Source: a virus
Virus record (IMG/VR): IMGVR_UViG_3300008267_000499
Location: 1 to 32,898 of that record
DNA: 32,898 bases
Reading direction: 5' to 3' (one strand)
The translations under genes and the position numbers were made by a program. Of this stretch, positions 1 through 32,898 are shown piece after piece (positions within the stretch are counted from its first letter, which is position 1; every line of letters starts with the position of its first letter). The notes below the pieces were generated by a model. The model saw nothing but the letters and a program-made list of their open reading frames with translations. It made no database searches and was not told where the DNA came from.

Positions 1-102
1 AAAGCTAACCTTATAGGATGCCCACATTGTGATAGGGTATGCGAAAACGATAAGTGTGGCTACTGTAAAAGATTTGAGGATCTACCTAATGCCGAGCTAT
101 GA
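1..102 (+). CDS. C-terminal end of a Cys-rich (zinc-knuckle) protein, cut by the window edge
   Basis: Frame 1 is open from the first base to a TGA at 100-102 and gives 33 residues. It contains GCPHC, then a Cys four residues on, then CGYC, so five cysteines lie in about 16 residues. CPxC/CGxC pairs of this kind bind zinc in ribbon domains of many small phage proteins. The reading frame overlaps the start of the next gene (ATG at 89), and the Shine-Dalgarno of that gene lies inside it, which argues that it is really translated. The N-terminus and therefore the family are outside the window; function unknown. Confidence 0.55.
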   Translation, partial: KANLIGCPHCDRVCENDKCGYCKRFEDLPNAEL

Positions 103-286
103 TTATCAATGTCCACAATGTTTAGAAGCTTTTAGGGTTTCTCATCCAATAAATGAATCTCTAGAATTAGAGAAGTGTGCTAATTGTAGTGTACAATTAA
201 TTAGGAAAATAAATTTCGGTGGCGTTTCTTTTAACGGTTCCGGATTCTATTCAACAGACAACAGAACAGGAAAAGATAATGGCTGA
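89..286 (+). CDS. FmdB-type zinc ribbon protein
   Basis: The 65-residue protein begins MPSYDYQCPQC and has a second pair, CANC, about 22 residues later. This is the pattern of the FmdB/CxxC_CxxC_SSSS zinc ribbon family (Pfam PF09723), in which MPxYxYxC is the usual N-terminus. An upstream in-frame ATG at 29 exists, but the ATG at 89 has GAGGA eight bases before it and gives the canonical N-terminus, so I chose 89. Members are small putative regulatory proteins; the role in phages is not established. It overlaps the preceding gene fragment, and its TGA (284-286) overlaps the ATG of the next gene, so the three are one translationally coupled plus-strand unit. Confidence 0.8.
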   Translation: MPSYDYQCPQCLEAFRVSHPINESLELEKCANCSVQLIRKINFGGVSFNGSGFYSTDNRTGKDNG

Positions 287-614
287 AACATATAAACCGC
301 CTACAGGTGTACAGAACGCGGCTAAGCGTGCTTTAAAATGGATCGCTGACGGTAAAGCTGGTGGAGGTTTCACTGATGTTGGTAGACGCAGAGCTTCACA
401 ACTAGCAGGCGGACAAGCCGTAAGTAGAGACACTATTGCTAGAATGAAATCATATTTCGCTAGACACACGGTAGATAAAAAAGCTAAAGGCTTTAATGCT
501 GGTGAAGAAGGCTATCCAAGCCCGGGACGTGTAGCCTGGGACGCTTGGGGCGGATCAGCTGGCCAAGCATGGGTTAACAGAATAAACCTAGATGAGAAAA
601 AAACCTCCAAGTAA
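279..614 (+). CDS. Conserved phage protein with VGRRRA and AWGG motifs, function unknown
   Basis: The 111-residue basic protein starts at the ATG at 279 (AGGA seven bases upstream), inside the end of the FmdB-like gene; a longer in-frame start at 219 lacks this signal. Visible motifs are KWIADGKAGGGFTDVGRRRA, SRDTIARMKSYFARH, VDKKAKGFNAGEEGYPSPGR and VAWDAWGGSAG. I recognise this arrangement as a small domain found in phage proteins, either alone or beside structural genes, but I know of no assigned function. The arginine-rich helix and the glycine-rich C-terminal half suggest nucleic-acid or protein binding; this is only an inference. Its TAA stop lies in the loop of the terminator hairpin. 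Confidence 0.7.
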   Translation: MAETYKPPTGVQNAAKRALKWIADGKAGGGFTDVGRRRASQLAGGQAVSRDTIARMKSYFARHTVDKKAKGFNAGEEGYPSPGRVAWDAWGGSAGQAWVNRINLDEKKTSK

Positions 615-628
615 TTGGAGGTTTTCTC
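597..628. terminator. Two-way intrinsic terminator between converging operons
   Basis: A perfect 10-bp stem (601-610 with 615-624, AAACCTCCAA / TTGGAGGTTT) has a 4-base loop. On the plus strand it is followed by TTTTCTCTTTT. On the minus strand the opposite side reads as a run of seven T. It therefore fits an intrinsic terminator in both directions, placed exactly where the plus-strand genes and the minus-strand late operon meet. The stop codon of the plus-strand gene (612-614) is the loop. Confidence 0.9.
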
Positions 629-645
629 TTTTGTCGAGTAAGTTC

Positions 646-885
646 CTACGGTTTAAAAACAGCAACTATTGAAACTGCGGTAGCAATAATAGCCAACCAA
701 AGAGTCCAAGCATAAGCTTTGCTTTGACGTTGAGTTTTTAACTCTTTAACATCTAACTCTATCTGGTTAATTCTTGTGTCTTGAGCATCTAATTTTTTTT
801 CCATACGTTCCTGCGATTCTCTAACTGATCTAACGCCCTCTTCTAAGCGCCCAAGAGCAACATATAATTCTGGTGATTCAGACAT
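646..885 (-). CDS. Small coiled-coil protein with C-terminal membrane anchor, probable holin accessory
   Basis: The 79-residue protein has a charged, heptad-like N-terminal part (about residues 8-52, rich in E, K, R, Q) followed by one membrane segment near the C-terminus (about 58-76, AWTLWLAIIATAVSIVAVF). This architecture resembles XhlA-type hemolysin-like lysis proteins and many phage holin partners. It is the last gene of the late operon, just before the terminator. The start codon shares one base with the stop of the preceding membrane protein (TAATG), so the two are translationally coupled, consistent with a pair acting together in membrane lysis. No enzyme motif is present. Confidence 0.6.
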   Translation of the reverse strand: MSESPELYVALGRLEEGVRSVRESQERMEKKLDAQDTRINQIELDVKELKTQRQSKAYAWTLWLAIIATAVSIVAVFKP

Positions 886-1160
886 TACTTTTCCGAATCC
901 ACAGCTTTTTGCACAGCATCCTGTGTAGCTTTAGCAACATCGTCGTTAGTTACTTTACCTGTTACAGCGATAGCATAACCGATGGCACCAACGATACCTA
1001 ACATTAGAGTAATCCAAGCGATTAGAATACCTGTGAAGGCGTTTCCAGTGATTACTGCACCGGAACCTGCTGCTCCCCCAAGTATAAATAGAAAGACACC
1101 GAACCCACGCCAAGCTAAGGTTCCGATAATAGAAATAATTTCTTTTACACGTTCACGCAT
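885..1160 (-). CDS. Putative holin with two membrane segments
   Basis: The 91-residue protein has two strongly hydrophobic, glycine-rich segments (about 18-38 and 43-67) with a short turn between them and a polar, charged C-terminal tail ending VDSEK. This is the layout of many two-helix phage holins. It lies directly after the endolysin gene and is coupled to the next small membrane protein. Start ATG at 1160 is preceded by AGGA with five bases spacing. An extended -10 promoter-like element lies about 31 bases before the ATG, so holin and partner may be transcribed apart from the long late transcript. Sequence alone does not prove holin activity. Confidence 0.6.
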   Translation of the reverse strand: MRERVKEIISIIGTLAWRGFGVFLFILGGAAGSGAVITGNAFTGILIAWITLMLGIVGAIGYAIAVTGKVTNDDVAKATQDAVQKAVDSEK

Positions 1161-1190
1161 TTTTATCCTAATCTCGCCCTTTTATATACT

Positions 1191-1199
1191 ATTATAACA
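1191..1199 (-). promoter_or_regulatory. Extended -10 promoter element before the holin pair
   Basis: The minus strand reads TGTTATAAT, a perfect TGnTATAAT extended -10, in the gap between lysin stop (1205) and holin start (1160). Transcription would start near 1184 and leave a short leader containing the AGGA ribosome site. No good -35 is visible, which is usual for this promoter class. Similar elements precede the protease and the tail-tube unit. Confidence 0.5.
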
Positions 1200-1204
1200 T
1201 TAAA

Positions 1205-1888
1205 TTATTCTGGAAGCATTCCACCACTTTTAGGTGGAGCAACCTTAGTTTGAGGTTGAATTAGTTGAGTTTTTGCTGGTTCAGCAACAACAATAGGTTG
1301 TGCCTCAATCTTTTTTATTTCTGTCTTTTTAACTTCTACTATTGGTTGAGATGCAACTTTCCAGTTTGGTCTAAAAACAATAAAGACGTTGCTATAGTTT
1401 CTGACCCTTTCGGCTACTTGTCCACCGTTAGATCTTGAACCGTCGCCTCTTGAAGTGTTTCCTTCACGACAAACAATTTGTTTTTTCTTTGGATTGTTTT
1501 TAACAACTATTCCAGTGTGATCTGGATCGTGGTCGTGGTCCCAGTCAAAGAAAATAATATCTCCTGGTTGTGCTTCTGCTACTGGAATTTGTTTTAGGCC
1601 ACGTTTCTTCATTGCAGCAATACCTTTACTGCAAGATAGGTAACCGTTTCTGGTTTGTAGGCCGTTAACGACGTGTCCTGCACCAGCTTTGTTGAAACAG
1701 TAACTTACAAATTCTGCACACCAGTGTGTGTTGTTTGCACCAAACCATTTACCGAAAAGGTTGTCTTTGTTTGGTCCTTCCTCATATTTTATTTGCACAA
1801 AATATTCGGCTACTTTTAGGACCGCCTCGGGTGTGCCTGGTGTTAAGTTTCTTTTTTTAATTATTGGATGTATTTTTGTGTCAGTCAA
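1205..1888 (-). CDS. CHAP-domain endolysin
   Basis: The 227-residue protein has a CHAP amidase/peptidase domain over about residues 20-175. The catalytic Cys57 lies in THWCAEF, His124 in DPDHTGIVV, and an acidic/polar partner near Glu142-Asn144 (REGNTS). CHAP enzymes cut peptidoglycan cross-bridges or the amide bond to muramic acid. After residue 175 comes a lysine-, valine- and proline-rich tail with no cell-wall binding domain that I recognise. Translation starts at a TTG (1888): no ATG lies before the domain, and AAGGA stands eight bases upstream. It follows the tail fibre genes and precedes the two membrane proteins, a usual lysis order. Confidence 0.88.
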   Translation of the reverse strand: MTDTKIHPIIKKRNLTPGTPEAVLKVAEYFVQIKYEEGPNKDNLFGKWFGANNTHWCAEFVSYCFNKAGAGHVVNGLQTRNGYLSCSKGIAAMKKRGLKQIPVAEAQPGDIIFFDWDHDHDPDHTGIVVKNNPKKKQIVCREGNTSRGDGSRSNGGQVAERVRNYSNVFIVFRPNWKVASQPIVEVKKTEIKKIEAQPIVVAEPAKTQLIQPQTKVAPPKSGGMLPE

Positions 1889-1899
1889 TTTATTTTTCC

Positions 1900-2592
1900 T
1901 TATCCTAGAGGGTATGAACAGTTTATGTAGTAGCTCGGAGCATCGACTCCACCGTAAGATGAAATTATAGCAATATTTCCGTTGCTTGCGACTATTAGTC
2001 TACCTGATTTTAAGTGATCTGTTGTTGGGGCGCTAACAGAGTTAGAGGGTACAGTAAAATATGAGTTTACGCTTGGAGCATATGAAGCTAAGCTCGCAAA
2101 AGGATATTCCGTTCCGGCCACAATTGTTCCGGTTTTTTGTATTAATCCACGAAGATGAACAGTATTATCTACAACCCTGTACTGTGGGGTCGGAGTACCT
2201 GCAACATAGTTTGGAGTTCCACCAGTCATCGTTAAGTTAACCCATCCGGTGTCTCTAAACACTACTCTCCAGCCTACAGTGTTATCGTAAATATAAAGAA
2301 TATTATTTGTTGAATCCCAATGCATAGAGCCTTCTACACCAGAGTTTGTTGGCGCACCTACTGGTGTTGAACCTGATGTTTGTAGATTTAATGCAAGTCT
2401 AGTATTGATTGCTGTTACGGATGTTTTTAAAGTTTCTAGTGTATCAGCAGTGTTTGTTCCTCTAACGTTTGCTTTTAAAACTGTTAAAGCAGCGTCAGTG
2501 TCGTTCGCTATTTCAGCGAAATGAGATTCTAGTGGTGTAAGGTTAGTTGAAGAATCTGGATATGTTATTGACCATGTTGTTGTATTTGGCAT
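1900..2592 (-). CDS. Tail fibre / receptor-binding protein with shared N-terminal anchor
   Basis: The 230-residue protein has an N-terminal segment with PDSSTNLTPLESHFAEIAND that closely resembles the N-terminus of the neighbouring upstream gene product (PDASSVLIPLHSHFAVLASG), so both probably dock to the same virion site. A middle piece (MHWDSTNNILYIYDNTVGW) is of the kind common in phage fibres. The C-terminal half, with TGWVNLTMTGGTP, VHLRGLIQKTGTI and a beta-rich ending, looks like a carbohydrate- or receptor-binding head. It is the last tail gene before the lysin. ATG 2592 follows the stop of the previous gene after one base, with AGGAG six bases upstream inside that gene. Confidence 0.65.
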   Translation of the reverse strand: MPNTTTWSITYPDSSTNLTPLESHFAEIANDTDAALTVLKANVRGTNTADTLETLKTSVTAINTRLALNLQTSGSTPVGAPTNSGVEGSMHWDSTNNILYIYDNTVGWRVVFRDTGWVNLTMTGGTPNYVAGTPTPQYRVVDNTVHLRGLIQKTGTIVAGTEYPFASLASYAPSVNSYFTVPSNSVSAPTTDHLKSGRLIVASNGNIAIISSYGGVDAPSYYINCSYPLG

Positions 2593-2593
2593 G

Positions 2594-3574
2594 TTATACT
2601 CCTATAGAAATTAGTGGACCATATTGGGCTAGTGTTTTAGTTGTTGACCATGTTGCTGGTGGTGTTGTTCCAGACATCGACCAAGCAGCGTTACCTAGGA
2701 ACTGTATGCTTGATGTTGTTGACATTGGCATAAAAGGCGACTGTGAGAATCGAGATATTGTTGGATCTGTTCCACCACCATTATTCGAAGATAAAGATAA
2801 CCAATATATTCCAGGCTGTAAAACTAAACTTAAACCTGGTAGTGTTTTTACTCCAGTTGTAGTTGCGAATATTGTACTAGTCGATAGCAGCCTAGTTCCT
2901 GGATAATCTAGGCCAGAAGTAGCATTAGAATAAACACCTAGAGTTAATTGAGATGAACCCGTAGAAGCTGTCACAACGTTTATACTCATAGAAGTTACAG
3001 TTAATGTGTTAGTAATTAATATTGGTGTAGCAAAAGTCGTGCTGTTTGCAAAAGTTCCAGTTAATATTGAACCAGAAAACTGTGGAACATAAGTATAGCC
3101 GGTTTCCATTTTTCTTAAAGTTGACTGTTGTGAAGTTGGATACCAGTAAGTTCCATCCCAAGTATAGTTAACATCAATATCTGCAACATAACAAGTATCA
3201 CCTTCAGCGATATCTACCGCAGGCATAGCGTCTCTATCTGTTAAAGTTGGAAAATTAAATCTTTTAAGGGTTAAAATCCATGCACTAGTTCCGCCATTAT
3301 TGTTCCAAATAAAATATCTTTTTAAGTCTCTAACATAACACACGTCACCATCAACTAAAGCTGGCTTATTCGTACTATCAATCACTAAACCGGTAGTAGG
3401 GCTATAAACTAGATCCCTTGCTGCCGTTGTTTCAAAAGATAAAATTTTGTATTGAAACCTATTTGTTATAGCCTCATCTACCCCGCTAGCCAACACAGCG
3501 AAATGACTATGTAAAGGGATGAGCACAGACGATGCGTCTGGTGTAACAAGTTTCAGGTTAGCTGTTTGAGCCAT
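2594..3574 (-). CDS. Tail fibre protein with internal repeat and beta-rich C-terminus
   Basis: The 326-residue protein starts with the same anchor motif as the gene downstream (PDxSSxLxPLxSHFAxxA). Between about residues 65 and 150 it carries two copies of a short module: DGDVCYVRDLKRYFIWN and EGDTCYVADIDVNYTWDG. The C-terminal 160 residues are rich in Ser, Thr and beta-strand-forming residues (for example LGVYSNATSGLDYPGTRLLS, then LQPGIYWLSLSS) and resemble jelly-roll or carbohydrate-binding folds of fibre tips. It lies between two other tail-tip genes. A role in host recognition is inferred from position and composition. Confidence 0.6.
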   Translation of the reverse strand: MAQTANLKLVTPDASSVLIPLHSHFAVLASGVDEAITNRFQYKILSFETTAARDLVYSPTTGLVIDSTNKPALVDGDVCYVRDLKRYFIWNNNGGTSAWILTLKRFNFPTLTDRDAMPAVDIAEGDTCYVADIDVNYTWDGTYWYPTSQQSTLRKMETGYTYVPQFSGSILTGTFANSTTFATPILITNTLTVTSMSINVVTASTGSSQLTLGVYSNATSGLDYPGTRLLSTSTIFATTTGVKTLPGLSLVLQPGIYWLSLSSNNGGGTDPTISRFSQSPFMPMSTTSSIQFLGNAAWSMSGTTPPATWSTTKTLAQYGPLISIGV

Positions 3575-3583
3575 TTTTTTCTC

Positions 3584-4372
3584 CTATGCAGAATAAGTTA
3601 TCTTAATTTTAGGTGGATAATCTTTAGCGAAACCATCATAAGTACTGTAACTAAATGAAGATCCAACTCCAATAGAAAAGCCCGTTATAGTTTTAGCCTT
3701 TAATCCATTATACACTGTTGCAGATAAAGGAATCCAAGATCCTTCGCCAGAATAAAAAGTATCTTCAAAAGGATTATCTCTAGATGTTGGCATTGTTGGC
3801 ACTTGATAAGCATGTGTACCAAGCTTCACTACAGAACCATAATTTGGGTCTGCTGCATACCTGTTTTTAAGGTAAACGCTAGCTGATGTTATTGTTCTTG
3901 AAGCAAGCCGGTTAAGATCTGTGTTAGAAAACCAAAATGAAGAAACATATCTTAAACCATTATATGTGCCCTGATATAGCAGTCCAGCATCATCGTAAGC
4001 TCCAGAGCCAGTAATTAGTGCACCACTATCTTGATTCCAGCAGGCAGAACCTGAAGCAGTAAAAATAAGTGTGCCTGGGCCAGCAGCATTTACACTAGTA
4101 GGTGACTTTAAAGAAATAACTGGGGTAGCTTTTAAAGTTGTTTGTAACGCCGTAAAAGATACTGCGTTTGCTGTTGTTTCACTAAAATATTTTATTTGAT
4201 ATTCCAGATCCGATATTAATTGCTGATATCTGATATCGTTTGCATCCATGCTAGCTAACTGTGCCTTTATTGCCGGTATTGCTTCTAGCCCAAGTTCGTC
4301 TAGTTGAGCGTCAACCCAACGGGACCATTTCTGCATTTGTGCAGGAGAATTAGATAAAGGTTTAGTTGTCAT
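3584..4372 (-). CDS. Minor tail protein
   Basis: The 262-residue protein begins with a helical, probably coiled-coil segment (about residues 8-70, WSRWVDAQLDELGLEAIPAI and on) and continues as a beta-rich domain with many Ser/Thr/Tyr residues and the ending YPPKIKITYSA. Its start overlaps the end of the upstream 560-residue tail gene by 11 bases, so the two are coupled. Position between the probable tail hub and the fibres suggests a tail-tip or baseplate component, perhaps joining fibre to hub. No specific family recognised. Confidence 0.55.
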   Translation of the reverse strand: MTTKPLSNSPAQMQKWSRWVDAQLDELGLEAIPAIKAQLASMDANDIRYQQLISDLEYQIKYFSETTANAVSFTALQTTLKATPVISLKSPTSVNAAGPGTLIFTASGSACWNQDSGALITGSGAYDDAGLLYQGTYNGLRYVSSFWFSNTDLNRLASRTITSASVYLKNRYAADPNYGSVVKLGTHAYQVPTMPTSRDNPFEDTFYSGEGSWIPLSATVYNGLKAKTITGFSIGVGSSFSYSTYDGFAKDYPPKIKITYSA

Positions 4373-6044
4373 AAGGGTTTAAAGTATCTCCTAACGGAAT
4401 GATAGACATGTCAGAAAAAGTCATTCCAAAATAATATGAACCAACTTGTTCAAATGTTAAAGCAGGATATCTTAAATTAAAATCTGAAAACTTTTTACCA
4501 GAATTAAGTGCATCCGTATTAAATGAATTAAAATTATTAGGTGCATATGAAACACTGTTATTATATTGATTAAAATTAGCTGAATAAGTAGAAGCCAAAT
4601 CATCAAAAACAGTATCAGCCTTACCAGTTAAACCAATACCAGAATCAGAAACATTAGCATTAACAACACGATAATAACCATTATTGTAAAAAAACCTTGC
4701 ACCAGCAATCTTATTTATCTCATCAGGCAAACCAGACGAACCTATTGTAAGGCTAACCGAAGTCGTCGGCCCAGTAGCATTAGCTGCAGACTGAATCAAA
4801 TGATAAGAAGCATCCGAAATAAACAGATTATCTACAGTAGCTTTAGAATCCCTAGAAATAAACTTTTCATCAGCACCAGTATCAACAGTACGCAACTCTT
4901 TAGTATACCTAACTCCCTCACCACAAATAAATAAAGCAGGCTGAGTAGCATCAGAATAAACTTCAGCTAACCTAAAAGGCTCCTGATAAGGCGAACTAGA
5001 CTGCAAAATATCTGGAGCCTTAATAGACACAATTATCTGAGAATTATTTTCTTTAGAAATACTTACAGTAACCTTCCCACCATTACCATTCCACCAAGCA
5101 GGAGGCACAGGAATATTAAGATTATCTACCACAACATAAGGAGAAATACCTATACCACCAGAAAAAGGCAGAGGATCAATTCTAGTTACACAAGTTGGCT
5201 GAAAAATTTTTGACTCTATAGTAGAAGCCTCCATCTCAATAGTTTCACTTTTTTGTTCACCAAAATTAACTTGATAAGCAGTATCCGCTCTAGCTATAAC
5301 AGTGTCAGTCTCCCAAGTGCTTTTATATTCAGTGATCTCAACTTTTCTACTAGTACCCAATAATGTTGTACTTAGATTTGCGCCAGAACTTTCTTTAACA
5401 GATATGGTTGTTTTGCGAATATCTTTTAAACCAACGTTTCCTAAAGCATCAAAAAATATTTCTGCCTGATTAGCGACACAAAACATTTTAATATACTCCC
5501 AAACGTTACCCCTCCAAGCAATATAAGCTACAGGACTTATCTTAAACCTAGAAGAAATATTATCTGGATTAACTATAATATCTCCAAGGCTACAATAATA
5601 TATGAAAGCTGTAGCCATTGTAGCTCCAGCCCCAAAATGTGGGTCAGCTGTTTTTTCACAATTCAATTTAAAAAGAATGCTGTCCACAGAAAAATCTGCT
5701 ACACCACTTGCCGGTAAAGACATAGAACTAACTGTGCCAAAAAACGCTCCACGACCATAATCTATTTTTTGATAATCAAATTTAGATTCATCAGAAAACA
5801 TTCCATAATCATATAAAGAAACTTCTCGCCCTAAAAGAGCTGTAGTTCTTTCTGCACCAGGAAGATTAACCCTATTTCCGTTTGCATCAACTTTAGTAGA
5901 TAAAACTGGCATAGACAATGACATTGATCCAGTTGAAGCACCACTATCTGTAGCGTCAGTAGAAACAGCATCAATGTTTATTGAATATGTTTGTATCTCC
6001 GGAAATTTAGCTGAACCAGAAGATGGAACTATTTTTATAGCCAC
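4362..6044 (-). CDS. Minor tail protein, probable tail-tip hub (Tal-like position)
   Basis: The 560-residue protein is the second gene after the tape measure, where siphoviruses encode the tail hub or tail-associated protein. It starts MAIKIVPSSGSAKFPEIQTY and shows a beta-rich N-terminal region (about 1-130, with a GRGAFFGTVSSM segment typical of hub domains that fold around a central channel). A long middle region follows, including YIKMFCVANQAEIFFDALGN, a pattern seen in hub proteins of this class, and a C-terminus rich in Asn, Ser and aromatic residues. It overlaps the genes on both sides by about ten bases. No peptidase or lysozyme motif is visible. Confidence 0.6.
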   Translation of the reverse strand: MAIKIVPSSGSAKFPEIQTYSINIDAVSTDATDSGASTGSMSLSMPVLSTKVDANGNRVNLPGAERTTALLGREVSLYDYGMFSDESKFDYQKIDYGRGAFFGTVSSMSLPASGVADFSVDSILFKLNCEKTADPHFGAGATMATAFIYYCSLGDIIVNPDNISSRFKISPVAYIAWRGNVWEYIKMFCVANQAEIFFDALGNVGLKDIRKTTISVKESSGANLSTTLLGTSRKVEITEYKSTWETDTVIARADTAYQVNFGEQKSETIEMEASTIESKIFQPTCVTRIDPLPFSGGIGISPYVVVDNLNIPVPPAWWNGNGGKVTVSISKENNSQIIVSIKAPDILQSSSPYQEPFRLAEVYSDATQPALFICGEGVRYTKELRTVDTGADEKFISRDSKATVDNLFISDASYHLIQSAANATGPTTSVSLTIGSSGLPDEINKIAGARFFYNNGYYRVVNANVSDSGIGLTGKADTVFDDLASTYSANFNQYNNSVSYAPNNFNSFNTDALNSGKKFSDFNLRYPALTFEQVGSYYFGMTFSDMSIIPLGDTLNPYDN

Positions 6045-6967
6045 GCCTCAACCTCTTTTAAACTAGCGGACATGTTAACTAAACGTTTAGAGCCAACAAT
6101 GTTTTTATATTGAATCGTGGGTGGATTAGGCATTATTGAACCTGTTGCTCCTTGACCAGAAGACCAGTTAGTGCTATATTGAACACCAGTTCCCCAAAGA
6201 TCATGTCCATGGCCAGAAGAACCATCAGCTAAAAACAGTGTTGCAATACCACCTCTAATAGTTACAGTTGACGGCGTATTATCTGTTCTTGAAATATATA
6301 TTCTAACCGCTTTAGCCCTATTTGCTGCACCAGTAACATTACTAAAAGTAGCTGATGAATCATAAAGACTCGAAGCATTATATGCTAACTGTGTTAGCGT
6401 CACAGGTGTTCCATCTGCACCAGTTGAAGTCAATATTGGTACTGCTTTAATACTTGCAGTGCCAGTCGCACTATAAACAAAACCTAAACGTAAAACATGT
6501 TCTTCAGGGATAAGCAAAGTTAATGAACGCACAGTTTCCGCAGTATTAAAAACATTATATAATGCGCTTTGATAAGGAAGATTTTTTGCTGTAACGCTAT
6601 GAGTTACAGGTGTTGGTTTGTTGTCGCTTGAAATAAGGCTAGGCCAGTCACGCACAGTAAGCATTGGTGCAGCCCAATGTGTAGGTAAAATGTTTTTGGC
6701 AAACGGATCTTCCCAATAGAGAAGCCCTCCACCATAAATACCGTCTTTAAAATCTTTGATAACCTGCAACTCATCTAAACTACCGTTCCAAGACATATCA
6801 TAGTTTTTAGTTGAGCCAAAAGATGATTTAATAAAACTTCCACCATTAGTGAACTGTTGTTCAGCTAAAAAGCTTGTAGAGTTAGCGTTCATATCTGCTA
6901 AGGGTGCTTTAATCCAAGTTCCGTAACGTTGATTACCGAACCAGACTTTACCGTCATAAACTGCCAT
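6035..6967 (-). CDS. Distal tail protein (Dit-like), minor tail protein
   Basis: The 310-residue protein is encoded directly after the tape measure; its ATG shares a base with the tape measure stop (TAATG). In siphoviruses this position belongs to the distal tail protein, which caps the tube and recruits the hub. Features include an N-terminal YDGKVWFGNQRYGTWIKAP, a central SMSW-like strand with DMSWNGSLDELQVIKDFKDG and LLYWEDPFAKNILP, and a carbohydrate-module-like beta region between about 120 and 260. The ending (NMSASLKEVEAWL) is typical of a virion assembly tail. Assignment rests mainly on gene order and size. Confidence 0.6.
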   Translation of the reverse strand: MAVYDGKVWFGNQRYGTWIKAPLADMNANSTSFLAEQQFTNGGSFIKSSFGSTKNYDMSWNGSLDELQVIKDFKDGIYGGGLLYWEDPFAKNILPTHWAAPMLTVRDWPSLISSDNKPTPVTHSVTAKNLPYQSALYNVFNTAETVRSLTLLIPEEHVLRLGFVYSATGTASIKAVPILTSTGADGTPVTLTQLAYNASSLYDSSATFSNVTGAANRAKAVRIYISRTDNTPSTVTIRGGIATLFLADGSSGHGHDLWGTGVQYSTNWSSGQGATGSIMPNPPTIQYKNIVGSKRLVNMSASLKEVEAWL

Positions 6968-9900
6968 TAATTTGCACCTCTCATAGCTAGTAGCATGTTT
7001 CCTCTGTTTGCGCTTGAAGCAATCTGCCTATCATCTGAATAAAGATTTATAGGTCTGTTTGCCAATGACATCAACTGCATTAAAGCGCTAGAAGATAATT
7101 CTACCACCATTTTACCGTTAGTAGACTGCCCCATGTTTCCATAGTTTAAAGGCATCCTTTGGACCTGTAAAGTGTTTAATGCATTCATGAAATCTAAACC
7201 ATAGTATTTGACTGCTTTAGCGTTTTGAACATATTCACCATTAGATAGCCTAGCTGTAATCGAGTCGCTTCTTGCTGTGCCCGGGCCAGAAACATACCCA
7301 CCTGAAGCATAATGATTCCACTTTAACGGATCCCCTTCGGACCTACCCCAAAGAATATCCAATCCAGCAGAAGCCCACCAATCTTGTTTTTTAAATCCAA
7401 GCAATTTATCTCTAGACTTATTTGCCTGATTTCTTCTTGTAAATATAAGGTTTCTTTGAGCCTGTAAATTGTCATAATATTTTTGAACTCTAGCTTTAGC
7501 ATTTGAATTTAGATCCTCAAATTTAACTTGATTAGGATCTAAGCCTTCATTTCTTACTGCTGTATCATATTGTCCTTTTAGTTCTTCAAGTTTTTTCTTA
7601 TCTAAATTATATTGTTGAGCCGACCAAGAAGAATACATTGCACCATTAGGCATTTCCACTAACTTTAAAGCATATTGAAGTTCACTAGATAAAGCATTTC
7701 TTAATTCTTCTTCAGCAGCTTTTCCTGCAACACTTTCTTGAATGCTTCCTATACTAGCATACATTCCCTCATTTGCTTGCAATTGTTTAAGTTCGTCAAT
7801 AATTCGCTTAAACTTCTTTTTCTGTGGGCCACCTAATTTACCGTATATTTCTTGATACTCTTTAGGGCTTCTCATAGCTCTAAACAAGTCATTTTCACTT
7901 GGAGCATAATCTTTACCTTTAAGCTCTTTTAACGCTGAAGCAAATCTTTCCGTATATGCTTTTTCTGCTTGAGTTTTCTTTTCTGTAAGGCTACTTTCAG
8001 AAGCATTTAAAGCTAACTCTCCTATCTTCTTTTCAGGAGCACCCGGTGTCGGTTTTGGTTTTTTATTTGGATCAGTAGAACCAGCACCACTTGTTTGATT
8101 ACTACTTACAATAGAAGTGACACCATTGTTGTCTTTATTTGCAGCCCACCATTCAATCCAAGCACGCATGCCTGGGTCGGCAACAACTTTAACTGTAAGT
8201 TGATTAGGTAGTTTTTCTACAATTTTTTTCCAATCTTTAAAACTATCCAAATATGGTTGTAGTTCTGTTTCAGAAAAACCTAAAGCCATTGCTCTAGTTT
8301 TAAAATCAGATTTTAATGTTTTAACTTGATCAAGTATTCTTTGTCTGTCAGCTTTTTGAGTTTCACCAGTATATTTACTATACTGATTAGCTAAAGCGGC
8401 TAAGTGTCCCTGATAATCTTGAACCATGCTACGCATAGTTTCCCTATTTTGAATCGCACCAGGATTCATTCCAACCAGACCAGTACTTGACTGCTCTGCC
8501 GCCTTTTGTGCTTCAAGTTGTTTATCTTGAATTTCAGCAGTCTTGGCAGCGATCTCAGCTCTAAGTTTATCGGCACGCATAGTATCGCCATACCTTAAAG
8601 CAACACTCAACTGGTATTCTAAAATATTTCTATCAGCAGTGATAGAAGATATTTCTCTATTAATACCTTCTAACTGTTTACGTGCCTGTTCAAAACGATC
8701 TGTAACTGCACTCCAAGAATTAGCTAACTTATCTGTAGATTCCTCTAAACCATAACGGACAGCAAAAGCAGAAGACATCAAAGATGAAAGGTCGCTAACA
8801 TAATTTGTTAAAGTATAAACCTTTTTAGCAACATCTTCAATAGCTGCAGCTGCACCAGTTTCATCTATTGTCTCAAAAGTACCCATCAAAGCAGTAATTA
8901 CTTTACTGTTCTCAACTCCAGCCAATGTTGTAGAATCTAATGCTTTAGCTATATTCATTAAGTCATTAAAAATTTCGCTAGAAAGACCTGGAGGCAAAGA
9001 CAAAGCATCAAAACTCTTCTGCAAAAATTCTACTGCACCAGTTCCAGGTTTAGTTAAAGCAGCCTTAAGTATGTCGCTAATCTTAACGCCAGCCTGTTCA
9101 GCAAATTGACCTAAATCTTGTTGTCTTTCAAAATACTTTTTAAACATACCCTGAATAACATCATCCTGCATTGCAGCATTAGCCAACCATTCTTGAGAGT
9201 TTTTATGTAAAGCTAAAGTTTGATATTCAACTTCATCAGTGGTTTCAGAAACAGCCTCAGTTAATGGCCCGTTTGCTTCTGTAGCAGTTTGAAGACCCTC
9301 AGCCCAATCTGCTATACCTGTTTTTGAAGTTGTTATTTTGCTACTGTAAGTTGAAAACGCTTCTCCACCATCTCTAAAGGCCTGAGTGTCTTTATAGATT
9401 GCTTCACGAAATGAAGCTAAACCGCCACCAGCTTCTTCAAGATCCACTTTCATGCTATCCAGGTGAGTTTGTATCATACTGAAAACTGTTGATGCGATTG
9501 CAAAAACACCTAAAGCCGTGCTAGCAATCATCATGCCCCTACCAAACGCCCTAGTTGCAACTGTACCCATTTTAATAACAGCTACTTGTTCTCTACCTGC
9601 AACGGTTCCAGCCTTGGTTGCCACAGTATTAAGGTTTTCAGCTTGAGTGGCAGAATTAACTGCTGTAGTTTCTTCTCTAGTTGCTTTACGACTAAATAAT
9701 CTTTGAAGAGCATTTTGTTTTTTAGCATTAGTATTACCTATTGTTGCTAAAGTATCTTCGTTAGAAGTTAGTGTTGCTTGTTTCATTGCATTTAGTTCTG
9801 CATCAAAATCTGCTTCAGAAGCCATACCTGAACGTCTGGCATCTTTTCTAGAAAGGAAAGTTTTCTCAAGATCACTTCCTTCAGGTACAATTTCTAGTTC

Positions 9901-12900
9901 TCCAGCAGCCTCCATTGCTTTAATTGCTTTTCTAGTAGAAACTTCAATTCTACCGTTAGAACGAACAATAAGTTGTTCTGCACCAAAGAGAGCTTTAGCA
10001 AAAGCCATAATTCCAGACTCTTGTCCACCAATTTTACTTAACGACATTTGCGCAGTTCTAAACGCTAGAAGGCTTGCCGTAGCTTTCATGCTAGCCATTC
10101 TAGCTAAAGTCATAACCGAAACTATTGCCGTTATTGCTGTTGCAACACGCATTGCCCACTGGCCAGCAGGGTTAGCCGCGATCTTATTGAAATACTCTAA
10201 AATACCTTTAACCATGTCAAGTAGAACACCTACTGGACCAGATAATGCTGCACCAAAAGCATCCTGGAACATTTTAAACTGGTTGCTAACAAGCTGCATT
10301 TTAGTTGCAATATTGTCTTGAGTTTTAGCGTAAGAGTCACCCAAGAAAGTTCCATTTTTATAAGACTCTTCAGCATCAGCCATAGCCTGATTATAAACAT
10401 CAAGGTTTTCTGAAAGTTTTTGAAGAGTAGAAATTTCTCTAGTTTCTTTAATGTTCAAAGCATCTAAGGCAACAGTCAAGTTTTTGCTCTTAGATAAAGA
10501 CTCTAAAAGTTTTTTAAAGAATCCTTGTGGATCTGCTTTCCAAAGTTCTTTTGTGCTTTCTGCGCTAAGACCTAATCTTTCTGCAAAAGCTTGTAGAGGT
10601 TTACCTCCACCTTCGACGGCACGGTTAATGTCACCAAACAAACGAGTGATAACACCACGTGCTTGTTCAGGGGCAATACCCAAAGAGGACATTGCTGTGG
10701 CTAAGCCAATAATTTCTTGAGCAGCAAAACCAGAGTTTTCTGCGGCAGCAGCAATATTTTCTGTTAATGTAAGAATTTCAATATCTGTAGCAACAGCATT
10801 AACACCAGCATAGGCTACCGCTGAGCCTAGTTTATTAAAGTCTTCAGAAGGCACGTTTGCTAGTTGGCTGATTCGACCAAACTTTTGTGCAACAGTATCA
10901 GAAGCGATTCCGGTGATAGTGGAGAACTTAGAAACTTGCTCAGTAAAGTTTGTTATACCATCAGCCTTAATACCCATCTGTGCACCAAGGGTTTGAATTT
11001 TAGCCAACTCATCAAACGCTATAGGAAGTTCACCAGTTAGTTTAACCAATTCATAACGCATTCCAGCAAACTCATCTTTTAATGGTTGCATAGAACGTTC
11101 AACAGAAGTAAAAGCTGTTTCGTATTGCGCAAAAACATCTATAGCTTGCCTAAATTCGGTTACAATTCTTCTTAATACTTGGTTGAATTGTTGGTAAGTG
11201 TTTGCAACGTCATAGAGGGCATAGCGTCCGCTAATCCAAGAGTCCATCATTTTACGGTTATAAGCTTCAACCTGTTTCATGATAGCCATTTCATTCTTCA
11301 TTTGACCTTCAAGAGCTTTAGATGCCTGACTTCTTTCTAATTTTGCCCTTTCTCTTGCTTGGTCAATCTGTGCTTGATGATGAATACCCTCAAGACCTAA
11401 AGTATTTGTTCCTTCAACATTAGAAATACGAACATTCTTAAACTCTTGTCTTCTACGCACAGCATCAGGGACTTCGTAAGCCATACGACCATTATTGAAC
11501 TTACCTACAGGCCCTTGAGCGATAGAGGAATCAATTTGATCTACAAGTTTAGTTAACTCGTCGACAACATCTTGACGGCCTTTTTCTTCAGCGTCAGCAA
11601 TTTCTTTAGCCAACTTACGTTTAACTGTTTCAAGATAACTCTTACCAGATACACGATCTTTAATTCCTCTAGCTTTATCGCTAACCTTATAGACATCAAC
11701 TTCAGCAGAAGTTAAAGCTCCAGAAGCATCCCGCATTCTACGACTGCCAACAGGGCCAGCCGCGATGCTTTGCTGAACTTCTTTAAGTTGATCTTTAATT
11801 TTTTTAACTAGAACAGGTGCAACGTTTCCAACACTTGCACTTTCAAGAGCTTTTTGAAGCCTAGCCTCTGCCGCCCTCAATTGTTCTAGAGGGGCCGCTA
11901 AAACGGCTCCACGGCCCCCAGAGGAGGCTTTCTTTTGAACTTCAACCTGCTGTATACCTAACTGCTCTGCAAGGGCTTTAAGCTCCTTTTCAAGCTGTAT
12001 CTGCTCAGGTATAGGTTTAATCTTTTTCTTTTGAGCAAAGAACTGCTCCCTAACACCACCATTAGCTTCAATCTGTTTAGCCAAAGCATCAGCAACATCA
12101 TCCCTATTAAATAAAGCTTCATCAATTTGTTTTTGAACTTTTACAATATCATCCAAAAGCTGTTTTGGTTGCATTGCACCAGACTTAACAGCCTGATCCC
12201 TTTGAGCCTGAAGCAAAAGAAGCCTAGACTTAAGTTCCTCAACCTTATCAACTTCATACTGGAACTCAGCTTTCTTCCTTCGTGCCTGAAGGTTAGCCTT
12301 CCACATTTCAACTTCTTGAAGCTTTTTATCGTATTCCATCTGAACAGCCAAAGCCTGTTGAGCCGCATCCTGAGAAGGAGGTGTAGGCGAAGCAGGAGTA
12401 GCAGGTCTAGCTGCACCAGAACCAGGAATATATTCTGGTTGCATAGTGTGTGGAGGTTCAACAGAAGTTTGCCTCTGCCACATTTTAGCGTTCTCTGGCA
12501 ACGGAGTTTTTTGATCAAACTTTCTGAAACCCCAAATAGCATCAGAAATTTTATTCCAACCAGCCTCAACAAGACTTAACGTTCTTCCAGCAATACCTTT
12601 TCTTTCTACACCAGAATCGGAAGCTGCTTGACGCATAGAAAAGGCGTTAACCAAAGTTGCAGCAGTATCAATTGTAGGGTCATGTGCCTTAGCTTCAGCA
12701 CTGGTAAGAGTCGGTTTTGAACCACGTTTAGGGGTGAGCTCTTCCCCCATAACCATACCGGTAAGCCATTTATATGTTTCACCAAGCTTTTTACTGACAC
12801 CAGCAAAAAACATTTTTGTCATTGACTCTGTTTCGACAAGAAGACTCTCATCTCTAAACTGTTTTGCAGTAGGAGCAGTTATTCCATATTTAGCGAACTC

Positions 12901-15900
12901 TTTACCAAGTTTAGTTAAATCACTTAAACCACCCTGATGAATAGCTAAAGGAATTTTCTTTTCATAAAGTTGAGTTAAAATAAATGCAATATCTTCAAGT
13001 TGATTTACATACTCTTCTTCGCTACCCTTAGTGTTCTTTTCACCGTAACCTAACGATTCAATTCTCTTAATAAGGTTAGGTAGGGCCCTAAAGTTATCGG
13101 ACATGCCCTGCTGTAAACCAATAGCTTTAGCAGAACCAGGGTTAAAATATTGTCCAGTACTAGGGTCAGCTGGTGGAACCAGCATTCCATGACCAATGCC
13201 TATAAGGTTTGGACGCACAACGGTTTGACGTTGAGGACCCTCAACCATGCTCTCAACACCAGCACCAGCTACAACAGAATAACCAAATACTTTATCTCTA
13301 CCAGATCCAGGTTGAGCGCCAGTAGACTCGACATCCAAAGCAACAAGCAAATCTTTAGAAGTTCTAGCAGCCTCTTCAAGGTTTTTTAAAACCTCAGCAT
13401 TACGTTTAGCAATTTCTTCCTGCTTAGAAACTTGTGCACTACGATCCGGAGCGGAACGGAACATAGCCATACCTTTTTGAATTCTTGCTTCAGCTTCAGG
13501 TGTACCCTCTTTTTTAAGTTGCTGTATAAGTTGTACAGCTTTAACTTTTTCGGCTTCACTCCAACCTTCATGGAAACTGTCTGCCAGTTCTCGGCCAGCC
13601 TTATCGAGCACAGCTGTGCCTTCGAATAATCCTTCTTCAAGTCCATCAACGGTCTGTTTACCGGATCTGCGCATTCTTTTAGATGGAGATTCAATCTCCA
13701 TTTTCTTTTCATAACCCTCAATAACAGAATCGGCTAAACCTCCACCGGCTTGTTCCGCTTGAGGTTTAGATTGTTCAATTTCCTTTATGACACCACTTGC
13801 AGTATCTTTTCCAAGATACTTTTTAGTTATTTTGTCGTTTTCTGGAATCCCGGGAACACTTCTTATTCCAAAGCCAGTCATCCTAGAATTAACATCTAAT
13901 GTTTTAGCAATAGAATCTTTTGCTTGAGCAACAATTTGAGGGCTTAGGTCTGTAATTTTTCCGCTAGATAATACTGCCGTTAAACCTAAGATTGCCTCCC
14001 TAAGATCAATAACCCCAGAAGTCATTTCAGGGACTACATCTAATCTTTCAAAAATACCTTCAACACGGTCAAGTGAAATTTCAGCTCCACCAGCTTTATC
14101 TGAAGCATCCTTCTTACCTGCATCAGTTTTACCTGCACCAGCCTGCAACAATTCAGCAAAATATTTTTGACGATTCATACTAAATGCTTTAATGTAAGTC
14201 ATTACGGTGGCGTCAGGAGATGGTCCAGATGGAACACCAATATCGCTTACAAGGCCTTGAGGAAGTTTACCGTTTGCATCTGGCGTTATAGCAGCCTTTA
14301 AAGTTATTCCATATATTTTTTGAAAAGTAGTAGCCAAATCTTTTAACGCTGTAACTATTGGTGCTTCAGATTCACTAACATTCAAGAAACCATACTGATT
14401 GCTGCCAGAAGCATTAAACATTTGAAGCAAAGCTTCCATCACAGGATTAGATTCAGTGCCCTTAGGGTTTCCAATTATATCGACGTTACTTCCAGGCTTT
14501 GTCGGATTAGACATCGCATTTTTAACTTTAACATCTTTATCAAAAAGCAAAGACTGTAGCTGTAGAGTCTCAAGCAACGCTTGTGCAGTAGGATTTAATC
14601 TAGAAATTATTTCATGAAACTTTAATAAAGAATCTGTTGAACCCAAAACTTGATATTCAAACTGAGCAGTATCAGATTCCTCATCCAAACCTTTAAATAC
14701 TTTTTCTGGATTATTTACACCTTTAGTAACTAAAGAAATAAGTTCTTTTAAAACATTAGACATAACTGACTGTCCTAAAACAGATTCAATTTTACCTACG
14801 TTTCCAGAAAGTTTAGGTTCACCAGCAGGGTTTAAAGCGTCAGTAAACTTATTTAAAGCTCTAAGGATAAGACCTTTGTCACTGTTTGGGTCACTCGAAT
14901 AAAGGTTAGGTCCACCTAAAGGTGACCTAAATTCTCTTATAGTTATTCTACTTATAGCATCTTTAACAGATTTAACTAAATCAGCTTTATCTGGATTCTT
15001 TTTAGCATAGTCAGTTAACTGTGAGGAAAGAAGCGCATTTAAGGCAGCGCGTAATTTTCTTGTTTCTTCAATTTCTTTTTCAGGGTTAAGTTTTAAATCT
15101 TGATTTCTTTTTTGGTAAGCAGGTTCTTCACCGACAACAGATTCATCTTCTTTTTCTTCTTTTAAAGAACTGCTGTAAAGGTTCTTTGGTTTAGATGCTG
15201 TGCTAAGAAAAACTCCGCCAAGAGTTTTATTTAATTCTTGAAAAATTAATGCAGCAGCCTCAACAGCCATTTCTAATTGATCTGCACCAACAATCTCAAC
15301 CTTACCCTCAATACCAGCAACACCGTCAGCACCAATGGTTTTTACTTTAACCCTACCCTTAGGAAATGTTGATTTTAATCCACCAAAAAGAATCTGAACT
15401 ATTTCTTTAGTTTCACGGTTTGCTTCGTTTATTGCTGCAAGTGTATCAACATCTGGTGGCACGATAGAACCACTGCCACTTGAAATCATTTCCTGTTGAG
15501 TGCCAAATGAAGAACTAACTGCGGTAGAACGCCTTTTAGCTCTTAAAGCCTCTGTAATAGCATCATCAGATAAACCGCTATTTTCAAGAATTTCTTTAAT
15601 AGCATCAGCTTCTTCTTCATCTCCCTGTTCTTCAGCTGCAACGAAAGCGTTAACTAAATCTTCAACTTGACTTTGAGTGGCATCCCTAAGCACAACAGCA
15701 ACCTGTGACTGGCCAGTAAAGCCAGGTCTGACTCTTTTTAAAACTTCAAGAACAAGAGAACCCATGTCAAAAGGTTTAGTATTAATTTCACCTGTTTTTG
15801 GATTGGTTGATGACTTTACAATATCCTCAACAATATCTGCAACAATGTTCCTAAGCTGCGCCCGTTGCTTACCTTCATCCAAAGAACTTCCCATACCCCA

Positions 15901-16908
15901 AGGAGCGCGGTGAGTTCCGCCAGAATCTGTTGAAGACAATTCTCTATTATCTTTATAAGTGACAGTGTTGCGTAGCTTATCTTTTTCACTTGCAATAAAA
16001 CTTGAATTGCTTTCAAAAGAATCTTCGATCTCACCAATCTGTTCTGTAAGCTCAGACATAAAACCAGTGATTTTAGTAATTCTAGCCGTAGCTACACTAA
16101 TAGTTTTACCTATATCAAGTTTCTCGCTAGGATCTTTACTAGAAGAAAACTGTGCTTTTAAACTCGCTAATCGTGTTCTAATGTTTTGAGCTTCTTGACC
16201 ATATCTTCTACGCATTTCCTCAAGAATATTTTTACGATCTAAAAGCATATTGTGATACTCTGGACCTTTTTCGATTCTAGCTATCTCATCTAAAATCTGC
16301 CTTCTTTTCTTTTCCGCCTCAACAGCACCTTGATTAGCTTTTTCAACAGCTTCTTTACGTTTCTTTAAAGCCTCAACCACTTTCGGGTCACGCATCAACT
16401 GGTTATACTCTTTTTGATAAGTTTCTAACTGTGCACCTTGGGCAGCAATACTTTTAGCTACAGTTTGTTTTTCCTTTTCAAGTTGACTAATAAGCTTTCT
16501 TGAATGCTCTATAGCTAAATCAAGTTTTGGATCAGCTTTATCGCCCTGTTTCGCTTTAAGGCTAGACATTTGATCTATAGAACCCTTTATTGCAGAAATT
16601 CTATTTTCATATTCTTCAAGCTTTTTAAACATGCCTTTAGTGCCACTATACTTAACTGGTGCACCAGCATTTTTAGATGAATCACCAAAAGAAGATTTTA
16701 TTGTAAGAATTCTTTTTTCAAGCTTAGCCATCTTGTCAACAATATTTTGTGTGTCAACATCAAGCTGAATTTTAGGTGCTTTTATTTCGCCTAACTCAGC
16801 TTTTAAAGCAGCGGTCTGCCTTTTTGCTCTAGCAGTGAATTCTTTTAAAGCATTGTCTGCGGCAGATGTGTCTAACCCAAGCCTTATATTAAAATCTTCA
16901 CCAGCCAC
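6967..16908 (-). CDS. Giant tape measure protein with embedded DEDDh exonuclease-like domain
   Basis: At 3313 residues this sets tail length; at the usual 0.15 nm per residue the tail would be near 500 nm. Translation starts at GTG 16908 with AGGAG six bases upstream. From the N-terminus: coiled-coil region (1-350); low-complexity helical regions; the tape-measure motif ESPSKRMRRSG near 1073; an exonuclease-like domain (about 1185-1425) with D1192/E1194 in ALDVESTG, D1330 in IHQGGLSDL and H1409/D1414 in AHDPTIDT; a Pro-rich linker and long coiled coil; a PhageMin_Tail-type core (about 1929-2200); hydrophobic segments near 2254-2285 and 2459-2480; more coiled coil; and the C-terminal ASGGYVSGPGTARSDSI near 3201, common to tape measures. 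Tape measure and exonuclease motifs are seen; nuclease activity is inferred. Confidence 0.93.
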   Translation of the reverse strand: MAGEDFNIRLGLDTSAADNALKEFTARAKRQTAALKAELGEIKAPKIQLDVDTQNIVDKMAKLEKRILTIKSSFGDSSKNAGAPVKYSGTKGMFKKLEEYENRISAIKGSIDQMSSLKAKQGDKADPKLDLAIEHSRKLISQLEKEKQTVAKSIAAQGAQLETYQKEYNQLMRDPKVVEALKKRKEAVEKANQGAVEAEKKRRQILDEIARIEKGPEYHNMLLDRKNILEEMRRRYGQEAQNIRTRLASLKAQFSSSKDPSEKLDIGKTISVATARITKITGFMSELTEQIGEIEDSFESNSSFIASEKDKLRNTVTYKDNRELSSTDSGGTHRAPWGMGSSLDEGKQRAQLRNIVADIVEDIVKSSTNPKTGEINTKPFDMGSLVLEVLKRVRPGFTGQSQVAVVLRDATQSQVEDLVNAFVAAEEQGDEEEADAIKEILENSGLSDDAITEALRAKRRSTAVSSSFGTQQEMISSGSGSIVPPDVDTLAAINEANRETKEIVQILFGGLKSTFPKGRVKVKTIGADGVAGIEGKVEIVGADQLEMAVEAAALIFQELNKTLGGVFLSTASKPKNLYSSSLKEEKEDESVVGEEPAYQKRNQDLKLNPEKEIEETRKLRAALNALLSSQLTDYAKKNPDKADLVKSVKDAISRITIREFRSPLGGPNLYSSDPNSDKGLILRALNKFTDALNPAGEPKLSGNVGKIESVLGQSVMSNVLKELISLVTKGVNNPEKVFKGLDEESDTAQFEYQVLGSTDSLLKFHEIISRLNPTAQALLETLQLQSLLFDKDVKVKNAMSNPTKPGSNVDIIGNPKGTESNPVMEALLQMFNASGSNQYGFLNVSESEAPIVTALKDLATTFQKIYGITLKAAITPDANGKLPQGLVSDIGVPSGPSPDATVMTYIKAFSMNRQKYFAELLQAGAGKTDAGKKDASDKAGGAEISLDRVEGIFERLDVVPEMTSGVIDLREAILGLTAVLSSGKITDLSPQIVAQAKDSIAKTLDVNSRMTGFGIRSVPGIPENDKITKKYLGKDTASGVIKEIEQSKPQAEQAGGGLADSVIEGYEKKMEIESPSKRMRRSGKQTVDGLEEGLFEGTAVLDKAGRELADSFHEGWSEAEKVKAVQLIQQLKKEGTPEAEARIQKGMAMFRSAPDRSAQVSKQEEIAKRNAEVLKNLEEAARTSKDLLVALDVESTGAQPGSGRDKVFGYSVVAGAGVESMVEGPQRQTVVRPNLIGIGHGMLVPPADPSTGQYFNPGSAKAIGLQQGMSDNFRALPNLIKRIESLGYGEKNTKGSEEEYVNQLEDIAFILTQLYEKKIPLAIHQGGLSDLTKLGKEFAKYGITAPTAKQFRDESLLVETESMTKMFFAGVSKKLGETYKWLTGMVMGEELTPKRGSKPTLTSAEAKAHDPTIDTAATLVNAFSMRQAASDSGVERKGIAGRTLSLVEAGWNKISDAIWGFRKFDQKTPLPENAKMWQRQTSVEPPHTMQPEYIPGSGAARPATPASPTPPSQDAAQQALAVQMEYDKKLQEVEMWKANLQARRKKAEFQYEVDKVEELKSRLLLLQAQRDQAVKSGAMQPKQLLDDIVKVQKQIDEALFNRDDVADALAKQIEANGGVREQFFAQKKKIKPIPEQIQLEKELKALAEQLGIQQVEVQKKASSGGRGAVLAAPLEQLRAAEARLQKALESASVGNVAPVLVKKIKDQLKEVQQSIAAGPVGSRRMRDASGALTSAEVDVYKVSDKARGIKDRVSGKSYLETVKRKLAKEIADAEEKGRQDVVDELTKLVDQIDSSIAQGPVGKFNNGRMAYEVPDAVRRRQEFKNVRISNVEGTNTLGLEGIHHQAQIDQARERAKLERSQASKALEGQMKNEMAIMKQVEAYNRKMMDSWISGRYALYDVANTYQQFNQVLRRIVTEFRQAIDVFAQYETAFTSVERSMQPLKDEFAGMRYELVKLTGELPIAFDELAKIQTLGAQMGIKADGITNFTEQVSKFSTITGIASDTVAQKFGRISQLANVPSEDFNKLGSAVAYAGVNAVATDIEILTLTENIAAAAENSGFAAQEIIGLATAMSSLGIAPEQARGVITRLFGDINRAVEGGGKPLQAFAERLGLSAESTKELWKADPQGFFKKLLESLSKSKNLTVALDALNIKETREISTLQKLSENLDVYNQAMADAEESYKNGTFLGDSYAKTQDNIATKMQLVSNQFKMFQDAFGAALSGPVGVLLDMVKGILEYFNKIAANPAGQWAMRVATAITAIVSVMTLARMASMKATASLLAFRTAQMSLSKIGGQESGIMAFAKALFGAEQLIVRSNGRIEVSTRKAIKAMEAAGELEIVPEGSDLEKTFLSRKDARRSGMASEADFDAELNAMKQATLTSNEDTLATIGNTNAKKQNALQRLFSRKATREETTAVNSATQAENLNTVATKAGTVAGREQVAVIKMGTVATRAFGRGMMIASTALGVFAIASTVFSMIQTHLDSMKVDLEEAGGGLASFREAIYKDTQAFRDGGEAFSTYSSKITTSKTGIADWAEGLQTATEANGPLTEAVSETTDEVEYQTLALHKNSQEWLANAAMQDDVIQGMFKKYFERQQDLGQFAEQAGVKISDILKAALTKPGTGAVEFLQKSFDALSLPPGLSSEIFNDLMNIAKALDSTTLAGVENSKVITALMGTFETIDETGAAAAIEDVAKKVYTLTNYVSDLSSLMSSAFAVRYGLEESTDKLANSWSAVTDRFEQARKQLEGINREISSITADRNILEYQLSVALRYGDTMRADKLRAEIAAKTAEIQDKQLEAQKAAEQSSTGLVGMNPGAIQNRETMRSMVQDYQGHLAALANQYSKYTGETQKADRQRILDQVKTLKSDFKTRAMALGFSETELQPYLDSFKDWKKIVEKLPNQLTVKVVADPGMRAWIEWWAANKDNNGVTSIVSSNQTSGAGSTDPNKKPKPTPGAPEKKIGELALNASESSLTEKKTQAEKAYTERFASALKELKGKDYAPSENDLFRAMRSPKEYQEIYGKLGGPQKKKFKRIIDELKQLQANEGMYASIGSIQESVAGKAAEEELRNALSSELQYALKLVEMPNGAMYSSWSAQQYNLDKKKLEELKGQYDTAVRNEGLDPNQVKFEDLNSNAKARVQKYYDNLQAQRNLIFTRRNQANKSRDKLLGFKKQDWWASAGLDILWGRSEGDPLKWNHYASGGYVSGPGTARSDSITARLSNGEYVQNAKAVKYYGLDFMNALNTLQVQRMPLNYGNMGQSTNGKMVVELSSSALMQLMSLANRPINLYSDDRQIASSANRGNMLLAMRGAN

Positions 16909-16942
16909 AAGGAACTCCTAAACCAAAATATTTATACCTATA

Positions 16943-17991
16943 TTATACATCATCTGTTGCAATAATTGACTCTAAATATGCTCTTCTAGTTGGCATTGGG
17001 CCATCATCATAAGTATAAGCAACAATATAAGGGATCTCACCAAAAGCCTTCTTATTAGTTTTCTTATTTTCCTTTTCGCTCCACTTATCTAACTCGGCTT
17101 TAGCGAAACATTTAGTCACCTTAATTTTAAAACCAACATTACTGGCCTCTTCATTACGGCATATCCAAACCGGATTACCACACTCATTACAAGTCTCATC
17201 CTCTAAAGTTTGATATGCCTCAAGGAGCATGAAATCAAAAGGAATCCAAGGATCAGAAGGCTGCTCATGAAAGAGCATGGCAACCGGCCTAATACCGTTT
17301 TTAATAGCAGTTTTAATCTTAACTAGATAAGGCCTATTGCCTGACCAAGTTAAGACCTCGGTAAAAAACCCGCATCCGTTAACTGTTCAAAATATCCGCT
17401 AGCAAGGGTAAGTTTCTGCATAGTCTCAACAATAGAGTTCCAGGCATCAGCAGACATTAGTTCCCTCAACTCAAGCATCTCTTCAGCAGAATATTGACGC
17501 TCATCAACATTACCGTTAGCGTCAATAGCCTTAACAATATTCAAAGCAACCAAAGAAGCAATATAAAGTTTAATCCACTCTTCATTCTCACTGAACTCAC
17601 GACGGTTATCAGGTGGAGTAATCTTTTCATTAACCTTCTTAATCACGTTCTCAACCATCTTCTGGCTAACTCCACGCATAACAAAAGTAATTGCAGACTT
17701 CTTAATTTTCTCTACAAGACCTTCAGCCTTCTTTTCCAGATCGGCAGTCAAAGTCTCATCAAAATAACCCATCATCTCGTCATTCAACTCAGACAGTTCA
17801 AAAGCAGCTTCAGCATCCAAATAAATAGTTACCTCTTTAGTAGGATAGCCTCTACCTTTAATTACTTCACTTAAATTAAAAACTCCTTGCGACTGTGCAT
17901 TCTCAACAAGCTTTAACGTTTCCTGCACAACCGTTTCAGCCGCAGCAGTGTCTATCGGCTTAACTTCTTCTTTAATGTTTTCTTCGCTCAT
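16943..17991 (-). CDS. Tail assembly chaperone, frameshifted long form (G-T fusion)
   Basis: The downstream frame ends at 16943 and is continuously open back past its first ATG (17278) to the slippery site in the end of the upstream frame; the joining codons give TEVLTWSGNRPYLVKIKTAI. A -1 shift there yields a protein of about 349 residues from the start at 17991, the pattern of lambda gpG-gpGT. The T part contains CNECG, then two further Cys, a possible zinc site, and no good ribosome site of its own. The long form binds the tape measure and tube protein during tail assembly. The gene lies between tube protein and tape measure, as expected. The exact shift efficiency cannot be read from sequence. 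Confidence 0.85.
17350..17991 (-). CDS. Tail assembly chaperone, short form (G-like)
   Basis: The 213-residue acidic, mostly helical protein is encoded between the tail tube gene and the tape measure gene. It is the unshifted product and ends GFLPRS. A longer in-frame start at 18024 exists, but it has no Shine-Dalgarno, while the ATG at 17991 has AAAGG seven bases upstream, so I use 17991. Motifs include VTIYLDAEAAFELSELNDEM and the C-terminal LTLASGYFEQLTDAGF. Chaperones of this type coat the tape measure and are absent from the finished virion. A long hairpin separates it from the highly expressed tube gene. Confidence 0.8.
   Translation of the reverse strand: MSEENIKEEVKPIDTAAAETVVQETLKLVENAQSQGVFNLSEVIKGRGYPTKEVTIYLDAEAAFELSELNDEMMGYFDETLTADLEKKAEGLVEKIKKSAITFVMRGVSQKMVENVIKKVNEKITPPDNRREFSENEEWIKLYIASLVALNIVKAIDANGNVDERQYSAEEMLELRELMSADAWNSIVETMQKLTLASGYFEQLTDAGFLPRS
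17362..17371 (-). promoter_or_regulatory. -1 ribosomal frameshift slippery site
   Basis: The minus strand reads GGGTTTTTTA ten bases before the stop of the short chaperone. Both G-GGT-TTT and T-TTT-TTA fit the X-XXY-YYZ rule for a -1 slip in the zero frame (GCG GGT TTT TTA CCG). The -1 frame beyond it is open for about 140 codons into the T-like frame. I did not identify a convincing stimulatory pseudoknot downstream. Confidence 0.85.
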
Positions 17992-18037
17992 TATTGCGCC
18001 TTTCAAAATAAATTTATCGCTCATTAACGGAGTTTAA

Positions 18038-18080
18038 GGTCCGGGGCGGGGCAAATGGGCGCAAGTCCCCACCCCAGACC
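18038..18080 (-). terminator. Long hairpin after the tail tube gene (attenuator or RNA processing/stability element)
   Basis: A 14-pair stem (18038-18051 with 18067-18080) has a 15-base loop. Read as minus-strand RNA, all pairs form, two of them as G-U; read as plus-strand RNA, the same two positions are C-A mismatches. The structure therefore works in the direction of the late transcript. No U run follows, so it is more likely a partial terminator or an RNA 3'-end stabiliser than a complete stop. It would keep tube protein output above that of the chaperone and tape measure. Confidence 0.7.
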
Positions 18081-18092
18081 AGTCTATTTAGA

Positions 18093-19367
18093 CTAGGCTA
18101 CAGTTACGTTCTTGCCAAGCTTGCCCTGTGAAGCAAAGTTGACCATAAACTTAACGCTGTCTTCACCTTCAGTGTTTTCCATGAAAGCGTCAGCAGTAAA
18201 CTTGTAGATAGATACTACATCGGTAGCAAGGTGTGCACCAGTAGCAGCCTTGTTGATTCTAACAGCAAGGTAACCGGTTGGACGTGTAGTACCAGTTGCA
18301 TCCTTATACAAGTCGTATGCCAAAGTCTGTGCGTTAGCAAAAGTAATGTTTCCAGACACAGTTGCAGAGTTAGCTATGCTAACAGTTACAGTAGTGTTTG
18401 TTGAAACAGACCAGCTAACAACCTTAGCACCAGTACCGATACCAGTTCCGCTTACACTCATTCCAACTTCTAGTTTAGAGCTTTGGTCACCAGTCAAAAT
18501 GAAAGTGAATGCAGCTGCGGTACCTGAAGTGGCGGCAAGCGATACAGTGTTGTATGGGCTACGGAAGAAGTTCAAAGAACCACTGTACTGAGCAAATCCA
18601 CGGCTCTGAACCTGACTTTCGTCAAGGATTGAACGGTCTTCAATCTTGTTAGAGTCCTGTGAACCTAGGTCATAGCTGTCCCAAGCGATAGCTTCAGTCA
18701 AGTCAGTTCCACCGTTAAGCAAAGCTGCGGTTGGAGCTGAAAGGAAAGTTCCTTCGTTTGAAATGTTAGCTACAGGGATCCAAGTAACCTTAATCTTTCC
18801 GTTAGAAGTTGACTTAGTTCCAATGGTTGACTTAAGCTCTGGACCTGCACCAGCAGTACCAGCAGCAACAGCCTTGTTCAAAACAATTTCACCAGTAACT
18901 AGGAATCTAGCACCAATACGAATCATTTCACCGTCAGCAACAATGTCAACAGGGAAGTCAGTTCTAACACCAAAGATGCTAACTACGTCACCAGCAGCGA
19001 ATGCTGCATCGTGAGACTTACCTACACGCTTGATGAGGTAATACTTTACGTCTGGAGACTTAAACAAGTTGTAGAACTTGTTGTAAACAGAATCAGCAGC
19101 AAGGTTTGCGTCACGGAAAGCGTCAAGTGAAGCTTCGTAGTTGAAGTACGTTGGGGTTGTTACGTCAGCGTTGTCTACAACGCTTAGGGAGTTATCTGAC
19201 TGTGACTCTGTTTGATTTAGAGTATAGTCGTCAGTAACTGCCGGAGAGATGTTGAAAACCTTAGTTGCGCTTGTGATTTCAGTAAGAGTAGGGTTCTTCC
19301 AGTCAGCAAAAGCGTCTGCGGTTGCAACATAAAGTCCCACATTGGGACGGAGCATTTTAGCAGGCAT
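18093..19367 (-). CDS. Major tail tube protein with an inserted domain
   Basis: The 424-residue protein begins MPAKMLRPNVGLYVATADAF, typical of actinophage tail tube proteins, and lies between the connector genes and the chaperones. The core shows an N-terminal part with ATKVFNISPAVTDDY and a C-terminal part with FMENTEGEDSVKFMVNFASQ. Between the strands ending FFRSPYN and starting AYDLYK, about 68 residues (276-343) form a Ser/Thr/Val-rich module containing LEVGMSVSGTGIGTGAKVVS. This looks like a surface-exposed inserted domain, which explains the length above the usual 200-300. The gene has its own upstream promoter-like element and a downstream hairpin, fitting high expression. Confidence 0.8.
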   Translation of the reverse strand: MPAKMLRPNVGLYVATADAFADWKNPTLTEITSATKVFNISPAVTDDYTLNQTESQSDNSLSVVDNADVTTPTYFNYEASLDAFRDANLAADSVYNKFYNLFKSPDVKYYLIKRVGKSHDAAFAAGDVVSIFGVRTDFPVDIVADGEMIRIGARFLVTGEIVLNKAVAAGTAGAGPELKSTIGTKSTSNGKIKVTWIPVANISNEGTFLSAPTAALLNGGTDLTEAIAWDSYDLGSQDSNKIEDRSILDESQVQSRGFAQYSGSLNFFRSPYNTVSLAATSGTAAAFTFILTGDQSSKLEVGMSVSGTGIGTGAKVVSWSVSTNTTVTVSIANSATVSGNITFANAQTLAYDLYKDATGTTRPTGYLAVRINKAATGAHLATDVVSIYKFTADAFMENTEGEDSVKFMVNFASQGKLGKNVTVA

Positions 19368-19369
19368 AT

Positions 19370-19564
19370 TTATTCCTCGTTATTCTCGGTTGATTTTCTT
19401 TCGCCAAGCGAAAAACCCTTGGCTTTTTTACTTTTAGTTTCAGCTTTAGGAGCTTCGACATCTTGATCTACTGGCATAAGATTAGCCCCAAAAATTGGGT
19501 GCTCTAGATAATGCTCTGGAGCTTCTACAATCTCCCCAGTAAGTTTATTTTTAAAAAGTGCCAT
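19370..19564 (-). CDS. Small conserved protein between tail terminator and tail tube
   Basis: The 64-residue protein starts MALFKNKLTGEIVEAPEHYL and has a charged, disordered C-terminal half (KAETKSKKAKG... then acidic). Small proteins of this style occur at this site in many actinobacterial siphoviruses; I know of no function. ATG 19564 has AAGG seven bases upstream and lies about 20 bases after a predicted transcription start. The stop is two bases before the start of the tail tube gene, so the two are co-expressed. Confidence 0.65.
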   Translation of the reverse strand: MALFKNKLTGEIVEAPEHYLEHPIFGANLMPVDQDVEAPKAETKSKKAKGFSLGERKSTENNEE

Positions 19565-19588
19565 TACGGTCCCTTCTTTCCATCTATA

Positions 19589-20020
19589 CTATGATACCAC
19601 ATTAGTATTGACATAAAAGATAAAAGTTATTTCTGAAATGTATTTAACTGGTTTAACAGAATTATCAAACATAATAGTATTTGTGCTAGGAGCTGGCGTT
19701 AATTCGCTAGCGTTTACAGGGGAAAATCCTGTTAAATGGTTTAAAACAAGATCCGCAACTTGCCTAGCTGAACGTTCAGTTGGTCCAACACAGGCAATAG
19801 AAACATAGCTTTCACCTAAGTCTTGACGCACAGAGGTGATGCCACGTCCTTCAATAGCTCTAGAATATCCGCCAAAAAGAGCAACTATAAACGGTAGCAT
19901 TTGTCCATCAGAATATTGCAGAATATCATCTGTTGGAACAGTGTTCTCATAAACTGTTTGTGGCAGTTCATTAAGTTTAGTAATTATAGCGTCTTGTGTA
20001 GGAAGTAAAGATAAACTCAT
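19589..20020 (-). CDS. Tail terminator protein
   Basis: The 143-residue protein starts MSLSLLPTQDAIITKLNEL. It has a central strand-rich region (LPFIVALFGGYSRAIEGRGI, then SYVSIACVGPTERSARQVAD) and an ending with VKPVKYISEITFIFYVNTN. This matches the size, order and alpha-beta style of gpU-like tail terminators, which cap the tail tube and join it to the neck. Its start overlaps the end of the neck protein gene by four bases (ATGA type). Assignment is by gene order and pattern rather than by a unique motif. Confidence 0.65.
   Translation of the reverse strand: MSLSLLPTQDAIITKLNELPQTVYENTVPTDDILQYSDGQMLPFIVALFGGYSRAIEGRGITSVRQDLGESYVSIACVGPTERSARQVADLVLNHLTGFSPVNASELTPAPSTNTIMFDNSVKPVKYISEITFIFYVNTNVVS
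19591..19599 (-). promoter_or_regulatory. Extended -10 promoter element before the tail tube unit
   Basis: The minus strand reads TGGTATCAT, inside a 14-base sequence TAATGTGGTATCAT (19591-19604) that is repeated exactly at 27649-27662. It overlaps the last codons of the tail terminator gene. Transcription would start near 19584, 20 bases before the ATG at 19564. Confidence 0.45.
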
Positions 20021-20577
20021 TTTTTACCTTTCTTATATAGTTTAGACATTTCAGAATCAATTTGCTTTAAAACAATTGTCATCGCCCTTCTTGTAGCGTG
20101 CATACCTTTTCTGACGTTACTGCCAGGCATTTCTGAACCATATTCTTGCATAGCAAAATAGTTTTTATCTGAAGCCCAAGGCCTGAAATCTGGTGAACGC
20201 ATCATATCAATTTTTTGTTTATATTTACTTGAAGGTCTAACATTTCTAATATTACCGAAAGTTCCCGGGGCATAAGGAAAGCCAAAGCTTGCTTGATAGC
20301 TTTTCGTTGCAGGATTCCATTTAGCTCTACTGTATGAAACTGAGTCAATCATTTTACCTGTTTCAATACGAGCACCGTAACCTCTTCCAGGATAAGTGCC
20401 AGCTTTTTGCCTCCTGGCATTTGCCTGAACATGCCATTGACTTCCAGTTGGCGAACCACCCAAAATATGTTTCCTAGTTTCAATAGCACCAGTCCTAGCA
20501 CCCCTACCAATGATGCGACGAATCTTCTCGAATTCTTTTTCGAGAGATTTTTCTAAAGAAACAGAACTTTTAGGCAT
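20017..20577 (-). CDS. HK97 gp10-like neck / head-tail completion protein
   Basis: The 186-residue, strongly basic protein has an N-terminal helix with FEKIRRIIGRGARTGAIETR and a core containing HVQANARRQKAGTYPGRGYG. A segment FGFPYAPGTFGNIRNVRP follows, then YFAMQEYGSEMPGSNVRKGM and a C-terminal helix. The pattern of a Tyr-Ala or Met-rich EYG(S/T) with R-G-M-H-A is typical of HK97 gp10/tail-completion proteins. It overlaps the head closure gene upstream by eight bases and the tail terminator downstream. Confidence 0.7.
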   Translation of the reverse strand: MPKSSVSLEKSLEKEFEKIRRIIGRGARTGAIETRKHILGGSPTGSQWHVQANARRQKAGTYPGRGYGARIETGKMIDSVSYSRAKWNPATKSYQASFGFPYAPGTFGNIRNVRPSSKYKQKIDMMRSPDFRPWASDKNYFAMQEYGSEMPGSNVRKGMHATRRAMTIVLKQIDSEMSKLYKKGKK

Positions 20578-20827
20578 AGTTAGGGTTAAGCTCCTGATTC
20601 ACTTCACAAACAATACCCCTAGACCAAGTATTTGAACTGTTGACCACAGATTTAACAATATATTTAAACTTAAGCATCTGTTCATCAGCAGGAGCCGAAG
20701 TAACCTTCATTTCATGACCTGGACGTATATCTGCTATTGTGCCATCAAAATCTTCAATCTCATTTTTATTTATATTAAAGAAAACAGCAACATCTTTAGC
20801 GGACGCAGGAACAAAATCATTACTCAA
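20570..20827 (-). CDS. Head closure (stopper) protein, main part
   Basis: The protein runs from a TTG at 20827 (GAGG six bases upstream) for 85 residues; an ATG at 20833 and a TTG at 20857 are in the same frame. The C-terminal half, GTIADIRPGHEMKVTSAP and FKYIVKSVVNSSNTWSRGIV, follows the end of head closure/stopper proteins (short beta-barrel with a final strand before a Cys-Glu ending). The product is shorter than usual. The expected N-terminus of this family (PRWIEHH...) is found in the next frame immediately upstream, so the gene is split or needs a frame change. Confidence 0.55.
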   Translation of the reverse strand: MSNDFVPASAKDVAVFFNINKNEIEDFDGTIADIRPGHEMKVTSAPADEQMLKFKYIVKSVVNSSNTWSRGIVCEVNQELNPNYA

Positions 20828-20897
20828 ACCCATCCTCAATTGGAGAATGATGTTCAATCCATCTAGGATCTAAAACTGGACGTTTATTTAAAGCCAC
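20820..20897 (-). CDS. Short frame encoding a stopper-type N-terminus
   Basis: GTG 20897 overlaps the end of the gp6-like adaptor gene and opens 25 codons: VALNKRPVLDPRWIEHHSPI and then EDGFE before a TAA. DPRWIEHHxP is, to my knowledge, the N-terminal signature of actinophage head closure proteins, which run to about 110 residues. The rest of the protein continues in the +1 frame. It may be an indel, a programmed +1 shift around GGG TTT GAG, or a coupled leader gene. Read together with the next frame it gives a normal-length stopper. Confidence 0.5.
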   Translation of the reverse strand: MALNKRPVLDPRWIEHHSPIEDGFE

Positions 20898-21283
20898 TCG
20901 TTATCCCACTTCTTTTTAGGGGCTACAACAATAAAAGTTTCGTAAGAATCATACATGTCATCTTCACGTGCCTCATCTTGAAGTTGTTTAGCTTGAGCAC
21001 GGAGCTCTGCAGCAAGTTTAGCGCCATCAGTAGAAAAGTCGTATGTTTTTATAACTTTACCGATAAGTGCCTCAGATGTGGCTAAAGCAAGTTTTGCTGC
21101 AGCAGCGGCACGTTTAACATTGTCGCTATATAAAGCAATAAATGCTTGAATTTGAGAGTCACTGAAAATATATTCCGGCGCAGCAGAAGGATTCTTTGGA
21201 TCTTCTAACTGTTCAGTATCTGGAATTAAAAGTCTAACTTGACCTACAGTTGTACTATAATTTGGAGGTGTAATATCTGGCAT
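20888..21283 (-). CDS. Head-tail adaptor protein (HK97 gp6-like)
   Basis: The 131-residue helical protein contains TVGQVRLLIPDTEQLED, YIFSDSQIQAFIALYSDNVK and a long Ala-rich helix (RAAAAAKLALATSEALIGK). It ends with FIVVAPKKKWDNEWL. The pattern (L-L-I-P-D, then F-S-D-x-x-I-x-A-F-L) is a recognised feature of phage head-tail adaptors that sit under the portal. It heads the connector group and follows the fibre genes. Confidence 0.75.
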   Translation of the reverse strand: MPDITPPNYSTTVGQVRLLIPDTEQLEDPKNPSAAPEYIFSDSQIQAFIALYSDNVKRAAAAAKLALATSEALIGKVIKTYDFSTDGAKLAAELRAQAKQLQDEAREDDMYDSYETFIVVAPKKKWDNEWL

Positions 21284-21325
21284 AACACTATTTTACCTTA
21301 TCGATCATTTTATTATATTCACCCA

Positions 21326-22222
21326 TTATGCCCAAGCCCCAGAAATAATACCCGGAGCACCAGAACCAATTTTCATTATCTGTTGAAAACAACCAGTGTT
21401 CATTGTTGCTGAACCACCAGGGTTTGAAAGACTCAACTGGTACTTAAATTCTATTGTACCACCAGTTGTTCCGTTGCTTTGAAAAAATCCTTCGATAAAA
21501 AGATTTTGGTTTGAAGCAGCACCAGAATATGTTGGTGACACTGTTGTTGCAGAAGCAGAAGTTATTCTATAGTTATTCACTGTAGTTGCACCAAAACACT
21601 GTGCAGTGTAGTTTATGGCTACCGGTGTTTGAGAAAAAGTTGGAACAAACTGAACAGCAAAAGGGCTACCAGCAGGGAAGGCAACAGTAAAACCTAAACT
21701 TAACCTAAAATAGTAGGTTTTGCCTGCTTCAAGAGTTAATGCTCTAGCACCTGCTTGAAAGATTGATTGCGAAGTGTTTGTTGTTGCAGCTGTAGCGTTA
21801 GCGTTAGAGTAAGCCCAAGCTGGTGAAAGAATAGTTCCTTTACCAGCAGAAGTTCCTGTCGTTGTTAAAGTAAAAATTTCACCATTATAATCCATCAAAC
21901 CAGAAGCAACTGTTCCAGAACTATTAGCAATTCTTGGCGTTGTTAAACTTGGGCTAGTGCCAAAAACAAGAGCACCAGAGCCGGTTTCATCAGACATAAC
22001 TCCAGCTAACTGAGCTGAAGTAGTCGAAGCCATATAAGCTGTGCTTAATGTAGGGTTAACCCAAGTTGGGGTTGTTCCTGCACCAGTCGACCGTAAAAGC
22101 TGACCGCCTATTCCTAGGGAACCGTTTAAAGTTATTGGTGAGTTAGCTCCAGTAAGAGTTAAACCTTTGCTTGCTGTAACACTTCCTGTAGCAGTTATGT
22201 CTGTTAAGACTTTCTTTGCCAT
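21326..22222 (-). CDS. Fibre protein with shared LTDI-type N-terminus
   Basis: The 298-residue protein starts MAKKVLTDITATGSVTASKG. It carries a phage-fibre repeat region (LLRSTGAGTTPTWVNP, then AQLAGVMSDETGSGALVFGT) and a C-terminal beta-rich head with AWAYSNANATAATTNT and ALTLEAGKTYYFRLSL. The last part resembles binding domains of phage fibres. The start of the sequence (MxKxxLTxI) is shared with the next fibre upstream, suggesting a common attachment site. Its place before the connector genes and not beside the tail tip makes a head or neck fibre more likely than a tail fibre; this is an inference. Confidence 0.65.
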   Translation of the reverse strand: MAKKVLTDITATGSVTASKGLTLTGANSPITLNGSLGIGGQLLRSTGAGTTPTWVNPTLSTAYMASTTSAQLAGVMSDETGSGALVFGTSPSLTTPRIANSSGTVASGLMDYNGEIFTLTTTGTSAGKGTILSPAWAYSNANATAATTNTSQSIFQAGARALTLEAGKTYYFRLSLGFTVAFPAGSPFAVQFVPTFSQTPVAINYTAQCFGATTVNNYRITSASATTVSPTYSGAASNQNLFIEGFFQSNGTTGGTIEFKYQLSLSNPGGSATMNTGCFQQIMKIGSGAPGIISGAWA

Positions 22223-22232
22223 TTATTTAACC

Positions 22233-23573
22233 TTATGCAATCACTACTGCTCTATAAGTATCTGCTGCGATAGAAGCAGCAGTTGAAGCAATTGTAACGG
22301 TAACAACGTTTGCGCTAGTAATAACAACATCAGCTTCAACAACTTCATTGTTTGAAACTTGACGCAGCTGAACAACAACATCACTAGTGTTTAGGTTGTG
22401 TGTTATAGTCCAAGTTGCCGCACCCGAAGTGACGGTTAGAAGAGTGTTTTGTCCAGCAAACTTATTTGTTGAAGTGGCAACGCCTGTAACTCTACCATAA
22501 GAATCAACAGTAACACCACTTATGACTGTTGTACCCATAGCTGGAGTAGTGTTGCTTGCTGTTACTGTTGCAAGATCAATGCTGTCAGTGTTAACAACAA
22601 TTCTAGAAGCATTTGCGGTAGCAACATCAATAGTATTGCCAGTTTTAGTTAAACCAGCGCCAGCAGTGATTTGTCCTGCACCAGAGAACTGTGCCCAAGC
22701 TAAAGAAGTTGTTCCCACAGTTATTGTTCCATCGGTTGTTAAAACCCAACCAGAATCCTGTTGTGAACCTTGCTCAACAAAAACAAATGCACCTGAATTT
22801 AATTTAGTTCCATTATCTGCATCTACTGACCTTGACCAAGCTCCAGAAGCAACAACCCAAATACCATTTTCTGAACCAGTGCTCTGATTTTTAACGAGAA
22901 CCCTGTCGCCAGCGATTAAGGAAACAGTATCAATTGTTTGAGTTCCAGAAAGAGTTATGTTAGCTGTAGTTGCAGCTTTAACAGAATCTTTAACATCAAG
23001 GCCCTGTCGAGTTGCATCAACATAAGCTTTAGTAGCTGCATCTTGAGCGTTGACCGGATCAGCTAAAGAAGTAATTTTTCTGCTGTTTAAATTAAGGTCA
23101 GCAGTTGGTACAGCAAACTGGTCAAGCCTGTATCCTTGCACAGTTGTTGCAAGATCAGATATTGTGCTTGAAGTTTGAGTTCCAGTATGGTTTGCTCTAG
23201 CTAAAGGGTTTGTTGCAAGTTTGCTTAAAGCAATAGATGCTGAAGCGTTAATATCTGCATCAACAATTGTTCCGTCAGCTATCATTGTTGATGTTACTGT
23301 ACCGGAATCGGCTGCAGTAATTGCTGTACCAGAAATCTTTGATTTATCGATTGCTGCGCCAGCTTTAATATCGGCGTTTACTATTTCACCTGAAATAGCT
23401 AATTTATCCCAAACGGTTCCATCATAAACATAAATGAAACCATCACCAGAGTTATAGTAAACCTGACCCGATACTGGTGCTGGTGATGTTGGTGCAGTTC
23501 CCGCCTTGTGAATAACACCATTTAATAGCTGATTGCCATTAAGATTGATGTTTGTTAAAAAAAGTTTTGACAT
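22233..23573 (-). CDS. Fibre protein with typical NSRKITSL/TKAYVDA shaft
   Basis: The 446-residue protein begins MSKLFLTNINLNGNQLLNG and has a display module (SGQVYYNSGDGFIYVYDGTV). It continues with the shaft signature LNSRKITSLADPVNAQDAAT followed by KAYVDA, then a recurrent fibre domain (GTQTIDTVSLIAGDRVLVKN and SGWVLTTDGTITVG). It ends in a short beta domain with TWTITHNLNTSDVVVQLRQV. The ending resembles the end of the collagen-like gene upstream (WTINHYMGYMPSITIIDSGG), so the two probably share a knob fold. Many fibres of tailed phages are assembled from these modules. Confidence 0.75.
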   Translation of the reverse strand: MSKLFLTNINLNGNQLLNGVIHKAGTAPTSPAPVSGQVYYNSGDGFIYVYDGTVWDKLAISGEIVNADIKAGAAIDKSKISGTAITAADSGTVTSTMIADGTIVDADINASASIALSKLATNPLARANHTGTQTSSTISDLATTVQGYRLDQFAVPTADLNLNSRKITSLADPVNAQDAATKAYVDATRQGLDVKDSVKAATTANITLSGTQTIDTVSLIAGDRVLVKNQSTGSENGIWVVASGAWSRSVDADNGTKLNSGAFVFVEQGSQQDSGWVLTTDGTITVGTTSLAWAQFSGAGQITAGAGLTKTGNTIDVATANASRIVVNTDSIDLATVTASNTTPAMGTTVISGVTVDSYGRVTGVATSTNKFAGQNTLLTVTSGAATWTITHNLNTSDVVVQLRQVSNNEVVEADVVITSANVVTVTIASTAASIAADTYRAVVIA

Positions 23574-23585
23574 TATTATTCTTCC

Positions 23586-25031
23586 TTAAGATAGATAAGC
23601 AGTTCCAGACATTTCGACTGAAAAAGATACTGTTAATGCGTCAGTACTATTATAGACTATATAGCCCTCAACTTCATTGCCACCAGAGTCTATAATAGTG
23701 ATACTTGGCATATAACCCATATAGTGGTTTATTGTCCAAGAAGATAAAGCCGCAGTTTGTGTGTGCATATATTTTAAAGGCGTTTTAGTTGCCTTCCAAA
23801 GACCAGTAGTTGAATCATAAGCTAAAACATCGTTATGCTGTGGAGCATTAGCTAACACATCATGTATTTCTTTTAATTCAAAACCATTTTGAACCTTAAC
23901 AAAAATTTCACCATTATTAGCATTAGATCTAGTAACGACACCTAAAGAAACTAGATGAGCTGGAGCATAAGGTTTATTTACTAAACCAAAAATTAAGTTA
24001 CCATCAACTCCAAGCCACACAGGGTCGCCATCATTAGCTTGAGAAGTATCTAAACCAGCTAAAAGACCTTCTGTAACAACAAAACCAAAAGCATTATGAG
24101 CCAAGCTTTGAGCTAGAATACCCATAGTTTTGCTTGAAGTTGATTCAGAAACGTTACTTGCTTTTCCAACAATAATATTGGTTCCATCAGCAGAACTCAT
24201 GTAAACAGCTTGACCTTTAGTTAAAGCTAAGCCGGCTTTAACGGTGTGTTTAACTGTAGACGTGTAGGCTATTGCGCTTGCTGGATCAGCCCATTCAACA
24301 GCATAATCTGTGCTACTAGATTTAGTTAAAACCTGTCCAGCTGTACCTCCAGTTGGTAGGCCACTGTCACCTTGAAGAGAATCAAGCCACTCTTGTTCAG
24401 TTCCAGTAAATCCGTTTGCTTGTGCAACCTGATACGCAGATAATCCTGTGTATCCTTGTGGTCCAGCAGGCCCTGTCGCACCTGGGGAACCGTTTCCACC
24501 CATAGGTCCAACTGGACCAATAAGAGAATCTAGCCACTCTTGTTCCGTGCCAGTAAACCCGTTTTGTTTTGCTATTTCATAGGCAGAATCGCCATCAACA
24601 CCCGGTGCACCATTTAAACCTTTAAGTCCTTGTGGACCAGTTTCACCTTTGTCACCTTTAGGTCCAACTGGGCCAGTTAAACCAGTTTCGCCACGTGGTC
24701 CCTGTGGGCCTTCAGCGCCATCTACACCGTCTCTGCCGTCAACACCATCTCTACCATCAAGACCATCAACGCCAGGCTCTCCTTGAGGCCCCTGTGGGCC
24801 AACAGGACCAGTTTCACCTTGCGGACCCTGCGGACCATCAGCACCATCTTCACCTTTAAGCCCAGTTTCACCCTGAGGCCCCCTAGGACCAACAGGCCCT
24901 TCAACAGGCACAGAAACAACCGTATTTTTACTTGCAGGAGTTTTTTTATCGATACGTTTAATTTCACGTTCGACAGTATCAGCCCAATCCTGAGACTGGT
25001 CTGGTAAATTATTTTCTGGAAAAATTATCAT
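23586..25031 (-). CDS. Collagen-like fibre protein
   Basis: From the ATG at 25031 the protein has about 481 residues. A short N-terminal helix (DWADTVEREIKRIDKK) is followed by about 38 Gly-X-Y triplets (GPQGPQGETGPVGPQGPQG type), which would form a collagen-like triple helix. Two copies of NGFTGTEQEWLDSL flank a second short collagen stretch. Then come a linker (AGQVLTKSSSTDYAVEWAD), a beta-rich body and a knob. An upstream in-frame start at 25097 would read through an inverted repeat and is unlikely. Lying right after the capsid gene and before the connectors, it may decorate the capsid or neck. Confidence 0.8.
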   Translation of the reverse strand: MIIFPENNLPDQSQDWADTVEREIKRIDKKTPASKNTVVSVPVEGPVGPRGPQGETGLKGEDGADGPQGPQGETGPVGPQGPQGEPGVDGLDGRDGVDGRDGVDGAEGPQGPRGETGLTGPVGPKGDKGETGPQGLKGLNGAPGVDGDSAYEIAKQNGFTGTEQEWLDSLIGPVGPMGGNGSPGATGPAGPQGYTGLSAYQVAQANGFTGTEQEWLDSLQGDSGLPTGGTAGQVLTKSSSTDYAVEWADPASAIAYTSTVKHTVKAGLALTKGQAVYMSSADGTNIIVGKASNVSESTSSKTMGILAQSLAHNAFGFVVTEGLLAGLDTSQANDGDPVWLGVDGNLIFGLVNKPYAPAHLVSLGVVTRSNANNGEIFVKVQNGFELKEIHDVLANAPQHNDVLAYDSTTGLWKATKTPLKYMHTQTAALSSWTINHYMGYMPSITIIDSGGNEVEGYIVYNSTDALTVSFSVEMSGTAYLS

Positions 25032-25041
25032 GATAAAACCT

Positions 25042-25047
25042 ATTATA
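25042..25047 (-). promoter_or_regulatory. Possible -10 box just before the collagen-like gene
   Basis: The minus strand reads TATAAT eleven bases before the ATG at 25031, after the two hairpins that follow the capsid gene. A start about seven bases on would give an almost leaderless message. The -35 region is poor and no TG precedes, so this is weak. Confidence 0.25.
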
Positions 25048-25057
25048 CTGCATGAAA

Positions 25058-25091
25058 GCCCACCCCGGAACAAAAGCTCAACGGGGTGGGC
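25058..25091 (-). repeat. Perfect 10-bp inverted repeat upstream of the collagen-like gene
   Basis: GCCCACCCCG (25058-25067) pairs with CGGGGTGGGC (25082-25091) around a 14-base loop. Read as minus-strand RNA it is followed by TTTCATGC, too short a U run for a good terminator. Together with the terminator 40 bases upstream in the transcript it forms a double block between the capsid gene and the fibre genes. Confidence 0.7.
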
Positions 25092-25133
25092 GGCCACGAA
25101 GGAGGGAGCGTGACAAAACCATTATATCAGCAA

Positions 25134-25159
25134 TAAAAAACCCCGCCTTTTGGGCGGGG
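25134..25159 (-). terminator. Intrinsic terminator after the major capsid gene
   Basis: The minus strand has CCCCGCC, a 5-base loop and GGCGGGG, followed by TTTTTT, the textbook form. The stem is 25141-25147 with 25153-25159; the U run is 25135-25140. It begins 19 bases after the capsid stop codon at 25179. It would release most transcripts that started upstream of the protease, leaving a minority to continue into the fibre and connector genes. Confidence 0.9.
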
Positions 25160-25178
25160 TTATTTATTTGACTAAATA

Positions 25179-26282
25179 TTAGGAGCCAGCACCAGTAGAT
25201 GCAATCGTTCCCTGAGGAAGAAGGAATCCACCTGTAGCAATGTGACGAATTCTCATCTCGAAGTCATCGTTGTCGAATGAACCTTCGCGAGCTGGAACAG
25301 CGCCACCACCTAGATACAAACCACCGTTAGCCTTAACACGTAGCTCTGGAGCCTCGTATCCACGAAGGAAACCAAGAACAACACCAGGGTTTAGAGTGTC
25401 AGAAGGAACAGGTAGCAAGAACCAGTAGTTGCTAGAACCACTGTTGATCTTCTTCAACCAAGGGTTAACAACAATGTCAATTGAAGCAGCAATTGGGTTA
25501 CCAGTTACAGTCGACTTGACAGTTGAACCAGAAGTGGTTTCAGTGCGAACCTGCTGAATAGCAAGGATCTTCTTTGCAGTTAGCTCTAGACCAGCGTTAA
25601 CAACAAGAACGAAACGGCTCAAAGGCTGAACGTTTCTACCGTTGTAAGTCTGTAGGTTAGCAGCCTCAATAGCTGCCTCTAGAGACTCTAGGGTTAGAGC
25701 AGGGTTACCTGCAAGTAGGTTTTGGTTAGCTGACTTGAAGTTAGCAGTGTTTAGACCAGAAGTAGAAACAAGCTGCTTAGTGACTTCTTCATCTTCCTTA
25801 CCGGCAGCCTTGCGAGCAAGCTCGAGAGGTAGACGCTCAAGGATAGAAATGTTACCGTCATTGATGATTGATTCCCATGAAAAGCGGACTCGAGCACCGG
25901 CCTTCTTGACCTTGAACTCTGCTTCGCTGAAAGTGAACCATCCAGCAGTTGGATACTCATCGTATTCGTTTACAGTTGGAAGCGAACCTGGACGGAAAGT
26001 GTCACCAGCGTTGTCTAGACCTTCATCTTCGTAAGCCATGTTCATGTACTGTACTGGACGGAAGTCATCTACAACTAGACGCTGTGCGAATGCGCTCCAA
26101 ACCTTAGGCTCTTCAGCATAGTTTTGAAGCATGATTTTGTTAATAACAGGTGCAAGCTGGACTGGCAGGTCGCTAGTAGCGATACCTTCCTGAAGCTTAA
26201 GCTTAGCGGCACGGTCACCCTGAATAGCGCCTTCAAGGATCTTTGCAGCTTCGACCTGACGTGGAGTAATGTTGTCGTTCAT
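25179..26282 (-). CDS. Major capsid protein (HK97-fold type)
   Basis: The 367-residue protein is the third gene after the protease-scaffold and the DUF2190 gene. It shows the usual mix of an N-terminal helix (TPRQVEAAKILEGAIQGDRA), an E-loop-like region (FRPGSLPTVNEYDEYPTAGW), a spine-helix region (ISILERLPLELARKAAGKED) and an A-domain region (RFVLVVNAGLELTAKKILAI). An end with beta strands (EMRIRHIATGGFLL) follows. No long N-terminal delta domain is present, which fits a separate scaffold. The stop is followed at once by a strong terminator, and a promoter-like site stands before the protease, consistent with heavy expression. Confidence 0.85.
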   Translation of the reverse strand: MNDNITPRQVEAAKILEGAIQGDRAAKLKLQEGIATSDLPVQLAPVINKIMLQNYAEEPKVWSAFAQRLVVDDFRPVQYMNMAYEDEGLDNAGDTFRPGSLPTVNEYDEYPTAGWFTFSEAEFKVKKAGARVRFSWESIINDGNISILERLPLELARKAAGKEDEEVTKQLVSTSGLNTANFKSANQNLLAGNPALTLESLEAAIEAANLQTYNGRNVQPLSRFVLVVNAGLELTAKKILAIQQVRTETTSGSTVKSTVTGNPIAASIDIVVNPWLKKINSGSSNYWFLLPVPSDTLNPGVVLGFLRGYEAPELRVKANGGLYLGGGAVPAREGSFDNDDFEMRIRHIATGGFLLPQGTIASTGAGS

Positions 26283-26296
26283 AATTTTACCTTACC

Positions 26297-26641
26297 TTAC
26301 GCAGCCGACTGCACTAGACGAACATAAACTGGACCAGCAGTAGCGCCAGCCTTAGCTTTTAGTGCGTGACCAATAAATTTGTTGCCAGCAGCAGTAGTGT
26401 TAATAACACCAGCAGATGTAACATACAAGTTAGCACCTACAGTAACTGCAACTGAAGTGGTGAGCTCGAAAACGCCAGACAGCTTAAGGGTAGCGTAATA
26501 GTTGCCATCCTCGCCCTGCTTTGCGTCGTGCTCAGCGATACCAACAACCTGACCAACCTGAACCAAGTTACCCGCCTCAACGGTGCTTGCAACAGGATAG
26601 ACGAGGGAATCGGCTACAGCATAAATCTCATTAAGAGCCAT
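26297..26641 (-). CDS. DUF2190-family capsid decoration protein
   Basis: The 114-residue protein has the order VEAGNLVQVGQVVGIAEHDA, LSGVFELTTSVAVTVGANLY and GHALKAKAGATAGPVYVRLV. This matches the DUF2190 family (small beta-barrel proteins encoded beside phage capsid genes, some of which decorate or stabilise the capsid). It lies between protease-scaffold and major capsid protein, the usual site. Likely role: capsid surface trimer or stabiliser; inferred from family and position. Confidence 0.8.
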   Translation of the reverse strand: MALNEIYAVADSLVYPVASTVEAGNLVQVGQVVGIAEHDAKQGEDGNYYATLKLSGVFELTTSVAVTVGANLYVTSAGVINTTAAGNKFIGHALKAKAGATAGPVYVRLVQSAA

Positions 26642-26654
26642 GATTTACCTTCTT

Positions 26655-27077
26655 CTACTTGCTACTTAGACGAGAAGCAATAGCGCTGAACTCATCAAGT
26701 AGATTATTTGACTTAGCTACAGATTCGTGGATAACACCAATCTCATCTGTCGCAGGGGAGATAGCTTCACGAAGAGAGTCAGCATAAGCCTTCTCATCTG
26801 CGATAAGCTCGTCAAGAGACTTGACATTTACGTCTGACTTAAGACTCTCAGCAACACGCTGAAGAGCAATCTTAGGTAGACCTGATTCGTTGAATTTCTC
26901 TGCAATTTCTACAGGGTCAAGGGCTGGAGCCTCATCAGCTACATCTCCCTCAACCTCAGCAGGCTTAGCAGACTCAACCAGCACAGAGACAGACTCTACA
27001 ACTGGTGACAGTGCCTCAACGAAGGCGTTTTTGAGGTCAGCAATAGCTGCATCAAATTCTTCTTTCGTAATGGACAT
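26655..27077 (-). CDS. Nested scaffold protein, internal in-frame start
   Basis: Inside the protease frame the ATG for residue Met179 (27077) is preceded by GGAAGGA with six bases spacing, better than the site of the full gene. The product would be 140 residues, MSITKEEFDAAIADLKNAFV and on, acidic and helical with repeated Val/Ser-Glu segments, as scaffolds are. The arrangement equals lambda C/Nu3. The C-terminal part presumably drives capsid protein assembly and is then cut by the protease. Confidence 0.7.
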   Translation of the reverse strand: MSITKEEFDAAIADLKNAFVEALSPVVESVSVLVESAKPAEVEGDVADEAPALDPVEIAEKFNESGLPKIALQRVAESLKSDVNVKSLDELIADEKAYADSLREAISPATDEIGVIHESVAKSNNLLDEFSAIASRLSSK

Positions 27078-27611
27078 ACCATTTCCTTCCGATAATGATT
27101 CACTAACTTCAGTTAGTGTTTTTCTGGAATAGCTTTCAAGCAGGTTTAAAAATTTACCGCCCGCTCCAGCTACGGTTACAACATCGACGCTAGTCAAAGG
27201 ATCTTCAATAAGCGATTCGATAATTGGGCCCTGACGACCCTCTGCCTCACCATACTCGGCATCACCAAAAGCATGGATAGACAAACCAATGTCTCCAGCC
27301 ATCTCACGGATAACCGGAGCATAACTAGAGTAAAACTCAATATCAGCATAAAGTGCACCCTCAGAAAAAACTGCGTCAGTAATCAACTTACCAGCAAGTT
27401 TCTGCACATCACGCTCAGGTCTAGAATTAAGATCAGGATGATTCATAAAAACCTTAGTACCAGACTTAAAAACCTTTGGGCCAAAGCTAGATAAAAGAGA
27501 CTCAGAATAATAACCTGAAGAACCCCATCCAGATTGAATTATTTTTACACGCCACTTATTTTTACCCTCACTGGCATTAAAACCAAGTGATTCACTTAAG
27601 TTAATCGCCAT
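26655..27611 (-). CDS. Capsid maturation protease with C-terminal scaffold
   Basis: The 318-residue protein has an N-terminal protease part (about 1-165) containing FMNHPD (His58), RPERDVQKLAG, GLSIHAFGDA (Ser111, His113) and SVDVVTVAGAGG (Ser141, Asp143). These motifs are shared by phage head proteases that trim scaffold and capsid. Which Ser is the nucleophile I cannot decide from sequence. From residue 179 on the protein is acidic, helical and Ala/Glu-rich like a scaffold. An internal start with an excellent ribosome site allows that part to be made alone. ATG 27611 has GGAG five bases upstream and lies 31 bases after a predicted transcription start. Confidence 0.82.
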   Translation of the reverse strand: MAINLSESLGFNASEGKNKWRVKIIQSGWGSSGYYSESLLSSFGPKVFKSGTKVFMNHPDLNSRPERDVQKLAGKLITDAVFSEGALYADIEFYSSYAPVIREMAGDIGLSIHAFGDAEYGEAEGRQGPIIESLIEDPLTSVDVVTVAGAGGKFLNLLESYSRKTLTEVSESLSEGNGMSITKEEFDAAIADLKNAFVEALSPVVESVSVLVESAKPAEVEGDVADEAPALDPVEIAEKFNESGLPKIALQRVAESLKSDVNVKSLDELIADEKAYADSLREAISPATDEIGVIHESVAKSNNLLDEFSAIASRLSSK

Positions 27612-27648
27612 AAAAACTCCATACTATAGTAAACATTCACTATATGTA

Positions 27649-27657
27649 ATGATACCA
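27649..27657 (-). promoter_or_regulatory. Extended -10 promoter element before the capsid unit
   Basis: The minus strand reads TGGTATCAT within TAATGTGGTATCAT (27649-27662), the same 14 bases as upstream of the tail-tube unit. It lies in the 59-base gap between portal stop (27671) and protease start (27611). Initiation near 27642 would leave a 31-base leader. Confidence 0.5.
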
Positions 27658-27670
27658 CATTAATTTTAAA

Positions 27671-29077
27671 TTATGCAGTAGACTGAGCATCCATATCACG
27701 TAAAGAATTATCACTATTAGACAACTGACCTACAACACCACTATTACCTTTAGAAGGAACAACAGAACCAGAAGAAGAATCAGAAGAAAAACCATCAACC
27801 TTATCCTTAGCCATCGGAGAAATACCACGATGCAAAGGAACAACATCCAACTCATCTAAAACAGCATTACGGAACTCATCCTCCCACAAAGCACCAGCCT
27901 CATAAGCCAAAGAAATAGCTTGAATCTGACGGTAAGTAGCCTCAGACTCCATCTTCGGCCACTTAATTCCCACATTACGTGCACCCATAAACTTTAATAC
28001 ACGCTTAAAAAACGCTTCCCAAAGTTTCTGTCTAGCTTGCATCGCCTTAATAGTAGGAACATCCAAAGTCTGTGCAGTACCATAAGCACCAGAAGAACCA
28101 GGATCAGACATCAAAGTCACAACAGAAACCTCCAAAGCAGAAGCAACCATAGCAGCCAAAGCACGACCATCACTCAAATCAACACTACTAGCCCTAGGCA
28201 AAGAAGACAACTCCATGTCAGCACCCAAAATAGCTGTAGAACCAGCAGACTGAGGAGTAGCAATCGTAGCCGCAGCAGTAGCACCAGCATTCTTAGAACG
28301 AGTCTTCAACTGCCAAGCAAACATAGCCAAAGACTTCAAAATACGAGAACCATCCTTCAAATACTCGTTATAAGCATAAGCCCAAGGGTAAGCAGAAAAA
28401 GCATCAGCAACACCCCAAACAGTACCAGTCCTACGGTTAACCATAGAAGCAAACATAACCTTAGAAGAATCAACAGGCTCCCCCTTAATTCTCCTAACAA
28501 AACTACCATTCGGAACATAAAGATCCGAAGGATACCAAACAGAAACCTGAACAGGAACACCACCACTCTCCTCACTATGACGAGTCCAAGACCTACGATA
28601 ATAACGCACAAACTCACTATCATCAGGATCAGTCACCCAACCAGTAATCTCACCAAAAGGAATACGTTGCAAACGCTTAGAAGACACATCACCCAAAATA
28701 AAAAACTGTCCAGCAGTAAAATGAGAATGCTCATTAATAGCCATAGCCTGAGAACCAAACAAAGCACTCTGTGCATTATCAGACTCAATCAACTCACGAA
28801 CCCTAGCCGACAAACCATCAAACTCAACACCCTTACCAAAAACATAGCTAGTACGCAAACCCAAACCACGCTTCAACAAAGGATTACCATCCACCTTCTC
28901 ACACAACTCAGAAGCCAAAGAATGCAAAGACTCCAAACTAAAAGCATTCAAAGAACCCAAATACTCACTCAAAGGAGCCCAACCCCTATCCTCAATAGAC
29001 AAAATAGTGTCAGCCATACGCTGATAAGACTCCGCAAAACCATCCGAATTATTAGAAAAATCGTCAGAAAAACTCAA
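27671..29077 (-). CDS. Portal protein
   Basis: The 468-residue protein follows the large terminase. Motifs include FGKGVEFDGLSARVRELIES, HFTAGQFFILGDVSSKRLQR and WVTDPDDSEFVRYYRRSWTR. Further on are a central AYPWAYAYNEYLKDGSRILK helix, the crown part (ALEVSVVTLMSDPGSSGAYG) and a Ser-rich C-terminal tail. This is the order of SPP1/HK97-type portals that form the 12-fold DNA channel. Start: TTG 29077 (MSFSDDFSNN) has GGAG six bases upstream; the TTG at 29089 overlaps that GGAG and is unlikely. Third codon positions are dominated by T and G, as in the terminase genes. Confidence 0.82.
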   Translation of the reverse strand: MSFSDDFSNNSDGFAESYQRMADTILSIEDRGWAPLSEYLGSLNAFSLESLHSLASELCEKVDGNPLLKRGLGLRTSYVFGKGVEFDGLSARVRELIESDNAQSALFGSQAMAINEHSHFTAGQFFILGDVSSKRLQRIPFGEITGWVTDPDDSEFVRYYRRSWTRHSEESGGVPVQVSVWYPSDLYVPNGSFVRRIKGEPVDSSKVMFASMVNRRTGTVWGVADAFSAYPWAYAYNEYLKDGSRILKSLAMFAWQLKTRSKNAGATAAATIATPQSAGSTAILGADMELSSLPRASSVDLSDGRALAAMVASALEVSVVTLMSDPGSSGAYGTAQTLDVPTIKAMQARQKLWEAFFKRVLKFMGARNVGIKWPKMESEATYRQIQAISLAYEAGALWEDEFRNAVLDELDVVPLHRGISPMAKDKVDGFSSDSSSGSVVPSKGNSGVVGQLSNSDNSLRDMDAQSTA

Positions 29078-29115
29078 AATAAACTCCAAACTAAATAAAA
29101 AACATTAAAAACATT

Positions 29116-30633
29116 CTACCATTTCCAATCAGAATAGAAAGGAAACAAAGAATCCATAGCATTAGCCTCAACCAAAACCCTATCACCAGGCCTAGCAGAA
29201 CCAAAAGGAGACGACATCAAACGAGACAAATCCAAAGCAGCATACATACAAGCATCCAAACGGTCAGGAGACTTCATACCCCTAGACCTCATATCATCCT
29301 TAGACTCAATCTGAATAGAACCCTTAGAAGAAAACTTATATTTAATAGCCATCATCTCATCCAACAACAACTTATCATCCAAATCCAAATCAACCCTACC
29401 CATAACCATCCCCTCACGCAAATTATCGTAACCAGCAGCACGCGCATTCAACCAACGCATATTATCAGGAGAAGCAGCAGAACCAACAACACTCACAACA
29501 ACATACTTACCATCACACATATTAGCCAACATATCAACAACCGGAGCACCCAAACCAGTAGCATCCACACGAACCTCAGACACACCCAAACTCACAGCCA
29601 ACTCATGAACCCTATTCGCAGACTCCACAGCATTAGCCTTAGACCACGTAGACAAATGACGTAAACGGCCACCCCTATTCGAATACACTACAGAATCATC
29701 ATCACCAAAACGAGCCAAGTCAACACCCAACACAACAGGAACATTCATATCCTCAACAATATCACAATCAATCGCCCTATCAATAGCCTGCTGACTAAAA
29801 AACGTAGTATCATCCTCTTCAGGAAACTCAGCCAAAATCTTAGAACGATACCTAGCCGAATCCTCACCCCACGCCAACCTCTGACGCTCCACCCAAGCAG
29901 GCTGAATCAACAAAGGCCTCAAAGACTCAGGAATAACCTCACCCGTAAAATTCGGTGTATCAAACGCAGAAATTTTTATTTTATGCCAAGTCTCATCCTC
30001 ACGCATAATCCTATGAAACTCAGTACCCCTACGATCCGGATTACCAATAGCCAAAACCCGAGAATCCGCAGTCGTAGTAACAGCCTCAGCAGCAGTATAC
30101 AAATCCTGAGGAATACCACCAGCCTCATCCAAAACAACAAAAACAAAACGACGGTGAATACCCTGAAACGCAGAAACAATATCAGTATCAGCAGGACGAC
30201 GACCAAACCCAATCAAAGTACCATACTCATCCTGCAACTTCCACTCCTCAGACTGATTAATATGCCCAGGCAAACTAAAACCATTAACAGCCGCCAACTT
30301 ATGATTATCCTTCAACTCCCTAAACAAAACACGCGCAATCTGCGGATAAGTAGGCGCACTACAAATCAAAGCAACCTCATAAGGATCATGCACAGCAATC
30401 CACCAAGCACCCAAAATACCAGCCACAGCACTCTTACCAGCACCATTACAAGACACCACAGCAGTATGCGTATTCTCAACCAAACTACACCCAATATCAG
30501 CCTGCTTCGACCACATATGCTTACCCAACACATCACTAGCCCAAGCAACAGGATCAGTCAAATACAAACCATTCTTAGAACGACGACGCAAATCACCAAT
30601 AACACCATCAATAACATTATCAATCACCCTCAT
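29116..30633 (-). CDS. Terminase large subunit
   Basis: From ATG 30633 the protein has 505 residues. The ATPase part shows Walker A SCNGAGKS (61-68) and Walker B FVFVVLDE (163-170). A coupling motif follows (AIGNPDRRGTEF). The RNase H-like nuclease has VLGVDLARFGDDDS (Asp305), RVDATGLG and DACMYAAL near the end. It packages DNA into the procapsid and cuts concatemers. A GTG at 30702 adds 23 hydrophobic residues that do not fit the family, and a small gene overlaps that stretch, so I start at 30633. Almost every third codon position here is T or G; the first 41 codons have no other base there. Confidence 0.9.
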   Translation of the reverse strand: MRVIDNVIDGVIGDLRRRSKNGLYLTDPVAWASDVLGKHMWSKQADIGCSLVENTHTAVVSCNGAGKSAVAGILGAWWIAVHDPYEVALICSAPTYPQIARVLFRELKDNHKLAAVNGFSLPGHINQSEEWKLQDEYGTLIGFGRRPADTDIVSAFQGIHRRFVFVVLDEAGGIPQDLYTAAEAVTTTADSRVLAIGNPDRRGTEFHRIMREDETWHKIKISAFDTPNFTGEVIPESLRPLLIQPAWVERQRLAWGEDSARYRSKILAEFPEEDDTTFFSQQAIDRAIDCDIVEDMNVPVVLGVDLARFGDDDSVVYSNRGGRLRHLSTWSKANAVESANRVHELAVSLGVSEVRVDATGLGAPVVDMLANMCDGKYVVVSVVGSAASPDNMRWLNARAAGYDNLREGMVMGRVDLDLDDKLLLDEMMAIKYKFSSKGSIQIESKDDMRSRGMKSPDRLDACMYAALDLSRLMSSPFGSARPGDRVLVEANAMDSLFPFYSDWKW

Positions 30634-30739
30634 CACCCCTAAAACCAACACGCAAAACAGGATACACAACATCCTCAACACTCTCAACCCGAGACTCAAC
30701 ACTCAAAGAACCACCCTCAGGAACCCGCCCCACAACCAC
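30620..30739 (-). CDS. Hidden 39-residue protein between terminase subunits
   Basis: A frame from GTG 30739 to TGA 30620 encodes MVVGRVPEGGSLSVESRVES and then VEDVVYPVLRVGFRGDEGD. All its codons, like those of neighbouring genes, end in T or G, which is not so in the other two frames of this stretch. It starts six bases after the small terminase stop and overlaps the first 14 bases of the large terminase, so it would couple the two. The ribosome site is weak. The sequence has no known domain; acidic and probably structured by beta strands. It could be a coupling leader. Confidence 0.5.
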   Translation of the reverse strand: MVVGRVPEGGSLSVESRVESVEDVVYPVLRVGFRGDEGD

Positions 30740-30744
30740 AAGAC

Positions 30745-31275
30745 TCAGACACGCTCATCAAAATCAGACTCCGCCAACAACTCCGCCTTAGCCCGCAACA
30801 AACCCTCACCAACAAGCTCATCCAACTCAGAAACAACAACATCAGGATAACGATCCCGCAACTCCCTCTTAGCAAAATCCAAAGCAGCATCCATAGCCCG
30901 CAACATCACACCCTGCTGATACTCAGACAAACGCAAAACATCAGCATCCAAAGAAACCCTCTGAGCCTCCAAACGACGACCCAACTCCTGCAAAGTCTTC
31001 AACAACAAACTCGCAGACTCCAAATCCTTAAAATCAACAGCATTCTGCATCAAAGAATCCTTCAACACATTCAACTCATGCACCAACAACTGCCTCTGCT
31101 CAACCTCACTCCACACATCACGACGAGCCAACAAATTCTTCACATGCACAACAGCCTGAGCAGCAGGAACACCAGTCAAACGCTCAATCTCCTCACCACT
31201 CTTACCAGAAGCAGCAGCACGAAGCAAAGCCTCATCCAACAAAGAAACCTCAGTCCTCCGCACCAAACACCTCAT
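30745..31275 (-). CDS. Probable terminase small subunit
   Basis: The 176-residue protein has an N-terminal helix-turn-helix-like part (LLDEALLRAAASGKSGEEIE, RLTGVPAAQAVVHVKNLLAR), a central helical oligomerisation part (ESASLLLKTLQELGRRLEAQ) and a charged C-terminal helix. Size, helical make-up and position directly before the large subunit fit the small terminase, which recognises the packaging site. ATG 31275 has GAGG four bases upstream. Its start lies within the last codons of the short gene upstream. Confidence 0.7.
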   Translation of the reverse strand: MRCLVRRTEVSLLDEALLRAAASGKSGEEIERLTGVPAAQAVVHVKNLLARRDVWSEVEQRQLLVHELNVLKDSLMQNAVDFKDLESASLLLKTLQELGRRLEAQRVSLDADVLRLSEYQQGVMLRAMDAALDFAKRELRDRYPDVVVSELDELVGEGLLRAKAELLAESDFDERV

Positions 31276-31414
31276 CCAACCTCAACTGCAAAGCCTTAAC
31301 CTCATTAAAAACAATAAAAATCATCTCAGCCAAATCCTGATTAGAAACATCCTCAACAACAGACTCAACATCATCATCACCATCAGCAATACCACGCGAC
31401 AAAAAAACCACCAC
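31250..31414 (-). CDS. Hidden 54-residue acidic protein upstream of the small terminase
   Basis: A frame from GTG 31414 (TTG 31420 and GTG 31411 also possible) to TGA 31250 encodes MVVFLSRGIADGDDDVESVV and on to VFNEVKALQLRLDEVFGAED. Nearly all codons end in T or G like the neighbours, and the product is a sensible acidic helical protein. GAGGG overlaps the possible starts. It overlaps the beginning of the small terminase by 26 bases. No family recognised; a terminase accessory or small regulator is possible but not supported by a motif. Confidence 0.6.
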   Translation of the reverse strand: MVVFLSRGIADGDDDVESVVEDVSNQDLAEMIFIVFNEVKALQLRLDEVFGAED

Positions 31415-31428
31415 CCTCAAAAAATTTT

Positions 31429-31641
31429 TTACAAACCATCATTCAACAAACCAAACTCAACCTTAAAAGAATCAACAGCAACCCTCAACACATCCCACAA
31501 CTCCCAACCAACCCCAACCTCAAAAAACACCACAACACCATCACACACACCACGAAACACAGAAACCTCAGGACCATCATCAAACAAAAACAACTCAATC
31601 CGACGACACCCAAAACCAGGCAAACTAAACAAAACATCCAT
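31429..31641 (-). CDS. Small protein of unknown function at the head of the late operon
   Basis: From ATG 31641 the protein has 70 residues (MDVLFSLPGFGCRRIELFLF and on to VDSFKVEFGLLNDGL); a GTG two codons earlier is possible. Codon third positions are T/G-rich in this frame as in the terminase and portal. It is the first gene of the minus-strand late region after the terminator at 31.83 kb. No strong ribosome site is visible. I do not recognise the family; it is acidic, hydrophobic and compact, with no membrane segment long enough to be sure of. Confidence 0.55.
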   Translation of the reverse strand: MDVLFSLPGFGCRRIELFLFDDGPEVSVFRGVCDGVVVFFEVGVGWELWDVLRVAVDSFKVEFGLLNDGL

Positions 31642-31819
31642 ACACACATACTACCACACAAAAAACCAAAAACACCCAAAAACCAAAAAACGTGCACACG
31701 TAGGGAGAAGAAACCAAAGGGTAGGGTTCCAGGCGAATAAATTGAAGGATTTGAGGGGGAGGGCTTTTTCTGGGATATGCACCCCTTTAGGGGTGTATGA
31801 GCAGAAAAATTATGGGCGC
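31642..31819. other. Non-coding stretch with small inverted repeats
   Basis: No convincing gene lies between the late operon and the terminator. It holds ACGTGCACACGT (31690-31701, a short inverted repeat) and a hairpin GCACCCC / GGGGTGT around 31779-31796. A sharp change in base composition occurs near 31730: strongly A/C on the plus strand to the left, G-rich to the right. A packaging site or an origin would fit here, but no specific signal could be confirmed. Confidence 0.5.
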
Positions 31820-31855
31820 AAAAAAAATGCCCCCTTAGCCTTTTGACTAAGGGGG
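31820..31855 (-). terminator. Intrinsic terminator for the right-hand minus-strand genes
   Basis: The minus strand has CCCCCTTAG, an 8-base loop, CTAAGGGGG and then CATTTTTTTT. The stem is 31830-31838 with 31847-31855. It lies about 70 bases after the SLOG gene and would stop its transcripts before the late operon, insulating the two. Confidence 0.9.
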
Positions 31856-31930
31856 GTCTAGGGGGTCTCCCCCTTGCGGGGGTGGAGGGGGCAGGGCCCC
31901 CCCCCGGGATTATAAGGGCGGAGCCCTTAT
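31856..31930 (-). repeat. Hairpin repeat unit, copy 1
   Basis: In minus-strand order: a hairpin ATAAGGGC / GCCCTTAT with loop TCC (31912-31930), a run of C/G, a hairpin CCCCC-GCAA-GGGGG (31869-31882) and the tail CCCCCTAGACCCCCC, which extends into the terminator. The stop codon of the SLOG gene lies inside the first stem. Copy 2 is at 32693-32749. Confidence 0.75.
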
Positions 31931-32331
31931 GAGCCGACGGCAGGAGGCTCTTGATACCACCACCGGACTGGCACGCCTGCTTGAACGGCGAGCCGACAGC
32001 AACCTGCTGTACCACGGGACTGCCAGCCCCGGATGAAGAAGGCGGCACAGATTTCTACGCCGGAGTTCACCATAGCCGCATTACGGCGGGGACCGGCTGA
32101 CTTGCCGAACTTGGCCCACTCTGCCGGATGCGGCTCGATGGTGACTCCGGGGATTGTCGCGGCTGCTAAACGGGCTACAAGCAAGTCGGCTCCGCGACAA
32201 GCCCCGTGGACGATGACGATTGGGCGACCTGCCGCGTATTCGACTACGGCTTGGAGGGCGGTGAGCACTACTGACTCATCCGTCAAGTCACGCGACCCTG
32301 TAACGAGGACGCGAAGTGGAACGTTGGACAT
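31927..32331 (-). CDS. SLOG-family (DUF2493/YAcAr-like) nucleotide-binding protein
   Basis: From ATG 32331 (AAAGG six bases upstream; a GTG at 32349 lacks a good site) the protein has 134 residues. It shows the Rossmann-like signature RVLVTGSRD (7-15), IVHGACRGAD (about 40-49) and KSAGPRRNAAMV (about 77-88), as in DUF2493 and other SLOG proteins that bind nucleotides or nucleotide-derived signals. Many phages carry them; roles are mostly unproven, some SLOG domains act in sensing in defence systems. The gene is much GC-richer than the structural genes (near 60% by eye). It sits between two hairpin-rich gaps. Confidence 0.85.
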   Translation of the reverse strand: MSNVPLRVLVTGSRDLTDESVVLTALQAVVEYAAGRPIVIVHGACRGADLLVARLAAATIPGVTIEPHPAEWAKFGKSAGPRRNAAMVNSGVEICAAFFIRGWQSRGTAGCCRLAVQAGVPVRWWYQEPPAVGS

Positions 32332-32355
32332 AACAGACCTTTCGGGCACTGATAG

Positions 32356-32392
32356 GAGTATTTCCCCTATCGCGGGGATAGGGGAAATACTC
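32356..32392. repeat. Perfect 16-bp inverted repeat upstream of the SLOG gene
   Basis: GAGTATTTCCCCTATC (32356-32371) pairs perfectly with 32377-32392 around the 5-base loop GCGGG. It lies between the membrane protein stop (32405) and the SLOG start (32331). On the minus strand no U run follows, so an RNA stability or regulatory hairpin, or a protein binding site, is more likely than a terminator; on the plus strand a TTTTTT run occurs 9 bases later. Confidence 0.85.
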
Positions 32393-32404
32393 GATTCTAC
32401 TTTT

Positions 32405-32692
32405 TTACCAGTCGAGGTTGTCGTCTGGTGTTTGGTTTGTTGTTTCTTTGTTCAGCCATCTGTCAACGAAGTTGAACGATGCGATGATGGCTATGATTGA
32501 GCCGATTCCGCTTGTGACTGCGAGTATCATAAACACGGCGTAGCCTTCGTGGTTGGCTGTGTTGTACATGCTGTAGCGGACTAGTATGTCTGTTGCGGCC
32601 TGGTAGGCTAGCAGGCAGATGACTGCTAGGGATAGGCTGAGTAGTGCTTTGGTTCCGTTCACGGTTACTCTCTTTCTTTTTGGTGTGAACAT
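32405..32692 (-). CDS. Small membrane protein with two predicted membrane segments
   Basis: The longest frame gives 95 residues with a basic N-terminus (MFTPKRKRVTV), a first hydrophobic segment (about 16-32, ALLSLSLAVICLLAYQA), an extracellular or loop part and a second segment (about 52-71, AVFMILAVTSGIGSIIAIIA), and a polar acidic tail ending DNLDW. The ATG at 32692 directly abuts a hairpin repeat and lacks a ribosome site; a GTG at 32662 with a purine-rich AAGAGAG before it is an alternative that keeps both segments. Function unknown. Third positions here are A/C-rich, opposite to the terminase genes on the same strand. Confidence 0.6.
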   Translation of the reverse strand: MFTPKRKRVTVNGTKALLSLSLAVICLLAYQAATDILVRYSMYNTANHEGYAVFMILAVTSGIGSIIAIIASFNFVDRWLNKETTNQTPDDNLDW

Positions 32693-32749
32693 GGGGGGTC
32701 TAGGGGGGCCGAAGCCCCCCTAGCGGGGTTATAGGGGCGGAGCCCCTAT
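32693..32749 (-). repeat. Hairpin repeat unit, copy 2
   Basis: In minus-strand order: hairpin ATAGGGGC / GCCCCTAT with loop TCC (32731-32749), then CTAGGGGGGC / GCCCCCCTAG with loop TTCG (32700-32723), then CCCCCC. It has the same order and shared ends as copy 1. It follows the stop of the partial gene at 32755 and precedes the membrane protein. Confidence 0.8.
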
Positions 32750-32754
32750 GCGAA

Positions 32755-32898
32755 CTAGAAGTCTAGTTCGCTTGAAGCGTCAGCCGGTTTTGCTGGCGCT
32801 TTGGACAACTTGTTGTCCATCGACAGGTCGTTGGCTAGTCCTGTGACTACTTCCATAACCTTTTCTACTCGGTTTAGTGGGGCAGCCGATTCGATGAA
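32755..32898 (-). CDS. C-terminal end of an unknown protein, cut by the window edge
   Basis: The minus frame is open from the right edge to TAG at 32755 and gives 47 residues: FIESAAPLNRVEKVMEVVTG and on to SKAPAKPADASSELDF. The Ala/Pro/Lys-rich linker and the acidic, aromatic last residues (SSELDF) recall the tails of single-stranded DNA-binding proteins, where such an end recruits partners. This is a weak resemblance and the core domain is outside the window. The hairpin repeat follows the stop after five bases. Confidence 0.5.
   Translation of the reverse strand, partial: FIESAAPLNRVEKVMEVVTGLANDLSMDNKLSKAPAKPADASSELDF

Follow-up and report, generated by a model that had tools for sequence, protein, structure and literature searches.

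We identified a DEDDh exonuclease domain within a long N-terminal extension of the tape measure protein of an IMG/VR virus (IMGVR_UViG_3300008267_000499); the window analyzed was the whole stretch of 32,898 nucleotides. Known roles of tape measures include those of ruler, entry channel and bearer of wall-cutting domains, and no earlier report of a DEDDh exonuclease in a phage tape measure was found in the literature searched. An initial annotation, made from sequence alone, had proposed such a domain inside the tape measure, and this proposal was well supported by the fold, by conservation and by a single, retained origin. The identity of the exonuclease is firm, whereas its catalytic activity, delivery, substrate, target and benefit are inferred. 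With that reservation, we lean by a modest margin towards a genuine and probably active DEDDh exonuclease that would be delivered into the host near the DNA-leading end.

The tape measure gene occupies 6967..16908 on the minus strand and encodes 3,313 aa in a single unbroken reading frame with a GTG start. The protein matched TIGR01760 (E=1.1e-28; 100.3 bits vs. a cut-off of 28.8), PF10145 (E=2e-15) and phrog_17594 (E=1.2e-113). Two small ORFs (16943-18024) and the tail tube gene (18093-19367) lie upstream, and two ORFs (6035-6967 and 4362-6044) adjoin the gene downstream. The surrounding genes read as phage capsid, terminase and tail genes; the tail gene order matches that of annotated relatives, with the tape measure between the tail assembly and distal tail genes. 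The match to a curated model and the position of the gene together showed that the protein is a siphophage tape measure of the TP901 type. Its conserved core (residues 1856-2309; 9982..11343, minus strand) is homologous, at about 30-38% identity, to that of TP901-type tape measures of Curtobacterium, Microbacterium, Arthrobacter and Clavibacter phages, and the part downstream of the core is similar as well. Unlike the window protein, these tape measures start the core near the N-terminus, without a long extension and without an exonuclease. The extension of the window protein comprises residues 1-1855 (11344..16908, minus strand) and is missing from sister tape measures, which carry 45-409 aa ahead of the core.

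The exonuclease domain spans residues 1160-1456 (12541..13431, minus strand; bounds by HMM), with the catalytic part at about 1185-1435. The initial annotation had named D1192, E1194, D1330, H1409 and D1414 as the catalytic residues, and all five were confirmed at these positions of the tape measure. On the minus strand, Exo I (13327..13335; D1192 at 13333-13335 and E1194 at 13327-13329) falls on the first strand of the predicted fold, D1330 of Exo II (12919..12921) at the start of the helix following the fourth strand, and the HxxxxD of Exo III (12667..12684; H1409 at 12682-12684 and D1414 at 12667-12669) at the start of a late long helix. In the model, each of the five residues is therefore predicted to lie on the expected fold element; that they form a single two-metal site is inferred. 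The motifs ALDVESTG, TVVRPN, AIHQGGLSDL and AHDPTIDT start at residues 1190, 1229, 1322 and 1408, respectively, and the order and spacing of Exo I, II and III (DxE, D, HxxxxD) are normal for DEDDh enzymes. The usual strand pattern claimed for the intervening segment also held, since TVVRPNLIGIGHGM coincided exactly with model strand 70-83 (residues 1229-1242), the predicted third strand TVVRPNLIGIGHGML (13180..13224, minus strand). A loose regular expression for the motif, with normal spacing, was present in 4.5% of 2,000 shuffles of the tape measure protein. The motif by itself is weak evidence, being only mildly unusual, and it is the relatives and the structure that carry the exonuclease call.

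The AlphaFold2 model of the window domain had a pLDDT of 89.5 and a pTM of 0.91. When the PDB was searched with this model by Foldseek, the first 50 matches were all TREX1/TREX2 (E 6.2e-7 to 1.5e-5, probability 1.00). The TM-scores to TREX were moderate (0.4-0.6), with large insertions present, and named phage matches included pol III epsilon and DEDDh proteins. A separate model of a domain from a second, distant group of relatives (clade B, below) matched DnaQ (8h18) first (E 5e-3, probability 1.00), followed by TREX1, oligoribonucleases and exonuclease I. These models showed a predicted RNase H-like exonuclease fold for the domain. The absence of any match to this fold would have refuted the initial proposal, which had called for comparison with the epsilon subunit, RNase T and oligoribonuclease; TREX1/TREX2, DnaQ and oligoribonuclease matches were instead obtained. 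The domain is like TREX1/TREX2 and the DnaQ-type enzymes (pol III epsilon) in its predicted fold and in the order and spacing of Exo I, II and III, but differs in its extra insertions and in lacking profile-detectable sequence similarity to them. Unlike the stand-alone or replication enzymes of the TREX and DnaQ types, it is part of a structural virion protein.

Sequence profiles did not link the domain to known exonucleases, which remains a caveat to our reading. Pfam RNase_T (PF00929) had no match in the window genome and none among 16 domain sequences at the curated cut-off; the domain is too diverged for PF00929 and is hence not assigned to the RNase_T sequence family. Single-sequence searches with the domain (Pfam, PHROGs, PDB, phage tblastn and an IMG/VR scan) gave no exonuclease match, nor did a search of NCBIfam, and alignment profiles of the domain returned only noise against PDB sequences. 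The domain profile showed no significant match to L107 and L108, two phage DEDDh enzymes of canonical type, although the Exo I strand was in register. The lack of matches in the Pfam, PHROGs, NCBIfam and PDB sequence searches, along with the frequency of the loose motif in shuffled proteins, would favor a coincidental occurrence of the motifs in a helical tape measure without an exonuclease fold. This explanation is contradicted by two independent fold predictions that match DEDDh enzymes and by the invariance of all five residues in the closer relatives (clade A, below), and we regard it as all but excluded.

The same insertion had been suggested as something to look for in the tape measures of related phages, and 15 distinct carriers were found in IMG/VR, reached via the tape measure core. 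Clade A consisted of the window and six relatives recruited by homology of the core and not by motif. The domains of the nine clade B members were located by motif, so the count of invariant columns over all 16 sequences is partly circular. In the clade A alignment (n=7), 40 of the 301 positions were invariant, and all five catalytic residues were among them (p about 3e-5). Across all 16 aligned domains only five columns were invariant, and four of these were D1192, E1194, H1409 and D1414. Clade B domains were 12-19% identical to the window domain, and D-x-E and H-x4-D were kept in 9 of 9. Profile-profile alignment of clade A vs. clade B gave an E of 1.2e-5 and a probability of 81%, and it placed Exo II and Exo III in register. 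The clade A invariance, the invariant columns of the 16 sequences and the two AlphaFold2 models together place the exonuclease identity above chance.

At the Exo II position, Asp was found in 7/7 clade A and 6/9 clade B members; the remaining three clade B members (L021, L024 and L025) carry Glu, which is a caveat to an active enzyme. This substitution, the variable length of the extension (878 to 1970 aa among domain carriers) and the presence of the domain in a structural protein would fit a real fold that has lost nuclease activity and acts either as a nucleic-acid-binding clamp on the DNA end or as a tail-length spacer. On the other hand, that four of the only five invariant columns are catalytic positions, in a set with members so diverged, is the pattern of catalysis. 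Moreover, the window exonuclease was 48-60% identical to that of five relatives and 31% to that of L013, while residues 1-1000 of the extension showed only 12-29% identity to relatives. The exonuclease is the best-conserved part of the N-terminal extension by sequence identity, and a spacer would not need the domain to be kept so much better than its surroundings. We therefore consider the inactive-fold explanation unlikely.

Directly before the exonuclease lies a conserved segment with IESPSKRMRRSGKQTVDGLEEGL (residues 1001-1150; 13459..13908, minus strand), and residues 959-1147 matched positions 877-1066 of the 1102 in the profile of phrog_5493, a tail tape measure family. In the tree, all domain-positive tape measures fell in one clade (support 98/90), with the domain-negative L017 and L060 as sisters. 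This clade support showed that the extension with its exonuclease was gained once and retained. The length after the core start was similar in tape measures with the extension (1253-1977 aa) and without it (932-1709 aa), indicating that the extension is an addition. A mis-assembled stand-alone gene was rejected as the origin of the domain since 14 further complete reading frames, and one truncated by a contig end, repeated the same arrangement of extension and domain. No conserved internal start codon with a Shine-Dalgarno sequence was found in the extension-bearing tape measures; the additional production of a short tape measure from an internal start was thus rejected, and the long protein is the form in which the domain is made. 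Bacterial genomes were also scanned with the domain and core profiles, and no prophage was found.

In the reading we favor, a long-tailed phage lineage would have added a DEDDh 3'-5' exonuclease once, on the N-terminal side of its tape measure. The tape measure would be packed in the tail lumen with its C-terminus tipward, carrying the exonuclease as cargo near the DNA-leading end. Both the orientation and the ejection of the tape measure are inferred by analogy with other siphophages. In JBD30, tape measure C-termini are in the baseplate, and deeper in the tail the tape measure probably holds the DNA end (PMC11445458); by this analogy the N-terminal extension would be head- and DNA-proximal. 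The initial annotation had the nuclease ejected ahead of the DNA; the N-terminal location refines this, as the domain would pass last within the tape measure, just before the genome. On infection the exonuclease may thus enter the host just ahead of, or along with, the genome, where it would fold and trim 3' ends of DNA or RNA. The likeliest substrate would be nucleic acids of the host or of its defences, encountered during the first minutes and ahead of phage gene expression. That the nuclease acts in the channel, or in the cell upon first contact, as initially suggested, remains an inference only, with neither activity nor substrate shown. There are no activity data and no cultured member, and to our knowledge the transfer of this end of a tape measure to the cytoplasm has not been demonstrated. 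Against delivery, a 30 kDa domain that is folded and probably present as a trimer would fit the tail tube lumen poorly, so the domain would have to pass unfolded or staggered. A bolder version is conceivable, in which the virion-borne exonuclease, delivered with the tape measure, serves in first-strike counter-defence or takeover by destroying host or defence nucleic acids ahead of phage genome expression; we are more inclined to doubt it than to accept it.

It is also possible, though less likely, that an active exonuclease works in the virion-producing cell or in the particle. At the head-tail junction it could, for instance, trim the leading end of the DNA, or the extension could be cleaved away and serve as a free enzyme late in infection. 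The probable head-proximal place of the extension, near the DNA end that the JBD30 authors think the tape measure holds, would suit this, and a very long, poorly conserved extension would tolerate processing. However, no conserved internal start makes a short tape measure separately, and the packaged genome is not known to need 3' trimming. An ejected enzyme might instead remain at the entry channel and degrade the DNA of later phages (superinfection exclusion) rather than nucleic acids of the host or its defences. The entry channel in the membrane is considered to be formed by tape measures (PMC11445458), and a Kyte-Doolittle scan detected a strongly hydrophobic, membrane-helix-like stretch C-terminal to the exonuclease (residues 2458-2480; 9469..9537, minus strand), the only one in the protein at the cut-off used. 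We consider superinfection exclusion very unlikely, since there is no direct evidence for it and few tape measure copies are present per infected cell.

The closest known case of a tape-measure-like injected protein that bears a nuclease is Tme of the Streptomyces davawensis contractile injection system, a tape-measure-related effector with an EndA-like C-terminal endonuclease and a DUF4157 domain (PMC11126660). In both cases a nuclease is fused to a tape-measure-like protein, and Tme is loaded into a tube resembling a phage tail, from which it is believed to be ejected (PMC11126660). The nuclease type differs: Tme has a C-terminal endonuclease in a bacterial contractile system, whereas in the window protein, a true siphophage tape measure, the nuclease is a DEDDh exonuclease and sits in the N-terminal extension. 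The window protein did not fit the Tme type, as its fold is DEDDh and not EndA-like, Pfam gave no DUF4157 match and the surrounding genes read as those of a phage rather than of a contractile injection cluster. Mycobacteriophage TM4 and other actinophages have tape measures with enzymatic motifs (Piuri and Hatfull 2006, cited in PMC13277306). The window protein resembles these in having an enzymatic domain inside the tape measure, and TM4-type domains aid the first stage of infection; unlike the TM4-type domains, which act on peptidoglycan, its domain has the fold of a nucleic-acid enzyme. The retention of a DEDDh exonuclease in a tape measure suggests an ability of phages to send in a nucleic-acid enzyme along with the genome, as part of the protein that fills the tail lumen. 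If true, a virion-borne exonuclease would connect phages with phage-derived injection systems that carry nuclease cargo, such as Tme, and entry of the head-proximal tape measure end into the cytoplasm becomes a question open to experiment.

A PADLOC scan gave just weak matches to single members. Some clade B phages have separate exonuclease genes (L109-L111); these resemble a different, YprB-like type and are distinct from the tape measure domain.

The window belongs to a virus record of 38,517 bases and carries a siphophage structural block on the minus strand, comprising ORFs that resemble terminase (29116-30702), portal, protease and capsid genes, the gene for a tail tube protein (18093-19367, PF25595), two small ORFs at the place expected for the tail assembly chaperones, the gene for a 3,313-aa protein (6967-16908), two more ORFs of the tail and one for an endolysin-like protein with a CHAP domain. 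The 3,313-aa protein is the tape measure; it was firmly identified by matches to TIGR01760 (100.3 bits), PF10145 and phrog_17594 (E=1.2e-113), all over residues ~1850-2285. The initial annotation had placed a DEDDh exonuclease-like domain inside this protein, and its positions for the catalytic residues (D1192, E1194, D1330, H1409 and D1414) were exact. By itself the motif set was not compelling, since 4.5% of shuffles contained a match to a loose version of the pattern and single-sequence searches of Pfam, PHROGs, NCBIfam, PDB and phage records with the exonuclease region returned no relevant match. We therefore sought relatives through the tape measure core (residues 1856-2309), leaving the motif unused.

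The core shared ~30-38% identity with tape measures from phages of Curtobacterium, Microbacterium, Arthrobacter, Clavibacter, Pseudanabaena and Stenotrophomonas; these tape measures differ from the window protein in having the core near the N-terminus and no counterpart to its residues 1-1850. An IMG/VR scan with the core alignment yielded 80 loci. Eight of these (L009-L016, six distinct proteins) had a common long extension with a region resembling the window exonuclease; a scan with the exonuclease domain itself contributed L095 and the truncated L097, and this closer domain-bearing set is referred to as clade A. Nine loci (L018-L026, clade B; the 5' end of L021 is cut) had extensions of ~880-1230 aa with a diverged copy containing, in order, FDTEF-like Exo I, Exo II and HxAxxD-like Exo III motifs, with 219-241 residues from Exo I to Exo III. 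The extension of L106, found in a wider scan and cut by a contig end, matched the same profile. In the remaining tape measures examined, the core was preceded by 45-409 aa and the exonuclease domain was absent. All domain-bearing members were metagenomic contigs, and scans of bacterial genomes with the domain and the core did not reveal a host.

In the clade A alignment 40 of 301 positions were invariant, and these included all five catalytic residues (p ~3e-5 by chance). The full set of 16 aligned sequences had just five invariant positions, D1192, E1194, a proline, H1409 and D1414, although this count is not fully independent since the clade B domains were found by their motifs. The clade A and clade B profiles matched each other (E=1.2e-5, probability 81%) with Exo II and Exo III in register. 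That the motifs are a coincidence can be all but ruled out. Beside this invariance, the reading of the domain as an inert clamp or spacer also appears unlikely; a Glu replaces the Exo II Asp in L021, L024 and L025, which is a real caveat for these three clade B proteins. Within the extension the exonuclease is the best-kept part: between the window and clade A its identity was 48-60% to five proteins and 31% to L013, compared with 12-29% for residues 1-1000, 2-48% for residues 1451-1850 and 57-72% for the core.

An AlphaFold2 model built from the 16-sequence alignment had a pLDDT of 89.5 and a pTM of 0.91. In this model D1192 and E1194 lie on strand 1188-1195, which is followed by two long strands, helices and strand 1321-1323; D1330 lies in helix 1329-1341, and a late long helix starts at 1411 beside H1409 and D1414. 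The segment TVVRPNLIGIGHGM, to which the usual strand pattern had been ascribed, is the third strand, the second of the two long ones. The first 50 Foldseek matches in the PDB were all TREX1 or TREX2 (E 6.2e-7 to 1.5e-5, probability 1.00; TM-score by target 0.48-0.61), and named matches in the viral library included pol III epsilon, DEDDh and exonuclease proteins. A second model from clade B only (pTM 0.78) matched the DnaQ domain 8h18 best (E 5e-3, probability 1.00), followed by TREX1, oligoribonuclease and exonuclease I. Three clade B phages (L109-L111) also have a separate exonuclease-like gene, whose product matches PF00929 in its second half and ends in a zinc-ribbon-like tail; the tape measure domain is unlike this protein.

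A maximum-likelihood tree built from 52 cores grouped the 16 tape measures that carry the domain into one clade (support 98/90), whose sisters, L017 and L060, lack it; a single change accounts for the distribution of the domain. Since the length from the core start onward was similar with the domain (1253-1977 aa) and without it (932-1709 aa), the extension was added to the ruler and did not arise by rearranging it. The part before the core contains no internal start codon that is conserved and has a Shine-Dalgarno sequence. Directly N-terminal to the exonuclease, a segment with an ESPSK...G motif (residues 1001-1150, window 13459-13908, minus strand) matches the late part of a separate tape measure family, phrog_5493 (positions 877-1066 of 1102), as though a second tape measure might have supplied extension material.

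In phage JBD30 the tape measure trimer reaches into the baseplate with its C-termini and, deeper in the tail, probably holds the end of the DNA (PMC11445458). By analogy, the exonuclease, being N-terminal to the core, would sit nearer to the head and the end of the DNA, and would be the last part of the tape measure to exit the tail, just before the genome. It would then enter the cell and trim 3' ends there. We consider this reading the most likely one, with moderate confidence; each of its elements, from ejection and membrane crossing to activity and target, is inferred. DNA is the substrate of TREX-like and DnaQ-like enzymes, and RNA that of some relatives. Action in the particle or in the producer cell is a less likely possibility, and a role in superinfection exclusion is very improbable. 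In the open-access literature searched, with partial coverage and not every match read fully, we found no report of a tape measure with an exonuclease domain of this kind. The nearest precedent, Tme, belongs to a contractile injection system of Streptomyces; this effector is related to tape measures and carries an active endonuclease that is EndA-like (PMC11126660). Wall-cutting motifs in actinophage tape measures have long been known (cited in PMC13277306); the exact combination, a DEDDh exonuclease in a phage tape measure, is apparently undescribed.

Elsewhere in the window, the product of a plus-strand ORF at its start (219-614) is similar to proteins whose genes adjoin the separate exonuclease gene of L109-L111, with the common stretches AAKRALKWIADGKAGGGFT...RVAWDAWGG, and is a conserved phage protein without a name. 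Between the capsid and tail genes, a collagen-like Gly-X-Y repeat protein (23586-25097, minus strand; PF01391, E=3.9e-21) is likely a fibre or decoration protein. Past the window end in the containing record (G000), locus L099 encodes on the minus strand a class II glutamine amidotransferase (2056-3234; PF13522, E=2.5e-19) and, near it, a putative Amidoligase_2 protein (3707-5290; PF12224, E=2.1e-6), neighbours that could form a peptide or cell-wall modification pair.

Follow-up and report, generated by a model that had tools for sequence, protein, structure and literature searches.

GC hairpin arrays with ACCCC linkers in a phage early region: probable copies of a dispersed REP-like repeat found across bacterial phyla

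Do strong hairpins standing just past stop codons, and differing from one another by a change that preserves pairing, mark the 3' ends of phage messages, or can such structures have another origin? This question is raised by two hairpin arrays near one end of a stretch of viral DNA of 32,898 bases (the window, which is part of a viral record of 38,517 bases). An initial annotation, made from the sequence alone, had described them as a two-copy repeat and as a selected RNA element acting at mRNA 3' ends. With a probability of about two in three, we instead read both copies as a dispersed REP-like repeat, composed of units of a GC hairpin plus ACCCC(GC), usually two to four in a row, that has landed in the phage. 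Overall, the repeat resembles a spreading DNA repeat more closely than it does a dedicated mRNA-end signal, and it cautions against taking every strong hairpin behind a stop codon for an mRNA signal, even where compensatory changes occur.

The terminase, portal, protease and tail genes of this phage, recognised by matches to PHROGs, lie on the minus strand throughout, and the terminase shares 43-44% identity with its counterpart in Arthrobacter phages. The two arrays are found among the early genes, next to an ssb-like gene, a small membrane-protein-like gene and a gene of the SLOG family. The ssb-like gene gave no family match and owes its label to its position and general look, and for the membrane gene an alignment with the relatives L009, L012 and L027 favours the GTG start at 32662 over an ATG at 32692. 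The features are as follows, in window coordinates and all on the minus strand.

32750-32771 (-): extra hairpin round the stop codon of the ssb-like gene, GCGAACTAGACTTCTAGTTCGC = GCGAACTAGA-CT-TCTAGTTCGC, outside the family grammar (hairpin scan)
32731-32749 (-): copy 2, hairpin 1, ATAGGGGC-TCC-GCCCCTAT (sequence; part of the covariance model match)
32724-32730 (-): copy 2, linker AACCCCG, equal to the family linker ACCCCGC with the first base of hairpin 2 included (model alignment)
32700-32723 (-): copy 2, hairpin 2, CTAGGGGGGC-TTCG-GCCCCCCTAG (-20.8 kcal/mol on either strand)
32693-32699 (-): copy 2, closing ACCCCCC (sequence)
32405-32662 (-): small membrane-protein-like gene, GTG start at 32662 with AAGAAAGAGAG upstream
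32356-32392 (-): 16-bp perfect hairpin between the membrane and SLOG genes, outside the ACCCC grammar (hairpin scan)
31927-32331 (-): SLOG-family gene, YspA/cpYpsA-related (PF10686 YAcAr, E 2.4e-12)
31912-31930 (-): copy 1, first hairpin, ATAAGGGC-TCC-GCCCTTAT (sequence)
31905-31911 (-): copy 1, first linker AATCCCG, its G also opening the next G run (sequence and grammar)
31884-31905 (-): copy 1, middle hairpin (G-run, CCCTG, CCCCCTCC; part of the covariance model match)
31858-31876 (-): copy 1, last hairpin in the family register, CAAGGGGG-AGA-CCCCCTAG (model match, folding)
31851-31857 (-): copy 1, closing ACCCCCC, its C run overlapping the terminator stem (sequence)
31820-31855 (-): ordinary intrinsic terminator, CCCCCTTAGTCAAAAGGCTAAGGGGG, CA, U8, not of the repeat family (terminator scan)
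record 33220-33243 (-) (L005:1621-1644): third unit, a single hairpin plus ACCCCCC, upstream of the ssb-like gene and just beyond the window

The hairpin pairs at 31912-31930 and 32731-32749 are present on the minus strand with their TCC loops where they had been placed, both copies are closed by CCCCCTAGACCCCCC, and the arms differ by a single compensatory change at one stem pair, A-U in copy 1 and G-C in copy 2. The count of two hairpins for each of two copies was, however, too low, given that copy 1 has three, another surrounds the ssb-like stop and a third unit lies beyond the window. Copy 2 reads hairpin, ACCCCG, hairpin, ACCCC, is wholly intergenic and begins 5 nt past the TAG stop (32757-32755) of the ssb-like gene, as the annotation had it for both copies, whereas in copy 1 the TAA stop of the SLOG gene (31929-31927) sits within the 5' arm of the first hairpin, so that this copy starts inside a stop codon. 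Copy 1 is a three-hairpin array followed by the U8 terminator, which thus stands between it and the structural genes. Of the two tetraloops claimed for the second hairpins, both sequences exist and TTCG in copy 2 stands, but the CCCCC-GCAA-GGGGG pairing of copy 1 (31882-31869) competes with the family register, in which the GGGGG is partnered by the downstream CCCCC and not by the linker; with energies of -9.9 kcal/mol for the GCAA loop and -10.4 kcal/mol for the AGA loop, the two pairings are nearly equal in stability, and the GCAA tetraloop belongs to only one of them.

Chance folding does not account for this density of structure. The last 1.2 kb contains 6 perfect hairpins with stems of at least 8, as against a mean of 0.1 and a maximum of 2 in 300 dinucleotide shuffles. 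The folding z-score of the copy 2 spacer is -6.4 on the minus strand and -4.5 on the plus strand, and that of copy 1 is -2.5 and -1.4, respectively. Three near-identical assemblies carry the same sequence over both copies.

Both copies share a grammar of GC hairpin, linker ACCCCG(C), GC hairpin and ACCCC, which recurs far outside this phage. A pattern made of the first hairpin and linker finds 81 stretches in viral contigs, and among the 56 distinct contexts listed, the window's included, a second hairpin and then GACCCC often follow, with other stem letters and with pairing kept. In bacterial genomes, the two-hairpin frame occurs in at least 117 stretches from many phyla, with at least 123 matches, and some of these contexts hold three or more hairpins in tandem. 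An alignment was built from 68 bacterial copies out of at least 106 distinct ones, with those of the window left out. In its second helix, 64 cells are changed on both sides, against 19 in shuffles and with none of 500 shuffles reaching that number; 98.1% of cells are paired, and no slid version of the helix comes near. The covariance model from these 68 copies (R1) matches copy 2 at 32750-32695 with 54.8 bits (E 1.2e-8) and copy 1 at 31904-31853 with 37.2 bits (E 2e-5), in both cases on the minus strand only. Since the search pattern was derived from copy 2, the model depends on the window and constitutes a confirmation and not an independent discovery, and the first helix and linker are invariant in the alignment because the pattern had fixed them. 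The second hairpin offers a freer test, as does copy 1, where the first linker reads AATCCCG and the last two hairpins score best. The covariance model that the annotation had proposed thus retrieves both window copies from bacterial ones, its second helix covaries, and the prospect that further copies and conserved pairing would be missing was not borne out.

How, then, is the repeat distributed? Carriers of the grammar include Streptomyces, Rhodospirillales, Ruminococcus, Clostridiales, Turicibacter, Synergistaceae, Desulfovibrio, Magnetococcales and Anaerolineae, and all 19 genomes chosen as carriers hold between 5 and 433 pattern copies each. Carriage is nonetheless sparse at the level of the phylum, with 3 of 149 genomes in the sample from the phylum of the Streptomyces carrier and 1 of 81 in that of the Ruminococcus carrier, and it is uneven within genera, with 27 of 41 genomes in the genus of the Streptomyces genome G002 and 8 of 60 in that of the Ruminococcus genome G012 (each tally counting the carrier itself). 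Such patchiness, together with many copies in the carriers, is what a spreading repeat gives. Moreover, one gain could be resolved: the stretch round an array in G012 has a match in 57 of 60 congeneric genomes (G012 counted). The G012 spacer measures 224 nt, whereas the gap is 9-30 nt in all 10 congeners, of 11 loci examined, for which both flanks could be aligned, so that the gain of the array took place in G012. At a second Ruminococcus locus orthologous flanks were not found, and at a Streptomyces locus the spacers are variable in a listing made without alignment.

On the phage side, the succession of ssb-like gene, membrane gene and terminator is conserved in three syntenic relatives (L009, L012 and L027), which at the ssb-membrane junction carry other, unrelated hairpins and no copy 2 array. 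R1 found nothing below E 0.35 in 63 loci round the terminase genes of relatives (735 kb). In IMG/VR, the exact copy 2 hairpin is confined to contigs of this phage, and the region has no DNA match in collections of named phages and plasmids beyond short hairpin matches, a comparison limited by the low-complexity filter of BLAST. The ssb-like gene itself is common to only five loci from four phages. The SLOG gene, missing from the three syntenic relatives, has a GC content of 0.62 as against 0.43 in the surrounding phage stretch L005 and is likely a recently imported cargo; given this difference in composition, the region round the copies has probably taken up foreign DNA. The idea that the SLOG gene and the hairpins travel as one mobile cassette was rejected, as 13 SLOG relatives in other viral loci lack a convincing unit or flanking array, and the three distant units in the SLOG locus L442 and the one in L446 are unlike the family grammar.

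The reading as a dispersed repeat is favoured because of the grammar, its recurrence across phyla and in viruses, the kept pairing, the intergenic placement, the patchiness, the one Ruminococcus insertion and the absence of the arrays at the syntenic spots of relatives. The counterpoint is that only one insertion site is cleanly resolved and that similar G/C hairpins could have arisen convergently. The element would spread by copying itself into intergenic gaps, probably by way of hairpins in single-stranded DNA that an enzyme recognises, and would tend to persist where it does little harm, just past stop codons; horizontal transfer would have brought it into the phage. Transcribed as part of a polycistronic phage operon, it would form very stable RNA hairpins, which may delay 3' to 5' degradation or cause a slight attenuation of read-through from one early gene to the next, an RNA effect that would be secondary to the spread of the element.

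Dispersed palindromic repeats are usually regarded as lineage-specific. In the arrays described here, the likeness to REPs and BIMEs lies in short palindromic intergenic repeats with many copies, clusters, occasional inverted pairs and a presence across phyla (PMC3733652). That survey covers repeats tagged with GTAG or CGTC as well as repeats with a GGGGWSAS motif that flank transposases, none of which has the present grammar, and its main text contains neither the string GGGGC nor the string CCCC; the arrays here differ in having no constant GTAG or CGTC tag, in having tandem hairpins joined by ACCCC linkers, and in that no associated tyrosine transposase was found. No gathering-level match to Rfam release 15 exists in the window, and a search of L005 and of six carrier loci, with E values of up to 1 allowed, returned only two weak Clostridiales-2 matches, both in L244 and far under threshold. 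A description of an ACCCC-linked hairpin repeat was not found in the open-access literature, sequence strings included, subscription papers being outside the scope of the search. What is known is therefore the type, a REP-like dispersed repeat, and what is new is the distinct tandem grammar and the unusually wide range. It is tempting, and for now only a tentative proposal, to go further and to regard these arrays as a separate superfamily of tandem ACCCC-linked hairpin repeats present in several phyla. A hairpin-recognising activity acting in trans would move them, and phages such as this one would help to carry them from one lineage to another. Two testable questions follow from a grammar common to Streptomyces, Alphaproteobacteria, Clostridia, Synergistaceae, Desulfovibrio, Magnetococcales, Anaerolineae and a phage where no transposase is evident: what copies the repeat, and whether phages carry it.

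A rather unlikely alternative to the dispersed repeat is selection in place, with the arrays serving as intrinsic terminators that are weak or lack a U tract, or as protectors of 3' ends, so that hairpins clustered just past stop codons would end or protect early phage mRNAs. Both copies stand at stop codons on the coding strand, the minus strand folds very strongly, syntenic relatives have a hairpin of different sequence at the same junction, and copy 1 directly precedes an ordinary terminator. A study of 13 genomes proposed that clusters of hairpins lacking U tracts act as terminators (PMC8355165), and structured 3' ends without U tracts have been described in Streptomyces clavuligerus (PMC8269248). 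Copies 1 and 2 conform to this cluster geometry, with at least two hairpins that are separated by fewer than 15 nt, lie no farther than 80 nt from a stop codon and are mostly free of U tracts, although geometry alone is no proof of termination, and the clusters of PMC8355165 differ from the present arrays, which have a sequence grammar crossing phyla and lie in either orientation in bacteria. As in a Rho-independent terminator, a GC hairpin lies in an intergenic gap, and the window has a true one at 31855-31820; the array hairpins differ in being followed directly not by a U-rich run but by the C-rich ACCCC linkers. A terminator scan reports neither array and does report 31855-31830 with U8. 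Against selection in place, moreover, stand the position of copy 2 within an operon, in which complete termination would deprive the membrane and SLOG genes of transcription, the real terminator that already lies behind copy 1, and the plus and minus strands that fold about equally well.

The orientation of the bacterial arrays, which are mainly intergenic, weighs further against this alternative. Of 113 arrays placed in six genomes (44 others having been set aside, 17 because they lay within called genes, 15 because they lay at edges and 12 because they lacked two neighbours), those in tandem spacers divide into 40 sense and 34 antisense (p 0.56), and the remainder comprise 22 convergent and 17 divergent cases (p 0.52). 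Two earlier tallies with a cruder element definition or gene caller, in which many copies were lost at contig ends, likewise gave no clear sense bias in bacteria and are superseded. The viral tally, of 24 arrays counted after 32 inside genes and 11 at edges had been dropped, has 10 sense and 4 antisense in tandem spacers, too few to decide; both tallies relied on home-made gene callers. The phage copies described here are all sense, which says little since nearly all genes there lie on one strand. Stable tetraloops, which the annotation had taken as the mark of the element on the minus strand, are rare: among 94 distinct second hairpins a GNRA loop is found in 2 on the C-rich strand and in 1 on the other, and UNCG in none, so that with 3 of 94 the tetraloop hypothesis is rejected at the level of the family. 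Given the lack of strand bias and the rarity of tetraloops, neither the tetraloop argument nor a role at mRNA 3' ends is supported as defining the element; what stands is that it is structured, and selected or at least propagated. The phage copies may still influence read-through or decay locally.

That short runs of G and C have produced the same look by chance, with a coincidental grammar, is very improbable. Generic GGGGCTYCGCCCC hairpins are indeed widespread in viral contigs, a relaxed pattern giving 30 stretches against 16 for its reversed form, a modest excess that alone proves nothing. The pattern of the repeat, however, read backwards, gives 0 matches in all 19 carrier genomes, in which the forward reading gives up to 433 copies, and linker, tandem order and covariation are common to the copies. 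Further, when hairpins directly before ACCCC are counted without any pattern, three 20-kb stretches of the Ruminococcus genome G012 (L331, L332 and L334) yield 39 units, whereas three other motifs in the place of the linker give 2 between them and are nearly absent there; seven stretches from G019 and G011 yield 4 units against 13, all 13 from the GC-richer G011 stretches, so that the pattern-free excess is clear only in G012 and in none of eight other stretches.

The mover of dispersed palindromic repeats, where known, is a RAYT (PMC3733652). That the arrays are a classical REP/REPIN family moved by such a transposase is hardly credible, despite the size, palindromy, intergenic placement, clusters and occasional inverted pairs that recall REPs and BIMEs, as Y1_Tnp (PF01797) is present in only 4 of 13 carrier genomes and absent from 9, among them carriers with 153, 104, 90 and 47 pattern copies, no unit lies within up to about 1.5 kb either side of six Y1_Tnp loci, and the four bases before the first stem vary over the 68 rows (CATA in copy 2), with no constant GTAG or CGTC. 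Inverted array pairs occur in Streptomyces between convergent genes, and one Ruminococcus copy has arms of 65 nt; a MITE suggested by these terminal inverted repeats was discarded because an inverted repeat of at least 22 nt spanning the hairpins is present in only 8 of 26 copies, some of which are paired arrays, and is lacking in the other 18. In the Streptomyces genome G002 (L409-L428), inverted array pairs surround a TCCTCAAACGCCGGACGGGCTG palindrome, several of them between convergent genes.

Several minor observations concern the surrounding phage DNA. An open frame of 3313 codons lies at window positions 6967-16908 (-), in a record of only 38.5 kb, and presumably encodes the tape measure protein. 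Judged by eye, the structural genes at 27671-31647 (-) are strongly G/T-rich on the coding strand and the early genes at 31927-32692 (-) are not, the shift in composition falling at the terminator. A run of N follows the end of the window inside the ssb-like gene (L005:1300-1322), and the near-identical contig L007 lacks part of this gene, which L073 carries whole; the run and the partial gene are probably an assembly artefact. Farther into the early region, a glutamine amidotransferase-like protein (L005:2456-3634, -) is encoded near an amidoligase-like protein (L005:4107-5690, -), a pair that possibly serves peptide or wall modification. Upstream of the ssb-like gene, a long non-coding stretch (L005:1700-1860, -) holds G-run hairpins and a CCGCC...CCTCCCCTACCC tail, and a similar stretch with altered letters is also seen in L009 and L027, about -2450 to -2200 from the terminase. 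The Streptomyces arrays are preceded by CGCCCCCGCCGCCCCTACCC, which is similar to this tail of the phage stretch.
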